A stretch of 64,000 nucleotides of DNA from the NCBI RefSeq assembly GCF_021246445.1, contig NZ_JAJQXW010000005.1:124001-188000 (forward strand), given 5' to 3'. This document shows, one piece after another, positions 1 to 64,000 of the stretch. This DNA is from Rhabdothermincola salaria. GTDB taxonomy: Bacteria > Actinomycetota > Acidimicrobiia > Acidimicrobiales > Acidimicrobilacustridaceae. The notes below the pieces were generated by a model. The model had not been told where the DNA came from and made no database searches. It saw only the letters and a list, made by a program, of their open reading frames with translations. Within the stretch, counting starts at the first letter, position 1, and the number at the start of each line of letters is the position of its first letter. The translations under genes were made by a program, and so were the position numbers.

Positions 1-1374
1 CTGGTGCTGGGCAAGGTGTACACGATCTCCAAGAGCGCAGTCGTGCCGGGCACCGTGCGCAACGACACCGAGCTGGTCGAGGCCAACTCCAAGCTCACCG
101 TGCTGTCCGCCGTGGTGGTGGTCATCGCCGCCGCCCCCGCCGGTGCCCTGCTCGCCCTCGGCGGGTCCCGCTGGTCGCTGGGGCTCAGCGCCATCCTCTT
201 CGTCGTGGCGACGGTGTTCGCCCTGCGCCTGCAGCCCACGGTGGTGGCCGACGAACCGGTCGGCGAAGCCGAGAAGGAAGAGCTGCGCAGCGCCGGCATC
301 TTCCTCGCCGGCACCGCCATGTCGCTGGTGCGCGGCGTGGTCGGGTTCCTCGCCTTCATGCTGGCCTTCGCCTTCAAGGACGCCGGCGCACCCCTGTGGC
401 AGCTCGGCGTGGTGGCCGCCACCGCCCAGATCGGCTTCTTCGTGGGCGCGGTCATCGCCCCGCGCCTGCGCCGCCTGGCCAACGAGGAGCAGATCCTGGT
501 CGGTGCCCTCGTCATCATCGCCGTCGGTGGTCTGGCCACCGCGGTCATCGGTGGCCTCTTCGGTGCCGCGGTGATGTCGATGCTGGTGGGGGCCACGGGC
601 AGTTCGGCCAAGCAGGCCTTCGACGCCATCCTCCAGCGTGACGCTCCCGATGCCAACCGCGGGCGGTCCTTCGCCCGTTTCGAGACCCGCTTCCAGCTCA
701 TCTGGGTGATCGGTGCGCTCGTGCCGATCGTGGTGCCCGTGTCGGCACAGGTGGGCTTCGCCCTCATCGCGGTGGCGGCGTCGATCACCGCCGGCTGGTA
801 CCTCCTCGAGCTGCGGCGCATCCGCCAGGGCAACGTGCCCGTCCGGCGGCGGGGCTGGAAGCTCCGGCCCCTCTTCGGTCCTGGGGTCCGCTCGCCGCAC
901 CCGCTCACCCCCGAACCCGAACCCGATTCCGACGGCGAATCCGACGGCGACCAGGTCGCGGCCACCGCCACCGCCGACCACGACCGACGTCCTGCGCCGC
1001 CCACCCCTGCGCCGCCCACCCCTGCGCCGCCCGACCCCACCCTCGTCGACGGCGACGCCACCACCGTGCGGCGCGGCTTCGCCGTCGACCCGCCGTGGGC
1101 GTCGCGCTCGTCCACCGCCAGCCGGCCCGGAGCCGACGTCACCACCGTCACCGACGCGCCGCCGCCACCCGATCGGGCCCGGCGGTGGATGCGCCGGGCC
1201 CCCGAACCGGACGCGGGGCCGAGCGGGGGCACCGGCGCGGCGCCGCCCGAGGTCTGTGGCCAGGGGATGCTGTTCGGCCCCGAGGCGTGGGACGAGGCGG
1301 TTCCCTCCGACGACGCGGTTCGCGGCGACGAGGCCGCGCCGGCCGACGCCGACGAGGCACCCCCGTCCCCCTGA
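1..1374 (+). CDS. MFS transporter, C-terminal part (5' end outside window)
   Basis: The reading frame is already open at base 1, and its first residues (LGKVYTISKSAVVPG, then ELVEANSKL) match the middle of an actinobacterial major facilitator superfamily drug-exporter-like protein. The true start therefore lies upstream. About eight hydrophobic segments follow up to residue ~275. The last ~170 residues are hydrophilic, rich in Pro, Ala and Asp, and include three near-copies of a 15-bp unit at 991-1035 (PAPPT). This long cytoplasmic tail is unusual for an MFS protein and is probably disordered. Substrate cannot be read from the sequence. It converges on the minus-strand gene that ends at 1411. 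Confidence 0.75.
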   Translation: MVLGKVYTISKSAVVPGTVRNDTELVEANSKLTVLSAVVVVIAAAPAGALLALGGSRWSLGLSAILFVVATVFALRLQPTVVADEPVGEAEKEELRSAGIFLAGTAMSLVRGVVGFLAFMLAFAFKDAGAPLWQLGVVAATAQIGFFVGAVIAPRLRRLANEEQILVGALVIIAVGGLATAVIGGLFGAAVMSMLVGATGSSAKQAFDAILQRDAPDANRGRSFARFETRFQLIWVIGALVPIVVPVSAQVGFALIAVAASITAGWYLLELRRIRQGNVPVRRRGWKLRPLFGPGVRSPHPLTPEPEPDSDGESDGDQVAATATADHDRRPAPPTPAPPTPAPPDPTLVDGDATTVRRGFAVDPPWASRSSTASRPGADVTTVTDAPPPPDRARRWMRRAPEPDAGPSGGTGAAPPEVCGQGMLFGPEAWDEAVPSDDAVRGDEAAPADADEAPPSP

Positions 1375-1410
1375 GTCCCGAGCCTGCCGGTCGGCGACCT
1401 GGGGGTCCGG

Positions 1411-2646
1411 TCAGTCGGGCAGGTCGATGCGGGCCAGCCAGAGGCCCGGGGCGTCGATCTCGGCGGGGGTGGGCAGCGTGCGGTCGGACTCCCACAACCG
1501 GGCCAGGCCCTCGGCACCGGAACGCTCGACCACCCCGCCGACGAAGGCCGCGCCGCGGTCGTAGCTGGCCTGGGAGAGCTCGAGGCCGAGGAGCTTCTCG
1601 ACGAAGCGGTCCGACGAGTGGGCCTCCACCCGTCGCCGGCGCAACGCCTCGGTGAGCATCGGGTAGTCCTGCACCAGCCCGTGGCCCACCGTGTCCATGA
1701 TGTGGTCGACGTAGCCGACGATGGCCATGACCAAGGCCTCGAGGCGGGGCAGCAGCTCGCGCTGGGCGGGCGACTGGATGGCGCCGAGCAGGATCTCGGG
1801 GTCGCCGAACATCGACTGCTGCAGGTTGGTGAGCGAGGAGGGATCGCCGGGGTCGATGTCGCCCAGGCGGTCCTCGAGGGCGGAGGAGTCGGGCTGGAAC
1901 CCGCTCACGTAGGCCAGCAGCAGCTCGTCGAGCCGGGTCCGGACGTGGGGGAGGCGCAGCACCGTGTGGGTGGCGACCTCCTGCACGCAGACCCAGAGGC
2001 GCAGGTCGTCGGGGGGCAGGCTCCACTCCTCGCCGAACTCGTCGAGGTTGGCCACCACCACCATGAGCTCGTCGGACGGGGGGCGGGGGATGGGGAGGTC
2101 GTACTGGCCGAGGGCCCGGCGGGCCAGGTGGCCGACCATCGATCCGGCGGTCATGCCGAGCATCATGGGGCCGACCATCTGCATCAGCGGGGCCATGAAG
2201 CCGAGCGGGTCGGCGGGGTCGGGGCTCTCGGGTTCGGCGGCAGGGGAGTGCAGCGCACCGGCGAGCGCTTCGAAGAGGGGACGCCAGGCGTCGAGCGTGG
2301 CGTTCACCCACTGGCCGCGCGTGACCGGGGTGATGGCGATGCCCCGGCCGGTGGCCGAGGAGGGCAGCCCGGTGGCGGTGCCCACGTGGAGCTCGGCCAC
2401 TCGGGCCAGCTGCTCGATCTTGATCCGCTCGAGCGGATCGACGTTGGTCTCCTGGCCTCCGTCGGTGGCGACGGTGTAGGCCAGCTGCCGGGCAGCGTCC
2501 CATCCGACCGGGCCCTGCTGGGAGAACAACCGGGCGAGGTCGCCGAAGATGGGCAGCCCTTCGAAGGGGTTGGTGCCCCCCTGTCCGAAGGGGTCGTCGG
2601 GGGTGTCGGGGGGTTCCGGGCTCACCCGGTTCAGCGTAGGCCCCAT
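1411..2646 (-). CDS. Zincin_2-like protein (DUF2342 / TIGR03624 type), probably inactive
   Basis: A 411-residue protein resembling the actinobacterial 'zinc-dependent metalloprotease / putative hydrolase' family PF10103. Recognisable parts are the N-terminal NPFEGLPIFGDLARLF, the VGWDAARQLA segment, the glycine-rich hydrophobic GMTAGSMVGHLA stretch and the LRLWVCVQEVATHTVL helix. That helix normally carries a metal-binding xExxH pattern; here it reads QEVAT followed by H, so the classical ligands look degenerate. I chose the ATG at 2646 because the frame upstream of it is low-complexity antisense of the divergent epimerase gene, and MGPTLNRV starts just before the conserved Gly/Pro-rich N-terminus. 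It is divergent from the gene at 2707 with only 60 bp between them. Function in the cell is unknown. Confidence 0.75.
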   Translation of the reverse strand: MGPTLNRVSPEPPDTPDDPFGQGGTNPFEGLPIFGDLARLFSQQGPVGWDAARQLAYTVATDGGQETNVDPLERIKIEQLARVAELHVGTATGLPSSATGRGIAITPVTRGQWVNATLDAWRPLFEALAGALHSPAAEPESPDPADPLGFMAPLMQMVGPMMLGMTAGSMVGHLARRALGQYDLPIPRPPSDELMVVVANLDEFGEEWSLPPDDLRLWVCVQEVATHTVLRLPHVRTRLDELLLAYVSGFQPDSSALEDRLGDIDPGDPSSLTNLQQSMFGDPEILLGAIQSPAQRELLPRLEALVMAIVGYVDHIMDTVGHGLVQDYPMLTEALRRRRVEAHSSDRFVEKLLGLELSQASYDRGAAFVGGVVERSGAEGLARLWESDRTLPTPAEIDAPGLWLARIDLPD

Positions 2647-2706
2647 GCGCGTCGTCCCCGCCTCGGGTGTGCCGGTTCCGCCGACGTCGGGGCATGATGG
2701 GCCCGG

Positions 2707-3780
2707 ATGGGCAACGTCGTGGTGGTGACCGGAGCTGCGGGCTCGATCGGCCGGCGGGTCGTGGACGACGTGGCGTCCGACCGCCTCGTCCGCCGCGTGG
2801 TCGCCGTCGATCGCGCCGGGATGGCGTCGTCGACCCCCGGATCGACGCACCGCGCCGAGGTGCGATCGGTGCCCTTCGCGCTCGACGATCCTCGTCTGGC
2901 CGGCGCCGTGGCCGGAGCCACCGAGGTGATCTTGGTGAGCGCCGCGTCGGGCCCGGAGCTCGACGGCACGGGCGGAGCCGAGGTCGACCTCGACGGCGTC
3001 TCGGCCCTGCTCGGGGTGCTCGGGGACGTCGACACCCTGGAGCACATGGTGGTGGTGTCGTCAGGGCTGGTCTACGGCTCGAGCCCCGACAACCCTCTGC
3101 CCCTCACCGAGCGGGTGCGGGCCCGCCCCGATCCCGAGGTGCCCGCCGCCGTGGCCAAGGCCGAGCTCGAGCACCGGGTGCGGCGCTGGGCCGTGCAGCA
3201 CCAGGTCCCGTGCACGGTGCTGCGGCCCAGCGTGGTGGTGGCCCCCGAGAACGCCCGTTGGCTGGGTCGGTCGCCGTGGTCCAGCGCCGGGCTGCAGGTG
3301 GCGGGGGCCGAGCCGCCCGTGCAGTTCCTCCACGTCGACGACCTGGTGACCGCGGTCGCCGCCGTGCGTCGGTCTCGTCCCGATGCGGTGGTCAACGTGG
3401 CCCCCGACGGCTGGATCACCGCCGACGAGCGCCGGGCGCTCAAGGGCCCGGCGGCTCGGGTGCGCCTGCCGCGAGCCGTCGCGGTGGGGGTGGCCCGCCT
3501 CGGTCGCGGGCTGCGCGTCGACTGGGGCGACCCGTCCGCGGTCATCGCCAGCGCCGCCCCATGGGTGTTGGCCAACGATCGCCTCAAGGCCACGGGCTGG
3601 CGCCCCACCCACACCAGCGAGGAGGCCTTCGTGGTGGTCGACCCGGGTGGGCCGTGGTCTCGGCTCACTCCCCGCGACCGCCAGACGCTGGCCCTGGGCT
3701 CGCTCGGCGTCGCGGTGGCGACGGCCCTCGGCGTCGTGCTGGCGGTGGTGCAGCGCCTGCGCCGAGCCGGTCGCCGCTGA
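2707..3780 (+). CDS. NAD-dependent epimerase/dehydratase (extended SDR fold) with C-terminal membrane anchor
   Basis: A 357-residue protein. VVVTGAAGSIGRRV near the N-terminus is the Rossmann GxxGxxG dinucleotide-binding motif of extended short-chain dehydrogenases. The middle holds the expected LVYGSS pattern, then a substrate-binding region (VLRPSVVVAP, VQFLHVDDLVTAV). The last 35 residues include one hydrophobic helix (LALGSLGVAVATALGVVLAVV) and a basic end, so the protein may be tethered to the membrane. Its substrate, probably a nucleotide sugar or similar, cannot be told from the sequence. The gene ends directly before the 17-bp tandem repeat. Confidence 0.8.
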   Translation: MGNVVVVTGAAGSIGRRVVDDVASDRLVRRVVAVDRAGMASSTPGSTHRAEVRSVPFALDDPRLAGAVAGATEVILVSAASGPELDGTGGAEVDLDGVSALLGVLGDVDTLEHMVVVSSGLVYGSSPDNPLPLTERVRARPDPEVPAAVAKAELEHRVRRWAVQHQVPCTVLRPSVVVAPENARWLGRSPWSSAGLQVAGAEPPVQFLHVDDLVTAVAAVRRSRPDAVVNVAPDGWITADERRALKGPAARVRLPRAVAVGVARLGRGLRVDWGDPSAVIASAAPWVLANDRLKATGWRPTHTSEEAFVVVDPGGPWSRLTPRDRQTLALGSLGVAVATALGVVLAVVQRLRRAGRR

Positions 3781-3781
3781 C

Positions 3782-3934
3782 CCGACCGACCGACCGGGCC
3801 GACCGACCGACTGGGCCGACCGACCGACTGGGCCGGCCGACCGACTGGGCCGACCGACCGACTGGGCCGACCGACCGACTGGGCCGACCGACCGACTGGG
3901 CCGACCGACCGACTGGGCCGACCGACCGACTGGG
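3782..3934. repeat. 17-bp tandem repeat (minisatellite), nine units
   Basis: Nine head-to-tail copies of CCGACCGACCGACTGGG fill the gap between two convergent genes. Unit 1 ends in CCGGG and unit 4 starts CCGGC; the other seven are identical. Each unit contains a smaller CCGA repeat. Because 17 is not a multiple of 3, the array reads through all frames, so it is not a protein repeat. It begins two bases after one stop codon and ends 12 bases before the other, and may affect transcription ending for both genes. Confidence 0.95.
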
Positions 3935-3946
3935 CCGGCTCGGGTG

Positions 3947-5203
3947 TCAGCTCTGGGCGCCGAGGGTGACGGGCAGATCGACCGTGTCCCCGTCGCGTAT
4001 GACCGTGACGGTGACCTCGTCGCCGGGTTCGTGGGCCCGGATGGCGACCACCAGCGACGAGACGGACAGCACCTCGGCGCCGTCGAGGTGCACGACGATG
4101 TCGCCCGGGCGCAGCCCGGCCGTGTCGGCCGGGCTGTCGGGGGTGACCTCGGTGAGCACGGCGCCGGCCCGGCCCAGCTCCCCGGCGAGGTCGGTGTCGA
4201 GGTCGTCGCCCATCACGCCCAGCCAGGCCCGGGTGGTGCGCCCCGTGGCGATCAACTCGTCGGCCGCCACGATGGCGGCATCGATCGGGGTGGCGTAGTG
4301 GACCATGGGACCCTCCGACGCGTCGTTCGTCGTCGTCGGGACGGGTGCCGCGGTGGAGACGGGGGCGATGCCGGTCCCTTCGCCGGGCAGGGCGACGAGG
4401 ACCAGCCCGAGGACGGCGCCGGCCTCGGTGCACACGACGGCGCCCGGGGTGGTCGGCGCGGCGTCGAACGACGCGCCGATGAGGTCGTGCCAGGTGCCCT
4501 GGGGGGCGTCGACCCGCCAGCCCATCCCGTTGATGGTCCCCGTGCTGACGGCGGGTGATCCGGCAGGGTCCGGCGGGTGCGACACCGACAGCGCGGGGTC
4601 ACCGGGGTCCACCCCGTCGACGTCGGCGAGCACCGCCGCACTCAGCTCGTCGGCGTCGACCTTCACCACGGCCACGCCGCTGACCTCGTCGACGCCGACC
4701 ACGCCGGCGTCGAGGACGCGACCGTCGGCGAGGGTCACGACCACGTCGTCGGCGTCGGCGACCACCGCGGCGGCGGTGAGCACGTGGCCGTCGGAGCGGT
4801 AGACGACGCCGCTGGCCGTGGTGGTCGTGGACCCGGCTCGGGCATCGACGCGGGCGAGGGCCGTGCCGAGCACGTCGACGGGGTCGGCGCCGCCCCCGTT
4901 GGGCAGCGCCACCGCCACCTGTTCCACCACGACCGGGCTGCGGGTCTGGTCGAAGGTGCCGATCAGGGCCAGCAGGGCGAGCGTGGCCACGGCCCCGGCG
5001 GCCATGGCCAGCACCACCGTGCGCCCCCGAGCGGCGTCGCCGACGCCGGCGCCGGACGGGGCGGCGATCACCTCGACGGCAGGCCGGGGGGGCTCGCCGG
5101 ACGCGGATCGACCCAGCTCCGAGGGGTGGCGCCAGATCCGATCCTCTGGTGGGAGAGGCGGCACGAACCCGTCGGCGTCGTCGGAATCGTCAGGCCTCGC
5201 CAT
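3947..5203 (-). CDS. HtrA/DegP-like membrane-anchored PDZ protein with lost catalytic triad
   Basis: A 418-residue protein: an acidic cytoplasmic N-terminus (MARPDDSDDADG, then IWRHPSELG, common in actinobacterial serine-protease homologues), one TM helix around residues 60-80, a trypsin-like domain and a C-terminal PDZ domain (TRAWLGVMGDDL...AGLRPGDIVVHLDG). The protease fold is recognisable (ASGVVYRSDGHVLT, TLADGRVLDAGVVGVD), but the three catalytic positions are gone: TNAHVV is TAAAVV, TDLAVLK is SGVAVVK and GNSGG is replaced by TTPGAVV. It is therefore probably a binding or sensor protein at the outer face of the membrane. The ATG at 5203 fits the IWRHPSELG-type N-terminus; the longer frame upstream reads through the moaE promoter region. 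Confidence 0.8.
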   Translation of the reverse strand: MARPDDSDDADGFVPPLPPEDRIWRHPSELGRSASGEPPRPAVEVIAAPSGAGVGDAARGRTVVLAMAAGAVATLALLALIGTFDQTRSPVVVEQVAVALPNGGGADPVDVLGTALARVDARAGSTTTTASGVVYRSDGHVLTAAAVVADADDVVVTLADGRVLDAGVVGVDEVSGVAVVKVDADELSAAVLADVDGVDPGDPALSVSHPPDPAGSPAVSTGTINGMGWRVDAPQGTWHDLIGASFDAAPTTPGAVVCTEAGAVLGLVLVALPGEGTGIAPVSTAAPVPTTTNDASEGPMVHYATPIDAAIVAADELIATGRTTRAWLGVMGDDLDTDLAGELGRAGAVLTEVTPDSPADTAGLRPGDIVVHLDGAEVLSVSSLVVAIRAHEPGDEVTVTVIRDGDTVDLPVTLGAQS

Positions 5204-5263
5204 GGCCGCGGATCGTACCGGCGACGCCGGTCGCGTTGGACGCGCCCCCACTACGATGGGGTA

Positions 5264-5755
5264 GTGACCATCGACGCCCCGCATGCCGACGACTGGGTGG
5301 CCCTCACCGACGAGGTGCTCGACGTCGGTCTCGCCACCGACTGGGTGACGCGCCCCGGGTGCGGAGCGATCGTGGCCTTCAGCGGCGTGGTGCGCGACCA
5401 CGCCGACGGCACGGTCGACGTCACCCACATCGACTACGAGGCGTGGTCCGAGCAGGTGCTACCCCGTCTCGGCGACATCGCCGCCGACATGCGGCGTCGC
5501 TGGCCGGATCTCGGGCGCATCGTGCTGTGGCATCGTGACGGCGTGGTGCACCTGGGTGAGTCGTCAGTGGTCGTGGCCGTGTCGGCCCCTCATCGGGGCG
5601 AGGCGTTCGACGCCGCCGAGCACGGCATCGACACCCTCAAGGCCACCGTCCCGATCTGGAAGAAGGAGCACTGGCCGGGCGGCGCCACCTGGGCCCGAGC
5701 CACCCAGCCCATCACCGACGTCGACGACCTCGCCACCGACGGGGTGACGCGGTGA
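5264..5755 (+). CDS. moaE: Molybdopterin synthase catalytic subunit MoaE
   Basis: A 163-residue protein matching MoaE, the large subunit that transfers sulfur from MoaD thiocarboxylate to precursor Z to make molybdopterin. Family features are GCGAIVAFSGVVRDHADG, the DYEAW segment, VVVAVSAPHRGEAFDAAEHGID and TLKATVPIWKKEHW, which carries the conserved active-site lysines. The start is GTG at 5264, just after the promoter region shared with the divergent PDZ gene. Its stop overlaps the next start by four bases (GTGA), so the two are cotranscribed. No moaD or other molybdenum-cofactor gene is nearby. Confidence 0.9.
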   Translation: MTIDAPHADDWVALTDEVLDVGLATDWVTRPGCGAIVAFSGVVRDHADGTVDVTHIDYEAWSEQVLPRLGDIAADMRRRWPDLGRIVLWHRDGVVHLGESSVVVAVSAPHRGEAFDAAEHGIDTLKATVPIWKKEHWPGGATWARATQPITDVDDLATDGVTR

Positions 5756-6039
5756 GCGGTGGGGTGGGCTTCCTGCTCATCGTCGTGGTCATCACCGTGG
5801 TGGGCTCGCTGGTGCTGTGGTTGCGCAACCGCAAGCCCACGACGTACATGTCGAGCGTCGACGAGTTCCAACAGGAGATGCAGGCGCTCGGCCGCGATCC
5901 GAACCAGGCTCCCGAGCGGTCGCGCCGCTCGTCTCGCCCACGGGGCGCGGCCCCGCCCCCCAGCCGCACCTCCCCGCCCCCCACGTCGAATCGACGTGAT
6001 CGTCGGTCGCGCACCGACGACCAGGGTGGGGGGCAGTAG
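5752..6039 (+). CDS. Small single-pass membrane protein, unknown function
   Basis: A 95-residue protein with one strong N-terminal TM helix (residues ~5-25: VGFLLIVVVITVVGSLVLW), then RNRKPTTYMSSVDEFQQEMQAL and a basic, Pro/Arg/Ser-rich tail. The SSVDEF..EM.AL segment after the helix recurs in small actinobacterial membrane proteins of unknown role. It overlaps moaE by four bases and its stop is two bases from the proposed mreB start, so the three genes are probably translationally coupled. This placement hints at a cell-envelope role, which is inference only. Confidence 0.7.
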   Translation: MSGGVGFLLIVVVITVVGSLVLWLRNRKPTTYMSSVDEFQQEMQALGRDPNQAPERSRRSSRPRGAAPPPSRTSPPPTSNRRDRRSRTDDQGGGQ

Positions 6040-6041
6040 CT

Positions 6042-7037
6042 CTGGCTCGCGACCTGGCCATCGACCTCGGCACCGCCAACACCCTCGTGTACGTGCGCGG
6101 CGAGGGCATCGTGCTCAACGAGCCGTCGGTGATCGCCCTCAACAGCCGTACGCAGGACGTCCTGGCCATGGGCCACGAGGCGTGGCAGATGATCGGGCGC
6201 ACCCCCAGCTACATCGTGGCCGTGCGTCCCCTGCGCAAGGGCGCCATCACCGACTTCGAGGTGACGCAGCGCATGATCCGCCTGCTGCTGCAGCGCGTGG
6301 GGGTGAACCGGTTCAACCGCCCGCGGGTCGTCATCTGCGTGCCGTCGGCCATCACCGCGGTCGAGCAGCGCGCCGTCACCGAAGCGGCGCGTCGGGCCGG
6401 GGCGGCCGAGGCCCACCTCATCGAACAGCCCATGGCTGCCGCCATCGGGTCCGGCCTGCCCATCAACGAGCCGCTCGGCAACATGGTCATCGACATCGGC
6501 GGTGGCACGTCGGAGGTGGCGCTCATCTCCCTCGGGGGGGTGGTGGCGCTCGAGGCGGTGCGCGTCGGCAGCTTCGACATCGACGCCGCGATCCAGACCT
6601 ACATCCGACGCGAATACGGCATCGCCATCGGCGAACGCACGGCCGAGGAGATCAAGGTCACCATCGGCTCGGCGTGGCCCACCGAGCACGAGTTCGCGGC
6701 CGAGGTCCGGGGTCGCGAGCTCATGAGCGGGCTCCCCAAGACCGTCATCCTCACGGCCGAGGAGGTGCGCGAGGCCATCGACGAGCCGGTGTCGGCCATG
6801 GTCGACGCCGCCATCGCCTGTCTCGGCCAGGCTCCGCCGGAGCTGGCCCAGGACCTCATCGGCCAGGGCATCCACCTGGTGGGCGGTGGCGGCATGCTGC
6901 GGGGCCTCGACCTGCGTCTCGAGCACGAGACCGACATCCCGGTGCACCTCGTCGATCTGCCGCTCGAGTCGGTGGTGCTGGGCGCGGGGCACTGCGTGGA
7001 GTCCTTCGACCAGCTCAAGGTCATGTTCATGGAGTGA
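6042..7037 (+). CDS. mreB: MreB-like rod-shape-determining actin homologue, apparent CTG start
   Basis: A 331-residue protein of the MreB/Mbl family, which polymerises on the inner membrane and guides wall synthesis. Visible motifs are phosphate-1 DLAIDLGTANTLVY at residues 4-17, the phosphate-2 loop VIDIGGGTSEVAL and the adenosine loop LVGGGGMLRGLD near the C-terminus. The first GTG in frame (6087) would remove the whole phosphate-1 strand. The only codon that keeps it is CTG at 6042 (LARDLAIDLG), and the frame immediately above has no ATG, GTG or TTG. A G-rich stretch (GGGTGGGGGGCAG) lies just upstream, and the preceding gene stops two bases before. No mreC, mreD or rodA follows. Confidence 0.85.
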   Translation: MARDLAIDLGTANTLVYVRGEGIVLNEPSVIALNSRTQDVLAMGHEAWQMIGRTPSYIVAVRPLRKGAITDFEVTQRMIRLLLQRVGVNRFNRPRVVICVPSAITAVEQRAVTEAARRAGAAEAHLIEQPMAAAIGSGLPINEPLGNMVIDIGGGTSEVALISLGGVVALEAVRVGSFDIDAAIQTYIRREYGIAIGERTAEEIKVTIGSAWPTEHEFAAEVRGRELMSGLPKTVILTAEEVREAIDEPVSAMVDAAIACLGQAPPELAQDLIGQGIHLVGGGGMLRGLDLRLEHETDIPVHLVDLPLESVVLGAGHCVESFDQLKVMFME

Positions 7038-7091
7038 CCGCCGATCGGGCATCGCTGCTCGGTCCTGGGTGGTCCTCTACGATGGCGGTTG

Positions 7092-7109
7092 GGTGACGAT
7101 TTCGTCACC
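7092..7109. promoter_or_regulatory. Perfect palindrome GGTGACGA-TT-TCGTCACC, candidate operator
   Basis: An 8-bp perfect inverted repeat with a 2-bp spacer, 94 bp upstream of the livF start and in the leader of the ABC operon. Its size and symmetry suit a dimeric TetR- or GntR-type repressor. A TetR gene lies at the far side of the same cluster (14930). The binding partner is inference. Confidence 0.5.
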
Positions 7110-7132
7110 GAGTGGCGGGGGGCCGGCGCCAT

Positions 7133-7146
7133 GTGACTACAGTCAC
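7133..7146. promoter_or_regulatory. Second palindrome GTGACT-AC-AGTCAC upstream of the ABC operon
   Basis: A 6-bp perfect inverted repeat with a 2-bp spacer, 57 bp before the livF start and 24 bp after the first palindrome. It shares the half-site core GTGAC with the first, which suggests two binding sites for one regulator. Confidence 0.45.
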
Positions 7147-7202
7147 GGCCCATGACGGCTCGCCGGGGGTGGGCCGGAGAGGTCCCTGGGGGGTGACGCG
7201 TG

Positions 7203-8030
7203 ATGGCTGCGCAATCGACGATCGTGCCTGCACCGGACGTGGTCCTCGCCGTCAACAACCTCGAGGTCGTCTACAACGACGTGATCCTGGCCGTGCGCGG
7301 CATCAGCCTGCAGGTCCCCCGCGGCAGCATCGTGGCCGTCCTCGGTGCCAACGGGGCGGGCAAGACCACGGTGCTGCGAGCCATCACCGGCCTGCTCGAC
7401 GTGCACCGGGCCCGCATCACCAAGGGCGGCGTCGAGCTCGAGGGGCGACGCATCGACAGCGACGACCCCGCCGCCATCGTGCGTTCGGGCGTGTCGCAGG
7501 TCATGGAGGGCCGGCGGGTGTTCTCCGCCCTGAGCGTCGACGAGAACCTGCGCGCCGGCGCCTACACGCGCCGCTCCAAGGCCGAGATCACCGAGAGCTT
7601 CGACCGCGTCATGGAGCTGTTCCCGATCCTGCGGGACCGCCGCCGTTCGATCGCGGGCTACCTCTCCGGCGGCGAGCAGCAGATGGTCGCCATGGGGCGG
7701 GCCCTGATGGCCTCGCCCAAGGTGTTGTTGCTCGACGAACCGTCGCTCGGCCTGGCCCCGCTCATCGTCGAGCAGATCGGCGAGATCATCGGCGAGGTCA
7801 ACCGCCAGGGCACCAGCGTGGTGCTGGTCGAGCAGAACGCAGCGATGGCCCTGGGGGTCTCCCACCACGGCTACGTCGTCGAGAACGGCCGGGTGGTCAA
7901 GGACGGTCCGGCCGACGAGCTGCGCGACGACAAGGACATCCAGGAGTTCTACCTGGGCGTCGGTGAGGCCGGCCGCAAGTCGTTCCGCGACGTCAAGACC
8001 TACCGGCGCCGCAAGCGGTGGAGCGCCTGA
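7203..8030 (+). CDS. livF: LivF-type ABC transporter ATPase
   Basis: A 275-residue ATPase of the branched-chain amino-acid/carboxylate uptake family (HAAT). The Walker A motif is GANGAGKTT, the Q-loop region SQVMEGRRVF is typical of LivF, the signature is LSGGEQQMVAMGRAL, Walker B is VLLLDEPSLGLAP and the switch region is VVLVEQNAAMAL. I take the ATG at 7203; a GTG at 7200 directly before it is also possible. The C-terminus has a basic extension (RKSFRDVKTYRRRKRW) beyond the usual LivF end. It is the first gene of the livFG-acsL-livHM-livK cluster and works with LivG on the cytoplasmic face of LivHM. Confidence 0.9.
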   Translation: MAAQSTIVPAPDVVLAVNNLEVVYNDVILAVRGISLQVPRGSIVAVLGANGAGKTTVLRAITGLLDVHRARITKGGVELEGRRIDSDDPAAIVRSGVSQVMEGRRVFSALSVDENLRAGAYTRRSKAEITESFDRVMELFPILRDRRRSIAGYLSGGEQQMVAMGRALMASPKVLLLDEPSLGLAPLIVEQIGEIIGEVNRQGTSVVLVEQNAAMALGVSHHGYVVENGRVVKDGPADELRDDKDIQEFYLGVGEAGRKSFRDVKTYRRRKRWSA

Positions 8031-8064
8031 TGGCGCCCGAGCACCACGTCGGGGAGGAGCCGGC

Positions 8065-8850
8065 ATGACCGAGTCGAGCAGCGATGAGCCGCTGTTGGTG
8101 GCCCGCGGCGTCTCGCTGCGCTTCGGCGGGGTGAGCGCCCTCACCGACGTCAGCTTCGAGGTGCGCCAACGGGAGCTGTTCGCCGTCATCGGACCCAACG
8201 GCGCCGGCAAGACCTCGATCTTCAACTGCCTCAACGGGGTGTACCGCCCCCAGAGCGGATCCATCCGATTGCGGGGCCGCGAGCTGGTGGGCATGGGTTC
8301 GCGCCGCATCGCCGAGCTGGGAGTGGCCCGTACCTTCCAGAACCTGGGGCTCTTCGCCAACCTCAACGTGATCGACAACCTGATGCTCGGGCGCCACCAT
8401 CTCATGCGCACCGGCTTCTTCGCCGGGGCGCTGTGGTGGGGGCGAGCCCGCAACGAGGAGATCGCCAACCGGCAAGCCGTCGAGGAGATCATCGAGCTGC
8501 TCGAGCTGCAGGCCTACCGCTACCGGCCCGTGGGGCTGCTGCCCTACGGAATCCAGAAGCGCATCGAGCTGGGGCGGGCACTGGCCATGGAGCCTGCCCT
8601 GCTGCTGCTCGACGAGCCGGTGGCCGGCATGAACCAGGAGGAGACCGAGGACACCGCTCGCTACCTCCTCGAGATCCGTGAGGCCCTGAACCTGTCGATG
8701 ATCCTGGTCGAGCACGACATGCACATGGTCATGGACCTCGCCGACCGGGTGATGGCGCTCGACTTCGGGGTGCCCATCGCCACCGGCACCCCCGCCGAGA
8801 TCCAGTCCGACCAGCGGGTGGTCGACGCCTACCTGGGGGTGGGCTCGTGA
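8065..8850 (+). CDS. livG: LivG-type ABC transporter ATPase
   Basis: A 261-residue second ATPase of the HAAT importer. Walker A is GPNGAGKTS, followed by the LivG-type IFNCLNGVYRPQSG and VARTFQNLGLF segments. The signature is LPYGIQKRIELGRAL, Walker B is LLLLDEPVAGMNQEE, and the switch histidine is in ILVEHDMHMVMDL. The start is ATG at 8065, preceded by GGGGAGGAG at good spacing. Its stop overlaps the following GTG start by four bases. It pairs with LivF to energise LivHM. Confidence 0.9.
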   Translation: MTESSSDEPLLVARGVSLRFGGVSALTDVSFEVRQRELFAVIGPNGAGKTSIFNCLNGVYRPQSGSIRLRGRELVGMGSRRIAELGVARTFQNLGLFANLNVIDNLMLGRHHLMRTGFFAGALWWGRARNEEIANRQAVEEIIELLELQAYRYRPVGLLPYGIQKRIELGRALAMEPALLLLDEPVAGMNQEETEDTARYLLEIREALNLSMILVEHDMHMVMDLADRVMALDFGVPIATGTPAEIQSDQRVVDAYLGVGS

Positions 8851-10703
8851 CCGCCACCCACACCGTCACCTCGGTGGCCGGCCCCGCGTTGGAGTCCGAT
8901 CTCGAGCCCACCCTTCCGGCGGTGCTGGTGCGCCGAGCCCGGGAGACCCCGAACGGCCTGGCCCTGCGCAAGAAGCAGCTCGGCCGGTGGAAGTCCTACA
9001 CCTGGCGCGGCTACGCCGAGCGCACCGCGGTGGCCGCGGCCGGCCTCGAGAAGCTGGGCGTCGGGCCCGGCGACCGGGTGGCGGTGCTCTCGGAGAACCG
9101 GCCGGCCTGGGTGTTCGTCGACCTGGCGGTGCAGGCCCTGGGGGGCGTCACCGTGGGCATCTACCCGACCTCCCCGGCCGCCGAGCTCGAGTACCTCCTC
9201 GACCACAGCGGGGCCACCGTGCTCGTGGCCGAGGACGAAGAGCAGGTCGACAAGTACCTCGAGATCCGCGACCGGCTCCCGGGGCTCACCAAGGTCGTCG
9301 TGCTCTCGCCGAGGGGGGTGCACGCCATCGCCGGCGACCCGGCCCTCATGACCTACGCCGCCCTCGAAGAACTGGGGCGGGGCGCCACCGTCGACGACCT
9401 GGAAGCCCGAGCCGATCGGGTCGACCCGAGCGCCACGGCGATCATCGTCTACACCTCCGGCACCACCGGCCCGCCCAAGGGGGCGATGCTGTCGCACACC
9501 AACCTCACCGTGGCGGCCGCTGCGGCCAAGGCCCAGTTCTCGGTCGACGCCCGCAGCGAGGTGCTCTCCTACCTGCCGTTGTGCCATGTGGCCGAGCGCC
9601 TCATCTCGGTGATGGGGGCCCTGGGGGCGGGCTACGTCGTGAACTTCGGCGAGGGCGGCGACGCCTTCGCAGGTGAGCTGCGCGAGGTCCAGCCCACCTT
9701 CTTCCTCGGGGTGCCGCGCATCTGGGAGAAGATGATGGCCTCGGTGGAGATCCGGATGGCCGACGCCAGTCGGATCAAGCGGGCCACCTACGCCTTCTGG
9801 ACCACGCGCGGCGCCCGGCTGGCCGAACGTCGCCTGGCGGGCAAGCTCGGCGTGGGCGGGCGCTTCGTCTACGGCTTGGGCTGGCTGTTGCTCTATCGGC
9901 CGCTGCGCAAGAAGCTGGGCTTGTTGCGGGTCACCGACGCGTTGTCCGGCGCCGCGCCCATCTCTCCGGAGGTGTTGCGCTTCTTCTGGTCGCTCGGGGT
10001 ACCGGTGCGCGAGGGCTACGGCCAGACCGAGAACACCGCCCAGGCCACCCTCACGCCGCCCGACGACGTGCGGATCGGCACGGTGGGCCTCCCGGTGCCG
10101 GGCAGCGAGATCCGCATCGCCGAGGACGGCGAGATCCTCACCCGGGGCCCCGGCACCTTCCAGGGCTACTACCGCAACCCCGAGGCCACTGCCGACACGC
10201 TCGACGCCGATGGCTGGCTGCACACCGGCGACGTGGGGGTGCTCGACGCCGACGGCCATCTCAGCATCACCGACCGCAAGAAGGACATCATCATCACCGC
10301 CGGCGGCAAGAACGTGTCCCCGTCGGAGATCGAGAACCGGCTGAAGGTCTCGCCGTACGTCCGTGAGGCGATCGTCATCGGCGACCAGCGCAAGTACCTC
10401 ACTGCGCTCATCGGCATCGAGACCGACACGGTGGCCAACTGGGCCCAGCAACACCGGATCGTGTTCACCACCTACGAGGACCTCTCGTCCAAGCCCGAGG
10501 TGGTCGAGCTGGTGCGGGCCTGGGTCGACGAGGTCAACCTCGACCTCGCCCAGGTCGAGACCATCAAGGCGTTCCGCCTGCTGCCCAAGGAGCTCGACCA
10601 GGAGGACGGGGAGATCACCGCCACGGCCAAGGTGAAACGCAAGGCGATCGCCGAGGAGTTCTCGAACCTCATCGAGTCCATGTACGGCGCGGGGGAGGCC
10701 TGA
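8847..10703 (+). CDS. Long-chain acyl-CoA synthetase (AMP-forming), embedded in the liv operon
   Basis: A 618-residue ANL-superfamily ligase that activates a carboxylic acid with ATP and CoA. The adenylate P-loop is IIVYTSGTTGPPKGAM; GYGQTENTAQ is the substrate/AMP motif, HTGDVGVLDADGHLSITDRKKDIIITAGGKN covers the hinge, and the late lysine lies in ATAKVKRKAIAEEF. It is of the FadD15/long-chain type by length and motif spacing. Its start overlaps livG by four bases and its stop overlaps livH by one, so it is a true operon member. The arrangement implies that the importer's substrate is a carboxylate trapped as a CoA thioester after entry, rather than an amino acid. Confidence 0.9.
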   Translation: MTATHTVTSVAGPALESDLEPTLPAVLVRRARETPNGLALRKKQLGRWKSYTWRGYAERTAVAAAGLEKLGVGPGDRVAVLSENRPAWVFVDLAVQALGGVTVGIYPTSPAAELEYLLDHSGATVLVAEDEEQVDKYLEIRDRLPGLTKVVVLSPRGVHAIAGDPALMTYAALEELGRGATVDDLEARADRVDPSATAIIVYTSGTTGPPKGAMLSHTNLTVAAAAAKAQFSVDARSEVLSYLPLCHVAERLISVMGALGAGYVVNFGEGGDAFAGELREVQPTFFLGVPRIWEKMMASVEIRMADASRIKRATYAFWTTRGARLAERRLAGKLGVGGRFVYGLGWLLLYRPLRKKLGLLRVTDALSGAAPISPEVLRFFWSLGVPVREGYGQTENTAQATLTPPDDVRIGTVGLPVPGSEIRIAEDGEILTRGPGTFQGYYRNPEATADTLDADGWLHTGDVGVLDADGHLSITDRKKDIIITAGGKNVSPSEIENRLKVSPYVREAIVIGDQRKYLTALIGIETDTVANWAQQHRIVFTTYEDLSSKPEVVELVRAWVDEVNLDLAQVETIKAFRLLPKELDQEDGEITATAKVKRKAIAEEFSNLIESMYGAGEA

Positions 10704-11602
10704 TGGAGGAGTTCCTCCAGTTCGTGCTCTCGGGCATCGCCCTGGGCTTCAAGTACGCCCTGGTGGCCCTGGGGTTCGTCATCATCTTCAAGGCCACCAG
10801 CGTCATCAACTTCGCCCAGGGCGGCTTCGTGATGCTCGGGGCCTACTTCACCTACAACTTCGGCACCACGTGGGGTCTGCCGTTCTGGTTGGCCGTCATC
10901 ATGGCCATGGTCGCCACCGGCCTGGTGGGCATGGTGCTCGAACGCCTCGTGCTGCGCCGCATGGTGGGCCAGCCGCCGTTCGCCCTCATCATGATCACCG
11001 TCGGGCTTCTGTTCGTGATCCAGGAGGTGGTCACCACCATCTGGGGCTTCGACAACCTCAACCTGGGCGACCCGTGGGGGGTCGACGTCGTGAACATCGG
11101 ATCCCTCGTCATCTCGGTGTCCGACATCTGGACCATCGTCCTCGGCCTCGTGGTGGTGGCCGCGTTCTTCGCCTTCTTCCGCTTCTCCAGGTTGGGTCTG
11201 GCCATGCGGGCCACCGCCCTCGACCAGGAGGCGGCCCTCGCCCAGGGCATGAGCGCCAAGAAGGTGTGGGCCATCTCGTGGGCCATCGCCGGCGCCGTGG
11301 CCGCCCTGGCCGGGGTGACCATCGCTTCCGGGGCCGGCAACCTCAGTCCTCAGGTGCAGTTCATCGCCCTCTTGGCCTTCCCCGCCATCATCCTCGGCGG
11401 TGTCGACTCCCCGGGCGGGGCCATCGTCGGCGGGGTCATCATCGGCGTCACCCAGACCCTCACCGCCGGCTACCAGAAGGACATCGGCCTGGCCTGGCTC
11501 GGTGAGGGGTTCCAGTCGGTGATGCCCTACGTGGTGATGCTCGTCATCTTGTTGGTACGGCCCTACGGCCTTTTCGGGACGAAGGAGGTGAAGCGGGTCT
11601 GA
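10703..11602 (+). CDS. livH: LivH-type ABC transporter permease
   Basis: A 299-residue membrane protein with about eight hydrophobic helices. Family features include the N-terminal GIALGFKYALVALGFVIIFKATSVINFAQGGFVMLGAY, EAALAQGMSAKKVWAISWAIAGAVAALAG (the EAA-like ATPase contact loop), and AIILGGVDSPGGAIVGGVIIG near the C-terminus. Its ATG overlaps the stop of the acyl-CoA synthetase (TGATG) and its own stop overlaps livM the same way, so translation is coupled. It forms the membrane channel with LivM. Confidence 0.9.
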   Translation: MEEFLQFVLSGIALGFKYALVALGFVIIFKATSVINFAQGGFVMLGAYFTYNFGTTWGLPFWLAVIMAMVATGLVGMVLERLVLRRMVGQPPFALIMITVGLLFVIQEVVTTIWGFDNLNLGDPWGVDVVNIGSLVISVSDIWTIVLGLVVVAAFFAFFRFSRLGLAMRATALDQEAALAQGMSAKKVWAISWAIAGAVAALAGVTIASGAGNLSPQVQFIALLAFPAIILGGVDSPGGAIVGGVIIGVTQTLTAGYQKDIGLAWLGEGFQSVMPYVVMLVILLVRPYGLFGTKEVKRV

Positions 11603-12723
11603 TGGCTGCCATCCGACGTCGCCGCAGTCCGGAGATGGTCACCGAGTACGCCGACGATGTCGGCCTGTTCAAGACCCGCGGCTTCCAGATCGGGATGCTG
11701 TTGCTGCTGGTGGCCTACCTGGCCGTCCCCAACACCCTCGACGACTTCTGGATCGGGGTGCTCAACTACTGCGCCTTCTTCGCCATCGGGGGCATCGGCC
11801 TCAACCTGCTCACCGGGTACACCGGGCAGGTCTCGTTGGGCCACGCCTTCTTCGTCGGTGTGGGGGCCTACTCGGCCGCCTGGTTCGGCGGCCAACAGGG
11901 GTGGCCCATGCTGCTGTGGCTGCCCATGGCCGCGCTGATCGGCGGGGCGCTGGGGGCGCTCATCGGGCCGGTCGCCCTCCGCCTGCACGGGAACTACCTG
12001 GCCATCGTGACGCTCGGGTTGCTGTTCCTCGGCGAGCACATCTTCATCGAGTGGGACTCCGTCACCGGCGGCAGTCGCGGTACCCAGGTCGACGCGTCGC
12101 TCGCCGTCGGTCCGCTCGACTTCACCGCCCTCGAGCTCTTCGGCACCACCTTCAGCCGGGAGCAAGGCGTGTTCTGGCTGTTGTGGGCGGTCGTGGGCAT
12201 CTGTGCCCTCATCGCCAAGAACGTGGTGCGCACCCGTCCGGGGCGGGCCATGCAGGCCATCCGCGACCGCGACGTCGCCGCCGAGGTGGTCGGTGTGTCG
12301 CTCGTGCGCTACAAGGTGGGTGCCTTCGCCATCTCCTCGGCCATGGCCGCCGTGGCTGGCGCCTTCTACGGCGCCGCCATCCAGCGCTACGTCTCGCCGG
12401 TCGAGTTCGGCGGCACGTTCGGGTTGATCCTGTCGATCACGTTCGTGGCCGTCATCATCGTGGGGGGCATGGGCACCGTGTTCGGCTCCATCCTCGGGGC
12501 GTTGGTGGTGGGTGCCCTGCCCCGCATCATCCAGGAGTACAGCGGAGACATCCCGTTCCTGCAGACCTCGCCCACCAGCGACGGGATCCTCAGCGTGGCG
12601 TCGTTCAACAACATGTTGTTCGGGGCGCTCATCATCGTCTTCTTGTTGGTCGAGCCCCGGGGTCTGGCCGCGCTCTGGTTGCGGGCCAAGGCCTGGTTCA
12701 AGTTCTGGCCGTTCTCGTACTGA
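11602..12723 (+). CDS. livM: LivM-type ABC transporter permease
   Basis: A 373-residue multi-pass membrane protein. The signature LivM segments are GIGLNLLTGYTGQVSLGHAFFVGVGAYSAA, LRLHGNYLAIVTLGL, AMQAIRDRDVAAEVVGVSLVRYKVGAFAISSAMAAVAG (contact loop with the ATPases) and GGMGTVFGSILGALVVG. It has a longer hydrophilic N-terminus than typical (about 30 residues before the first helix). It completes the channel with LivH. A 139-bp gap without clear hairpin separates it from livK, so read-through is possible. Confidence 0.9.
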   Translation: MAAIRRRRSPEMVTEYADDVGLFKTRGFQIGMLLLLVAYLAVPNTLDDFWIGVLNYCAFFAIGGIGLNLLTGYTGQVSLGHAFFVGVGAYSAAWFGGQQGWPMLLWLPMAALIGGALGALIGPVALRLHGNYLAIVTLGLLFLGEHIFIEWDSVTGGSRGTQVDASLAVGPLDFTALELFGTTFSREQGVFWLLWAVVGICALIAKNVVRTRPGRAMQAIRDRDVAAEVVGVSLVRYKVGAFAISSAMAAVAGAFYGAAIQRYVSPVEFGGTFGLILSITFVAVIIVGGMGTVFGSILGALVVGALPRIIQEYSGDIPFLQTSPTSDGILSVASFNNMLFGALIIVFLLVEPRGLAALWLRAKAWFKFWPFSY

Positions 12724-12862
12724 TCTCCATCGCGGTCGCATTGATCGCACCGTTCTGACCGGGGCGGTCTCCGGCCCACCGCCGGGATCGCCCCGTTCAC
12801 CAGATGCTCCTCGGCGCCGAGGCGGGGAGGAGCTCCCACACACCCATCAAGGGGGAAGCAAC

Positions 12863-14161
12863 ATGCGACACCGCAGGATCATCCGCTTGGCGGCGGTGGT
12901 CATGGCCCTGGGCCTGATCGCAGCCGGCTGCCGCGGCAGCGACAACGACGACGCCGAGTCAGCCACCACCACGGCCGAGGGCGGGGGCGGCGAGGAGACG
13001 AGCGAGGTCACCCCCGGCCCGGGCTTCGACGGCACCAACATCAGCCTGGGTGTGCTCACCCCGCAGACCGGCGCCGCGGCCGTCATCGGCAACCCCCTCA
13101 CCCAGGGCAACGAGGTCTTCTTCCAGGGCCTCAACGCCTCCGGGGGCATCGCCGGGCAGTACCCGGTGAGCCTCGAGGTGCTCGACACCAAGTACGAGCC
13201 GCCCACCGCGGTGCAGCAGTACCAGGCCTCCAAGGGCGACGTGGCGGCCTTCTTGCAGGTGCTGGGCACCCCCGTCGTCGACGCGCTGCTGCCGCAGCTC
13301 GAGACCGACGAGATGCTCGCCGGGCCGGCTTCGCTCGACGCCTTCTGGGTGCGCGAGCCCAACCTCATGCCCATCGGTGGCCCCTACCAGGTGCAGGTCA
13401 TCAACGGCATCGACTACGCCATGCGCGAGCTCGACGCGGCCGACAAGACCATCTGCGCCCTCACCAAGGACGACCCCTACGGCGAGACCGGCCTGGCCGG
13501 GCTGGAGTTCGCCGCCGAGGAGATGGACTTCGAGATCGCGGCCACGGCCACCTTCCGCCAAGGGGACCAGAACTTCACCGCGCCCATCAGCCAGCTGAAG
13601 GGTGCCGGGTGCGAGATCACGGTGTTCGTGGCCCTGCCCAACGAGACCAGCCCCATCCTCTCGGAGGCCGTGGCCCAGGAGTTCGCCCCGATGTGGTTGG
13701 CCGCTTCGCCCACCTGGGTGAGCGCGTTCGCCGGGTCGGCCCTGGCTCCCTACCTGCAGGAGAACTTCCTGCTCATCTCCGAGGGTCCGGAGTGGGGTGA
13801 CACCTCCAACCCGGGCATGGCCAAGATGCTCGAGGACATCGCCGCCTACGCACCGGACCAGACGCCGGACATCTACTTCCAGTTCGGCTACGCCCAGGCG
13901 TGGGCCATGGCCCAGATCCTGGAGCAGGCCGTCGAGGACGGGGATCTCTCCCCGGCCGGCATCGTGGCCGCAGCCCAGACGATCGAGATGCTCACGTTCG
14001 AGGAGCTCACCGGCGACTACGCCTACGGTCCGGTCGAGGACCGTGACCCGCCCCGGACCTCGACGATCAACGCCATCGATCCGAGCATCCCCGGCGGTCT
14101 GACGGCCCTCGAGGTCGACGTCGCCTCCGAGGCGGCCGAGGCCTACCAGTTCGACGGCTGA
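12863..14161 (+). CDS. livK: LivK-type substrate-binding lipoprotein
   Basis: A 432-residue periplasmic-binding-fold protein (Peripla_BP_6). It has a lipoprotein signal peptide (MRHRRIIRLAAVVMALGLIAAGC) with the lipobox IAAGC, then an acidic, Thr-rich linker. The two-lobed domain starts ISLGVLTPQTGAAAVIGNPLTQG. The start is ATG at 12863 with GGGGGAAG upstream. It would capture the ligand outside the membrane and deliver it to LivHM. Ligand identity is not visible, but the acyl-CoA ligase in the operon points to an organic acid. A strong hairpin follows the gene. Confidence 0.88.
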   Translation: MRHRRIIRLAAVVMALGLIAAGCRGSDNDDAESATTTAEGGGGEETSEVTPGPGFDGTNISLGVLTPQTGAAAVIGNPLTQGNEVFFQGLNASGGIAGQYPVSLEVLDTKYEPPTAVQQYQASKGDVAAFLQVLGTPVVDALLPQLETDEMLAGPASLDAFWVREPNLMPIGGPYQVQVINGIDYAMRELDAADKTICALTKDDPYGETGLAGLEFAAEEMDFEIAATATFRQGDQNFTAPISQLKGAGCEITVFVALPNETSPILSEAVAQEFAPMWLAASPTWVSAFAGSALAPYLQENFLLISEGPEWGDTSNPGMAKMLEDIAAYAPDQTPDIYFQFGYAQAWAMAQILEQAVEDGDLSPAGIVAAAQTIEMLTFEELTGDYAYGPVEDRDPPRTSTINAIDPSIPGGLTALEVDVASEAAEAYQFDG

Positions 14162-14180
14162 TCCGTCGACGTGCGATGAC

Positions 14181-14218
14181 CCGATGGCCGGCCTCCCCGA
14201 GCGGGGGCCGGCCATCGG
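14181..14218. terminator. Hairpin terminator after livK, shared by convergent genes
   Basis: The arms CCGATGGCCGGCC and GGCCGGCCATCGG pair over 13 bp, and CCCC with GGGG extends the helix past a one-base bulge to a GAGC loop. It lies between the stops of livK and the convergent HEAT gene. There is no T-tract, which is common in high-GC actinobacteria. Confidence 0.7.
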
Positions 14219-14248
14219 CGCGTCGCCCGTCGGTCGCCGACCGGTGGC

Positions 14249-14911
14249 TCAGGCGGTGAGGTCCTCGGCAGCCTGGCGGACCTGCCAGTCGCGGTCCTCG
14301 AGCGCCCGAGCCAGGGCGGCATCGACCTCGGCTCCGTCGAAGGGTGCCAGCGCGATCACCGCCCGACGGCGGACGGTGGCCTTGTCGCGGGTGGCGGCGA
14401 GGATGGCGGGCAGGCCGCTTGCGTCGCCCACCGCACCGAGGGCCGCCACCGCCGCCTCCCGGCACAGGGCATCGGGGTGGTCGGTGGCCATGGTGGCCAG
14501 CCGGGCCACGACGGGTCCGTCGCCGGCCGGGCGTTCGCCGAGGGCGAAGGCGGCGGTCTCGGCCACGGTGGCGTCGTCGTCCTCCAACAGCTCCAGCAGG
14601 GCGGCGGTGACCGACGCGTCGTCGAGGAGGGCCCGGGCGGCTTCGTCGGCTGCTCTCCGGCGCACCCCGGCGTCGGGGTCGGCGGCGGCGGCCAGGAGCT
14701 CCGATGGCGAGATCGCCTCGAGGCGCACCAGCGCGCCCAGCGCGATGGCGCGGACCCCGGGATCGTCGTCGAGGAGCAGGGCTCGGGCCTCGTCGCGGTC
14801 GCCGCGGTGGCCGGCGAGGGCGGCTCTCCGTCGACGTCGGAGGTGGTCGGCTAGCGTCCGCTCCGCCGGGAGGTGCCCGGTGGAGGCCGGTCCGATGGCG
14901 GGGTCGGGCAT
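14249..14911 (-). CDS. HEAT-repeat protein
   Basis: A 220-residue protein made almost wholly of HEAT/PBS-lyase-type helical repeats: DPGVRAIALGALVRL, DAGVRRRAADEAARAL, DATVAETAAFALGE, HPDALCREAAVAALGAV, KATVRRRAVIALAPF and DWQVRQAAEDL. Such repeats form a curved solenoid for protein contacts. There is no signal peptide and no catalytic motif. The start is ATG at 14911, 18 bp from the divergent TetR start, so the two share a promoter region. The partner is unknown. Confidence 0.8.
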   Translation of the reverse strand: MPDPAIGPASTGHLPAERTLADHLRRRRRAALAGHRGDRDEARALLLDDDPGVRAIALGALVRLEAISPSELLAAAADPDAGVRRRAADEAARALLDDASVTAALLELLEDDDATVAETAAFALGERPAGDGPVVARLATMATDHPDALCREAAVAALGAVGDASGLPAILAATRDKATVRRRAVIALAPFDGAEVDAALARALEDRDWQVRQAAEDLTA

Positions 14912-14929
14912 CCCCGTAGTGGATCACGT

Positions 14930-15550
14930 ATGACCGAACGACGCCCACCCACCAAACGCCAGCTCCAAGCCGCCGAGACCCGTGGGCGGATGCTCGCGGC
15001 CGCGGCCGTGGTGTTCGCCCGCCAGGGCTACCGGGCCACGACCGTCGGCGCCATCACCGGGGAGGCCAGCACCGCCCACGGCACGTTCTACCTCTACTTC
15101 CGCAACAAGGACGACGCGCTCATCCAGGTCCTGCAGGCCGTCACCGATCGGGTGCTGGTGCGCCCCGAGGTGGCCCCCGACGCCGGCCGCCGCGACCGCA
15201 TCGAGGTCATGGTGCGCGGCTACGTGGGAGCCCTGGCCGCCAACCCGGGCCTGTACCGGGCGTTGCTCGAGGGGATGCTGTCGAGCCCGCTCATCGAGCG
15301 GGTGTGGCTCGACATGCGCGAGGAGTTCGTGTCCCGCATCAGCGCCGGCATCGATCGGGTGGTGGCGCGGGGCGAGATGCGTCCGGTCGCCGACAGCGGC
15401 CAGGCCGCCCGGGCACTGGTGTCGATGTGCGAGTGGCACGCGTTCGTGGCGCTCGGCCTGGGCCACGAGGCGCCCACCGAGGCCATGGTGGAGCAGGCCA
15501 TCGGCACCGTCACCGAGCTGTGGGCCCGCGCCACGTGGGGCACGGCGTAG
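14930..15550 (+). CDS. TetR-family transcriptional regulator
   Basis: A 206-residue repressor-type protein. The N-terminal helix-turn-helix reads TTVGAITGEASTAHGTFYLYFRNKDDAL, the classic TetR recognition helix region, preceded by ETRGRMLAAAAVVFARQGY. The C-terminal ~140 residues are an all-helical ligand-binding domain (RALLEGMLSSPLIERVW, ARALVSMCEWHAFVALGLG). Its place next to the ABC/acyl-CoA ligase cluster makes it a candidate regulator of that operon, possibly through the palindromes at 7092-7146, though this is inference. Divergent from the HEAT gene. Confidence 0.88.
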   Translation: MTERRPPTKRQLQAAETRGRMLAAAAVVFARQGYRATTVGAITGEASTAHGTFYLYFRNKDDALIQVLQAVTDRVLVRPEVAPDAGRRDRIEVMVRGYVGALAANPGLYRALLEGMLSSPLIERVWLDMREEFVSRISAGIDRVVARGEMRPVADSGQAARALVSMCEWHAFVALGLGHEAPTEAMVEQAIGTVTELWARATWGTA

Positions 15551-15563
15551 GGGACCCTGGTGC

Positions 15564-15604
15564 CCGGCCGTCCCCTCCGGCTCCGCCAGTGGGACGGCGG
15601 CCGG
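15564..15604. terminator. Candidate bidirectional hairpin terminator
   Basis: CCGGCCGTCCC (15564-15574) pairs with GGGACGGCGGCCGG (15591-15604) apart from a three-base bulge, between the stops of the TetR gene and the convergent small membrane protein. Confidence 0.45.
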
Positions 15605-15626
15605 CGGGGTCGGGAAGCGTCGCCGA

Positions 15627-15803
15627 TCAGAGGGCGTTGTTGAGCACGATGACGCTGACGAGCACGAGCAGGGTGATGACGATCGCGGCGACCACGCCGA
15701 GCACGGCGAGCAGGGCGACCAGCCCGACGGCGGAACGGACGCGCCGGCTGGCTGGTGGGGCGATGCGGGCGGTACTGGCTTCGAAGCTGTCGTCGGTGGT
15801 CAC
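15627..15803 (-). CDS. Small single-pass membrane protein
   Basis: A 58-residue protein starting at GTG 15803 (VTTDDSFEASTAR), with GGGAGAG just upstream. One long hydrophobic helix (SAVGLVALLAVLGVVAAIVITLLVLVSVIVL) takes up the C-terminal half and the protein ends five residues later. The longer open frame upstream is antisense of the neighbouring gene's N-terminus and was left out. No family recognised. Confidence 0.55.
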   Translation of the reverse strand: MTTDDSFEASTARIAPPASRRVRSAVGLVALLAVLGVVAAIVITLLVLVSVIVLNNAL

Positions 15804-15888
15804 GGCTCTCCCGTTGCATCCCGCGCCGTGGAAGGAGGAGTCGACCGTGGCAGGCTGAGCGCCACCATCGCCCGGAAGCCCTCTACCC

Positions 15889-17046
15889 ATGGACACCGTC
15901 GAGTCGACTCTACCGCCCCCCTGGCCCCCCGCCGGTGGCGAACCGCCGGCCGGTGACCCGCGGGCGGGTTCGGCCGACGAGCCCCGCCCGAAGTGGTCGC
16001 CCCGCCGCAAGTGGGTGGTGGGGTCGCTGGCGGTCGCGGTCGTGGGGCTGTTGTCGGGGGCGGTCTTCTGGCGGCTGCCCTACTACACGTTGTCGCCCGG
16101 CGCCGTCCGCGACACCGAGAGCTTCATCGCCGTCGAGGGGACGGAGACCTTCGTCGACGACGCGGGGACCATCAGCTACCTCACCGTGTCGGTGAAGCAG
16201 GCCACCCCGTTGGAGGTGTTGGCTGCCTGGATCGACCCGGCGGTGGAGGTGGTGGAGGCGGAGAGGATCCTCGGCGACCAGACGCCTCAGGAGAACCGTG
16301 AGCTCAACCTGCAGCTCATGGCCGGGTCCAAGGACTCGGCCACCTACCAGGCGTTGAGCCGCATGGGCTACGACATCCCGACCGACGGCACGGGTGCCGT
16401 GGTGGCGTCGGTGGCCGACGACGTGCCGGCGGCGGCCGTGCTCACCCGTGGTGACACCATCGTCAGCGTCGATGGCGAGTCGGTGGCGTTGAGCGACGAG
16501 CTGATCGATGCCCTCTCGACCCGGTCCCCGGGCGACGTGGTCGAGCTCGGCGTGCAGGCCCTCGACAGCGACGACACCCGAGTGGAGGCGGTCGAGCTGG
16601 TGGGCCGCCCCGACGACCCGAGCCAGCCCATGCTCGGCATCACCACGTTCACCCGGGACCTCAGCTTCGACTTCCCCGTCGACGTCACCATCGACTCCGG
16701 TCGGGTGGGCGGGCCGTCGGCGGGGTTGGCGTTCACCCTCGGCATCCTCGACGCCCTCACGCCGGACAGCGTGACCGGCGGGACGAAGGTGGCCACCACG
16801 GGCACGATGGAGCTCGACGGGCAGGTGGGGCCGGTCGGCGGCGTGCACCAGAAGGTGGTGGCTGCCCGGCGGGCCGGCGTCGACCTCATGATGGTGCCGG
16901 CCGCCGAGATCGACGAGGCCCGTCGCTACGCCGACGGGTTGCGCGTGGAGCCGGTCGAGGACCTCGACGACGCCTTGGCCGTGCTGGCCACCGTCGGTGG
17001 GGGCGATGCCGTGCTGCCCGCCGAAGCGGTGAGCACCCCGTCGTGA
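15889..17046 (+). CDS. YlbL-like PDZ and Lon-type (S16) serine protease, membrane anchored
   Basis: A 385-residue protein with a Pro-rich cytoplasmic N-terminus, one TM helix (WVVGSLAVAVVGLLSGAVFW), a PDZ domain in the middle (GAVVASVADDVPAAAVLTRGDTIVSVDG) and a C-terminal Lon proteolytic domain. The Ser-Lys dyad of S16 is present: Ser in GGPSAGLAFTLGILD and Lys in GGVHQKVVAARRAG. The LPYYTLSPGAVRDT segment after the helix is typical of the actinobacterial YlbL family. It is probably an extracytoplasmic quality-control protease. It is preceded by the divergent small membrane protein and followed by the DivIVA gene. Confidence 0.88.
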   Translation: MDTVESTLPPPWPPAGGEPPAGDPRAGSADEPRPKWSPRRKWVVGSLAVAVVGLLSGAVFWRLPYYTLSPGAVRDTESFIAVEGTETFVDDAGTISYLTVSVKQATPLEVLAAWIDPAVEVVEAERILGDQTPQENRELNLQLMAGSKDSATYQALSRMGYDIPTDGTGAVVASVADDVPAAAVLTRGDTIVSVDGESVALSDELIDALSTRSPGDVVELGVQALDSDDTRVEAVELVGRPDDPSQPMLGITTFTRDLSFDFPVDVTIDSGRVGGPSAGLAFTLGILDALTPDSVTGGTKVATTGTMELDGQVGPVGGVHQKVVAARRAGVDLMMVPAAEIDEARRYADGLRVEPVEDLDDALAVLATVGGGDAVLPAEAVSTPS

Positions 17047-17116
17047 TGCGGCCAAGGGTGTAGGTCCGGCCCGAGGGGTCACCGAGGGCGAGAGGTCCGC
17101 TCGGTACCATCCGCTC

Positions 17117-19273
17117 GTGGCCCAGGACTCGAGCGCTCCCATCGACCCCGACGACATCATCAAGCAGTCGTTCACCACGGTGCGGCGGGGGCTCGACCCC
17201 CTCGAGGTCCAGCGCTACCTGCTCGACCTGGCCAACCAGATGCGGGCCGCCCGCGAGCGCGAACGAGCGCTCGAAGGCCAGCTCCGCGACGCCGAGAAGC
17301 GGGCCACGCCCATCGACCAGCTCGACCCCAGCCGGCTGACCGCGCTGCTCGGCGAGGAGACGGCACGCGTGCTCGACGCCGCTCGGGCGGCGGCGTCGGA
17401 GATCCGGGCCAAGGCCGAGGAGAACGTGGCTCGTCTGTTGCGAGAGGCGCGCGACGAGGCCCAGCGGATGCGAGCCGATGCCGAGAGCATCCTGGTGGAG
17501 CGCACCGAGGAGGCCGAGGCGGAGGTGGCCCGCATCCGCGCCACCGCCGACGGGGTGAAGGAGCAGGCCGAGCTCGATGCCGACAGCCTGCGATCGGCGG
17601 CGGCGGCGTTGCGCGACGAGGCCGAGGCCGAGGCGGCCTCCTTGCGCGACGAGGTGGCCGCCGAGATCGCCGCCCAGCGCGAGGCCGTCGAGGCCGAGGT
17701 GGCCGAACGGCGGGAACGGGGCGAGGAGGACGCCGCCGAGCTCACCGAGGCCGGTCGTCTGGAAGGCCGCGAGATGGTGGCCGAGGCCCAGCGCGTCCGG
17801 CAGCGGATGCTCGACGACCTGGCCCGCCGTCGCAAGCTGCTGCGCCAGCAGATCGAGCAGCTGCAGGCCGGGCGCGACCGGCTCCTCTCCGCGTACGACG
17901 TGGTCCGCCAGACCCTCGACGTGGCCACCGAGGAGCTGCACGTCGCCCTGCCGGAGGCGAAGCTGGCCGCCGAGACGGCCAGCCTGCAGGCGACGGAGGA
18001 CGACGTCGCGTTCGCAGCCGAGGTGGAGGCGGCCAGCCGGGAGGAGGCGGTCGGCGATGAGGGCGAGCAGCCCCCGGTCGGCGACGACGCCGGCGCCGAG
18101 CGCCAGGACCAGGACGCCGATGCGACCGTCGCCGCCGACGCCGAGGCGTCCGACGCAGACGACGCGGGTGGCGGGGACGTGCCGGTCGGCGGCCTCGACG
18201 ACGAGTCCGGGACGGACGACGTCGAGCACGCCCCCGTCGGGTCCGATGAAGCACCCGACGACGCCGAGGGTACGAGCGGGGACGGCGAGGCGACGATCGC
18301 CGAGGAGCCGGCGCCGCCCGTCGACGTCGACGATGGCGACGAGCCGAGCGATACCGACGAGTCGAGCGCCGCCGACGGCGGGCGGCGGGCGCCCGATCCG
18401 AGCGAAGGCCGCCATTCGACCTCCGTGAGGGTCGTGCGGTCCGAGCGGGCCGAGCGCACCGCGGCGGTCTTCGCCCAGGTGCGCGACGACGAGGAAGAGG
18501 CGCCGGGCGCAGCGGTGCTCACCCATCCGGGCGAGACGTCGGCCGGCCCGGGTGCCGGTGAGGCGACCGAAGGGCCCGAGGGGTCCGCGGGCGACGAGGA
18601 CGAGAGACGTGAGGTCCACCCGCTCATCGAGGCTCGCGACCTCGCTGTCGCCGAGCTCGAGCGCAACCTGTCGCGTCGGCTCAAGCGCGACCTGTCCGAC
18701 GAGCAGAACGAGCTGCTCGACGCCGTCCGCCAGGTGAAGGGTTCTCCCGCCGCGGAGACCGTGCTGAGCGCACCCGACGTGCAGGTCGAGCGCTACCGCG
18801 ACCTGGCTCGTCCCCTCCTGGCCGACGCCGCCGAGGCCGGCGCCGAGCTGGCGGGTTCCGAGGGCGGGGGTGAGGTGGCCACCGACGTCGACGAGCTGGC
18901 GGGCGACCTGGCCATGGAGCTGGCGTTGCCGCTGCGTGAACGGCTGGAGCGGTGCTTCGCCGAGGCCGAGGGCGATCCCGACGAGCTCGCCGAGCGCATC
19001 CGGGCCTGCTACCGCGAGTGGAAGTCCCAGCGGGTCGACGGTCCGGCGTCGGCGGCGGTCGTCGCCGCGGCCGACCGGGGCCTGCTCGACGCCCTGGCCG
19101 ACGGCACGCCGGTGCGGTGGGTCGTCGACGATGGCCGCACCGCCTCTCCCGACTGCGAGGACAACGCCCTCGCCGAGGGCGTCGTGAAGGGCGAGCCCTT
19201 CCCGACCGGGCACGTGGCGCCCCCGGTGCACCCGTCGTGCCGTTGCCTGGTCGTGCCCGTGAGCGCCCACTGA
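17117..19273 (+). CDS. DivIVA-domain coiled-coil protein with a MuF-like Cys/His tail
   Basis: A 718-residue protein. Residues ~10-45 (DPDDIIKQSFTTVRRGLDPLEVQRYLLDLANQM) are a DivIVA N-terminal membrane-curvature domain. About 250 residues of Ala/Glu/Arg-rich coiled coil follow (to ~290), then a 170-residue acidic disordered stretch, then a helical C-terminal region. The last 50 residues (RWVVDDGRTASPDCEDNALAEG...HPSCRC) look like the end of Mu F / SPP1 gp7-type phage head proteins, with C680, H705, C708 and C710 positioned like a metal site. Start is GTG 17117. It probably acts at the pole or septum in growth or division; the role of the tail is unknown. Confidence 0.75.
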   Translation: MAQDSSAPIDPDDIIKQSFTTVRRGLDPLEVQRYLLDLANQMRAARERERALEGQLRDAEKRATPIDQLDPSRLTALLGEETARVLDAARAAASEIRAKAEENVARLLREARDEAQRMRADAESILVERTEEAEAEVARIRATADGVKEQAELDADSLRSAAAALRDEAEAEAASLRDEVAAEIAAQREAVEAEVAERRERGEEDAAELTEAGRLEGREMVAEAQRVRQRMLDDLARRRKLLRQQIEQLQAGRDRLLSAYDVVRQTLDVATEELHVALPEAKLAAETASLQATEDDVAFAAEVEAASREEAVGDEGEQPPVGDDAGAERQDQDADATVAADAEASDADDAGGGDVPVGGLDDESGTDDVEHAPVGSDEAPDDAEGTSGDGEATIAEEPAPPVDVDDGDEPSDTDESSAADGGRRAPDPSEGRHSTSVRVVRSERAERTAAVFAQVRDDEEEAPGAAVLTHPGETSAGPGAGEATEGPEGSAGDEDERREVHPLIEARDLAVAELERNLSRRLKRDLSDEQNELLDAVRQVKGSPAAETVLSAPDVQVERYRDLARPLLADAAEAGAELAGSEGGGEVATDVDELAGDLAMELALPLRERLERCFAEAEGDPDELAERIRACYREWKSQRVDGPASAAVVAAADRGLLDALADGTPVRWVVDDGRTASPDCEDNALAEGVVKGEPFPTGHVAPPVHPSCRCLVVPVSAH

Positions 19274-19341
19274 GGGCTTTCGGCACCCGAACGGTCGCCC
19301 CGCTCCTACGGCGGCGGGATTCACCCATAGGCTGACCGGCG

Positions 19342-22300
19342 ATGCGCGTCCCCACCGACATGCCGAAAAGGCGCCGCCGTGGCTCAGGCCGCGGCCGCGT
19401 CGTCTTCATCGCCATCGTCCTCGTCCTGTTCGTCCTCGTGATCTCGTTGCGAGGCGTTGCTGGGTTCTGGACGGACTACCTGTGGTTCGAGTCGCTCGAC
19501 CTGACCTCGGTCTTCACGGGGATCCTCGGGGCCAAGATCGCGCTCGGTGTCATCTTCACCGGCGCCTTCTTCGTGTTGTGCTTCGTGAGCCTCACGGTGG
19601 CCGACAAGGTGGCACCGGACTTCCGGCCCCAGGGGCCCGAGGACGAGATGCTGCACCGCTACCACTCGGTGGTGGGCCGCAAGGCGTGGCTGGTGCGCGC
19701 CGGCATCTCACTGCTGTTCGGCCTGGTCGCCGGGGTGGGCGTGTCGGGCCAGTGGCAGCAGTGGCTGCTGTTCCGCAACGGTGGCGACTTCGGTGTCCGC
19801 GACGCCACGTTCGACACCGACGTCGGCTTCTACGTGTTCAAGCTGCCCTTCTACACGACGGTGGTCGACTGGCTGTTCGCCTCGGGCGTCGTCATCCTCA
19901 TCATCACCCTGGTGGCCCACTACCTCAACGGCGGGATCCGCCTGCAGGCTCCGGTGCAGCGGGTGACTCCGGCGGTGAAGGGCCACATCTCGGTGATCCT
20001 GGCCCTGTTGGCGCTGGTCAAGGCGGTCGACTACTGGCTCGAGCGCTACACGCTGACGAACTCCACGGGCGGCACCGTCGACGGGGCCACCTACACCGAG
20101 GTGCAGGCCCAGCTCCCGGCGATCTACCTGCTGTTGTTCATCGCCCTGCTCTCCACCGGGCTGTTCATCTACAACATCTGGCGGCGGGGTTGGGTGCTCC
20201 CCGTCATCGCCGTGGGGTTGTGGGGCCTGGTGGCGGTCGTGGCCGGCACCGCCTACCCGGCGTTCATCCAGCGCTTCGTGGTGGAGCCCGAGGAGTCCGA
20301 GCGCGAGTCCGCTTACATCGAGCAGAACATCGCTGCCACCCGCCAGGCCTTCGGCCTCGACGGGGTCAACACCGAACCGTTCGACTACACCGAGGACCTC
20401 GGGGCCGCCACCGAGGCGGTCAACGAGAACCCCGGCACCATCCGCAACATCCGCCTGCTCGACCCGGGCATCGTGCTGCCCACCTTCGTGCGGTTGCAGA
20501 GCCAGTTCGCGGCCTACACCTTCCAGGACCTCGACGTCGACCGCTATCCCATCGAGACGGCCGACGGCAGCTTCGCCGAGACCCAGGTCGTCATCGGCGC
20601 TCGCGACCTCAACGTCGACAACATCCCCCAGCAGTCGTGGGAGGGCCGTCACCTCATCTACACCAGCGGCTTCGGCGTGACCATGGCGCCGGCCAACGCC
20701 ACCACCCCCGAAGGCCGTCCGTCGTTCGTGCTCGAGAACGTGCCGGTGGAGGTGAACCCGCCGGGCGCCATCAACGTGCCGCTCGACCAGCCGCAGATGT
20801 TCTACGGCCAGAACCTGCCCGGCTACGCCATCACCAACACCACGCGTGAGGGTCCGCCCGAGCTCGAGGAGGAGATCGGCGAGGAGGCGGTCCCCCAGGA
20901 CGAGGACGCCGGCGGCGGGGTCGAGCTCAGCTCCTGGTTCCGCAAGGCCGCGTTCGCGGCCCGCTTCGGCGACTGGAACCTGATGATCTCCAACTTCGTC
21001 ACCGAGGAGTCGCGCATCGTCTTCCAGCGCGACGTCGCCGAGCGGGTGCGCACCCTGGCGCCGTTCCTCGAGTTCGACGGCGACCCCTACCCGGTGATCC
21101 ACGACGGACGGGTGGTGTACCTGTTCGACGCCTTCACCACCACCGACCGCTACCCCAACTCCCAGCGGGCCGAGGTGGGCACCCTGGTGGCCGACTCCAC
21201 CCTTTCGGGCACGCGCTTCAACTACGTGCGCAACTCCGTCAAGGGCGTCGTCGACACCTACGACGGCTCGGTCACGTTCTACGTGATCGACCCCGACGAC
21301 CCTCTCGCGGCCGCCTATCAGCAGGCCTTCCCCGACCTGTTCGCCGACGGCGACGAGTTCCCCCAGGGTCTGCGCGCCCACTGGCGCTACCCGGAGGACA
21401 TCTACAAGGTCCAGACCAACATGTGGGCCCGCTACCACATCACCGATCCGGACGAGTTCTACGAGCGCACCACCGCCTGGTCGGTGGCCCCCGACCCCGG
21501 GGTGAGCCCAGGTGGCCCGGCGTCGCAGCCCGCCACCCAGCTGGTGCCCGGCCAGGGCCTGGTGCGCGCCGCCGAGGCCCGCATCGACCCCTACTACATG
21601 CTGTTGAAGCTGCCCGGCGAGGACGACGAGAGCTTCGTGTCGTTGCGCCCCTACGTGCCGTTCTCCGAGGACGACACCCGGCGCACCCTCACCGCGTTCA
21701 TGGTCGCCCACAGCGACCCTGATCGCTACGGCGAGATGCAGGTGTACGAGATGCCCTCGGGCACCAACATCGACGGCCCGTCCATCGTCAACGCCAACAT
21801 CCTCGCCGACGGCGAAGTCTCCGAACGGATCTCGTTGCTCAACCAACAGGGCTCGCGGGTGCTGTTGGGCAACATGTTGTTGATCCCGCTCGACGACTCG
21901 ATCCTCTACGTCCGCCCGATGTACGTCGAAGCCGACAACACCACTGCGGTGCCCGAGCTGCGCAACGTCATCGCCGTGTTCGGCCAGCGGGTGGTGATGT
22001 CCGACACGCTCGACGAGGCGTTGCGCGAACTGTTCCCCGGCGCCAGCCCGGAGACCTTCGAGGACACGGGGGACCCACCCGGCTCCGACGAGGAGCCGGC
22101 GGAGCCCGCCCCCGAGGAACCCGACGATCCGGACACGCCGCCGACGACGGAGCCGCCGTCCACCGGCGACGAGACGGTCGACCAGTTGCTGGCCGATGCC
22201 GCCACCCTGCTGGTCGAGGCCGAGGCCGATCTGCGGGCCACCGGCGACCTGGGGGCCTACCAGGAAGCGGTGCAAGCGGCCTCGGAGCTGCTGGCGCAGG

Positions 22301-22380
22301 CCCAGCAGCTGCTGTCGGCCGACGCGCTGCCACCCCCGGAGCCGGTGACCACCACCACCAGACCACCCACCCCGACCTGA
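19342..22380 (+). CDS. UPF0182 family membrane protein
   Basis: A 1012-residue protein of the actinobacterial/cyanobacterial UPF0182 family (Rv0064-like). It has about seven TM helices in the first 320 residues (VVFIAIVLVLFVLVISL, ALGVIFTGAFFVLCFVSL and so on, with the family-typical FWTDYLWFESL), then a large extracytoplasmic domain (FGDWNLMISNFVTEESRIVFQRDVAERVRTLAPFL; YVRPMYVEA). The C-terminal 120 residues are acidic, Pro/Thr-rich linker plus a short helical segment. Length is normal. The ATG at 19342 is used. Molecular function of the family is not established. Confidence 0.92.
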   Translation: MRVPTDMPKRRRRGSGRGRVVFIAIVLVLFVLVISLRGVAGFWTDYLWFESLDLTSVFTGILGAKIALGVIFTGAFFVLCFVSLTVADKVAPDFRPQGPEDEMLHRYHSVVGRKAWLVRAGISLLFGLVAGVGVSGQWQQWLLFRNGGDFGVRDATFDTDVGFYVFKLPFYTTVVDWLFASGVVILIITLVAHYLNGGIRLQAPVQRVTPAVKGHISVILALLALVKAVDYWLERYTLTNSTGGTVDGATYTEVQAQLPAIYLLLFIALLSTGLFIYNIWRRGWVLPVIAVGLWGLVAVVAGTAYPAFIQRFVVEPEESERESAYIEQNIAATRQAFGLDGVNTEPFDYTEDLGAATEAVNENPGTIRNIRLLDPGIVLPTFVRLQSQFAAYTFQDLDVDRYPIETADGSFAETQVVIGARDLNVDNIPQQSWEGRHLIYTSGFGVTMAPANATTPEGRPSFVLENVPVEVNPPGAINVPLDQPQMFYGQNLPGYAITNTTREGPPELEEEIGEEAVPQDEDAGGGVELSSWFRKAAFAARFGDWNLMISNFVTEESRIVFQRDVAERVRTLAPFLEFDGDPYPVIHDGRVVYLFDAFTTTDRYPNSQRAEVGTLVADSTLSGTRFNYVRNSVKGVVDTYDGSVTFYVIDPDDPLAAAYQQAFPDLFADGDEFPQGLRAHWRYPEDIYKVQTNMWARYHITDPDEFYERTTAWSVAPDPGVSPGGPASQPATQLVPGQGLVRAAEARIDPYYMLLKLPGEDDESFVSLRPYVPFSEDDTRRTLTAFMVAHSDPDRYGEMQVYEMPSGTNIDGPSIVNANILADGEVSERISLLNQQGSRVLLGNMLLIPLDDSILYVRPMYVEADNTTAVPELRNVIAVFGQRVVMSDTLDEALRELFPGASPETFEDTGDPPGSDEEPAEPAPEEPDDPDTPPTTEPPSTGDETVDQLLADAATLLVEAEADLRATGDLGAYQEAVQAASELLAQAQQLLSADALPPPEPVTTTTRPPTPT

Positions 22381-22521
22381 CGCCGGCCGCGCTGGTGCGC
22401 GGCGCCAGGTGGTCGGGATCGGCGCGAGCAGTGGCTTCCCGGTCGCGCCCTGGTGGAGGGGCTAACCTCTCGACGTCCCACGGGTGCCCGTGGGCGGGAA
22501 CGACACATGGAGCACGTGCGA

Positions 22522-23079
22522 ATGAACAAGACCCTGGGACGACTGGGTGTCGCCGCGGCGGCCACGGCCATGGTGGTGGGCCTCTCGGGGCTGCCCGCCG
22601 GGGCCGGCGACATCTCGGGCAACATCATGGTGACCGGTGAGGCCACCTGCGACACGGCCACCGGCACGTGGGACATCGAGTGGACCGTGTCGAACGACGA
22701 GCGGATTCCCCAGCTGACGTCCACGCCGTCCGGCATCGACTTCCCCTTCCTCACCGCCACCATCGACGACGCGGTGATGTCCGGCGCCGCCACCGGCACG
22801 GTCGCCGACCTGATCGGCGACTCGGTCGGCCCGCAGGAGTCCACCAGCGCCACGGTCACCGGCATCGCCAACGCCACCGGCGACGTGATGCTCACGGTCG
22901 ACTACAGCTGGGGCGAGGGCGAGCAGACCTACTCCGGCGTCGCCGTCGGCGATGTCACCCTCGACGGCTCCTGCACGCCGCCGCCCACCACGTCGGCGCC
23001 GAGCACGACCGTGGAGCCGACCACCACGACGGCGGTGGCGGCCGATGCGGTGGCGGCCCGCCCGACCTTCACCGGCTGA
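22522..23079 (+). CDS. Secreted protein, copy 1 of a tandem pair
   Basis: A 185-residue exported protein with signal peptide MNKTLGRLGVAAAATAMVVGLSGLPAGAG. The mature part is a small beta-rich domain (ATCDTATGTWDIEWTVSNDE; GSCTPPPT) with two cysteines, then a Thr/Pro linker and the end TTTTAVAADAVAARPTFTG. I start at ATG 22522, with GGAG nine bases upstream; an ATG at 22507 would add five residues before the signal peptide. It is paralogous to the next gene. No family recognised. Confidence 0.75.
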   Translation: MNKTLGRLGVAAAATAMVVGLSGLPAGAGDISGNIMVTGEATCDTATGTWDIEWTVSNDERIPQLTSTPSGIDFPFLTATIDDAVMSGAATGTVADLIGDSVGPQESTSATVTGIANATGDVMLTVDYSWGEGEQTYSGVAVGDVTLDGSCTPPPTTSAPSTTVEPTTTTAVAADAVAARPTFTG

Positions 23080-23100
23080 TCGGTCGCGGTCGCTGTCGGT

Positions 23101-23134
23101 GCGAGAGAGGGGCCCTGCGGGGCTCCTCTCTCGC
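23101..23134 (+). terminator. Hairpin terminator of secreted protein 1
   Basis: A 15-bp stem (GCGAGAGAGGGGCCC against GGGCTCCTCTCTCGC, one G-U pair) with loop TGCG, 21 bases after the stop codon. The core is repeated behind the paralogous gene. Confidence 0.85.
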
Positions 23135-23260
23135 GTCCGGCACCGCGCCGCTGGTCGTCTCGGGGCCTGCGGCGACCCTCGACACGGGTGAGGTGGGCGC
23201 GTTAGCGTCCGGGCGTGCTTCCCGACGGGGGGAGGGCAGACGAATCAGGAGAGTTGGCCC

Positions 23261-23809
23261 ATGAAGTTGTCCTCACGAGTCGGCGTGGCCGGCGCGGCCG
23301 TTGCCATGGTGGCCGGGCTCACCGCGCTGCCGGCCTCTGCGGGAATCCCGCAGGTCGACGTCACGGTCACGGGTGAGGCCACCTGCAACCTGGCCACCGG
23401 CCACGAGACGTGGACGCTCGCGTGGACGGTGTCGAACACGACGCCCGTGCTGGAGCCGTTTGCGCTCAACAGCCCAGCCGGCGGCATCGGCACGGCGATC
23501 GACATCACCTCGGCCGACCAGTCCGGCGCCTGGACCGGTTCCGTCGACACCCTCGTGGGCGAGACGGTCCTCCCCGGCGACTCGGTCATGGGCACCGACG
23601 GGCCGGTCCCCAACACCACCGGCACGGTGACGCTCACCGTTGGCTACGACTTCTACAACGGCGATGCCAGCGGTGAGGCCGTGGGGACCATCGAGCTCGA
23701 CGGGTCGTGCGAGGCCGAGCCCACCACCACCACGACGACCGTGGAGTCGACCACCACCACGGCGGTGGCGGCCGATGCGGTGGCCGCCCGCCCCACCTTC
23801 ACCGGCTGA
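23261..23809 (+). CDS. Secreted protein, copy 2 of a tandem pair
   Basis: A 182-residue exported protein with signal peptide MKLSSRVGVAGAAVAMVAGLTALPASAG. The mature domain parallels copy 1: VTVTGEATCNLATGHETWTLAWTVSN near the start, a GSCEAE cysteine before the linker, then a Thr-rich linker and the same end, AVAADAVAARPTFTG. The first halves have diverged, while the last ~70 bases of the two genes are almost identical. This suggests gene conversion or strong selection on the tail. ATG 23261 is preceded by AGGAGAG. Confidence 0.75.
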   Translation: MKLSSRVGVAGAAVAMVAGLTALPASAGIPQVDVTVTGEATCNLATGHETWTLAWTVSNTTPVLEPFALNSPAGGIGTAIDITSADQSGAWTGSVDTLVGETVLPGDSVMGTDGPVPNTTGTVTLTVGYDFYNGDASGEAVGTIELDGSCEAEPTTTTTTVESTTTTAVAADAVAARPTFTG

Positions 23810-23831
23810 TCGACGGTCGAGACCGGTTCGT

Positions 23832-23859
23832 GGAGAGGGGCCCTGCGGGGCCCCTCTCT
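23832..23859 (+). terminator. Hairpin terminator of secreted protein 2
   Basis: An 11-bp perfect stem (GAGAGGGGCCC / GGGCCCCTCTC) extended by a G-T pair, with loop TGCG. Loop and stem core match the hairpin after copy 1. It lies before the convergent SDR gene. Confidence 0.85.
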
Positions 23860-23872
23860 CGCGTCCGGGCCT

Positions 23873-24685
23873 TCAGGCCCTGGCCGGTGCGGGCGGTGCG
23901 CCCGGCAGGAACGGGTTGATGTCGCCGGCCAGCCAGCCGCCGTCGACGACGAACTCACCGCCCGTGCAGTAGCTGGCCTCGTCGGAGGCGAGGAACAGCA
24001 CCATGGCTGCGATCTCCTCGGGCATGGCCGAGCGTTGCAGGGCGAGCTGGGAGTGGGCGGCGTCGAGCATCTTCTTGCTGATGTCGCCATTCATGGGGGT
24101 GAAGACGCCGCCGGGGTGCACGGAGTTGACCCGGATGCGGTGTTGGCCGAGCTCGAGGGCGGCGGTCTTGGTCATCGAGCGGATGGCGCCCTTGGAGCTG
24201 GAGTAGGCGACGAGGGAGTTCTTGGAGCCGATGCCGTCGATCGACGAGATGTTGACGATGGAGCCCCCGCCGGACCGGGTCATGGGCTCGATGGCCGAGC
24301 GCATCCCCAGGAAGGTGCCGACCTGGTTGACCATGATGACCTGGAGGTACTCCTCCAGGGTGGTGTCGGCGATGCTCGTGAAGCGCAGGATGGCGGCGTT
24401 GTTGACCAGCACCGACAGCGGGCCGACCTCCTCGGTGGCGGCGATCGCCGCGGCCCAGTCGTCCTCCTGGGACACGTCGAGGTGCACGTAGCGGGCCCGC
24501 TCGCCGATGTCGGCGGCCACGGCCTCGCCCTCGGCGTCGAGCACGTCGGCGAGCACCACCTGGGCGCCCTCGGCCGCGAAGAGGCGGGCCTCGGCCTCGC
24601 CCTGCCCCCGGGCGGCGCCGGTGATGAGCGCCACCTTGCCGTCGAGTCGGCCGGGTCGGTGGGTGGGGGAGTCGGTGCTGGTCAT
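23873..24685 (-). CDS. Short-chain dehydrogenase/reductase (classical SDR)
   Basis: A 270-residue NAD(P)-dependent oxidoreductase. The cofactor motif is TGAARGQGEA, followed by LVNNAAIL, the catalytic serine in IVNISSIDG and the YxxxK site in YSSSKGAIR; RVNSVHPGGVFTPM is also standard. It resembles 3-alpha/20-beta-hydroxysteroid dehydrogenase-type SDRs; the actual alcohol or ketone substrate is not visible. ATG start at 24685 with a G-rich upstream. It follows the phosphotransferase gene on the same strand (51 bp), so they probably form one operon. Confidence 0.88.
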   Translation of the reverse strand: MTSTDSPTHRPGRLDGKVALITGAARGQGEAEARLFAAEGAQVVLADVLDAEGEAVAADIGERARYVHLDVSQEDDWAAAIAATEEVGPLSVLVNNAAILRFTSIADTTLEEYLQVIMVNQVGTFLGMRSAIEPMTRSGGGSIVNISSIDGIGSKNSLVAYSSSKGAIRSMTKTAALELGQHRIRVNSVHPGGVFTPMNGDISKKMLDAAHSQLALQRSAMPEEIAAMVLFLASDEASYCTGGEFVVDGGWLAGDINPFLPGAPPAPARA

Positions 24686-24736
24686 GGGGTCCTCTCGGGA
24701 GGGTCGTGGTGAGCGCGGGTGCCGGGCTCGCTCGCG

Positions 24737-26104
24737 CTAGGCGTCGAGCTCGGACCAGGTCCGCTCGGGGTAGAGCGAGACGGCGGGCTCGTGGAGCCAC
24801 TCGTCGCGCAGGGCGCGGCGGGTGAGGTAGGTGATGACGGCGTCGTCGTCGAACGTGCCGGTGCGGATGAGGTCGTCGAGGGCCTGCAGCCCCTCGGCTT
24901 TGGTGGCGGGCCGGGCGCCGAGGAGCGGCGCCATCTCGTCGCACTCGACGGCGTCGATGATCGCCCCGTAGCGGCGGCGCCGGTCCATGAGGCGGATGAG
25001 GCGGGTGGCGTCGGTGGCGCGTGACGCAGCGAAGGCGTCGGTGAGCTTGGGGGCCACGTCGCGCTCGATGGAGTACACGGCGGCGGCGGCGACGATGTCC
25101 TTGGCGCCCTCGGCGGCGGGCATCTCCGGCACCTCGACGGCGACGCCCGCCGCCTCGGCGAGCGCCTGGCAGGTGGCCCGATCGCCCAGGTAGCGGTAGC
25201 AGAGGTACCAGGCCAGCGACTCCCGAGGGTGGGCATTCTCGGTGACCGCGTGGATCGGGATCATGCCGCGCACGTTCTGTTGCACCCGGTAGTACTGGGC
25301 CGCGAAGCGGGTGTAGGGGATGCCGGACTCCTGCTCGTAGAGGTGGAAGAGCCCGTCCAGCCCGCCGGAGGGGTTCCAGAACTCGCGCACGCAGATGTTG
25401 CCGATGTCCTCGAGGGGGTCGCCGTAGTGGGCCCACTCGAGGTCGATGATGGCGCTCACCCGGTCGCCGTCGAACATGAAGTTCACCGGGCCGGTGTCGC
25501 CCTGCACCAGCGAGAGGCGGTGCAGCTCGGTGGGGGCGTTCCGTCGCAGCCAGCTCACCCCGTAGGTGATGAGCGGCTCGGTGTAGTGCTCGAGGAAGCC
25601 CTGCCACTGCTCGAGGGCCAGGTCCACGTCGTTGAGGGCGGCCTCGGCGGGGGTGGTGGGCAGGTAGGGCATGGCATCGGCCAGGCCGAGCTCGTCGAGG
25701 TCGAGGGTGTGCATGCGGGCGATGACCCGGATGAAGTCCTCCATGACCGCTCGTTGCTGGACGGGGTCGTCGAGGGCGTCGATGTCGGAGCGGCCCCGGA
25801 CCCGTTCGAACAGGGTGCAGCGCAGTTCGTCGTTGCGGCCGTACACGGCCGGCACCGGGATGTCGGTGTCAGCCAGGGCCTGGATGACCTTGGTCTCTCG
25901 CACGAGCGACGTGGAGGAGTTGGCCGGCACCTCGTGGCGGTCGAGGCGCAGGAACCCCTCGAGCACCGAGCCGTCGGGCCGGGTCACGTCGACCACCCAC
26001 GCCTCGCGCCGGGCCACGTGGCGTTCGAGACGGGTGATCTCCCCGCCGCCTGTCTGCGCGATCCACTCGAACATCCCGTCCGGCAGATCGTGATCTGGTG
26101 CCAT
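24737..26104 (-). CDS. Phosphotransferase-fold (APH/choline kinase-like) protein
   Basis: A 455-residue protein of the aminoglycoside phosphotransferase superfamily. The catalytic loop is SLVQGDTGPVNFMF (HxDxxxxN-like, with Q-G-D in place of H-x-D) and the metal-binding aspartate lies in SAIIDLEWAHYGDPLEDIGNI. The N-terminal nucleotide-binding lobe includes RETKVIQAL and LFERVRGRSD. A C-terminal ~120-residue helical extension is unlike antibiotic kinases and typical of the acyl-CoA-metabolism-linked members of the family. It lies just upstream of an SDR in the same direction. Substrate unknown; resistance is not implied. Confidence 0.8.
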   Translation of the reverse strand: MAPDHDLPDGMFEWIAQTGGGEITRLERHVARREAWVVDVTRPDGSVLEGFLRLDRHEVPANSSTSLVRETKVIQALADTDIPVPAVYGRNDELRCTLFERVRGRSDIDALDDPVQQRAVMEDFIRVIARMHTLDLDELGLADAMPYLPTTPAEAALNDVDLALEQWQGFLEHYTEPLITYGVSWLRRNAPTELHRLSLVQGDTGPVNFMFDGDRVSAIIDLEWAHYGDPLEDIGNICVREFWNPSGGLDGLFHLYEQESGIPYTRFAAQYYRVQQNVRGMIPIHAVTENAHPRESLAWYLCYRYLGDRATCQALAEAAGVAVEVPEMPAAEGAKDIVAAAAVYSIERDVAPKLTDAFAASRATDATRLIRLMDRRRRYGAIIDAVECDEMAPLLGARPATKAEGLQALDDLIRTGTFDDDAVITYLTRRALRDEWLHEPAVSLYPERTWSELDA

Positions 26105-26251
26105 TGGTCCTCCCCCGGGCGGCGATCGTAGTCAGCGCCCGGGTGGTGGGAGCGCTCGGGGTGGGATTCCGGAGACGTCGGCGCCCGGGGGAGGGGCCGC
26201 GCCGACGGGACGGCACCGGCTCACGGTGGTTCCCCGGGACGTGCCCGGTGT

Positions 26252-27241
26252 TCAGCACGGCTCAGGGAACCGCAGCACGAGCTTGCCCACCGCCTCGCCG
26301 GCGTCCACCGTCTCGAGCGCGTCGGGCAGATCGTCGAAGGCCACCGCGGTGGTGGCGTCGCGGAGGCGGCCATCGGCGCGGAGAGCAAGGAGCGCCTCGT
26401 GGTCGGCCTCGTTCTCGGCCCGGGGGAGCCCGCCGGCGAACACGCCGACGAGCGAGACGTTGCGACGAACCAGCTCGGCGGTGTCGGGCCGCACCCAGGC
26501 GCCGCTGGCGAAGCCGACGGCGAGGAGCCGGCCTCCAGGGGCGAGGCCGCGCACGGTGGCGTCGGCCGCGGGCCCGCCGACCGGGTCGTAGACCACGTCG
26601 ACGCCGGCGCCACCGGTGGTGTCGAGCGCCGCGGCGGGCACGTCGTGGGTGGTGCGGTCGATGACGGTGTGGGCGCCCAGACGGCGACAGAGTTCGGCCT
26701 TCTCCGGGCCGGAGACCACCGCGAGCACCTCGGCGCCGAGCGCCCGGCCCAGAGAGACGGCGGCGGCGCCGGACCCGCCGGCGGCACCGAGCACGAGCAG
26801 CCGCTCGCCAGGCTCGAGGTGGCCGCGACGGACGAGGCCGATCCAGGCGGTGGAGTAGCCGATGCGGAAGGCGGCGGCTTCCGCGTCGCCCATGTCGTCG
26901 GGCACCCGGTAGGCGGTGTCGGCCCGGGCGATGGTGGCTTCGGCGAAGCCGCCTCGACCGTCGTAGAAGTTGGTGACCACCATCAGGCGACTGCCGACCA
27001 GGGCGGGATCGACCCCCTCGCCCACCGCGTCGACCGTGCCGCAGACCTCCTGGCCGGCGACGAAGGGCAGCTCGGGTCGGAAGGCGTAGGTGCCGTGGCA
27101 CAGGAAGGCGTCGGGCCGTCCGATGGCCGCGGCGTGCACCCGCAGGCGGAGCTCACCGGCCCCGGGAGTGGGCTCGTCGACGTCGGTGAGACGGAGGGCC
27201 TCACGAGGGGCGGCGTTGCGGTGGACCTGCCAGGCACGCAT
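26252..27241 (-). CDS. NADPH:quinone oxidoreductase-like MDR protein
   Basis: A 329-residue medium-chain dehydrogenase/reductase without the structural or catalytic zinc ligands, i.e. quinone-oxidoreductase type. Features are VHAAAIGRPDAFLCHG, FVAGQEVCGTVDAVGEGVDP, the NADPH Rossmann motif LVLGAAGGSGAAAVSLGRALGA and GVDVVYDPVGGPAADATVRGLAPGGRLLAVGFASG. The start is ATG 27241 (MRAWQV); the longer open frame upstream is antisense of the tRNA gene and must not be included. Divergent from the tRNA. Confidence 0.88.
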   Translation of the reverse strand: MRAWQVHRNAAPREALRLTDVDEPTPGAGELRLRVHAAAIGRPDAFLCHGTYAFRPELPFVAGQEVCGTVDAVGEGVDPALVGSRLMVVTNFYDGRGGFAEATIARADTAYRVPDDMGDAEAAAFRIGYSTAWIGLVRRGHLEPGERLLVLGAAGGSGAAAVSLGRALGAEVLAVVSGPEKAELCRRLGAHTVIDRTTHDVPAAALDTTGGAGVDVVYDPVGGPAADATVRGLAPGGRLLAVGFASGAWVRPDTAELVRRNVSLVGVFAGGLPRAENEADHEALLALRADGRLRDATTAVAFDDLPDALETVDAGEAVGKLVLRFPEPC

Positions 27242-27306
27242 GCGGACGGACGCTACCGGGGTCGCCGGTCGTGAGGTCGGGTGACGGCTGGGTCGGCGCT
27301 GTCGGG

Positions 27307-27336
27307 TTGGCGATCGTTCGGCGTCCCCGGTAGATT
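27307..27336 (+). promoter_or_regulatory. Candidate promoter of the initiator tRNA gene
   Basis: TTGGCG (27307-27312), an 18-bp spacer and TAGATT (27331-27336) give a fair sigma-70 type -35/-10 pair ending 11 bases before the mature tRNA 5' end. Confidence 0.45.
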
Positions 27337-27347
27337 CATCCGCACGC

Positions 27348-27426
<79 letters not shown>

Positions 27427-27439
27427 GAAACAGCAGGTC

Positions 27440-27465
27440 AGGGCCCATCCGAGAGGATGGGCCCT
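27440..27465 (+). terminator. Terminator of tRNA-fMet supplied by the island
   Basis: AGGGCCCATCC and GGATGGGCCCT form an 11-bp perfect stem with loop GAGA, 15 bases after the tRNA. It replaces the chromosomal hairpin now found after attR. Confidence 0.85.
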
Positions 27466-27482
27466 CGCCGTTTCCGGACCGA

Positions 27483-27503
27483 CTTCTAACGGATCTTCTA
27501 ACG
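27483..27503 (+). repeat. Candidate integrase arm sites, left copy
   Basis: A 21-bp element holding two direct copies of CTTCTAACG 12 bp apart, found again perfectly at 44012-44032 in the same orientation. A third, diverged copy (CTCTCAACG) starts at 27512. Position 57 bp inside attL suits arm-type binding by the integrase. Confidence 0.7.
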
Positions 27504-27657
27504 GGTTGCGGCTCTCAACGGGTTCCCTGCAGCCAGGACACGAACCCAAGGCCCGTGCCCGTGTCCGTCGATCGGGGGTCAGGATCCGTCCAACGCCCTC
27601 CGCGGTCGATCAAACTCGCATCGGCGATGATCGAGCCGATGGCGGAAGGCGACTGGC

Positions 27658-29265
27658 GTGCGCATCAGCAGGCTGACGGTTTGCAATCACTTGGCGGTAC
27701 CTGAGATTGACATCGAGGTGCGAGAGCACCTCGTGCTCGTAGGTCCCAACGAGTCTGGCAAGACCTCATTGTTGAGGCTTCTGGATGGGATGCTGTGCGG
27801 GTCCCTTGGCAGGCTCTACGGCCTCATTGACGTCGGGGACCTACGAGACCCGAGCCGACCGATGACCTGCGAGATTGAGTTCAGGGACTTCACTGAGGAC
27901 GAGAAGGCATCCTTGCCGGAGCAGATCGAGGTGCTCCCCGACAGCGCTCAGAGATTGCGCCTACTGCTGCGTGCAACTCCGGATCCCGCTGGTGACGAAG
28001 TCGCCCTGGAAAGGGTGTTCATCAAGCCGGGTCTTGCGATTGCCGCTACTGCAGCGCACCTCGAATGCGTCGGTTGGACGCTCCTGCCTGCTGGAAGATC
28101 CCCCGATCGGGAGCTGGGGGCAGGGCGACGTAGCGCCATTGGTGGACTTCTCGGCTCCGTGGACCTCGGAGCTTCGCTCTCAGAGATCGTGTCGGCGGTC
28201 GAGAACCTCCACGGCGTGGTCCATGACGCGCCTGCCTTGGTGAAACTCAGGGAGAGCCTGGCTTCCGCGCTCGGTGAACTGCTTCCGAGGGGTGTTGAGG
28301 CCGACGATCTCGTGCTCGAGCTTCCTCGCGCCGATGCCCACGCCCCACTCGCCGATGTCGACGTGAAGCTGAAGCACGGGACAGCGCCTCGTCCGCTCCG
28401 AGACCAATCGGACGGTGTCCGTGCCATGTCGACTGTCGCCATTCAACTTCTCGCAAGGGGTGGGGCCCGGATCATCGCTGTGGACGAACCTGAGATTCAT
28501 CTTCATCCACGCGCTCAGGCGCGAACAGGGTCGATGCTCCGCGACAAGGCCGGGCAGGCGGTCATTGCTACCCACGCTCCTGCTGTACTCACGCAGTTCT
28601 CCCCCATGCACGCTGTCGCGTTCGTTGGTGGCGCATGCCGGCAGCTCTCCGTCGAGCCGTTCCACGACGAACCGAAGGCGGCAGACCAGTGGTGGACGAC
28701 GCCGACGCTTGAGCCGCTCACCAGCCGGTGTGTGGTGCTCGTTGAAGGAGTCGCCGACCGAGTGATGGTCGAGGCATGCGCTATTGCACTTGGGTTCGAC
28801 TTCGATCGACTCGGCATTGTCGTTGCGGCCGTAAACGGCGCTGGCGGGTTCAAGATGGCCCTCCGGTTGTTCGGAGCCCAGGGCTTTGGCGTTCCGCTCG
28901 TCGGCCTGGTGGACCTGAGTGAAGCCGATGATGTGGCCAAGTACCTGGGAATCAATCGCTCGGAGGTGCCTGGAGCGGGATTCCTGATCTGCGACCCGGA
29001 CCTCGAGATGGAGTGCGTCCGGGGGTTGGGAGCGGAAGCCCACGCCAGACGCCTGATCGCGACGGGATTCTTCAAGGAGTCGGCTATCTGCGCTGGCAAC
29101 AGCGTGGCTGGTCTTGCCTCCCTCCAGAACGAGCCCTACGCCGCCTGGTGTCGCACTCGCAAGACCGAGGTCGCAGCGGCGCTAGCGTCCGAACTGACCA
29201 AGTCCGATGCATCGAGCCTTGAGGTCCTCGCCGCTGTCGTGGCCGATGCTGTGGCCAGGGTTTGA
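27658..29265 (+). CDS. gajA: Gabija-like GajA: OLD-family ATPase-TOPRIM nuclease
   Basis: A 535-residue protein with an N-terminal ABC/SMC-type ATPase and a C-terminal TOPRIM nuclease. Walker A is GPNESGKTS (29-37). Walker B with the family pattern is VDEPEIHLHP (275-284), followed by the ATHAP switch at 304-308. The TOPRIM glutamate lies in VLVEGVADR (E363), and VDLSEADD (418-425) supplies acidic metal ligands. OLD nuclease plus an adjacent UvrD-like helicase is the makeup of the Gabija anti-phage system; GajA cuts DNA and is held back by ATP. Start GTG 27658 has GGAAGG eight bases upstream. Base composition is lower in GC than the flanks. Slightly shorter than typical GajA (~580). Confidence 0.8.
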   Translation: MRISRLTVCNHLAVPEIDIEVREHLVLVGPNESGKTSLLRLLDGMLCGSLGRLYGLIDVGDLRDPSRPMTCEIEFRDFTEDEKASLPEQIEVLPDSAQRLRLLLRATPDPAGDEVALERVFIKPGLAIAATAAHLECVGWTLLPAGRSPDRELGAGRRSAIGGLLGSVDLGASLSEIVSAVENLHGVVHDAPALVKLRESLASALGELLPRGVEADDLVLELPRADAHAPLADVDVKLKHGTAPRPLRDQSDGVRAMSTVAIQLLARGGARIIAVDEPEIHLHPRAQARTGSMLRDKAGQAVIATHAPAVLTQFSPMHAVAFVGGACRQLSVEPFHDEPKAADQWWTTPTLEPLTSRCVVLVEGVADRVMVEACAIALGFDFDRLGIVVAAVNGAGGFKMALRLFGAQGFGVPLVGLVDLSEADDVAKYLGINRSEVPGAGFLICDPDLEMECVRGLGAEAHARRLIATGFFKESAICAGNSVAGLASLQNEPYAAWCRTRKTEVAAALASELTKSDASSLEVLAAVVADAVARV

Positions 29266-30914
29266 TGGCGACGGTCGTGGATCCACCGTGGTACGAGACT
29301 CACGAACTCAGCTCGGCGTTGGTTCTCGCGCCTCCAGGATGCGGCAAGACCGAGAGCCTCGCTCGATGGGTCGAGTCGCTTGTCGACCGCGGCCTGGTCA
29401 ATTCGCCTAAGCGCATCCTCGGCCTCACGTTCTCGAACAAGGCCAAGGCGAATCTTCGAGCTCGCTTGAAAGCCCACCTCGGTACCAGGTGGTACCGCCA
29501 TGCCCTCGTAACCAACTTCCACGGGCTGGCATACCGGGTCTATCAGCACCATGCGGGCGCAATCGGGCGTGTGCCGCTAGAGATAGCGCCTCAACGAGGG
29601 TGGCTCAAGGGCTTCACCAACGGGATCGTCAAGTCCACCGGATGTGACTCGGCTGAGCTCGCCTGTGTGCTTCGCTCCGCCAAGTGCGGACCGTTCGATG
29701 ACGAGCAGGTGTTGGCGCGGCTCGAGGCCGCCGGGCTGCACGCTGCGATGGAGTACGAAGCGGCGCTTCGGGCGCAGAACAGGGTGGACTTCGACGATGT
29801 GATTCGCTTGGGCCACCTGACGCTGGCCCACCCCGGGGTCCAGGACCTATATCAGTCGAGCTTCACAGCGGTCATCGTTGACGAGGTGCAGGACCTTTCT
29901 CTTGGCCAACTGGAACTGGCCCGCCGCATCGGTGGAGGGCGATCAGTGTACGCAGGCGACCTTGCGCAAGGGATCTACGGATTCGCAGGAGCGGAGCCAA
30001 TTGCCGTCCTTGAGAGCATCCGGGTCGAGGTGGACGCTGAGTATCGACTTGAGTCTTCCTATCGCTCATCGCCTGCAGTCCTGCGGGCCGTCAGCTCGGT
30101 GTCGAGGGAACTTGGAGGAGCAACCGTTCTCTCCGCCATCCCCGATGAGTGGAGCGATCGAGGGACCTTCAGGATTCTCCGCACGCGGCACGTGCTCGCC
30201 GAGGCTGAGGTTGTCTCGGAGCTGGTTGCCGGCTGGGTTAGGGCGTTCCCGGCTGACTCTGTAGCGGTCATCGCTCGCACGGCGTCGCGGCGGCGTGCCC
30301 TCGACCGGGCGATCGACGAGTCGGGTATCGCTGCGGAGATCTGGGACTTTCCTGCGCATCGCCCCCTCATTGCTGAGCTCTTGGCCCGTCACCTCGAGCT
30401 CGCCCTGCTCGTTGGGGATCCGCCCTTGGCATTGCAGGAGCTCTACAGCCGGTGCCTGGTGGACCTCGACGAACAGGACCTCGACGCCCTCGACGAGCTA
30501 CAGGAGGCTCTGGAGGCCATCGAAGAGCTGGTGGGGGAGGGGTACTCCCTGGCGGATGTGGTTTCGGGCATCCGGGTGTCCTCGGACCCCGATGCTCCGG
30601 TCGGCCCGGGTCTGCACCTCTTGAACGGGCATCTCGGCAAAGGTCAGCAGTTCGACCGGGTGGTGGTCCTGGGCTTGGAGGAGGCGATCCTCCCTCACTA
30701 TGCGGCGATGCTCGCTGAGCGATCTGGGGATCGTTCCCAGATCACCGAGGAACTCGCGGTCCTCCACGTGATGTTGTCGAGAGCTCGAGAGGATCTCGTC
30801 GTGACCGTTGCGGACGTCGTTCCGAAATGGAATGGGCAGGACATGGATCGGACACCAAGTCGCTTCTTGACGTTGTTGACGGCCGAGGCCGACGAGGTGC
30901 TTGATCGGCGTTAG
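29265..30914 (+). CDS. gajB: Gabija-like GajB: UvrD/PcrA-type helicase
   Basis: A 549-residue superfamily 1A helicase. Walker A is APPGCGKTE (22-30), motif Ia is LTFSNKAKANLRARL, motif II is VDEVQDLS (205-212), motif III is AGDLAQGIYGFAGA (230-243) and motif VI is EELAVLHVMLSRARED. Length matches GajB (~500) rather than full UvrD (~700), as the 2B domain is reduced. The ATG overlaps the gajA stop by one base (TGATG), giving strict coupling. In Gabija, GajB binds DNA ends and turns on GajA. It converges with the integrase gene, sharing four bases at the stops. Confidence 0.8.
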   Translation: MATVVDPPWYETHELSSALVLAPPGCGKTESLARWVESLVDRGLVNSPKRILGLTFSNKAKANLRARLKAHLGTRWYRHALVTNFHGLAYRVYQHHAGAIGRVPLEIAPQRGWLKGFTNGIVKSTGCDSAELACVLRSAKCGPFDDEQVLARLEAAGLHAAMEYEAALRAQNRVDFDDVIRLGHLTLAHPGVQDLYQSSFTAVIVDEVQDLSLGQLELARRIGGGRSVYAGDLAQGIYGFAGAEPIAVLESIRVEVDAEYRLESSYRSSPAVLRAVSSVSRELGGATVLSAIPDEWSDRGTFRILRTRHVLAEAEVVSELVAGWVRAFPADSVAVIARTASRRRALDRAIDESGIAAEIWDFPAHRPLIAELLARHLELALLVGDPPLALQELYSRCLVDLDEQDLDALDELQEALEAIEELVGEGYSLADVVSGIRVSSDPDAPVGPGLHLLNGHLGKGQQFDRVVVLGLEEAILPHYAAMLAERSGDRSQITEELAVLHVMLSRAREDLVVTVADVVPKWNGQDMDRTPSRFLTLLTAEADEVLDRR

Positions 30915-32068
30915 GTCGCTTTCTCGCTGAACATTGCCTCGCCGAATACCCGAGCGGCCTCGGCCTGCATGCCTGGGAGGACGTGCTGGTAGACGGTCAT
31001 GGTGAAGGCGGGGCTGCTGTGGCCGAGGCGTTCGCTGACGACCTTCACCGGGACGCCGGCCTTGAGCAGGATCGTTGCGTGGGTGTGGCGCAGGTCGTGG
31101 AGGCGGATCCTCGGCAGTGACGACTTGGCCAGGTGACGCTCGAAGCACTGGCTGACGTAGTCGGGGTGGATCGGCTCGCCGTCGGGGCGGGCGAACACGA
31201 AGCCGTCCTCGCTCCACCGTCGGCCGGTCAGCTGGTGCTCGGCGATCTGCGTCTTCCGCCACGCTCGTAGAACGTCGACTGTCCGAGCGTCGAGGTCGAC
31301 CATGCGGCGGCCGGTCTCGGTCTTCACGTCGCCGAGGCGCTTCTCGTAGGCGACGTTGGTGACGGCCTGGTGGACCGAGAGGCGGGCGGCGTCGAGGTCG
31401 ACGTCGCTCCACTGGAGCCCCAGTACCTCGCCACGGCGCATCCCGGTGTGGGCGGCGAGGTGGAACGCGGTGCCGAGCGGGTGGTCCTCGATCTCGGCGA
31501 GGAACTGGCGGAGCTGGGCGGCGTCCCACACCGTCATCGCCGAACGTCGACGCACCCGCGGCGGGTCGGCGAGGCCGGCCACGTTGCGCTGGACGGTGCC
31601 CTTGCGGCAGGCGTCGGCGAGCGCCTTGTGCAGCATGCCGTGGATGTTCCGCACGGTCTTGGGGGAGAGCCCTCCACCACCGCCGTTGAGCCGGCCCTCG
31701 GTGAGCAAGTCGGCGTAGAAGCCCTCGAGGTCCTCGGGGGTGAGGCGCTGCAGCGGGATCATCCCGATGCGGGGGAGCACGTGGGAGTTGATCGTCTGGC
31801 GGTACGAGGCGTAGGTGCTGTGGCCGACCTGGGTCTTGCGGACAGGGAGCCACCGCTCGACGAGGTAGTCACCGAGGGTGATCCGCTCGGGGGAGCGGTA
31901 GTCGCCGTCGTGCATCCGCTTCACGAGCTCGGTGAGCACCCGCTCGGCTTCTCGGCGGGTGGCGCCGCCCTGGTACCAGCGGCGGCGTTCTTTGCCGGTG
32001 GCCGGGTCGGTGCCCTCGTAGACGACGGCGTAGTAGCGGTTGCCCTTCTTGGCGACGTGGCCTCTCAC
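30911..32068 (-). CDS. int: Tyrosine-type site-specific integrase
   Basis: A 385-residue recombinase of the phage-integrase family. An N-terminal arm-binding-like domain (NRYYAVVYEGTDPATGKERRRWYQGGATRREAE) is followed by a SAM-like core-binding domain (LGDYLVERWLP...SYRQTINSHVLPRIG) and the catalytic domain. All active residues are present: R211 or R212 in HTGMRRGEVLGL, K249, H324 and R327 in HDLRHTH, H350 in LGHSS and nucleophile Y360 in TVYQHV. The start is GTG 32068 with AGGAGG just upstream. It should recombine the 48-bp att repeats at tRNA-fMet. It lies 3.5 kb inside attL rather than directly next to it, as the Gabija pair sits between. Confidence 0.93.
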   Translation of the reverse strand: MRGHVAKKGNRYYAVVYEGTDPATGKERRRWYQGGATRREAERVLTELVKRMHDGDYRSPERITLGDYLVERWLPVRKTQVGHSTYASYRQTINSHVLPRIGMIPLQRLTPEDLEGFYADLLTEGRLNGGGGGLSPKTVRNIHGMLHKALADACRKGTVQRNVAGLADPPRVRRRSAMTVWDAAQLRQFLAEIEDHPLGTAFHLAAHTGMRRGEVLGLQWSDVDLDAARLSVHQAVTNVAYEKRLGDVKTETGRRMVDLDARTVDVLRAWRKTQIAEHQLTGRRWSEDGFVFARPDGEPIHPDYVSQCFERHLAKSSLPRIRLHDLRHTHATILLKAGVPVKVVSERLGHSSPAFTMTVYQHVLPGMQAEAARVFGEAMFSEKAT

Positions 32069-32394
32069 GGCTCCTCCTGGCGTGCAGCCACGACCGGTCC
32101 GCTCGTCAGGGGACGACGGTCGAGGCGCCGACGTCGTCGAGGGCGTGCCTGGGCGAGGTCGGATCGGGTTGGAGGAGCACGTCGCACCGCAACCGGCCCG
32201 TGCTCGAGGCCGTCCACTTCGGCGGTGAGCCGATTGTGGCCCGGCATCTCGAGACGGTCCAGCGGCCACGGAGGCGGGGGAGTGGCCCACAGTCTCCGAA
32301 GGACGCGACGCCAGCGGCCGTGGGGAGTGGGATCAGGAGGGGAGGGCCGTCGAGCGCGTCGACGCCCGCCGTCACGGTCACCAGGAGGCCACCC
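32069..32394. promoter_or_regulatory. Divergent control region between integrase and excisionase-like gene
   Basis: 326 bp separate the two start codons. Ribosome binding sites are clear at both ends (AGGAGG before each GTG). No convincing gene or strong palindrome is visible; open frames here are long only because of high GC. It probably holds both promoters and the switch between integration and excision. Confidence 0.5.
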
Positions 32395-32730
32395 GTGGAG
32401 ACGCCCCAGCTGCTGCCGGACTTCCTCACCGTCGAAGAGGCCGCCCGGGTGCTGCGGATCGGCCGCACCGCGGCCTACGGGCTGACCCGGCAGTGGCGGG
32501 CAACCGCGGGCGCCGAGGGTCTCCCAGTCGTGCGCTTCGGTCGTCAGCTCCGCGTGCCACGGGCGGCGCTCGAGACCTACGCCGGTGGTCCGCTCACGGC
32601 GCCGCCGACCGGGCGCGTTGCGAACAAGGTCCATACCTCCAAGACCCACCCCGTGAAGGCCGTCGCGTCGCGCCGCTTGTCGAATCCCTCGATCAGCTGC
32701 GAGCAGCCTTCGCTGTTCGACGAAGCCTGA
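32395..32730 (+). CDS. HTH (excisionase/MerR-like) DNA-binding protein
   Basis: A 111-residue protein with an N-terminal winged-helix of the excisionase type: FLTVEEAARVLRIGRTAAYGLTRQWRATAG...LPVVRFGRQLRVPRAALETY. This is the HTH_17 pattern (TVEEAA.LL.I.R..AY...... G.....R.G...RVPR..L). A basic, Ser-rich tail follows. GTG 32395 has AGGAGG six bases upstream. Divergent placement next to the integrase supports a role as recombination directionality factor, or as a regulator of int. Confidence 0.75.
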   Translation: METPQLLPDFLTVEEAARVLRIGRTAAYGLTRQWRATAGAEGLPVVRFGRQLRVPRAALETYAGGPLTAPPTGRVANKVHTSKTHPVKAVASRRLSNPSISCEQPSLFDEA

Positions 32731-33003
32731 GCGCCGACGGAACTGCCGCTCGGGCCTGAGCTCGGGGCACATGCGCGTCTGACGTCGTAGATCGTCGCGG
32801 TCGTGATCGGGGCCGAGCCGCGCCGTGACCTCGTCGCGCCCCTGCCCGTCTTGAGACCCTTCACGGCCGTCGGCGGGACGCGGAGCGCCGGTGCGCTCTC
32901 GGCCCGCGAGACCTGTTTCGACGCGGCATCACCATGTCACCTACACAGATCATCACCGTCGGTGTGCACATGACTTTCGTCGCGTCCGCTTAGGCTGCCG
33001 TCC

Positions 33004-33372
33004 GTGTCGGAGGAGAGCGCGGAGGGCGATGGTTCTGCCCGTCGAGGGCGGCCCCGGAAGTGGGCGTCCGAGGCGGAACGTAAGCGTGCCTACCGGGCCC
33101 GTAAGGCCGACGAGCTGGCCGAGCCCGAGCGGCTTCGTGCTGAGCTTCGCGATGCCCGCTCCGAGGTCCGGCGCCTCGAGAAGGAGTGCGCACGGCGGGA
33201 GAGGCTCGTCGGCATGGCGGAGCGCCGGTTGGCGAAGGAGACCCGGGAGCGGAAGGAGCTGGAGGCGAAGATCGTCCAGCAGGACAACGTCGTCGCCTTC
33301 TGGGAGAACCGGGCCCGGATCGCCGAGCGACGGCTCTGGGATCTCCACCACCCCGGGGACTCATCCGAGTAG
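33004..33372 (+). CDS. Basic coiled-coil protein with AT-hook-like N-terminus
   Basis: A 122-residue, highly charged protein. RRGRPRKW (about residues 13-20) resembles an AT-hook minor-groove binding motif. The remainder is one long coiled coil rich in Arg/Glu/Leu (RAELRDARSEVRRLEKECARRERLVGMAERRLAKETRERKELEAKI is cut here only by short breaks). There is no catalytic motif. The GTG at 33004 is the only reasonable start. 273 bp of gene-free DNA precede it. It may be a nucleoid-associated or regulatory protein of the island; function unknown. Confidence 0.55.
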   Translation: MSEESAEGDGSARRGRPRKWASEAERKRAYRARKADELAEPERLRAELRDARSEVRRLEKECARRERLVGMAERRLAKETRERKELEAKIVQQDNVVAFWENRARIAERRLWDLHHPGDSSE

Positions 33373-33553
33373 GCGCAGGTCAGCCGGCCGTCGGGACCGA
33401 TACCGGGACCACTTCCGGGACCGAGATCTGGCCCAGGGGCGCAACGCAACGGTTGCCCGACCGGCGAAATCCGTCTGGAATCGTCTCGGCTAGGTTCGCA
33501 AGGGGAGGCGGGGACGGCCCGCATCTGGAAGGCATGGCCACCGTCAGGCGCTC

Positions 33554-34171
33554 GTGGTGGCGAGCTCGTACCGAAGGAGCTGTGTGGGGTTTCGAGAGGT
33601 CCCGGCTGCTGACCCAGACGATGTCATCCGTGGAACTGACCGGCGGCTCGTCGACTTCTGGAGGTGGGGCTACTCGGACCTCGTCTCCAACGACGTTCGC
33701 AGCGTCTTCGCCGAGTACCTCGTCGCCACCGCCCTCGGGGTGACCGATTCGACCCGGGTCTCGTGGGCGAAGTTCGACCTCACCTACCAAGGTCGTGGCA
33801 TCGAGGTGAAGGCCACAGGTGACCACCAGTCGTGGGGGGCCAGCGTGGGGCGTCCGAGACGGGTCTGGGGAATCGGGCCGACCCGTGGCTGGGATCCTGC
33901 GACCAACAGCTATGCCGATGAGGCTCGGAGATCAGCGTGCGCGTACGTGTTTGCCCACTGGCGCGGGGCCGATGATGCACCCCTCGGTCCGCTCGACGTC
34001 GGATCGTGGGTGTTCTACGTGGTGGCGACATCTGTCCTGGATGGGCGCTTTCGGGAGGCGAAGACTCTGTCGCTGAGTTCGGTCCAACGCCTCGTCGGAG
34101 AGGGACTCGCCGTGGCGTGCGGTCACGAGGATCTGCGAGAAGCCGTCGACGGGGTGCTCGGCCCCGGCTAG
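33554..34171 (+). CDS. Putative PD-(D/E)XK-fold protein
   Basis: A protein of up to 205 residues. FAEYLVATALG, then SWAKFDLTYQGRGIEVKATGDHQSW, shows the order Glu (E54), Asp (D75) and ExK (E84-V-K86), the pattern of PD-(D/E)XK nucleases. The later part (RSACAYVFAHWRGADD, GSWVFYVVATSVLD) fits the core strands. Start is uncertain: GTG 33554 is the longest option, and the conserved-looking part begins near residue 30. It lies 65 bp before hsdR in the same direction and may be cotranscribed. A DNA-cleaving defence role is inferred from fold and context. Confidence 0.55.
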   Translation: MVASSYRRSCVGFREVPAADPDDVIRGTDRRLVDFWRWGYSDLVSNDVRSVFAEYLVATALGVTDSTRVSWAKFDLTYQGRGIEVKATGDHQSWGASVGRPRRVWGIGPTRGWDPATNSYADEARRSACAYVFAHWRGADDAPLGPLDVGSWVFYVVATSVLDGRFREAKTLSLSSVQRLVGEGLAVACGHEDLREAVDGVLGPG

Positions 34172-34236
34172 CAGTCCCGATAGCCGCTGGTCGAGAGCCG
34201 GTGCCCTCGAGTCTTGCGTCGTAGGCTCGGATCTCG

Positions 34237-37059
34237 ATGACCCAGGCGGATTCTTCCTACGTTCCTCCGGAGCAGCGCGCCCGGCAGCGGATCGACGCCA
34301 TGCTCGAAGCCGCCGGTTGGGTTGTGCAGGACTACAAGGCGATCAACCTGTACGGGGGCATCGGTGTGGCCGTGCGAGAGCTCGTGACGACAGCGGGGCC
34401 GGCGGACTACGTGCTGTTCGTGAACCGCCAGGCCGTCGGGGTGATCGAAGCCAAGAAGCAGGGCACCACGCTTTCCGGTGTGGAGTGGCAGACGGTCAAG
34501 TACCAGACCAACGTGCCTGACGCTCTTCCCTCGTTCCTGATCGACGGCCGGCTGCCCTACGGCTACGAGTCGACCGGTGAGGAGACGTGGTTCACCTGTC
34601 GCCTGGACCCGGAGCCGACCTCTCGTCGAGTGTTCTGGTTCCATCGTCCCGAGACGCTCGAGTGGGAGATCGAAGGCCAGGTCGACCACGGCGGCGGCAC
34701 GTTGCGGGCCCGCATCCCCGCCATGCCAGAGCTCGTGCACGATCCGGCTCGCCTCCGGGATGCCCAGTTCGAGGCGATCACCAACGTCGAGGCGTCGCTG
34801 AAGGGCAACCGCTCCCGAGCACTCATCCAGATGGCGACAGGGTCGGGCAAGACGTTCGCCGCGGCGAACATCTGCGAGCGGCTCATCTCCAACGCTCAAG
34901 CCAAGCGCATCTTGTTCCTCGTCGACCGCGGCAACCTGGGCGAGCAGACGCTCAAGGAGTTCCAGGGCTTCGAGGTCCCGGGCTCGGGCCACAAGTTCAC
35001 CGAGCTCTACAACGTGCAGCACCTCACCCACAACAAGGTCGACTCGGTGGCCAGCGTCTCCATCGGCACGATCCAGCGGGTCTATTCGATGCTGCGCGGC
35101 GACGTCGAGCTGGCCGACGACATCGACGAACTGTCGACCTTCGACACCAGCCCCACCCGACCGGTCGAAGTCGACTACCAACCGGCGCTGCCGATCGAGG
35201 CGTTCGACGTGATCATCGTCGACGAGTGCCACCGCTCGATCTACGGGGTGTGGCGCCAAGTCCTCGAGTACTTCGACGCCTTCCTCATCGGGCTCACCGC
35301 CACCCCCGGCAAGCAGACCTTCGGGTTCTTCAACAAGAACCTGGTGATGGAGTACGGGTTCCCCCAGGCCGTGGCCGACGGGGTCAACGTCGACTTCGAC
35401 GTGTTCCGGCTCTCCACCGCCATCAGCGAGCAGGGCTCGACGATCGAAGGCGGACAGGGCTACGTCACCACCTTCCGCGACCGCGAGACCCGCACCGAGC
35501 GGCTCGAGGAGGTCGACGAGGACCTCACCTACGACGAGAAGGCCCTCGACAAGAAGGTCGTGGCCAAGGATCAGATCCGCACGGTCGTCCGGGCCATCCG
35601 AGACAACCTGCCGGCGATGTTCCCCGACCGTGAGCTCGATGAGCACGGTCGGCTGCGTCACATCCCGAAGACGCTGATCTTCGCCAAGGACGACAGCCAT
35701 GCCGAGGACATCGTCCGCATCGCTCGTGAGGAGCTCGGCAAGGGCAACGAGGTGATCGCCAAGATCACCTACAAGACCTCCGACGGATCGACTCCGAAGG
35801 AGGTGCTGCAGGCGTTCCGCGGCAGCTACTTCCCGCGCATCGCCGTCACCGTCGACATGATCGCCACCGGCACCGACGTGAAGCCGATCGAGATGGTCGT
35901 GTTCATGCGGATGGTGCGCTCCCGGAACTTCTTCGAGCAGATGAAGGGCCGCGGCGTGCGCACCATCGACGACCACGACCTGATCCAGGTCACCCCGGAC
36001 GCGCACCACAAGGACCGGTTCGTGCTCGTCGACGCCGTCGGGGTGACCGAGACCAAGCTCATCGAGTCCACCCCACTCGAGCGCAAGCGCGGGGTGTCGC
36101 TCGAGAAGCTTCTCCACCAGGTCTCCCTCGGTCAGATCAGCGAGGACCTCGTCTCGTCGCTGGCTTCCCGGCTGGCCCGCATCGACGTCCGCATCTCGCC
36201 CGCCGATCGCGACAAGATCGAAGCGGTTGCTGGTCATTCGATGAAGTCGATCGAGCACGGCCTCATCCGAGCCATCGACCCCGACGAACAGCTCGCTGCA
36301 GCTCGAGCCGCGGCCGGCACCAGCGAGCCGACCGATGCCGAGTTGGAGAAGGCCAAGAGGGTCCTGTTCGATGAGGCAGTCATGCCTCTCGCTGCCAACC
36401 CCGATCTCCGCGTCGAACTGGTCAACGTGCAGCGCAGCTTCGACCAGGTCATCGACGAGATCAGCATCGACACCGTCACCCGAGCGGAGTTCTCCGTCGA
36501 CGCCCGCGCCCGGGCCGAAGCCACCATCGACTCGTTCAAGGCGTTCCTCGACGAGCACAAGGACGAGATCACCGCGCTCCAGGTGCTCTACAGCCGCCCC
36601 TACGTCAAGCGCCTCACCTACGCCGACGTAAAAGAACTGGCCGATGCCATCAGCCGGCCCCCGCACCGCTGGACCGCCGAACGGCTTTGGGAGGCCTACG
36701 AGACCCTTGACGCTGCCAAGGTCCACGGCGCGGCGGGCACCCTGCTCACCAACATCGTCTCCCTCGTTCGGTACACGCTCGGCGTCGACGACGAGCTCGC
36801 CCCGTTCCCCCAGCAGGTCGAAGAACGCTTTGAGGCCTGGCTCACCCAACAGCAGAATGCTGGCCGGACCTTCACTGACGAACAGCTCGCTTGGCTCCGA
36901 CTCATCCGGGACCACCTCGCCGCATCACTGTCCATCGAGCCACGGGAACTGCTTGACCCGCCCTTCAGCCAGCACGGCGGCCTCGGCCGCGCCCGTGAGC
37001 TATTTGGTCACGATCTCGACGACCTGCTAGCCGACCTCGCCGAGACAGTCGCGGCATGA
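34237..37059 (+). CDS. hsdR: Type I restriction enzyme, R subunit (HsdR)
   Basis: A 940-residue motor-nuclease subunit. The N-terminal nuclease has D57 and E71-A-K73 (ADYVLFVNRQAVGVIEAKK). The SF2 motor has Walker A MATGSGKT (199-206), motif II DECH (329-332), motif III LTATP and a C-terminal helicase lobe with motif VI around MKGRGVRTIDDHD. The C-terminal helical region contacts the methylase. The complex translocates DNA and cuts unmethylated DNA at a distance. ATG 34237 is used. Its stop overlaps the hsdS start by four bases (ATGA). All key residues are intact, so it should be active. Confidence 0.95.
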   Translation: MTQADSSYVPPEQRARQRIDAMLEAAGWVVQDYKAINLYGGIGVAVRELVTTAGPADYVLFVNRQAVGVIEAKKQGTTLSGVEWQTVKYQTNVPDALPSFLIDGRLPYGYESTGEETWFTCRLDPEPTSRRVFWFHRPETLEWEIEGQVDHGGGTLRARIPAMPELVHDPARLRDAQFEAITNVEASLKGNRSRALIQMATGSGKTFAAANICERLISNAQAKRILFLVDRGNLGEQTLKEFQGFEVPGSGHKFTELYNVQHLTHNKVDSVASVSIGTIQRVYSMLRGDVELADDIDELSTFDTSPTRPVEVDYQPALPIEAFDVIIVDECHRSIYGVWRQVLEYFDAFLIGLTATPGKQTFGFFNKNLVMEYGFPQAVADGVNVDFDVFRLSTAISEQGSTIEGGQGYVTTFRDRETRTERLEEVDEDLTYDEKALDKKVVAKDQIRTVVRAIRDNLPAMFPDRELDEHGRLRHIPKTLIFAKDDSHAEDIVRIAREELGKGNEVIAKITYKTSDGSTPKEVLQAFRGSYFPRIAVTVDMIATGTDVKPIEMVVFMRMVRSRNFFEQMKGRGVRTIDDHDLIQVTPDAHHKDRFVLVDAVGVTETKLIESTPLERKRGVSLEKLLHQVSLGQISEDLVSSLASRLARIDVRISPADRDKIEAVAGHSMKSIEHGLIRAIDPDEQLAAARAAAGTSEPTDAELEKAKRVLFDEAVMPLAANPDLRVELVNVQRSFDQVIDEISIDTVTRAEFSVDARARAEATIDSFKAFLDEHKDEITALQVLYSRPYVKRLTYADVKELADAISRPPHRWTAERLWEAYETLDAAKVHGAAGTLLTNIVSLVRYTLGVDDELAPFPQQVEERFEAWLTQQQNAGRTFTDEQLAWLRLIRDHLAASLSIEPRELLDPPFSQHGGLGRARELFGHDLDDLLADLAETVAA

Positions 37060-38444
37060 CGCTTCGCGTGCACCCGGATGAGATCGTCGCTTCCTCCTCG
37101 TCACCCCTTCTTGGTGTCGCCCCATGGTGGGAGCGAGCTCGACTCGGTGACCTGGTCGAGGTGACGAACGGGGCGGCATTCAAGTCCGACCTATTCAACA
37201 ACGACGGCGTAGGGGAGCCGCTCGTCCGAATCCGTGACGTTGGTCGGGACTTCACCCAGGTGCACTACGCGGGGCCGTTTGAGGAGCGCCACGTCATTGG
37301 TCCTGGGGACATCCTTGTCGGCATGGACGGCGACTTCCGGGTAGCCCCCTGGCTTGGCCCGCGAGCGGTACTGAATCAGCGAGTCTGTCGGCTCCGCGTG
37401 CTCGATCCCAGTACCTACGACGAGCGCTTTCTCCTCCTCGTTCTGCAGCCGTATCTGGACGCGGTACACGCCGTAACTTCTGCCGTCACCGTCAAGCACC
37501 TGTCCTCCCGCACGATCGAGGACTTGCCGATTCCCCTGCCTCCGAGAGCCGAGCAGGAGAAGATCGTCGCAGCGCTCGACGAACGCCTCTCTGGCATAGA
37601 CAACGCAATCCAAGCGCTGACGCGGGCCCGAGTCCGTCTTAGTCAGCTTCGCTCGCAGCTCGTCGGAGCAGTACTTGGTCTGTCGGGCGCGCCGAACCTC
37701 AATGACGACGATCCGTCGGTGCCACTACCGATGGGTTGGCGTTGGGTCCGAGCATCAGACGCGTGCGAGATGGTGTCCTCGGGGAGCACTCCGAAGGCCG
37801 CCGACCTCTATCCCGACTCTGGCGAGATCCCGTTCATCAAGGTCTACAACCTCGGATTCGATGGCAGATTGGACTTCGCCATCAAGCCCACGTTCGTCAC
37901 GAGGAAGACACACGAATCACTGCTCCGCCGCTCGCGGCTACGTCCGGGCGACGTACTGATCAACATTGTCGGACCGCCGCTCGGGAAGCTCTCGGTGGTG
38001 CCAGATGACTATCCCGAATGGAACATGAACCAGGCTGTCGCGGCATTTCGTCCGCGCCCGATCCTCCGCAGCGAGTTCCTCGCGTACCTCTTAATGGATC
38101 GAATAGTCGTCGATCCGCTGTTGCGGACGGGGAAGGCCACGGCCGGACAGATCAATCTGAACATATCGGCCTGCCGCCGGCTCTGGCTCCCTGTGCCTCC
38201 GGCCGAGGTGCAGGCCCAGCTGGTCAACCGACTCGATGCCGCGATGAGTTCGTGGACGTCCGCTCTTGATCAGGTGAATGCTTCGAGCTCAAGAGGTCAC
38301 GCCTTGCGTCGGTCGGTCCTCGCTGCAGGGTTGTCGGGACAGCTCGTGCCTCGGGAACAAGATGACGGTTCGGCATACGTGCCGCTCGAGCGGAGGCGGC
38401 GGGTGGGCTTGGTGAAGCGCAACCGGAGGGTGAAGGCGTCGTGA
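37056..38444 (+). CDS. hsdS: Type I restriction enzyme, specificity subunit (HsdS)
   Basis: A 462-residue subunit with two target recognition domains. TRD1 starts at RLGDLVEVTNGAAFKSDLF, and its coiled-coil spacer is PPRAEQEKIVAALDERLSGIDNAIQALTRARVRLSQL. TRD2 starts at SDACEMVSSGSTPKAADLY and its spacer is PPAEVQAQLVNRLDAAMSS. It sets the bipartite DNA target of the complex. Codon use is less GC-biased than in its two neighbours, as expected for a recognition subunit that is often exchanged. The gene sits between hsdR and hsdM, with four-base overlaps on both sides. Confidence 0.93.
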   Translation: MTLRVHPDEIVASSSSPLLGVAPWWERARLGDLVEVTNGAAFKSDLFNNDGVGEPLVRIRDVGRDFTQVHYAGPFEERHVIGPGDILVGMDGDFRVAPWLGPRAVLNQRVCRLRVLDPSTYDERFLLLVLQPYLDAVHAVTSAVTVKHLSSRTIEDLPIPLPPRAEQEKIVAALDERLSGIDNAIQALTRARVRLSQLRSQLVGAVLGLSGAPNLNDDDPSVPLPMGWRWVRASDACEMVSSGSTPKAADLYPDSGEIPFIKVYNLGFDGRLDFAIKPTFVTRKTHESLLRRSRLRPGDVLINIVGPPLGKLSVVPDDYPEWNMNQAVAAFRPRPILRSEFLAYLLMDRIVVDPLLRTGKATAGQINLNISACRRLWLPVPPAEVQAQLVNRLDAAMSSWTSALDQVNASSSRGHALRRSVLAAGLSGQLVPREQDDGSAYVPLERRRRVGLVKRNRRVKAS

Positions 38445-39922
38445 GCGACACCAAGGTGATCGTCGACAAGTTGTGGAACTATTGCGACATCCTTCGGGAT
38501 GACGGCCTGTCGTACGGCGACTACCTGGAGCAGTTGACATACCTGCTGTTCTTGAAGATGGCCGAGGAGCAGCGGGAGCTCGGGCTCGATCGGATCATGC
38601 CAGAGGGCTACGACTGGCCGTCGCTGCTCGGCAGAAAGGGCGAGGCGCTCGAGGCGCATTACATCGCGATCCTCAACCACCTCGGCGGCACCGACGACCT
38701 GCTCGGTGTCATCTTCCGCAAGGCCCAGAACCGCATCCAGGACCCGGCCAAGCTCGAGCGATTGATCAAGGATCTGATCGGCCAAGAGACCTGGATGACC
38801 CTCGGCGCCGATGTGAAGGGCGACGCCTACGAGGGCCTGCTTGAGCGAAACGCGGCTGACACGAAGTCCGGCGCCGGGCAGTACTTCACGCCGCGTGCGT
38901 TGATCTCGGCGATGGTCGACGTGATGCAGCCGAGCCCGGACATGCGGATCTGCGACCCGGCCTGTGGCACCGGCGGTTTTTTCCTCGCTGCGTTCGACAA
39001 CATCGTCCGCAACAACCCGAACCTCGATCCCGACCAGAAGCGGCACATCCGCTCGGGCCTATTCACCGGCTGGGAGATCGTCGACAACACCGCCCGCCTG
39101 TGTGCGATGAACCTGCTGCTGCACGGCATCGAGTCACCTGAGTCGGACAGCCCGATCCACGTCGACGACGCCCTGCGGGCCGACCCGGGTGAGCGGTTCG
39201 ACATGGTGCTCACCAACCCGCCGTTCGGAAAGAAGTCGTCGGTCCAGATCGTCACTGCCGAGGGCAAGGCCGAGCGGCAGAGCCTCACCGTGGTGCGTGA
39301 TGATTTTTGGGCGTCGACGTCCAACAAGCAGCTCAACTTCGTCCAGCACGTGAAGACCCTGCTCAAGGTCGAGGGCACTGCCGCTGTGGTGGTACCCGAC
39401 AACGTGTTGTTCGAGGGCGGCGCCGGCGAGACCATTCGACGCAAGCTGCTCCACGAGTGCGACGTCCACACGCTGCTGCGCCTGCCGACCGGGATCTTCT
39501 ACGCCCAAGGTGTGAAGGCCAACGTTCTGTTCTTCGACCGCAAGCCCGGCTCCGACACCCCGTGGACCGAGGACCTGTGGATCTACGACCTGCGGACGAA
39601 CAAGCACTTCACCCTCAAGACCAACTCCCTCGCGCGCGCTGACCTCGATGACTTCGTCGAGTGCTACAAGCCCGGCCACCGTGGCAAGCGGGAGGAGAGC
39701 GAGCGGTTCCATCGCTTCAGCTACGACGAACTCATCGCTCGTGACAAGGCCAGCCTCGACATCTCCTGGCTCCGCGACGAGAGCCTCGAGGACACTGACA
39801 ACCTTCCGGCCCCCGGTGTGATCGCCGCCGAGATCGTCGAGGACCTCCAGGCCGCCCTCGAGGAGTTCACCGCCCTGGCTGAATCTCTCCAGGCCATCGG
39901 CGTCGACGTCGAGGAGGCGTGA
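38441..39922 (+). CDS. hsdM: Type I restriction enzyme, methylase subunit (HsdM)
   Basis: A 493-residue N6-adenine methyltransferase. The N-terminal helical domain (VIVDKLWNYCDILRDDGLSYGDYLEQLTYLLFLKMAEE) is HsdM_N. The SAM-binding motif I is DPACGTGGFF (172-181) and the catalytic motif IV is NPPFG (259-263). GQYFTPRALISAMVD and GVKANVLFFDRK are also standard. Start GTG 38441 overlaps the hsdS stop. Two HsdM bind one HsdS to protect host DNA. Confidence 0.95.
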   Translation: MSDTKVIVDKLWNYCDILRDDGLSYGDYLEQLTYLLFLKMAEEQRELGLDRIMPEGYDWPSLLGRKGEALEAHYIAILNHLGGTDDLLGVIFRKAQNRIQDPAKLERLIKDLIGQETWMTLGADVKGDAYEGLLERNAADTKSGAGQYFTPRALISAMVDVMQPSPDMRICDPACGTGGFFLAAFDNIVRNNPNLDPDQKRHIRSGLFTGWEIVDNTARLCAMNLLLHGIESPESDSPIHVDDALRADPGERFDMVLTNPPFGKKSSVQIVTAEGKAERQSLTVVRDDFWASTSNKQLNFVQHVKTLLKVEGTAAVVVPDNVLFEGGAGETIRRKLLHECDVHTLLRLPTGIFYAQGVKANVLFFDRKPGSDTPWTEDLWIYDLRTNKHFTLKTNSLARADLDDFVECYKPGHRGKREESERFHRFSYDELIARDKASLDISWLRDESLEDTDNLPAPGVIAAEIVEDLQAALEEFTALAESLQAIGVDVEEA

Positions 39923-40167
39923 TGGCCAAGTACGACCCACTGCACGAGCACCTCGTATCGAAGCCCGACTCGTTGCTGAAGCTCTCGTTCTCGGAGATCG
40001 AGCGGATCTTCGGCGAGCCGCTTCCGGCGTCGGCACGGAAGCACCAGGCGTGGTGGGCCAACGAGTCCGACGGGAGCCACGTCGAAGCTCGGGCCTGGCT
40101 GGACGCCGGCTATCGCACCCAAGGGCTCGATCTCAACTCCGAGACCATCGAGTTCGTCCGAGGCTGA
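39922..40167 (+). CDS. Small conserved protein at the end of the hsd operon (DUF7662-like)
   Basis: An 81-residue protein from ATG 39922 (sharing one base with the hsdM stop; GTG 39919 would add one residue), with GAGGAG five bases before. The body is YDPLHEHLVSK, LLKLSFSEIERIFGEPLP and KHQAWWANESDG, then SHVEARAWLDAGYRTQGLDLN. I recall this pattern from small proteins of unknown function, in which WWAN and ARAWLDAG are the most constant parts. Tight coupling to hsdM suggests a role with the restriction system, such as control or DNA binding; that is inference. Confidence 0.65.
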   Translation: MAKYDPLHEHLVSKPDSLLKLSFSEIERIFGEPLPASARKHQAWWANESDGSHVEARAWLDAGYRTQGLDLNSETIEFVRG

Positions 40168-40184
40168 GCAGGGGATCGCCTTCG

Positions 40185-40862
40185 TCAGGCCCCGTTTCGC
40201 CGCTTGGCAAGCACCTGCTGGCCGTAGCGGAACAACCCATACTCGACCTCGTCGGGACGGAAGCCGGAGGCTTCGAAGGATCGCGCCATCTCGACATAGG
40301 CGAGATACGAGCCCTTCTGCTCGACGCTTCGCGGGATCTTGAACGCCTCCCAGGCTCCCCACGAGGTGTTGATGTCGGCGATCAGCGACACTGGCTTCTC
40401 CGGGCTATCGCGCAATGACGCGAAGTAGGTGACCTTGGTACCGAAAGCGATCCCCAGCCCGGTGACCCGGGAGGCGGAGGAGCGGATGGCATCCCAGCTC
40501 TCGGCGGGGCCGAGGGCGCCCGCAGCCGTGATGGCCGCCAGTCGCTCGGCGAACGTCGGGCCGGTCTTCGTGACCATCTCGCCGACCCGGTGCGGTCCGT
40601 AGCCAACGGGACCGAATCCGAAGACCATGGCCCCCAGGAAGAGCCGCTCGTCGGTTGCGCCCAACGCGATCACGTCGTTTCGTGAGATGCGCCCTGGATG
40701 GGAGACGGTGAGGTCGACCGCGTCCTCCAGGAACGCGTTGGTCGAGGAGAGTGGCACCGCCCGCCACGCCTCAGGGTTCCACGCCACGCTGTGATGAAGG
40801 ATCGATCCGTCGCTCTGCAAATCGGAGATCGACCGAACGACTGCTTCTGGTAGTTCGGCCAT
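40185..40862 (-). CDS. 8-oxoguanine DNA glycosylase OGG-fold-like protein
   Basis: A 225-residue protein. The segment LGIAFGTKVTYFASL followed by VSLIADINTSWGAW resembles the helix-hairpin-helix lysine and following aspartate strand of OGG-fold glycosylases annotated in defence islands, and RISRNDVIALGATDERLFLGAMVFGFGP matches their N-terminal half. ATG 40862 is the start; the upstream frame is antisense noise. It is the only minus-strand gene in the right half of the island and converges on the hsd operon end. Activity on damaged or modified bases is inferred, not shown. Confidence 0.5.
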   Translation of the reverse strand: MAELPEAVVRSISDLQSDGSILHHSVAWNPEAWRAVPLSSTNAFLEDAVDLTVSHPGRISRNDVIALGATDERLFLGAMVFGFGPVGYGPHRVGEMVTKTGPTFAERLAAITAAGALGPAESWDAIRSSASRVTGLGIAFGTKVTYFASLRDSPEKPVSLIADINTSWGAWEAFKIPRSVEQKGSYLAYVEMARSFEASGFRPDEVEYGLFRYGQQVLAKRRNGA

Positions 40863-40949
40863 CCCATGATCGTAGGCAGGGCCACCGACAAGAGTGCGGG
40901 GATGTCGCAGACACCGGGCATCGTGCGTTCTGGCCGTAAGGAGTCGCAC

Positions 40950-41480
40950 ATGACAGTCGAGAGACCGGAACGCCAGGCACCCGATGGGTCAGTGGGACCG
41001 AGTCGGAGACCCGAGCACGCCACCGTTCGTGTCGTCGTGGGTGAACTGAGCGCTGACGTCGATGCCGGGCTCGCCGGCATCATCGAAGGGATCTGGCGGC
41101 TCGGCATACCAACTCGCGCCTGCTGTGAAGGCGGCATCACAGCTGCGGCCGGCGCTACCCGCGAGAACCGGGCCTACATCTCCTTCGACACGGCTGAGCA
41201 GCTGGAGAGGTTCCTCGACCTCTTCGATGCGACGCGCCTGTCGGAGCACAGATGGCAGAAGTTCGACTGGTCGGATGGGCCGGGTAGCACCGTCGTCGAA
41301 CTGGAGCCGATCGGCTGGCGATACGACATCAGCGTTCGCCGCCCCATCCCCGGGATCCGCGGGATGCAGGTCGGTGGCAGCGTTCGCATTCCGGTGGGAG
41401 ACCTCGCCGAGATCGAGTCGGTCCTGGTGACGATGCTGGCGGAACGCGATGCCGCACCTCCGGAGAGGGCACTGCTCTAA
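40950..41480 (+). CDS. Uncharacterised island protein with CCEGG motif
   Basis: A 176-residue protein starting at ATG 40950 with AAGGAG upstream. The recognisable core is DVDAGLAGIIEGIWRLGIPTRACCEGG, then RAYISFDTAEQLERFLDLF, then IGWRYDISVRRPIPG and VRIPVGDLAEIESVL. The 'W.LGI.T..CCEG...Y I.F' pattern recurs in hypothetical actinobacterial proteins. Paired cysteines may bind metal. There is no known domain assignment I can defend. Divergent from the OGG-like gene by 87 bp. Confidence 0.6.
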   Translation: MTVERPERQAPDGSVGPSRRPEHATVRVVVGELSADVDAGLAGIIEGIWRLGIPTRACCEGGITAAAGATRENRAYISFDTAEQLERFLDLFDATRLSEHRWQKFDWSDGPGSTVVELEPIGWRYDISVRRPIPGIRGMQVGGSVRIPVGDLAEIESVLVTMLAERDAAPPERALL

Positions 41481-42166
41481 CCGGTCGCATGGGGTGAACG
41501 GCGAAACCCCGGCGATGTGCCGAGGGCAGGGATCGTTCCGGGGTCTTGGGGTTGCCACGATACCGGTGTGAGCGGAGCCCTAGTCTGGATTAACTGTGGA
41601 AGTGGCTGGGGGCGTCCAGCGGACTTGTCCACCTAGCTCCAGGGTTCGGCTCATGCCTGAGTTCGAGGAGGTCGGCGTCGTACCTCCAGGCAAGCGGCTC
41701 GAGGTACGACAAGGGCGACGATCGGTAAGAGCGCGTGGCAGGGGAGGTGGCACGGGAGTTCGGTTTCCGTCGGCTCAGGTCGAGCTCGCCGCTACCGTCG
41801 GGCCGACAAGGAGGTCCGAGGCGTTGCGTCCCAGGGGAGGGGGCGCGGCTTTGCTGCCGCTTTGATGCAGTCCGTAGTGATTGGGCCCCTGCTTCGTTCA
41901 GCCGCTGCGCTGGGTCACGAAGAGGGCGGGCAGACGCTTCTGGGCCGCTAGGCAGGCGGGCCGGGGGCTGAGAGAAGGGCGCGGCTGTGCAATCTCGACT
42001 GACTCCCGTGGCCTCTTAGTTCTGCGCCACCATTGGGTGAAGCTCGCATCGCTCGAGGCAGCGCGTCCCTGTGCGACAGTTGTGCTATGGGAATTCGTGG
42101 ATCCGCTGGCGATCGGATTGGCCGGCAGGCGACGTCGGATCGCTATGCCGGTACCCTGGTCGGGCC
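41481..42166. other. Gene-free stretch inside the island
   Basis: About 690 bp with no convincing coding frame: short frames here have scattered rare codons and no family resemblance. It contains Shine-Dalgarno-like AAGGAGGTC near 41810 and several G-rich runs, but I find no hairpin of terminator strength and no tRNA. It probably holds the promoter for the membrane protein/S2 pair and perhaps decayed cargo. Confidence 0.5.
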
Positions 42167-42703
42167 GTGAACGAGAACCAGCCGGAGACGCCGTCGAAGG
42201 CCCCATCGGTTTCTAGGGCCAAGGCCGATCTATACCGGCTCGCGTACACCGAGAGCCGGGCGAGAGTCCACGACCAGACCGAAGAGTTGTCCACGATGAA
42301 GCAGCGGGCGGTTCAATTCGTGGCGTTCATTGGGGCTTCTACGGCCTTCCTGGTCGGGTCTGTCGTCGGTAATTCCGGGTCCATTGGTGCGGGTGGACAG
42401 ATTCTCGCCGGAGTCGCGACCGTTTTTCTTATCGGGATGCTCGCGTCACTCACGCTGTTGTTGTGGCCGGGCAAGTGGTCCCTATCCGTCCAGGCGCAAC
42501 CCCTCCTGACTGATTGGATCGATTCCGATATTCATCCACCCGGACCAGCGATCTACAAGGAGCTTGCTGAGGAGGTCGATAAGAAGGCGGACGGAAATGA
42601 GTTGGAGCTTGGGCGGCGACGCTGGCTCTACGTGGCGGCAATTCTCTGCGGGATGGGCCAACTTGCGCTGTGGATCGCACTCGGATGGTTGACGCTTAGC
42701 TGA
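42167..42703 (+). CDS. Two-TM SLATT-like membrane protein
   Basis: A 178-residue protein starting at GTG 42167. An N-terminal cytoplasmic helix ([35 protein letters not shown]) leads into two adjacent TM helices ([17 protein letters not shown] and [22 protein letters not shown]). A cytoplasmic loop with [10 protein letters not shown] follows, then a third hydrophobic segment at the C-terminus ([20 protein letters not shown]). The helix-then-paired-TM layout resembles SLATT-type and Pycsar-type pore effectors. GC is low for the window. The next gene begins within about 30 bp, so they may be cotranscribed. Confidence 0.6.
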
Positions 42704-42734
42704 GTTGCGGGCGAAACAACTACAGTGCCGGTCC

Positions 42735-43916
42735 GTGTCGGACCCCGATCGCCCATCTCCGGATGCCCGTTTCCCGTTTCGTCGGAGAGATACACCGCCT
42801 CCTCCTCCTCCTACGCCTGCGCCTCCTGAGTCTGAGCCGAACCCCTCGACTCCGTCAGCGCCAAAGCCGGCAAGGCGTACCTTCATCCCCGAGACACCAC
42901 GGGCAACAGCCTCGCCAGCTGTAGTGACGATGAGCCAGTTGCTTGAAGCTGGCGTGCATTACGGGGGCTCGACCCGCCGCTGGAACCCGAAGATGAAGCG
43001 CTTCATCCACGGTGAGCGCAACGGTATCTACATCATCGACCTGCAGCAGACGCTGGGTCGCATCGAGACCGCCTACGTCTACGTGCGCGACCTGGTCGCC
43101 GATGGCGGCACGATCCTGTTCGTCGGCACCAAAAGGCAAGCTCAGGATTCGGTGCAGTTCTATGCCGAGAAGTGCGGGATGCCCTACGTGAACGAGCGCT
43201 GGCTCGGCGGGATGCTCACCAACTTCCAGACGATCTCCAAGCGTGTGGCGAAGATGAAGGAGTACCTGCGCATGCGGGACTCCGGTGAGTTCGAGGCGAT
43301 GCCCAAGAAGGAAGCCCTCCTCATCTCCCGTGAGCTCGAGAAGCTCGAGCGCAACCTCGGTGGCGTCCGCAACATGGAGCGCCTGCCCGACGCGGTCTTC
43401 GTGCTCGACACCAAGAAGGAAGACATCGCGGTCACGGAGGCCAACAAGCTCGGTCTCCCGATCGTCGCCGTGGTCGACACCAACTGCGATCCCGACATCA
43501 TCCAGTACGTCATCCCGGGTAACGACGACGCCATCCGCTCCGCCAACCTCATGGCCCGTGTGGTCGCCGATGCCGTCGAGGAGGGCCGGTTCATCGCCTC
43601 GCGTAAGCGCGGCGCTGCGGCCGATGCCGCCGCTCCCGCCGTGCAGGAGCGCAGCGCCGAGGAGGTGGCCGCCCACGAGGCCGCTCAGGCCAAGGCCCGC
43701 CGTCAGGCCGCCGAGGCCGCGGCCGCCCGCGATGCCCGCATCGCCGCCGAGCAGGCCGAGCCGGCCCAGTCCGCGGAGGAGACCGAGGCCCTCGCCGCCG
43801 ACCAGCCCACCGAGGCCGGCCTCACCCCAGAGAACGTCGAGAACCTCGAGGCCGACGCCGAGGCTGCCGGTCAGGGCGCCGCCGAGAACCTCCGCCCCCG
43901 CCCAAAGGAGGCCTGA
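42735..43916 (+). CDS. rpsB: Ribosomal protein S2 (uS2) paralogue with proline-rich N-terminal extension
   Basis: From GTG 42735 the protein has 393 residues. Residues 66 to ~305 are a complete S2: [104 protein letters not shown] and [10 protein letters not shown]. An Ala/Glu-rich tail typical of actinobacterial S2 follows. Two things are odd. A 65-residue Pro/Ser-rich extension with runs of CCT codons precedes the normal start region, of which AVVTM is still visible as PAVVTM. Also the near-universal GVHFGHQTR signature reads GVHYGGSTR. No tsf, pyrH or frr follows. No start (TTG 42705, GTG 42735, GTG 42924, ATG 42930) has a clear Shine-Dalgarno, so the N-terminus is uncertain. Confidence 0.85.
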
Positions 43917-44011
43917 CACCTGTGGCTGGTTTCAATGCCCTGGTTCGCTTACCGCATGATCCGATGACTGGTGTTGCCGACACGCGATCTGTTCGTGTTG
44001 GCGGTCATGGG

Positions 44012-44032
44012 CTTCTAACGGATCTTCTAACG
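44012..44032 (+). repeat. Candidate integrase arm sites, right copy
   Basis: Identical over 21 bp to 27483-27503: two CTTCTAACG units 12 bp apart. It lies 117 bp inside attR and in the same orientation as the left copy. Confidence 0.7.
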
Positions 44033-44149
44033 AACGGGCCGATATGACCCGGAACTGACGCAATCGGGTTGATGGCAGCAGCCCACGAAACCCCAGGTCA
44101 GGCGCATGATCCGGCATTCAGCGGTATCCGCCGACATGGGCCTTGGCTA

Positions 44150-44197
44150 GCTCATAACCCGAAGGTCGCAGGTTCAAATCCTGCCCCCGCCACCAAC
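44150..44197 (+). repeat. attR: 48-bp direct repeat, right copy (tRNA-fMet 3' remnant)
   Basis: The 3' half of tRNA-fMet from the anticodon stem-loop to past CCA, without the D-arm and 5' acceptor strand, so it is not a working tRNA. It marks the right end of the island. Confidence 0.95.
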
Positions 44198-44212
44198 TTC
44201 CGAGATGTCGGC

Positions 44213-44242
44213 TCGAGAACCCCCCTGCGGTGGGGTTCTCGA
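44213..44242 (+). terminator. Original chromosomal terminator of tRNA-fMet
   Basis: CGAGAACCCC and GGGGTTCTCG form a 10-bp stem (plus a T-A pair) with an 8-base loop, followed by CGTTTTC. Standing 16 bases after the tRNA remnant, it is the hairpin that followed the tRNA before the island inserted. Confidence 0.8.
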
Positions 44243-44618
44243 CGTTTTCGGGGTGTTTCACCCGTTTCCCCGGGCTGCGGTGCGGATCTCTCGGGTGGTT
44301 CGGGGCTACGACCCGACGCAACTCTCGACGGGTCGTTCATCGACGACATGACGGCCACCGAGGTGTACCAGATCTGCTGCCAAGGGCTGTTACCCACAAC
44401 GAACCTGGGATGCCGAGACTGGCCTGGATGGTCGACCATCACCCCAACGAACCATTCGGGGAGCTCACCCACCAACCCTCATCGCCGCCCGGCGGACACC
44501 AACCGCAGCGGACACCGGCCCCAACCGTGGGGGGTCTGTTGGCATGGAGGACCGACGATGAGCTGACGGAGACGGCGCAGCTCCTGCTCGCCGCCGAGGC
44601 GACGTCGACGCAGCGTGC
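44243..44618. other. Gene-free stretch right of the island
   Basis: No convincing gene, hairpin or repeat seen in these 376 bp between the tRNA terminator and the end of the GNAT gene. It contains frames without family resemblance only. Confidence 0.5.
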
Positions 44619-45179
44619 TCACTCCCTCCAGTACTCCGGACGGTCCATCGCCGTCGCGCAGGCCACCCTGCCCCGGAGCCGGCCGATGCAGCCCGGCTTC
44701 AACTCCTGCACCATCCAGGCGTCGGCGACGTCGTCGGGGATGGGGTAGGGCGCCTCGAAGCCGAGGACACCGGCCGGCCGGAAGCCGTGGCGGGGGTAGT
44801 AGTCGGGGTGCCCCAGAACGAAGACGAGGTCAGCACCCGCTCGGCGCAGGGCATCGAGGCCCGCCTCGATCAGCCGGCCGCCGACGCCCTGGCTCTGCGC
44901 GTCGGGAACCACGGCGAGGGGTGCCAACAGGAAGACGACGGGCTGACCTCCTTCCGTCTGAAGGTGTCCTTTCGTGAACAAGATGTGGCCGACCGGACGA
45001 TCCTCCCGCAGGGCGAGCAAGGACACCCAGGGTGCCGCTGTCGGGTCGACGAGCAGGTTCTCCACCAACTCGTCGATGGGCTCCGCGTCGAACGCCGCCC
45101 GTTCGATGGCGAGGACCTCGGCGAGATCTGCCGGCTCGGCGTTGCGGATCACGGTCGGCGGGGTCGGCGGGTCGTTCAT
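44619..45179 (-). CDS. GNAT-family N-acetyltransferase
   Basis: A 186-residue acetyltransferase of the YhbS-like group. The acetyl-CoA-binding strand and loop read APLAVVPDAQSQGVGGRLIEAGLDALRRAG (Q-x-x-G-x-G type), followed by FVLGHPDYYPRHGFRPAGVLGF, which is characteristic of this group. N-terminus VIRNAEPADLAEVLAIERAAF is standard. Start ATG 45179. Acceptor unknown. Confidence 0.85.
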   Translation of the reverse strand: MNDPPTPPTVIRNAEPADLAEVLAIERAAFDAEPIDELVENLLVDPTAAPWVSLLALREDRPVGHILFTKGHLQTEGGQPVVFLLAPLAVVPDAQSQGVGGRLIEAGLDALRRAGADLVFVLGHPDYYPRHGFRPAGVLGFEAPYPIPDDVADAWMVQELKPGCIGRLRGRVACATAMDRPEYWRE

Positions 45180-45493
45180 GTCGTGAGCTTCGCGTGCCCG
45201 CGCGTGAGGCGGTTGACGAGCTGACCACGCATCGGCCGACCCGGCTCGCGTGCTCCGGGCACCCATCGGCGCCGATGCTTGCGACGGGTGCTTCCGCCAC
45301 TCTCTTCGTGGAGGGCTACGGAGCACCCCCCTCGGAGCGAACTGTGCACGTCCGAGTGACGTCAGCGGAACGCGAACACTGCGTCGAGCGCGCTGCCGTC
45401 ATCCGCCTCCGATGTCGCCTCGTCGACGGCCGGCGCGTTGCGGTCGTCGACTGCGGGAAGCACGGAGAGTCAGCAGGGGCTTCGCAGGGCCCT
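45180..45493. other. Gap between GNAT and NTF2-like genes
   Basis: 314 bp with no convincing gene. It presumably contains the GNAT promoter. The open frames across it lack start signals and family resemblance. Confidence 0.4.
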
Positions 45494-45943
45494 TCAGTCG
45501 GGCGATGACACCCCGGCCGGCAGCACGCCACCGGCGGCGATCCATCGCCCGAACACCTCGGCTCCCTCCGTGGGGTTGTACAGGTCCTCCTGGTAGGAGA
45601 ACTGGCCGTCGCCGGCGTACTCGAGGATCGTGACGCATCCGAAGCGGAAGTCCTCCCCCTGCCCGGTGGGGTGGGGGAGGACCTGCCAGGGGTAGTACAC
45701 GACGCGGTTGCCCTCGACGACGACCCACTCCACGGGGAAGGTCATGGTCGACGGGGCCTGGGCCATCACGTCGACGATGGCGCGCCTGATCGCCTCTCGA
45801 CCCTCGAAGCGCCCGAGGTGGTGCTCCACCCAGACGCCGTCGACCGTGTGCAGGTCGGCCCAGGCGTTCCAGTCGCCGCTCTCGCCCACGGCCACGAACT
45901 GGTCGTAGGCGGCGCGGACCTCGGCCTCGTCGAACGTCGTCAT
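45494..45943 (-). CDS. NTF2-like (SnoaL-type) protein
   Basis: A 149-residue cone-shaped NTF2-fold protein: EVRAAYDQFVAVGESGDWNAWADLHTVDGVWVEHHLGRFEGREAIRRAIVDVM is the helix plus 'F.G.eaI' signature, followed by MTFPVEWVVVEGNRVVYYPWQVLPHP and a beta-sheet C-terminus. Start ATG 45941-45943. Members bind or isomerise small hydrophobic molecules or serve as scaffolds; function here unknown. Confidence 0.8.
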   Translation of the reverse strand: MTTFDEAEVRAAYDQFVAVGESGDWNAWADLHTVDGVWVEHHLGRFEGREAIRRAIVDVMAQAPSTMTFPVEWVVVEGNRVVYYPWQVLPHPTGQGEDFRFGCVTILEYAGDGQFSYQEDLYNPTEGAEVFGRWIAAGGVLPAGVSSPD

Positions 45944-46055
45944 CGCCACTCCCCTGTCAGGAGCGCCCCTCGCCCCACCGGGAGTTGTAGCGCGTGGTTG
46001 CGGCGGGTGCTGCCCGGCTAGGGGAGGTCCGCATCGACCGGGTGGAGCAAACGCG

Positions 46056-46751
46056 TCATCCAGGGACCACGTCGGGCCGGCCGGTGGCACCCGGGCAGGT
46101 CGGGCCTTGGCCTTCGCGGGCCACGATCGGTTCCTGAGGCGGCGCGGTGTCGTCGGATCCGAGGCTCCCAGTCCCGGCGGTCCGGCCGAAGCGCTGGGTG
46201 GCCCAGAGCACACCGTCGTCGCACACGAAGCCGATGCCGATGCGGTCGAACCCCGGTCGCAGCACGTTGGCCCGGTGACCCGCCGAGCGCATCCATCCCA
46301 CGTGGACGGTCGAGGCCGGTACCGGCCCGGCGCCGCGGAAGATGTTCTCGCCCACACCAGTGAACCCCTCGGACCGTTTCAACACCACCTGGGTGTCCTG
46401 GTGCTCCAGGGTCCCCTCCTCGGCCATCTGCGCGGTCCAGTCGCGCGCCAGGCCGGCCAGCTGGTCGTCCCACTCCAAGGGCTCGAGTGCGCGCTCGGTT
46501 CGCTCGGCGTTGACCAGGTCGAACACCATCCGTTCCATCCTCCGCTCGACGGCGACGTCGTCCTCGGGGGGCGGCGTACCCGCCTGAGAGGTCTGGGGCG
46601 AGCCGGTGTCGGTGGTCTCGGGGGCGCTGGTCTGGTCCGCTCCGCCCACGGTGGGTGCCGCGCCCGGCTCGTCGTTGGTCGAGCTGCAACCGGCGAGCGC
46701 CAGGAGACCGACGAAGGCGGACGCGACGGCGCGGTGGTGGAAAAGAGCCAT
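46056..46751 (-). CDS. CAP/SCP-domain lipoprotein
   Basis: A 231-residue exported protein. The lipoprotein signal is MALFHHRAVASAFVGLLALAGC (lipobox LAGC). A Thr/Pro linker follows, then a CAP domain: MVFDLVNAERTERALEPLEWDDQLAGLARDWTAQMAEEG, GVGENIFRG and VGWMRSAGHRANVL carry the usual His/Glu positions. Start ATG 46751. It would be tethered to the outer face of the cell membrane. CAP proteins in bacteria are mostly uncharacterised. Confidence 0.85.
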   Translation of the reverse strand: MALFHHRAVASAFVGLLALAGCSSTNDEPGAAPTVGGADQTSAPETTDTGSPQTSQAGTPPPEDDVAVERRMERMVFDLVNAERTERALEPLEWDDQLAGLARDWTAQMAEEGTLEHQDTQVVLKRSEGFTGVGENIFRGAGPVPASTVHVGWMRSAGHRANVLRPGFDRIGIGFVCDDGVLWATQRFGRTAGTGSLGSDDTAPPQEPIVAREGQGPTCPGATGRPDVVPG

Positions 46752-46817
46752 GGGCGAGGCTTACCCAGACCCTTGTGCCGTGGGACGCGCGGTGGCTGGT
46801 GACGGCCTCGCCGTCGA

Positions 46818-47978
46818 CTACGACCCCCGCACCCTGCGGAAGAAGCTCCGCACGTCGTCGACGAACAGCCCGGGTTGCTCGAGCGCGGCGAAGTGGCCGC
46901 CCCGGGGCATGTCGGTCCAGTGCACGACGTCGAAGCGTCGCTCCACCCAACGCCGCGAGGGCCGGAAGATCTCCTTGGGGAACAGCGCGCAGCCGGTGGG
47001 CACGGTGACGGGTCGCTCGCCGGTGGGCTCGGTCCGCTTGGGGCCGAACGACTCGTAGTACATGCGTGCCGACGACCCGGCGGTGTCGGTGAGCCAGTAG
47101 AGGGTGACGTTGTCGAGCAACCGGTCGCGGGTGATGACGTTCTCGGGATGGCCGTCGCTGTCGGTCCACGACCAGAACTTCTCGAGGATCCAGGCGGCCT
47201 GGCCCGCCGGCGAGTCGGCGAGCCCGTAGGCGAGCGTCTGGGGCCTGGTCATCTGCTGCTTGGCGTAGCCGGAGTCGACCTGGTCGTAGTGGGTGGCGGC
47301 GTCGAGACCGTCGCGCTCGGCGTCGGTGAGGTCGTCGAGGTCCTCGGGCGAGGGTCCGGCCGCCATCAGGTTGAGGTGCAGGCCGGCGCAGTGCTCGGGG
47401 TCGTGGGCGGCGAGGGCGGTGGACACGAACGAGCCCCAGTCGCCGCCCTGGGCGCCGTAGCGGTCGTAGCCGAGCCGCTCCATCAGTACCGCCCACGCCC
47501 GTGCTGTGCGTTCGACGCCCCATCCCCGCTCGGATGGCCGGTCGGAGAACCCATAGCCGGGCAACGACGGGCACACCACGTGGAAGGCGTCGGCGGCGTC
47601 GCCGCCGTGGGCGGTCGGGTCGGTGAGCGGCCCGATGACGTCGAGGAACTCGACGACCGATCCCGGCCACCCGTGGGTGATCACCAGCGGGAAGGCCTCG
47701 GGGTGCGGCGAGCGCACGTGGAGGAAGTGGACGCCGAGGCCGTCGATGGTCGTGCGGAACTGCTCGAAGTCGTTGAGGGTCTGCTCGAGGCGGCGCCAGT
47801 CGTAGCCCTCGGCCCAGTAGCCACAGACCTCCTGCACGTAGTCGAGGGGGATCCCGTAGTCCCATCCCGCGTCGGGTTGGGCGTCGGGCCAGCGGGTGCG
47901 GCGCAGGCGGAACTGCAGCTCCTCGAGGTCGGCGTCGGGAACCGCGACCCGGAACGGTTCGATCTGTGCGTCGCTCAT
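46818..47978 (-). CDS. Epoxide hydrolase (EHN-domain alpha/beta hydrolase)
   Basis: A 386-residue enzyme of the juvenile-hormone/microsomal epoxide hydrolase type. The N-terminal EHN domain reads FRVAVPDADLEELQFRLRRTRWPD...YVQEVCGYWAEGYDWRRLE. The alpha/beta-hydrolase core has oxyanion loop THGWPGSVVEF, nucleophile aspartate in GAQGGDWGSF and catalytic histidine in RGGHFAALEQP. It opens epoxides to diols in the cytoplasm. Its ATG overlaps the stop of the upstream amidohydrolase by four bases, so the two form an operon. Confidence 0.88.
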   Translation of the reverse strand: MSDAQIEPFRVAVPDADLEELQFRLRRTRWPDAQPDAGWDYGIPLDYVQEVCGYWAEGYDWRRLEQTLNDFEQFRTTIDGLGVHFLHVRSPHPEAFPLVITHGWPGSVVEFLDVIGPLTDPTAHGGDAADAFHVVCPSLPGYGFSDRPSERGWGVERTARAWAVLMERLGYDRYGAQGGDWGSFVSTALAAHDPEHCAGLHLNLMAAGPSPEDLDDLTDAERDGLDAATHYDQVDSGYAKQQMTRPQTLAYGLADSPAGQAAWILEKFWSWTDSDGHPENVITRDRLLDNVTLYWLTDTAGSSARMYYESFGPKRTEPTGERPVTVPTGCALFPKEIFRPSRRWVERRFDVVHWTDMPRGGHFAALEQPGLFVDDVRSFFRRVRGS

Positions 47979-49675
47979 CGGGCGTCTCCCCCGTTGCCGA
48001 TCACCCGGCCGGGGAGTGCGCCGGTGAGCCGGCCGCCCAGCTGCACCGCCTCGCCGGCGACCAACGTGGCCCGGTAGCCGCCCTCGGGGCGCCGCAGTCG
48101 CGCCCCGCCGCCCGGGAGGTCCTCGACGAACACGTCGTCGTCGTAGTGGAGCTCGTCCAGCGCGAACACCACCAGGTCGGCGATGGCGCCCTCGACGACC
48201 GTTCCCCGCTGGGCGAAGCCGAAGACGGCCGCCTGCCGCCCGGTGAGCTCGTGCACCGCCTGCTCGAGGCCGAGGCCGAGGTCGCCGCGCTCGCGTACGT
48301 GGCGCGTCAGCAAGAGGGTGGGATCGCCCGACGCGCACAGCATCTGCATGTGGGCGCCGGCGTCGGAGGAGCTGATGAGCACCGAGGGATCGGCGAGGGT
48401 GTGACCGACGCCGTCGACGTCGGCGTTGGCCACGCCCACGGCGACCACGCCCGGGTGGCAGTCGTTGGCCAGGACGAAGTCGGCGAAGACGTCCGACGGG
48501 TGCCCGCCCCGCTCCGCCACCAGGTCGGCGAGCGTGCGGCCCAGCCAGGGTTCCTGGTCGGCGCGGTGCACCTCGACGAAGCGGACCTTCTCCAGGGCGT
48601 GGATCGGGAACATCGAGCGCTCCGTGCGGTCCCACTCGGCCCGGGCGGTGTCGCGCCACGCCGGGTCGGCCAACAGCCGCGCCTTCTCCGCCGGGTCGGC
48701 GGCGATCACCCGATGCCAGCCCTCGGGCATCGACATGAACATCATCGACGACGACCAGTTCAACCGGAAGTCGACCGTACGGGGGGAGAGCTGCGGGTAG
48801 CTCTCGACGCCCTCCTCGGCGAGCGAGCGGGTGAGCTCGAGCCAGCGCTGCGTGTTGGGCCCGGGGTTGTAGGTGAAGCCGGTCCAGGTGAGCGGTATCG
48901 AGCGGTGCCCGCAGCGTCGGGCCAGGTCGGTGAGCGCCGCGGCGGCGTCGGGCCCGAGCAGGTCGGGGACGTACTCGAGGACGCCACGCCCTTGGCGCGC
49001 GAGGACGTCGAGGAGGGCGTCGAACTCGGCGCCGTCGGCATGGCGGGACGGCACCGGCCGGCCGTCCTTGGCCACGTCGAGCGCCGAGGTGGACAGGCCC
49101 CATGCTCCGGCGGCCATGGCCTCGTCCAACATGGCGGCCATGGCGTCGCGCTCACCCTCGTCGGCCGGTCGTTCCCAGGCCGCCGGCCCCATGGCCTCGA
49201 GGCGCAGCATGCTGTGGCCCACGAGCGGGGCGAGGTTGGCGCCGGCACCGGTGGCGTTGACGGCATCTCGGTACCCGCTGAACTGGTTCCACGTCCACGG
49301 GACGCTGTCGTCGAAGAGGTGGCGGGGCACGTCCTCGATGTAGGCGAACAGGTCGGCCACCTCGGCTCGGGTGCGATCGCTCACCGGGAACAGGGTGAGG
49401 CTGCAGTTCCCGATCAGCATCGTGGTGACGCCGTGGAGGGGCTCGGGGTCGAGCGTGGGATCCCAGAACACCTGCGGATCGGTGTGGGCATGGGTGTCGA
49501 TGAACCCCGGCGTCACGAGCGCCCCGGAGGCGTCGAGCTCGTCCTCCCCGTCGGGGGTGAGGTCGGGGCCGACCTCGGCGATGCGCCCGCCCCGCACCCG
49601 CACGTCGGCCTGGAACCGCTCGCGGCCGGTGCCGTCGACGACCTCACCGCCACGGATCAACTTGTCGGTCGTCAC
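47975..49675 (-). CDS. D-aminoacylase / N-acyl-D-amino-acid deacylase family amidohydrolase
   Basis: A 566-residue metal-dependent amidohydrolase. The N-terminal beta-sandwich and metal site read LIRGGEVVDGTGRERFQADVRVRGGRIAEVGPDL and GALVTPGFIDTHAHTD; GVTTMLIGNCSLTL and the later SSDAGAHMQM metal aspartate are family features, and the C-terminal GAIADLVVFALDELH closes the sandwich. Members cleave N-acyl D-amino acids or related cyclic amides; the exact substrate is unknown. It is the first gene of the operon with the epoxide hydrolase. Confidence 0.85.
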   Translation of the reverse strand: MTTDKLIRGGEVVDGTGRERFQADVRVRGGRIAEVGPDLTPDGEDELDASGALVTPGFIDTHAHTDPQVFWDPTLDPEPLHGVTTMLIGNCSLTLFPVSDRTRAEVADLFAYIEDVPRHLFDDSVPWTWNQFSGYRDAVNATGAGANLAPLVGHSMLRLEAMGPAAWERPADEGERDAMAAMLDEAMAAGAWGLSTSALDVAKDGRPVPSRHADGAEFDALLDVLARQGRGVLEYVPDLLGPDAAAALTDLARRCGHRSIPLTWTGFTYNPGPNTQRWLELTRSLAEEGVESYPQLSPRTVDFRLNWSSSMMFMSMPEGWHRVIAADPAEKARLLADPAWRDTARAEWDRTERSMFPIHALEKVRFVEVHRADQEPWLGRTLADLVAERGGHPSDVFADFVLANDCHPGVVAVGVANADVDGVGHTLADPSVLISSSDAGAHMQMLCASGDPTLLLTRHVRERGDLGLGLEQAVHELTGRQAAVFGFAQRGTVVEGAIADLVVFALDELHYDDDVFVEDLPGGGARLRRPEGGYRATLVAGEAVQLGGRLTGALPGRVIGNGGDAR

Positions 49676-49896
49676 GCGTCACTCCTGATCCGGGCCCGCG
49701 GCGGGCGAGGTGGGTGGCCTGGACCAGGGCGACCGGGAGCACGAGAGCTCGTGGCTGCGGCGCCCCCGGGACCTCGGCCGCAGGTCGGCGAGGCCCAGGA
49801 GGACGCTCGCCGGGCACGAGCCTCGCACAGCGGCGCGGACGACGTCGGGGTCGTGAGCGTCGGGGTCGATCAGCCGCCCCCGGAGGCACCCGGCTC

Positions 49897-49990
49897 CGAC
49901 CCCAGCATCATGGAGGAGAGCAAGTACGCCATGGGCATGACCCAGAAGTACGGCAACAAGGCCGAGATGCTGATCGGCGACGAGGCCTGA
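49897..49990 (+). pseudogene. Fragment: 3' end of an EthD-like gene
   Basis: 94 bp coding DPSIMEESKYAMGMTQKYG, then NKAEMLIGDEA and stop, nearly identical to the last 30 codons of the intact gene at 59653-59967. No start or 5' part is present: upstream sequence is unrelated. A decayed partial copy. Confidence 0.8.
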
Positions 49991-50023
49991 ACCAAGGGGC
50001 CCGGTCCGGCCCCGCCACGGTCG

Positions 50024-50635
50024 TCAGCGGTCGCTGCGATCGAGCCACTTCTCGTTGGACGGTGGCTGCCACGTCGCCATCTGCTCGAGGAGCTGACGCG
50101 GGTCGTCGTCGGTGATGACCATGGCTCGATGCTGCGAGCTGATGAAGCGGCTCTCGGTCGCGGAGTCGATGAAGTCGACCAGCGGGGTGAAGAACCCGTT
50201 CACATCGAGAACTGCGCACGGTTTGGAGTGGATGCCGAGCTGCGTCCAGGTGACGGCCTCGAAGAACTCATCGAGCGTGCCGAAGCCACCGGGAAGCATC
50301 AGGAAGCCGTCGGCGAGATCGGACATGCGAGCTTTCCGTTCGTGCATCGTGTCGACGACGTCGAGCCTCGTGAGACCTCGGTGGGCGACCTCGCGGTCAC
50401 GAAGCGCCGTGGTGATGACCCCGTGCACCTCGCCGCCTGCGGCGAGGACGGCATCGGCCAGCCTCCCCATGAGCCCGACGTGCCCGCCGCCGTAGACCAA
50501 TCGGAGCCCCTGCTCGACCATCAGGCCTCCCAGCTCCTCGGCGACCGAAGCGAAACGAGGATCGGCTCCAGGACTGGACCCGCAGAACACGCACAGAGAG
50601 GAGAGCTCTCCTGGCGACGGGTTCCCGATGGTCAT
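50024..50635 (-). CDS. LOG-family protein (TIGR00730), cytokinin-type phosphoribohydrolase
   Basis: A 203-residue Rossmann-like protein. The signature PGGFGTLDEFFEAVTW is the PGGxGTxxE motif of LOG enzymes, which cleave ribose-5-phosphate from N6-modified AMP or plain nucleotide monophosphates; LCVFCGSSPGADP and LVYGGGHVGLMGRLADAVLAAGG are also typical. I start at ATG 50635. A short promoter gap separates it from the sensor gene end at 50770 on the same strand. Confidence 0.88.
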   Translation of the reverse strand: MTIGNPSPGELSSLCVFCGSSPGADPRFASVAEELGGLMVEQGLRLVYGGGHVGLMGRLADAVLAAGGEVHGVITTALRDREVAHRGLTRLDVVDTMHERKARMSDLADGFLMLPGGFGTLDEFFEAVTWTQLGIHSKPCAVLDVNGFFTPLVDFIDSATESRFISSQHRAMVITDDDPRQLLEQMATWQPPSNEKWLDRSDR

Positions 50636-50769
50636 CCGGGCGATCGTAACGGGCTCGAATCGAGCTCTCCTCTGCACACCTCCCGTCGATCTGAGCGGCA
50701 CGCGCACGCGCAGCCATGTCCGTCGGGGGCAGCGCGGCCGACGTGGCGCTGTCAGGGGATCGAGGGCAC

Positions 50770-52980
50770 CTATCGGAGACGAGGTTGTTCGGTGGCGCTG
50801 TCGTCGGCCTCCACGTCGGCGATCCGGCGAGCTCGCTCGATGGGTACCTCGGCCGCCGGGGTGGGACGGCCGAAGAAGTAGCCCTGACCGAACGTGCAGC
50901 CCATGGACTCGAGCAGCAGGTGCTGCCACTGGGTCTCGATCCCCTCGGCCACGGCGACCAGACCGAGCTCGGCGGCGAGCGAGAGGATGGACCGGACGAT
51001 GGCGTTGTCGTTGCCCCCGCTCCCCATGCCGGCCACGAAGCTGCGGTCGATCTTCAGGGTGTGCACCGGAAAGCTCTGCAGGTAGGTGAGGCTCGCCCAG
51101 CCGGTACCGAAGTCGTCGATGGACACGCCCACGCCGAGCCCGACCAAGGTCCGCAGGGCGTGGGACGCCTTGTCGAGCTCCTCGACGAGTGCGGTCTCGG
51201 TGATCTCGAGCCACAGATGGGCGGGATCGAAACCCGATGCTCGAATGATCTCGCTGAACCGCTCGGCCAGACCCGGGTCGGCCAGCTGTCGCGTCGACAC
51301 GTTCACGGCGAGCCCGATGTCGATGCCGGAGCGACGCCACTGTGCGGCCTGACGGCAGGCGGCGTCGAGCACGATCTCGCCCAGTTCCACGATGAGGCCC
51401 GTCCGCTCGGCCGTCTCGAGGAACTCCGCCGGTGCGAGGGTGCCGCGTTCGGGATGCTCCCAGCGCACCAGCGCCTCGACCGTCAGGACGTGCCCGTCGG
51501 TGAGATCGATGACCGGCTGGTAGTGGACCACGAACTCGTCGTCGGCGATGCCCTGCTTGACCCGGGCGGCGAGGGCGGTGTCCAGCTCCAACATCCGCAT
51601 GTGTCCGGCCACTTCGACGGGCCGGTTGACGGAGACGACGCCGATCGGCTCGCCCCCGTGATCACGCAGGAGGGTCTGCGAGCCCAGGATCTCGACCGTC
51701 GAGCCGTCGCGGGTGACCTGCCGGACCGTGCCGTGCCATCGGCCCGTCCGTTCGAGCTGGTCCCGCGCCTCGGCCGGCTGTCCGCCGTCCCCCACGCTCC
51801 GCAGCACGTCGAGGACGTGTCGCCCGAGCACCGCATCCTCGGACCATCCGTAGAGACGTTCTGCCGCGTGGTTCCAGCTCTGGATGTGGGAGTGCAGGTC
51901 GGTGATGACCACGGCATCGCCGACCTCGGCGAGGACGCCGGTGACCAGCCCGCGGAGCCGGTCTGGTGCATCGGTCACGGCCGTGACCTCCACCCGCCGC
52001 GCCTGCTCGCCGTGCCAGTCCACTGCTGTCGATGACACCTCGGCCACGACCATCTCGCCGTCACTTCGGCGGATCTGCATGATCTCCGACCGGCGGACAT
52101 GGCCGGCCTCGATCTCTTCCCGGCGCGCCGCCACTGCCGCCTCCGACGTCGGCGCGGCCAGATCCTGGATGTTCTTCCCCACCAGGGTCGCCCGGTCGGA
52201 CCCGCCGATGAGATCCTGGGCTGCGTCGTCCGCGAACACGATGAGGCCGTCGACGTGGACGATCACTCCCTCACGGGGCAGTGGAGGCGCAACCGCCCGG
52301 GGCACGTCGTGCGGGGCCGGCAGATCCAGTCGGTAGCCGGCCCCGGGAACGGTGACCAGGACCGCTGGGGCACCAGGATCGGTCTCGATCTTCTCGCGCA
52401 GCCGCCGGATGTGCTCGGTCACCGTCGCGGGCTGCTGCCGCTCCGATACCGAGCGCCACACGGCATGGAGGAGCTGCTTGTGGCTGAACACGTGGCCTGG
52501 ACGCACGGCCAGGTAGGCGAGCAGAGCGAACTCCTTCGCGGTGAGGTCGACGACCTCGCCGCCGCACGTGACCTGCCGAGAGCCCAGATCGATGTCGCAG
52601 CGCCCGAGCTGGATGCGGGTGTCGCTTCGGACGTTCCGCCGACGCCGCACCGCCAGCACCCGTTCGGTCAGCTCTTGGAGGAAGAAGGGCTTCAGGACGT
52701 AGTCGTCCGCGCCCCGCTGCAGCGCGTCCACGCGGTCGGCCTCGGCGGTCGAGTCACCCAGGACGATGACGTGCGCAGTGGACCCCGACTCCCGGAGCAC
52801 GTCGACGAGGTCCAACCCCGACACCGCCGGCAGCGCCAGATCCAGGATCACCACCAAGAAGGACTGCAGCTCGATGGCGGTCGTTGCCTCCGCCGCCGTC
52901 CCGGCGACGGCCACCTGGATGCCACGGTCTTGGAGCTGGTCCCGGAGGTCTGGCTCTGCGCCGACGATCAGCGCGTCCAT
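50770..52980 (-). CDS. REC-HTH(OmpR)-PAS-PAS-EAL protein: c-di-GMP phosphodiesterase fused to a DNA-binding regulator
   Basis: A 736-residue protein with five domains in one chain. They are a receiver with phospho-acceptor D in VVILDLALPAVSG and K in VLKPFF (1-115), an OmpR-type winged helix (LGRCDIDLGSRQVTCGGEVVDLTAKEFALLAYL...VTVPGAGYRLD, ~125-225) and two PAS domains (DGLIVFADDAAQDLIG, then DAVVITDLHSHIQSWNHAAERLYGWSE). The last is an EAL phosphodiesterase (~480-720). The EAL domain looks active: VEALVRWEHP, LAVNVSTRQ, LEITETAL, SIDDFGTGWASL, LKIDRSFV and AEGIET are all present. There is no GGDEF. It could link a phosphorylation signal and PAS ligand to both transcription and c-di-GMP breakdown. 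Confidence 0.88.
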   Translation of the reverse strand: MDALIVGAEPDLRDQLQDRGIQVAVAGTAAEATTAIELQSFLVVILDLALPAVSGLDLVDVLRESGSTAHVIVLGDSTAEADRVDALQRGADDYVLKPFFLQELTERVLAVRRRRNVRSDTRIQLGRCDIDLGSRQVTCGGEVVDLTAKEFALLAYLAVRPGHVFSHKQLLHAVWRSVSERQQPATVTEHIRRLREKIETDPGAPAVLVTVPGAGYRLDLPAPHDVPRAVAPPLPREGVIVHVDGLIVFADDAAQDLIGGSDRATLVGKNIQDLAAPTSEAAVAARREEIEAGHVRRSEIMQIRRSDGEMVVAEVSSTAVDWHGEQARRVEVTAVTDAPDRLRGLVTGVLAEVGDAVVITDLHSHIQSWNHAAERLYGWSEDAVLGRHVLDVLRSVGDGGQPAEARDQLERTGRWHGTVRQVTRDGSTVEILGSQTLLRDHGGEPIGVVSVNRPVEVAGHMRMLELDTALAARVKQGIADDEFVVHYQPVIDLTDGHVLTVEALVRWEHPERGTLAPAEFLETAERTGLIVELGEIVLDAACRQAAQWRRSGIDIGLAVNVSTRQLADPGLAERFSEIIRASGFDPAHLWLEITETALVEELDKASHALRTLVGLGVGVSIDDFGTGWASLTYLQSFPVHTLKIDRSFVAGMGSGGNDNAIVRSILSLAAELGLVAVAEGIETQWQHLLLESMGCTFGQGYFFGRPTPAAEVPIERARRIADVEADDSATEQPRLR

Positions 52981-53235
52981 CGGCCCGCTGTTCCCGAGAT
53001 CCCCGTCCCCGACGCTCGCACCATCGTCGTGGGCGAGCGATTCTCGTTCGGCCAGGACCGCAAGCGGGTCGAGACGTCGATCTGCCGGTGCTCGACAACG
53101 AGGAACTCGGACACGAGGCCGCCTTCTGATGACCTGGGCGCCCCCACCAGGAAACCCTCGCGGGCGAGCGTGCGAGCAACGCTAACAGGGGCGGTCCGCA
53201 CCCGACGGCCCGCGCCGAGGCGGTGAGACCTGCCG

Positions 53236-53364
53236 ATGATCGCCGAGGCGACGGCCGAGCTCGACCTCTCGGGTGTCTCGAGCGCCGACATCGTGATGGC
53301 CGGCAGTGGGCCGGGGCAGACGGAGAACGCGTACCGGTTCGAGCTGGCGGACGTCACGTTCTGA
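53236..53364 (+). CDS. Short frame, possible gene remnant
   Basis: A 42-residue frame (MIAEATAELDLSGVSSADIV, ending AYRFELADVTF). Codon use is host-like and the ending looks like the last strand of a larger protein, so I read it as the 3' end of a lost gene rather than a true small gene. No family recognised. Confidence 0.25.
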   Translation: MIAEATAELDLSGVSSADIVMAGSGPGQTENAYRFELADVTF

Positions 53365-53448
53365 TCGCGCCGTTGAGCTCGGGTCCGCTCGTGGGTGTCC
53401 GATCGCTGGTCGACCCCTCCATCCGGGGCCTCAGCTCCGATGGGACTC

Positions 53449-53504
53449 GCCAAGATGACGTCGCACGCCAAGACGGCGTTCAGCGGCCCGCCGCGAGGCA
53501 GCGA
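53449..53504 (+). pseudogene. Fragment: middle of an EthD-like gene
   Basis: About 56 bp (coding AKMTSHAKTAFSGPPRGSD) match the middle of the intact gene at 59653-59967 (PKMTSHTTTVFSGTPRGTE) at roughly 49 of 56 positions. Not part of any open gene here. Confidence 0.7.
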
Positions 53505-53552
53505 CGTCGTAGGCCACCCATGAGGAGGCAGGCCCGGGAATATGTTGTGGTC

Positions 53553-54299
53553 ATGGAGGACCTCGAGAACGTGCGGATCGCCGACGAGGACCGGGTGCGG
53601 ACGATCTCGATGCACCGTCCCGAGCGGCTCAACGCCTTCGACGGTGGCCTGGTGGTGGACCTGGCCGCCGCCCTCGAGGCGGCGGCCGGCGAACCCGAGG
53701 TGCGCGTCGTGGTGGTGACCGGGAGCGGACGAGCGTTCAGCACCGGCGCCGACCTCAAGGCCCTGGCCGAGCCCCGACCGGAGGAGGGCGGCCCAAGGGA
53801 GACCGGGGACGGCAACGGCTTCGACCGGCTCCTCGACACGCTGGCCGACTTCCCCAAGCCCCTCCTGATGGCCGTGAACGGCTATGCGGTCGGGTTCGGC
53901 ATGACGATGCTCGCCTTCGCCGACGTCGTGTTCATGTCGACCGAGGCGCGCCTGCGTTGCCCGTTCACGGAGCTCGGGGCCCCGACCGAGGCCGGCTCCA
54001 GCTATCTGTTCCCGCAGCTGCTCGGTCGCCAGCAAGCGGCGTGGACGTTGCTGTCGTCGGAGTGGATCACCGCCGACGAGGCCAAGGGGATGGGGCTGGC
54101 CTGGCAGCTCTGCGAGCCCGAGGACCTGCTGGCCGTCACCCATGACCACGCCCAGCGGCTGGCGATCCACTCCCTGGAGGCGCTGTCGTCGGTGAAGCGG
54201 CTCCTGAACGCCCCGGAGCGAGCGGAGCTCGCCGCCGCCTTCGGGCGGGAGCGCGAGGCGTTGGCGGTGTTCGTCGCCGGGTTCTCGTCGCCCCGCTGA
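53553..54299 (+). CDS. Enoyl-CoA hydratase/isomerase family protein
   Basis: A 248-residue crotonase-fold protein. RTISMHRPERLNAFDGGLVVDL opens the fold, the oxyanion-hole strand is GRAFSTGADLKAL, and VNGYAVGFGMTMLAFADVVFMS is the second half of the active site. The catalytic glutamates are in FTELGAPTEAGSSYLFP. It probably acts on an acyl-CoA in fatty-acid or aromatic breakdown. The start is set at ATG 53553 because the conserved fold starts about ten residues later; no clear ribosome site is visible. An ATG at 53521 would add ~11 residues. Confidence 0.85.
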   Translation: MEDLENVRIADEDRVRTISMHRPERLNAFDGGLVVDLAAALEAAAGEPEVRVVVVTGSGRAFSTGADLKALAEPRPEEGGPRETGDGNGFDRLLDTLADFPKPLLMAVNGYAVGFGMTMLAFADVVFMSTEARLRCPFTELGAPTEAGSSYLFPQLLGRQQAAWTLLSSEWITADEAKGMGLAWQLCEPEDLLAVTHDHAQRLAIHSLEALSSVKRLLNAPERAELAAAFGREREALAVFVAGFSSPR

Positions 54300-54353
54300 C
54301 CGCGACTGCACTTCCGGGCGGACGGACATGACATCGGTCACTACGCTCGGACC

Positions 54354-55484
54354 ATGTCCGACACGGCCACGCCCGACGGCTCCACCGAGCCCCACGCCCC
54401 GAAGACCACGGTCGATCGCAGCTCCTACGCGTCGGGGCTGGCCAGGTGGTTCGAACAGCGAGACGACGGTCGTCGCGACATCGAGGTCAGCGGCGTCGAC
54501 ATCCCGATGGCGACCGGCTTCTCCAACGAGACCGCGTTCTTCGAGCTCGACTGGAACGACGACGACGGTGCCCACCACCAGCGCTACGTCGCCCGCATCG
54601 AGCCCGGGACCGGACCGCTCTTCCCGCCGCAGACCGCCGCCACCGCGGTCTCGGTCGGGCTGCAGTACCGCATCATGGCCACCGTTCGTGAGTACGGCAT
54701 CCCCGTCCCGCCGGTGGTCGACTACGAGCCCGGCTCGTCGGCGCTGGGCAACCCGTTCTTCGTCATGGAGTTCGTCGACGGGGTGATCCCGTCCGACACG
54801 CCCCGCTACAGCCAGGCCGGCTTCATCGTCGACGAGGCCACTCCCGAGGAGCGGCGGCGGATGGTCCGCACCGGGTTGGAGGCCATGGCGGCCATCCATG
54901 CCATCGACTGGCGCGCCGCAGGGCTCGACTGGCTCGACACTTCCACCGACGGCAACCCCACCCAGGCCGACCAGCTGCGCCTGTACCGGTCGTGGGTCGA
55001 CCACCACCTCGCCGGTCGGCCGCACCCCGTGATCGACCGGGCACTCGACTGGCTGTCGGCCAACGACCCGCAGGACGAGCGCATCGGGCTCATCTGGGGC
55101 GACAGCCGGCTGGGCAACATCATCTGGAAGGACTACTCGCCCGCCGCGGTGGTCGACTGGGAGGCCTGCGCCCTCTCGCCCGGCGAGGCCGACCTCGGTT
55201 GGTGGCTGATGTTCGATCGCATGTCGTTCGACGACCTGGGTGCGCCTCGCCCCGAGGGGTTCCCCACCCGCGAGGAGATGGTCACGATGTACGAGGAGGC
55301 GTCGGGCCGAGAGGTCCGCCACCCCGGGTACTGGGAGATCTTCGGGGCGATGCGCTTCTGCGCCATCATGATCCCGCTCGGCGACCGCATGGTCGCCGCC
55401 GGGCTGATGCCGGCCGAGGCATCGATGGCCGTCGAGAACGACGTCACCGCGGCGGTCGCCCGCCTGCTCGACCAGTTCGCCTGA
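54354..55484 (+). CDS. Phosphotransferase-fold (APH-like, acyl-CoA-metabolism type) protein
   Basis: A 376-residue protein of the aminoglycoside-phosphotransferase superfamily. The catalytic loop is LIWGDSRLGNIIW (W-G-D-x-x-x-x-N), the metal aspartate is in AAVVDWEACALSPGEADLGWWL, and the N-lobe has GFSNETAFFELDW and YVARIEP. WGD and the VDWE pattern put it with the ACAD10-like family next to beta-oxidation genes, which fits the enoyl-CoA hydratase 54 bp upstream. Substrate unknown. A copy of its last codons lies at 57348-57398. Confidence 0.85.
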   Translation: MSDTATPDGSTEPHAPKTTVDRSSYASGLARWFEQRDDGRRDIEVSGVDIPMATGFSNETAFFELDWNDDDGAHHQRYVARIEPGTGPLFPPQTAATAVSVGLQYRIMATVREYGIPVPPVVDYEPGSSALGNPFFVMEFVDGVIPSDTPRYSQAGFIVDEATPEERRRMVRTGLEAMAAIHAIDWRAAGLDWLDTSTDGNPTQADQLRLYRSWVDHHLAGRPHPVIDRALDWLSANDPQDERIGLIWGDSRLGNIIWKDYSPAAVVDWEACALSPGEADLGWWLMFDRMSFDDLGAPRPEGFPTREEMVTMYEEASGREVRHPGYWEIFGAMRFCAIMIPLGDRMVAAGLMPAEASMAVENDVTAAVARLLDQFA

Positions 55485-55696
55485 GATCCGAGCCGAGCCC
55501 GGGCGACGAGCCGCTCGAGCTCGTACTCGACTGGTCGGCGCACGGCATCCACGAACAGAACGTTCGACCTCGACGTGGCGGCCCGCGAGATGCTGACGCC
55601 GCCGAGAGCACGATCGGCCTGGCGTCGTCGGGGTGAGACCCCTGGCCAACGGGTACGAGACGGGTGGATCATGCAACCGAGCAACGGGAGGCAAGC

Positions 55697-56797
55697 GTGC
55701 GACGTCCGCTCTCGGGCCTGTGCACTGCGTTCGTCCTGGTCCTGGTCCTGGCCGCCTGCGGCGGCGACGAGGAAGACGACGCGTCCCCGACCACCGAGCC
55801 GCCGAGTTCGACGACCACCGACGCACCGGACGGCACCGAGCCGTCCGAGGACACGGACGCCTGGCAGCCGTGTGAGAGCTCGGCGGGATTCTCGTTGTCG
55901 TACCCGGCCGATTGGGAGACGAACGCCGGCGACGTCGTCGGCCCGTGTTCGCAGTTCGATCCGGAGCCCTTCGAGGTGCCCGAGGCGACCGACGAGCGCG
56001 TGGCGGTGATCAACGCCTACGTCGACCCGGTGGGCTTCGCCGATGCCGCCGCCCCTGGTTCGGACCGGATGGAGACCGAGCGCGCGACGACGGTCGTCGA
56101 CGGCCGTCAGACCGTGCGCCTGGAGGGGCCGGCCAGCGAGCTCTTCGGCGAGGGAACCACGGCGGTGCGCTACCTCGTGGACGTTCCGTCCGGCGACGAC
56201 GGGCAGCCGCGCACGCTGGTCGTCGATGCGGTGGAGCGGGCCGGCGGTGACTTCGACCGGGCGGTCGAGGTGCTCGACCGGATGGTCCGCAGCATCGACA
56301 TCGGAGGCGCGGACGGCATCGTCGATGGGCAGACCGTGGTCGCCCGCTACGGCGGCGGGGGAACCCCCTTCGCCGCAGGGGTGGAGCCCCGCGACGGCGA
56401 GCACTGCCTCACCGTGCCGTTGGAGGGCGACTCGGTCGAGGAGTGCTTCTCGGTCGGCGGTCCCGACGACGTTCGCGTCGCCGACCTCAGCGGCGATCTG
56501 CTCCCCGTGCTCGGCGGCATCACCGGCGCCGACGTGTTCCGCGTCGACGTGGAGCGCGCCGACGGCACCACGTTCTCGACGCTGCCGGTCCCCGTCGAGG
56601 ACGGCGGAGCCCGAGGCTTCGCCGTACCGGTCGACCCTGACGAGGTGACAGGGCTCTCGTGGTCGTCAATGGACGGGACCCAGCTCGGATCCCGGGATCT
56701 CGATGCGGAGAGTGACGTCGAACCCGTCGTGGGGCTCGAGTCGCCGTCCGTCGCCGGTGCGTCGTACCCGGCTGCTGGTTCCGCAGCGGCATGGTGA
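55697..56797 (+). CDS. Secreted lipoprotein, unknown function
   Basis: A 366-residue exported protein from GTG 55697 (GGGAGG six bases upstream). The signal peptide and lipobox are VRRPLSGLCTAFVLVLVLAAC. An acidic Thr/Pro linker follows, then a domain beginning GFSLSYPADWETNAGDVVGPCSQF, like the PsbP/'photosystem-like' stress-response lipoproteins of actinobacteria (SYPxDW, VINAYVDPVG, VLDRMVRSID), and a second beta-rich domain. Overlaps the next gene by seven bases. Confidence 0.75.
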   Translation: MRRPLSGLCTAFVLVLVLAACGGDEEDDASPTTEPPSSTTTDAPDGTEPSEDTDAWQPCESSAGFSLSYPADWETNAGDVVGPCSQFDPEPFEVPEATDERVAVINAYVDPVGFADAAAPGSDRMETERATTVVDGRQTVRLEGPASELFGEGTTAVRYLVDVPSGDDGQPRTLVVDAVERAGGDFDRAVEVLDRMVRSIDIGGADGIVDGQTVVARYGGGGTPFAAGVEPRDGEHCLTVPLEGDSVEECFSVGGPDDVRVADLSGDLLPVLGGITGADVFRVDVERADGTTFSTLPVPVEDGGARGFAVPVDPDEVTGLSWSSMDGTQLGSRDLDAESDVEPVVGLESPSVAGASYPAAGSAAAW

Positions 56798-57243
56798 ACG
56801 CGGCACAGGAGGACCGACCTCGGGACCATGGGCGCAGACCAGTCCTCCACCCCGTCCGGACGTTGGGCACGGCACTCGTGGGCGGCACGGTCGGCGCGGC
56901 GGTCGTCGGGGGGGTCGTCGGGTACGTCGTCGCCGACGGAGGAGGGCTGGCGACGCTGGGAGCCGTGATCGTCGCAGCTGTGCTCGGGGCGCTGGGTGGC
57001 GTCTCGGTCGCCATGGCCATCGAGCTGCGTGATCGACCGCTGCGGTCTCGAGGGACGACGATCCTGACGGTGCTCGTCGTGGGTCCACCGCTGTGCGCGC
57101 TCGTCGCGTGGGGTATCGCACAGACAGAGCTCTTCGGCGAGGTCGACACCCGACATCTCTTCGTCGTGTGGATCGGGATCGTGCTGCCGGCGACGGCGCT
57201 GTTGGGCCGTTGGTTCTCATCCAGGACGTCGCCCGACCCCTGA
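56791..57243 (+). CDS. Four-TM membrane protein
   Basis: A 150-residue protein with four hydrophobic helices (TALVGGTVGAAVVGGVVGYVV, LATLGAVIVAAVLGALGGVSV, TTILTVLVVGPPLCALVAWG, VVWIGIVLPATALLG). ATG 56791 overlaps the end of the lipoprotein gene, so it is translated with it. No family recognised; the pair probably works together at the membrane. Confidence 0.65.
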   Translation: MVNAAQEDRPRDHGRRPVLHPVRTLGTALVGGTVGAAVVGGVVGYVVADGGGLATLGAVIVAAVLGALGGVSVAMAIELRDRPLRSRGTTILTVLVVGPPLCALVAWGIAQTELFGEVDTRHLFVVWIGIVLPATALLGRWFSSRTSPDP

Positions 57244-57347
57244 CGCTCGTGGTTGCGAGAGCCACGCAGCGGCATTCCGGGAGCGGCGCAGGGTCGTCCC
57301 GGTGCCTGCCGAGTACTCCTTCGTGGCCGAGGAAGCCTCCAGCCCGC

Positions 57348-57398
57348 AACCTGCACGTCAGCGCAGCCCTCTCCCGACTGCTCGACCAGTTCGCCTGA
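57348..57398 (+). pseudogene. Fragment: 3' end of a phosphotransferase-fold gene
   Basis: NLHVSAALSRLLDQFA and stop match the end of the gene at 54354-55484 (DVTAAVARLLDQFA), and the similarity continues ~12 bases past the stop (GAGATC.G.GCCGAG). A second frame end follows (to 57510: LPGELRETMAGIGRRIAALHG). The rest of 57244-57523 is unassigned debris. Confidence 0.65.
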
Positions 57399-57523
57399 GA
57401 TCTGCGCCGAGACGGTGGGGTCGGGGGTCGAGGTGGTCCTTCCCGGCGAGCTGCGGGAGACGATGGCCGGCATCGGTCGCCGCATCGCCGCGCTCCACGG
57501 TTCGCGCTGACGGCGACGACGTC

Positions 57524-59407
57524 CTAGGCGTAGCGGATCGCGTCGGGGTCCCAGTCGGGGTAGGACACCATCCGGTAGTAGTCGCTGGTCTCCCACGGGG
57601 CGTTGACCTGCATGCGGCCTTGGCCGTTCACGTAGTAGTTGCGCCGGGCGATGGCCTCGTCGGTGACCATGATGAGGTTCTGTGACTCCTCGACCAGGCG
57701 CTCGTTGTAGGCCTTGAACGCCTCGTGGGTGACCTCGACGGTCGACGTGCCGCGCTCGATCATCGTCGTGAGGCACCGAGCCACGAAGCCGGCCCACATC
57801 TGGTACCAGGCCGGCAGGGCGACCCCGCCCGACACCGGCTGCGAGTTCGGGCCGTACAAGACGAACAGGTTGGGGAAGTCGGGGACCATCATCCCCACGT
57901 AGGCCATCGGCGACTCCTCGTCCCACCGCTCGTGCAGGTTGGCTCCCTGACGGCCGTAGTACTCGGCCGGCCACAGGTACTTCACGATGTCGTACCCGGT
58001 CGCGCAGATCACGACGTCCACCTCGTGCACGACGCCGTCCTCGGTCTCGATCCCCGAGTCGGTGAACCGGGCGATCCCATCGGTGACCAGCTCGACGTTG
58101 TCGCGGGTGAGGGCGCGATACCAGCCGTTGTCCACGATCGGTCGCCGGACCATCGGCGCATAGTCCGGGACCAGCGCGTCGATCAGGTCCTGGCGACCGC
58201 CGGTCTCGCTGCGGATGTACTCGGTGAGCATGTTCCGGACGAACTCGCTCTTCTGGGTGATGCGGCCACCGGTGGCCTCGAACTCCGGGTCCCGGATGAG
58301 GAAGTCCTTGTGGAAGTCGAACAGGTGCATGATCGACGTGATCCGGCACCAGTTCCAGTACCCCGGCATCTCGTCGATGAGCCAACGGACCTCGGGCTCG
58401 ACCGGGTCGCCGTACTTGTCCCGGGGGCTGATCCACTGCGGGGTCCGCTGGAACACCTCGACGTGCGCCGACATCTCCGCCACCCGGCCGAGCAACTGGA
58501 CGCCCGTCGATCCGTTGCCGATCACCGCCACCCGCTTGTCGCTCAGGTCGATGTCGTCCGGCCACGCCGTCGGGTGGATCACGGTCCCCCCGAAGGCGTC
58601 GACGCCGGGGAACTCGGGCACCATCGGGTTGGCGAACAAGCCGGCCGCGCTGACCACGGCGTTCGCCTGATGCGAGACGGTGGAGCCGTCATCGAGACGG
58701 AAGGTGACGTGCCAGACCTCGGCGTCGTCGTCGAAGCGGGCCTCGACCAGGTCGTGGCCGAAGCGCACGTTCGGCAGCACGTCGAACTTCTCGGCGATGT
58801 GCTCGAGGTACCGCTTCACCTCCGGGCCCCGGGCGAAGTACTCCGACCAGGCGAAGTCCTTCTCGAAGCTGAACTCATAGGACGAGCTCAGGGTGTCGAC
58901 GCGGATGTCGGGGTAGCGGTTGATGCTCCAGGTCCCGCCGAGCTCGCCCCGCCGCTCGTACACCGTGTAGGGGATGCCGAGCTGCTCGAGTTGCACGGCG
59001 GTGGCGATCCCGTTGAAGCCCCCGCCGACCACGGCCACGTGGAACCCGTCGGGCACGGCGCCGACACCGGATGGCCAGTCGGCGAAGAACGGGAACTCGT
59101 CGAACGAGAGCACGCCCTTGCGCAACTCGAAGTCGCCCTCCGGCGTGGGCACCCCGAGCACGAGGTCGAGCATCGTGCGGATCTCGTCGTCGCTCGGAAC
59201 CCGCAGCTCCCAGGAGTCGAGGTCGCGCTCGATGAGCTCGACGCAGCGATCGACGAGACGCGCCCGATCCTCCGAGCTGAGCTGGGCCACCGGGCCCAGC
59301 GCGGCGACCTCGGCGTCGCCGCTGGCCTGGTAGACGGCGATTCGGAGCGCGGCGAGGTCTGAGCATTCGACGGCGCGGCGGATGTGGGCGTGAGTGACCT
59401 GGGGCAC
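57524..59407 (-). CDS. FAD-dependent Baeyer-Villiger-type monooxygenase
   Basis: A 627-residue flavoprotein. An extra ~130-residue helical N-terminus precedes the FAD Rossmann motif VAVVGGGFNGIATAVQL. The BVMO fingerprint is FGGTVIHPTAWPDD (FxGxxxHxxxWP), followed by the NADPH motif VAVIGNGSTGVQLL. ATGYD and the C-terminal LYGPNSQPVSGG are also family-typical. It inserts oxygen next to a ketone to make an ester or lactone. GTG 59407 with GAGGAG upstream is the start; the longer frame above runs through the promoter. Divergent from the EthD-like gene. Confidence 0.88.
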   Translation of the reverse strand: MPQVTHAHIRRAVECSDLAALRIAVYQASGDAEVAALGPVAQLSSEDRARLVDRCVELIERDLDSWELRVPSDDEIRTMLDLVLGVPTPEGDFELRKGVLSFDEFPFFADWPSGVGAVPDGFHVAVVGGGFNGIATAVQLEQLGIPYTVYERRGELGGTWSINRYPDIRVDTLSSSYEFSFEKDFAWSEYFARGPEVKRYLEHIAEKFDVLPNVRFGHDLVEARFDDDAEVWHVTFRLDDGSTVSHQANAVVSAAGLFANPMVPEFPGVDAFGGTVIHPTAWPDDIDLSDKRVAVIGNGSTGVQLLGRVAEMSAHVEVFQRTPQWISPRDKYGDPVEPEVRWLIDEMPGYWNWCRITSIMHLFDFHKDFLIRDPEFEATGGRITQKSEFVRNMLTEYIRSETGGRQDLIDALVPDYAPMVRRPIVDNGWYRALTRDNVELVTDGIARFTDSGIETEDGVVHEVDVVICATGYDIVKYLWPAEYYGRQGANLHERWDEESPMAYVGMMVPDFPNLFVLYGPNSQPVSGGVALPAWYQMWAGFVARCLTTMIERGTSTVEVTHEAFKAYNERLVEESQNLIMVTDEAIARRNYYVNGQGRMQVNAPWETSDYYRMVSYPDWDPDAIRYA

Positions 59408-59450
59408 GGTGCTCCTCGCAGGGCCGGGAACCTCGCGGCGGCCCTTTCGC

Positions 59451-59479
59451 AATATAGAAAGATCCTTCAGTGCTCTGTA
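59451..59479 (-). promoter_or_regulatory. Candidate promoter of the monooxygenase gene
   Basis: On the minus strand TACAGA, 17 bases and TATATT (complement of AATATA at 59451-59456) make a possible -35/-10 pair, 44 bases before the GTG start. The local A/T-rich patch stands out in this GC-rich DNA. The remainder of the 245-bp divergent gap should hold the EthD-like promoter. Confidence 0.35.
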
Positions 59480-59652
59480 GGAGCCTACGAACGGGCCGAG
59501 ACCGAGGTCAATCCGCCCCCCGATCCCGCCCACAGGTCGGCCGGCACCCGCCGACCCGGTCACGAGGGAACCGGCGTCCTGGGTCGCGACGAGGTCACCG
59601 TCGTCCGAGGGGAAGGGGAGTGAACGGCGCGGCAACCAGATAGAGAGGGCGC

Positions 59653-59967
59653 ATGGCAAACCTCACCGTTCTCTACACCAAGCCCGAAACCGACGCCGAG
59701 GCGTTCCTCGCCGAGTACAAGCAGGACCACCTGCCGATCGCCGCCAAGTTCCCCAAGATGACCTCGCACACCACGACGGTGTTCAGCGGCACGCCGCGAG
59801 GCACCGAGCCCCCGTACTACGTGATGTTCGTCGGCACCTGGGCCTCACAGGAGGACATGCAGGCGGCGATGAGCGACCCGAGCATCATGGAGGCGAGCAA
59901 GCACGCCATGGGCATGACCCAGAAGTACGGCAACAAGGCCGAGATGTTGGTCGGCGACGAGGCCTGA
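59653..59967 (+). CDS. EthD-like dimeric alpha/beta-barrel protein
   Basis: A 104-residue ferredoxin-like protein. ANLTVLYTKPETDAEAFLAEYKQDHLPIAAKFPKM is the EthD N-terminal strand and 'HlPla' helix; YYVMFVGTWASQEDMQAAMSDPSIMEASKHAMGM is the C-terminal half. EthD-type proteins often accompany monooxygenases in ether, ketone or polyketide breakdown, matching the divergent BVMO gene. ATG start with GAGAGGG upstream. Two decayed partial copies of this gene lie at 49897 and 53449. Confidence 0.85.
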   Translation: MANLTVLYTKPETDAEAFLAEYKQDHLPIAAKFPKMTSHTTTVFSGTPRGTEPPYYVMFVGTWASQEDMQAAMSDPSIMEASKHAMGMTQKYGNKAEMLVGDEA

Positions 59968-60104
59968 CTCGCGGCACCGCAGGTCGGAGGCCCGCTTCGG
60001 CGGGCCTCCGTCGCGCTCGGGCGCCCGTCGATCCGCAGATCGGTAGGTTCGAGCCCGGTCACCCCGCTCATGATGTCGCGATCCGAGAGGAGGCCTGGTC
60101 CCCC

Positions 60105-61445
60105 GTGACGGAACCGGTGCCAGCAACCGATGCCGCTCGACCCGGGACGGAGACGTCGAAGGATCGCGGGCAGTGGACGTCGGAGCCCGCGTTCATCTTC
60201 TCGATGGCCGCAGCGGCCGTCGGCCTCGGCAACCTCTGGCGCTTCCCGTATCTCGCCGGCGAGTACGGGGGTGGAGGGTTCATCCTCGCCTACCTCATCG
60301 CCATGGCGGTCGTGTGCCTGCCGTTGATGTACCTCGAGGTGGCCGCTGGTCGCCTCGCCCAGGGCAACACCGTGCACACGTATCGGCAGGTCCGCCGCAG
60401 CGGTGCGTGGTACGGCTGGTTCGTCGTCGGGCTCACTGCGGTGATCACCAGCTACTACCTGGTGATCACCGGCTGGACGATGGGCTACGCCGTCGACGCG
60501 GTACGCCTGGACGTCGGCTCGTTCTCGGACTTCTCCGACGGCTACGCCTCCCTCGGCTGGCTCCTGGTCGTCCTCGCCCTCGGTGCGTTCGTGCTCCTAC
60601 GTGGCCTCAAGGCCCTCGAGACCTTCTCCAAGTTCATGATGCCGGTCCTGTTGCTGGTCGTGGTCGGGCTGGTCGTCGCCGCCAGCCGCACGGCCGGGTG
60701 GGCAGAGGCCAAGGACTTCCTGCTCGACACCGACCTGTCCGCCCTCAGGGATCCCTCGTTGTGGGTGATCGCGTTCGGGCAAGGCTTCTACTCCCTGGCC
60801 ATCGGCCAGGGGTACCTGGTCACTTACGGCAGCTACATCCCGAAGAAGACCCACGTGCCCCGAGCGTCGCTCATCGTGGCGGGCACCGAGACCTGCATCG
60901 CGCTGCTGGCCGGCTGGATGATCTTCCCGTTCGTGTTCACCCACGGCCTCGACCCGGGCGAGGGCAGCCAGCTCGCCTTCAACACGCTGCCGCGAGCCTT
61001 CGAGGCCATGGCCTGGGGGGCACCGTTGGCCATCGCCTTCTTCGGTCTGTTCTTCGTCGCCGCGTTCAGTTCGAGCCTGGCTGGTCTGAAGGTGATCCTC
61101 AGCACCGTCGCCGAGGAGTTCCGACTTCGCCATCGCAAGGCCGTCGTGGTGGTGATCGGCCTCATGCTGGTCCTGGCGTTGCCGTCCGCGCTCAGCTTCA
61201 CCCCCTTGGAGCTGAGCATCGGCGACACGCGGTTCCTCGACTGGGTGGACCAGAACGTGGGCGGGCAGGTGATCCTGTTCTCCGGGATCTTCGGGGCGGG
61301 CTTCTTCTGCTGGCTGGTGCCACCGAGCCGGCTGCAGCGAGCCCTGGGCACCTCTTCGAGGTGGTGGGTGGCGCGGATCTACCTCGTCGGCCGCTGGCTC
61401 CCGGCCGCCGTGCTGGTCTGGATCGCCATCACCGTCGTGTGGTGA
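60105..61445 (+). CDS. Sodium-dependent transporter, NSS/SNF family (LeuT fold)
   Basis: A 446-residue membrane protein. TM1 with the sodium/substrate site reads FIFSMAAAAVGLGNLWRFPYLAGEYGGGGFILAYL, the family signature. TM3 has SYYLVITGWTMGYAVD, TM6 AFGQGFYSLAIGQGYLVTYGSYIPKK, and TM8 FFGLFFVAAFSSSLAGLKVILSTVAEE. About 11 helices in total. It imports an amino acid or amine with sodium. GTG 60105 is the start. Substrate not readable. Confidence 0.9.
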   Translation: MTEPVPATDAARPGTETSKDRGQWTSEPAFIFSMAAAAVGLGNLWRFPYLAGEYGGGGFILAYLIAMAVVCLPLMYLEVAAGRLAQGNTVHTYRQVRRSGAWYGWFVVGLTAVITSYYLVITGWTMGYAVDAVRLDVGSFSDFSDGYASLGWLLVVLALGAFVLLRGLKALETFSKFMMPVLLLVVVGLVVAASRTAGWAEAKDFLLDTDLSALRDPSLWVIAFGQGFYSLAIGQGYLVTYGSYIPKKTHVPRASLIVAGTETCIALLAGWMIFPFVFTHGLDPGEGSQLAFNTLPRAFEAMAWGAPLAIAFFGLFFVAAFSSSLAGLKVILSTVAEEFRLRHRKAVVVVIGLMLVLALPSALSFTPLELSIGDTRFLDWVDQNVGGQVILFSGIFGAGFFCWLVPPSRLQRALGTSSRWWVARIYLVGRWLPAAVLVWIAITVVW

Positions 61446-61609
61446 GGGGCAGATGAGTTCCGCTGGAGCTCCACATGGGTAGCGACGCCTCGCTGGTCGC
61501 TCGCAGCTTCGACATCGAGTCGATGGGCCGACGGCGACGTGGTCGACGTCGAGCTCGAGGTCACCTGCTGAGGCTCGGTCGGCGCTCCCCGTCTACACGG
61601 CGACGATCG

Positions 61610-62737
61610 TCACGAGGCGGCCCAGAGGTCGAGCACCTCGGCGGCGCGGGATTCCGCGTCGTCGCTGTCGACGTTGCACGTCACGGCCACCGCCACGCCC
61701 GACGCAGGTTCCATGGTGATGGCCGAGGAATAGCCGATCCACGAGCCCCCGTGGCTGATCACCGGACCTCGGTCGCCGTCGGTCAGCTCGAGTCCGCCGC
61801 CGTAGCGGGTGCCGTCCTCGTCGGCGAGCGGTCCGGGTGACAACATCACGTCGAGCCACGCGGGTGAGCCGAGCCCTTCTTCGGCGATGGGGTCGAGCAG
61901 GAACAACTCGGCCCACCGCAGCAGCTCGAGCGCCGTCGAGTGGAGCGCTCCGTCTCCGGTCTGCCGCCACGCCGACCCGATCGCGACCCAGCCGTCTCCG
62001 TCGTCGTCGGTCGTCTCGGCATCGTCGGCGAAGGCGTAGCCGGGAGCTTGGTCGGCCAGCAGCACGCCCTGGTCGTCGCGTACGACGGAGGACGACATGC
62101 CGAGCTGACCGAGGATCTCGGTGTCGACGACGTCGGGGAAGGGACGTCCGGTGACCGCCTCCACGATCAGGGCGAGCAGGACGTAGTTCGTGTTGGAGTA
62201 CTCGAAGCGCTCGCCCGGCGCCGCGGTGGGAGCGCCGTCGTCGGAGACGACGACCTCCACGGCGTCTGCCATCGTCGTGGGTTCGTCCAGTTCGGCGTCG
62301 AGCAGCGAGATGTAGTCCGGTAGGCCGCTCGTGTGGTGGAGCAGGTCTCCGACCGTGATGGTGTCGTCGAAGCGTCCGAGGTCGGGGAGGAGCTCGGTGA
62401 TGTCGTCGTCGAGGGCGAGGTCGCCGTCGACGACGAGCAGCGCGATCGCGCCGGCGGTGAACTGCTTGGAGACCGAGCCGACGTCGAAGAGCGTGTCCCG
62501 GTCGATCAGGACCCCTTCCTGCACGTCCGCCGCGCCGACGTGCAGGTCGAAGGTGCCCTCCGGGTGGCGGACCGCGACCGAGCACCCCGGTGATCCGGCG
62601 TCGAGATCAGCGAACACCTCGGCGGTCCTCGACGGCGCCTTCGAGCGGCTGGTCTGTTCGGGATCGGACGACTCCGCTCCGCCTGCGCACGCCGTGAGCA
62701 GCAGACCGGCGGCGAGGCTCCACGTCGTCCTCCCCAT
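61610..62737 (-). CDS. Serine hydrolase lipoprotein (beta-lactamase class C / PBP-like fold)
   Basis: A 375-residue exported protein with lipoprotein signal MGRTTWSLAAGLLLTAC. The active-site motifs are SVSK (FDVGSVSKQFTAGAIALL), YSN (FEYSNTNYVLLALI) and HGG (ISHGGSWIGYSSAI), the three conserved blocks of class C beta-lactamase-like esterases and D,D-peptidases. No evidence of true beta-lactamase activity. Start ATG 62737. The 164 bp downstream to the symporter end hold no clear gene. Confidence 0.85.
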   Translation of the reverse strand: MGRTTWSLAAGLLLTACAGGAESSDPEQTSRSKAPSRTAEVFADLDAGSPGCSVAVRHPEGTFDLHVGAADVQEGVLIDRDTLFDVGSVSKQFTAGAIALLVVDGDLALDDDITELLPDLGRFDDTITVGDLLHHTSGLPDYISLLDAELDEPTTMADAVEVVVSDDGAPTAAPGERFEYSNTNYVLLALIVEAVTGRPFPDVVDTEILGQLGMSSSVVRDDQGVLLADQAPGYAFADDAETTDDDGDGWVAIGSAWRQTGDGALHSTALELLRWAELFLLDPIAEEGLGSPAWLDVMLSPGPLADEDGTRYGGGLELTDGDRGPVISHGGSWIGYSSAITMEPASGVAVAVTCNVDSDDAESRAAEVLDLWAAS

Positions 62738-62793
62738 GGCCGGCGACGCTACCCGTTCCGTCGCGGCGGTGGCCTGGGCCGCCCGCTGACCCG

Positions 62794-64000
62794 TCAGGAG
62801 GCCGGGCGGGGGCCGGGGTGGGAGGCGCGGTACTGCTCGAGCTTGCGGGGCGCGTCGACGCCGAAGAGGATCTCGGCCACGTGCTCCAGCCCGTCGGAGT
62901 CGAGGTACTGCACCGCCGGCACCACGAGCTCGATCTTGGAGCGACGCCGCATGAAGTCCTCCAGACGGGTGACCATCTCCGTCGACGCGGCCAGGTGCAG
63001 CTCCACCCGCAGGTAGTCGGTGCCTCCGAGGATGTCGTCGGCCATGGTGGGGTCGGAACGGATGGCTTCGAGCATGGAGAAGGCCCGACGCCCGTACCGG
63101 CGCCAGAGACGGTCCGACAGCGGCTCGACCCCCGGCCGGTCCCGCCGGTCGTCGAGGCGCATGAGCCGGGCCTGGCGATGGAACTCGGCTCGGGTGTCCG
63201 CCGCCGGCTCGCCGTACCAGTTGCCCTGGTCGGGCTCCAGCACGAGGCCCAGCGACTCGACCGCCGCGGCCACCTCTTCGCCGACGTTGATGCAGTCGGT
63301 GAGCTTCCCGCCGAACACGGTGACCGCGCGGCGGCGCCGGTCGACCTCGATCTCGTGCTTGCGGCTGAGCGCGGTCCAGTCGACGTCGCTGGTGTCGCCG
63401 CCGTCGGTGGGGACCACCAGCGGGCGCACCCCGGAGCGCTCGGCGATCACGTCGTCGGTGGTGAGCGGCTCGGCGAGCTCGAGGCGGGCGTTGATCTGGG
63501 ACAGCAGGAAGGAGCGGTCCTCGTCGTCCACTGCGGAGTACGGGCTGTCGACCCGGGTGTCGGTGGTGCCGATCACCGACCGCACGCCCATGGGGATCAC
63601 GTAGAAGAGGCGCTGGGTGTCGTCGAAGAACGCCAGCACCCGGTCGTCGTCGCCGGTGGTGAGCCGGGGGACGACCAGGTGGATGCCCTTGGAGTAGACG
63701 ATGCGGTGCGTGGTCTGCACGCCCATGTCGGCGTTGAGCCCGTCGACGAACGGTCCGGCCGCGTTGACCACGATCCCGGCGCTGCTCTCGAACTCCTCGT
63801 CGGTCTCGAGGTCGCGCAGGCGCAACCGCCAGCCGCTCCCGCTCGGCTCGGCGGTGACCAGCTCCACGTAGTTGGCCGCCGTCGCGCCGGCCTCGATGGC
63901 CGAGCGCACGAACGAGAACACGAAACGGGCGTCGTTGTCCTTCAGGATGCAGTCGCGGTACTCGATGCCGCCCCGGACGGAGGTGGTGTCGATCACCGGC
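62794..64000 (-). CDS. glpD: Glycerol-3-phosphate dehydrogenase (GlpD), C-terminal part (5' end outside window)
   Basis: The frame runs off the window end, so the N-terminal FAD-binding motif is missing. Visible parts are GIEYRDCILKDNDARFVFSFVRSAIEAGA, GIVVNAAGPFVD, HLVVPRL, LFYVIPMGVRSVIGTTDTRVD, SGVRPLVV and TVFGGKLTDCINVGEEVA (the FAD-contacting C-terminal loop). A C-terminal helical cap follows (RLWRRYGRRAFSMLEAI). It oxidises glycerol-3-phosphate at the membrane, feeding electrons to quinone. Confidence 0.9.
   Translation of the reverse strand, partial: PVIDTTSVRGGIEYRDCILKDNDARFVFSFVRSAIEAGATAANYVELVTAEPSGSGWRLRLRDLETDEEFESSAGIVVNAAGPFVDGLNADMGVQTTHRIVYSKGIHLVVPRLTTGDDDRVLAFFDDTQRLFYVIPMGVRSVIGTTDTRVDSPYSAVDDEDRSFLLSQINARLELAEPLTTDDVIAERSGVRPLVVPTDGGDTSDVDWTALSRKHEIEVDRRRRAVTVFGGKLTDCINVGEEVAAAVESLGLVLEPDQGNWYGEPAADTRAEFHRQARLMRLDDRRDRPGVEPLSDRLWRRYGRRAFSMLEAIRSDPTMADDILGGTDYLRVELHLAASTEMVTRLEDFMRRRSKIELVVPAVQYLDSDGLEHVAEILFGVDAPRKLEQYRASHPGPRPAS

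Follow-up and report, generated by a model that had tools for sequence, protein, structure and literature searches.

According to the available parts of Jamet et al. (PMC5576092), tailed phages often have MuF proteins and the function of their domain is called unknown, apart from the binding of gp7 to the portal of phage SPP1. The same source reports that 96% of the bacterial muf genes are linked to prophages, which makes the family described here unusual. MuF was also found joined to effector domains such as toxin or ADP-ribosyltransferase, as described in the accessible sections of PMC5512222. The open-licence literature yielded no report of a protein joining DivIVA and MuF, an absence that carries little weight there.

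The window, i.e., the whole stretch of 64,000 nucleotides from Rhabdothermincola salaria analysed here, carries a gene initially predicted to join an N-terminal DivIVA domain to 50 C-terminal residues with the pattern of phage head morphogenesis proteins. Its product is almost certainly a DivIVA-family protein, chromosomal and apparently kept by vertical descent, in which the last ~210 aa have a common origin with the C-terminal, MuF half of the portal-MuF fusions of phages. Sequence, profiles and predicted fold agree and strongly support the join of DivIVA with a phage head module of the MuF/gp7 type. As for its extent, the alignments place the phage-like part at ~210 aa, not 50. The features of the locus are collected in Table 1.

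Table 1. Coordinates of the DivIVA-MuF gene, its parts and other features of the window.
Feature	Position in the window	Strand	Basis or remark
Zincin_2 metallopeptidase gene	1414-3060	-	PF10103
MreB gene	6000-7034		PF06723
Upstream neighbour, PDZ + Lon_C (S16) protease gene	15889..17046	+	PF13180, PF05362; linked gene, separate protein
DivIVA-MuF gene	17117..19273	+	GTG start, 718 aa; ORF limits exact
DivIVA domain, aa 11-126	17147..17494	+	PF05103, E 2.5e-10
Coiled-coil-like continuation, aa 127-290	17495..17986	+	inferred from sequence, boundary by eye
Acidic low-complexity linker, aa 291-500	17987..18616	+	net charge -52 across aa 290-500
Motif VFAQVR (family form commonly LFARLR), aa 451-456, within the linker	18467..18484	+	sequence
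C-terminal region, aa 501-718; homology with portal-MuF proteins of phages, in their C-terminal half	18617..19270	+	profile positions 15-222/224; AF2
N-terminal helix of the C-terminal region (..LSRRLKRDLSDEQNELLDAVRQVKG), aa 507-542	18635..18742	+	also aligned in phage loci L142, L145, L146
MuF-like core, aa 591-718	18887..19270	+	alignment, profile-profile comparison
Cys/His cluster S677-P-D-C680 ... H705-P-S-C708-R-C710	19145..19246	+	sequence, alignment
Downstream neighbour, UPF0182 gene	19342..22380	+	PF03699, E 5.6e-249; linked gene
tRNA-Met	27348-27424		
Integrase gene	30914-32332	-	
HsdR-like gene	34225-37056		
HsdM gene	38366-39919		

The N-terminal domain scores 40.9 bits against a Pfam cut-off of 28, so that this half of the original prediction holds, and DivIVA is matched (Pfam, E ≤ 0.01) by 60 of the 62 full-length relatives, a set (A2) taken from 111 frames. 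The short motif of the linker, of the VFAQVR/LFARLR type, occurs in 40 of these 62 relatives versus 0.9 expected from shuffles. All five cysteines of the protein (613, 631, 680, 708 and 710) lie within its last 106 residues. The genome encodes one further DivIVA above the Pfam cut-off (C1:279259, a frame of 371 aa), whose best NCBIfam model is Wag31, under the cut-off of that model. With the MreB gene located 10 kb upstream, an actin-type system of cell shape is probably present alongside the two DivIVA proteins.

Comparison of the tail (aa 501-718) with the PHROG families led to a match with phrog_2662, a portal protein family, along aa 547-715 (E 6.5e-11). This match is confined to positions 521-708 of the 717 of the profile and no N-terminal portal domain was found, the N-terminus being DivIVA. 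The other PHROG families matching the tail, up to E 10, are 11 in number, eight of head and packaging and three unknown. With the full 718 aa as query, phrog_2662 is absent from the matches, of which the best has an E of 0.0069. The relatives were compared in an alignment (A1) of 65 tails, the window's own and those of 64 relatives. Seven of the 72 tails available (window tail plus 71 loci) were left out, i.e., L002, which is the window itself, the near copies L006, L015, L020 and L030, and L044 and L061, whose Cys/His ends are degenerate; L031 and L053, both from one genome, were retained. Among these aligned tails, 59/65 match phrog_2662 (E ≤ 0.01) and 16/65 match phrog_16493, named head maturation protease.

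The Phage_Mu_F model of Pfam (PF04233) gives no match to the window protein. It matches five of the 62 full-length relatives (E ≤ 0.01), the best with an E of 5.9e-5 and 24.2 bits, below the cut-off of 29.6 bits, and a scan of 198 genomes of the phylum with this model led to matches in eight, those of G032, G134 and G161 lying at DivIVA-MuF genes, below cut-off. In the same way, TIGR01641 (SPP1 gp7, NCBIfam) reaches just E 0.02-0.03 on the window protein, below its cut-off, and Pfam DUF7603 matches the tail with an E of 0.0087, also under cut-off. Profile-profile comparison (hhalign) of the tails with a set (A3) made of Mu gp30, five of its relatives and three PF04233-defined proteins gives a probability of 95.2% and an E of 2.5e-8 over 121 columns, and the similarity to phage head proteins that had been predicted is thus found. 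The relatives of this set are five of 296 phage records related to Mu gp30, and the PF04233-defined proteins are those three of the five above-cut-off PF04233 genes that have an H..C.C end. Twenty column-shuffled controls reach a probability of at most 0.6%, at the default settings of a separate script, the 95.2% having been obtained with the comparison tool itself; run with the script of the controls, the real profiles score 96.8%, but with a one-column alignment and under other settings.

The viral counterparts considered are the best 80 of at least 100 confirmed loci, chosen by the pattern PP[AVL]Hx[GN]CRC and tblastn. The family profile matches a frame in all 80 (E ≤ 1), a result that is circular for the motif, and partly for the rest, because of the way these loci were chosen. 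Phage loci L142 and L146 align at profile positions 15-222 of 224 and L145 from position 14, so that 208/224 positions are covered, and these three alignments include the helix KR.LQDeQN..L..LR. Eight phage relatives from the best 80 were scanned and all match phrog_2662. The N-terminal part matches portal profiles in six of them (L142, L144, L146, L165, L168 and L173); L147 has no portal match and shows a MutT/NUDIX match ahead of its MuF part, and L149 is a fragment of 190 aa. Because six of these relatives have a portal N-terminus, the window protein resembles a portal-MuF fusion with its portal replaced by DivIVA. Furthermore, a tblastn search of 50,697 named phage records with the tails gave short C-terminal matches in 14 records, the best being a portal (E 4e-4), which a second tail query matched once, with a coverage of 53%. 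A motif arising by chance is rejected in view of the full-length alignment, the shuffled controls and the presence of W668 and C680 in 57/57 viral rows, though both lie outside the search pattern.

The predicted fold leads to the same proteins. The AlphaFold2 model of the tail made from the window, L001 and 57 viral rows has a pLDDT of 90.5 and a pTM of 0.86, and the one made from the window and L001 only (pLDDT 81.3, pTM 0.81) has nearly the same helices and strands, with a less certain Cys/His end. Searches of BFVD with these two models gave 50 and 36 fold matches (E ≤ 0.001), respectively, with a TM-score by query length of at most 0.77 for the viral-row model. Many of these matches are nameless, and the named ones are mostly portal, minor capsid, head morphogenesis, minor structural and capsid-maturation proteins, the remainder being zeta-toxin, ADP-ribosyltransferase, one 'Uncharacterized' and one 'Gp15'. 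No clear solved MuF structure emerged from searches of the PDB by sequence and fold. By fold, nothing was found at E ≤ 0.001, and a second comparison gave helical-bundle look-alikes, the best (Z 10.6) being a designed bundle. By sequence, the helical part gave the best matches, to ZorA chains (E 0.0017-0.0057), and ribosomal S19 was also matched (E 0.012), both being read as coiled-coil or helix noise. The nearest candidate is a phage portal, PDB 8qqn chain PA, whose residues 521-589 weakly match a mostly viral MuF alignment (E 0.011) and which may hold a MuF-like part.

The end of the protein shows the pattern W..C..HP.CRC within its last ~50 residues (W668, C680, G698, PP702-703, H705, C708-R-C710), so that the pattern originally noticed stands and only its extent was underestimated. 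W668, C680, PP702-703, H705 and C708-R-C710 are kept by the chromosomal rows and by the viral ones (A4, 57 of the 80 viral loci retained as the best of at least 100 confirmed) alike. The first Cys of the set is replaced by Ser at position 677 of the window protein and is found in 55/65 tails. The pattern CCHCC is found in 46/65 tails, and the other 19 lack the first Cys in 10 cases, the second in nine and also the His in five, the counts of tails with these residues being slightly too high because of the sequences left out, the degenerate L044 and L061 among them. Frames L044, L119 and L136 have no Cys/His end. Since the set is kept in most relatives, metal binding by it is plausible. Two changes separate the chromosomal family from the viral rows. 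The ARTE helix motif of the latter (T in 56/57, E in 55/57) is lost, the commonest residues in the chromosomal rows being D (44/65) and A (20/65), and the window has A-S-A-A at this site (tail positions 144-147); the chromosomal family has also gained YREWK around R633. The loss of ARTE suggests that the binding mode of the phage proteins may not be kept.

The gene is not adjacent to a portal or terminase gene and is flanked by PDZ-Lon and UPF0182 genes. UPF0182 lies directly downstream of DivIVA-MuF in 106/109 loci, a sample that includes the window's own genome and counts one genome double, and two of the three misses (L051 and L060) are due to overlapping long open frames. PDZ-Lon, whose nearest NCBIfam model in the window is SepM (NF041438, 166.2 bits, below the 200-bit cut-off), lies upstream in 56 of 76 loci; in the loci of other classes (L102-L114 and L121), it adjoins in only one of 14, L114. 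A Zincin_2 metallopeptidase gene lies 13 kb before the PDZ-Lon gene of the window, and a gene of this type is presumably also found near PDZ-Lon/UPF0182 in mycobacteria.

UPF0182 is present in 26 of 34 genomes without a tail match, which were drawn from the no-match lists of the order, class and phylum searches, nine of them from the order's single-sequence search only. Among 20 loci of tail-less genomes, nine (L242, L243, L245, L247, L250, L251, L254, L256 and L257) have PDZ-Lon directly before UPF0182, with no DivIVA-MuF. Three others (L244, L248 and L249) have, between these two genes, a DivIVA frame with no MuF match; these are natural tail-less versions, with IFARLR, LFARIR or LFARLR near the end of the frame. 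L246 has a partial DivIVA match at this place, PDZ-Lon is nearly 5 kb from UPF0182 in L258, and UPF0182 is alone in L241, L252, L253, L255, L259 and L260, no PDZ-Lon adjoining UPF0182 in seven of the 20 loci. Thus, the PDZ-Lon/UPF0182 pair exists without the DivIVA-MuF gene, which sits between them in the window's lineage, and the pair-only loci together with the three tail-less frames indicate that some lineages can do without the tail. In the order, G009, G021, G029, G067 and G080 have neither the tail nor UPF0182, and in these five genomes the reason is joint loss or assembly gaps.

At E ≤ 0.001, the tail was found in 157 of the 198 genomes searched in the order and in 209 of 296 in the class, which is probably Acidimicrobiia. 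The search of the phylum gave it in 56 of 396 genomes; 18 of the 56, with six family codes, are outside the class, and two phylum matches (G517 and G777) are short frames. Ten of the matches listed for the order's genomes have an in-frame stop. DivIVA-MuF is therefore a conserved gene of the lineage and no odd one-off. A tree calculated on 141 columns divides 42 chromosomal tails from 29 viral ones at a single branch, with support 99/97. This fits one capture followed by descent, the tree being unrooted, and transfer from phage to cell is the likely direction; the original wording 'phage-derived' is thus likely for a join that is itself well established. Recent insertion of a prophage is rejected in view of the distribution, the synteny, the similar GC3 of the tail (0.922) and of the N-terminal part (0.935) and the position of the stretch with tRNA-Met, integrase and type I restriction genes, which begins 8 kb downstream. 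This stretch, from the tRNA-Met through the integrase gene to position 46000 (27348-46000), is probably a genomic island carrying a restriction system of type I; GC is 0.658 at 27500-46000 vs 0.695 for the window. The window's genome has no PF04860 portal or PF05065 capsid gene, and PF04860 was found in five and PF05065 in seven of the 41 genomes searched (own and relatives). The join has persisted in entire bacterial lineages over a very long time, so that the virus part seems to have been turned into a working part of the cell.

What this part does can be proposed in outline. The DivIVA end would polymerise at the septum or pole, on the curved membrane there, and the long acidic linker, bearing LFARLR as a short docking motif, would hold out the MuF domain. 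By analogy with the phage MuF protein that docks on the portal, this domain could be a protein-docking adaptor, in which the most likely role of the Cys/His cluster is to stabilise the fold, zinc perhaps being bound. The partner system would be the products of the flanking genes, the PDZ-S16 protease and the large UPF0182 protein, which we take to be membrane proteins. Taken as a whole, the identity of the protein together with a docking mechanism is a reasonably probable explanation, and the best one. Its functional half, in which the protein is anchored by DivIVA and serves as docking scaffold for the protease and UPF0182 encoded next to it, is put forward tentatively and could well prove wrong. 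The stricter version, in which a docking domain of phage head assembly was taken into a division or pole scaffold and docks an oligomeric membrane machine (UPF0182 and the S16 protease) on the DivIVA lattice as it does in the virus, is possible and rather doubtful. The upstream neighbour is presumably a protein of the same kind as the PDZ-Lon protein DdcP (YlbL) of B. subtilis, and that it acts like DdcP is a guess from analogy. DdcP is described, in the available parts of PMC11790237, as a membrane protease that degrades the division inhibitor YneA.

The tail could also be an attached relic, DivIVA and the FARLR motif doing the work, as the tail-less frames that keep FARLR would suggest. This is unlikely, since the tail is under purifying selection, with a dN/dS of 0.10-0.31 vs 0.20-0.57 for the linker and a lower value in each of six pairs, and is near-invariant at several positions (R633 and W668 in 64/65 tails, C708 in 65/65). 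Other DivIVA systems anchor the chromosome, and SPP1 gp7 is said to be called a DNA-binding protein in the title of Stiege et al. 2003, so that a polar DivIVA holding DNA via its MuF domain could be considered. The acidity of the tail makes such a tether improbable, the net charge over aa 591-718 being -11 in the window, with a median of -8 and a range of -14 to +3 in the 65 aligned tails. A membrane-held MuF copy could instead act as a decoy that co-assembles with incoming phage portals or poisons them, the predicted fold being that of phage portal-associated domains and the window's own genome being without a PF04860 portal; purifying selection, the fixed place beside UPF0182 and the loss of ARTE are unlike an arms race and leave this very improbable. 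A metal-dependent enzyme or peptidase fused to DivIVA, as the conserved Cys/His set and the 'head/capsid maturation protease' names among the PHROG and BFVD matches might evoke, is scarcely credible, since the same region also matches head-morphogenesis and minor-capsid names, the cluster is common to phage proteins named portal, minor capsid and head morphogenesis, and the window protein has no enzyme or peptidase family match in Pfam or NCBIfam and no HExxH, which speaks against a zincin and leaves the term 'peptidase-like' used at first unsupported.

Returning to the docking scaffold, if it is true, docking on a DivIVA lattice would give MuF a house-keeping use free of prophages and would be a case of capsid machinery turned into machinery of cell architecture. 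A MuF that is non-viral, evolves slowly and is linked with DivIVA and with two conserved neighbours on which little work exists offers a way to study both the docking partner of MuF and the role of UPF0182.

Among known systems, the phage portal-MuF fusions of phrog_2662 are like the window protein in their C-terminal ~210 aa, which align end to end and share the helix KR..Q.EQN..L..LR and the end W..C..F..G..PP.HP.CRC. They differ from it since DivIVA stands in place of the portal part, ARTE has been lost and YREWK gained, and the setting is not that of a phage. The MuF domain of PF04233 (Mu gp30, SPP1 gp7) is the same domain according to the profile-profile comparison, whereas the window protein itself has no PF04233 match and is not linked to a prophage. 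DivIVA/Wag31 shares the N-terminal DivIVA domain, and Wag31 is not known to have a MuF tail. Lastly, the polymorphic toxins described in the available parts of PMC5576092 also have a MuF domain, but it is N-terminal, followed by the toxin domain, and belongs to temperate phages, whereas the window protein ends in MuF.
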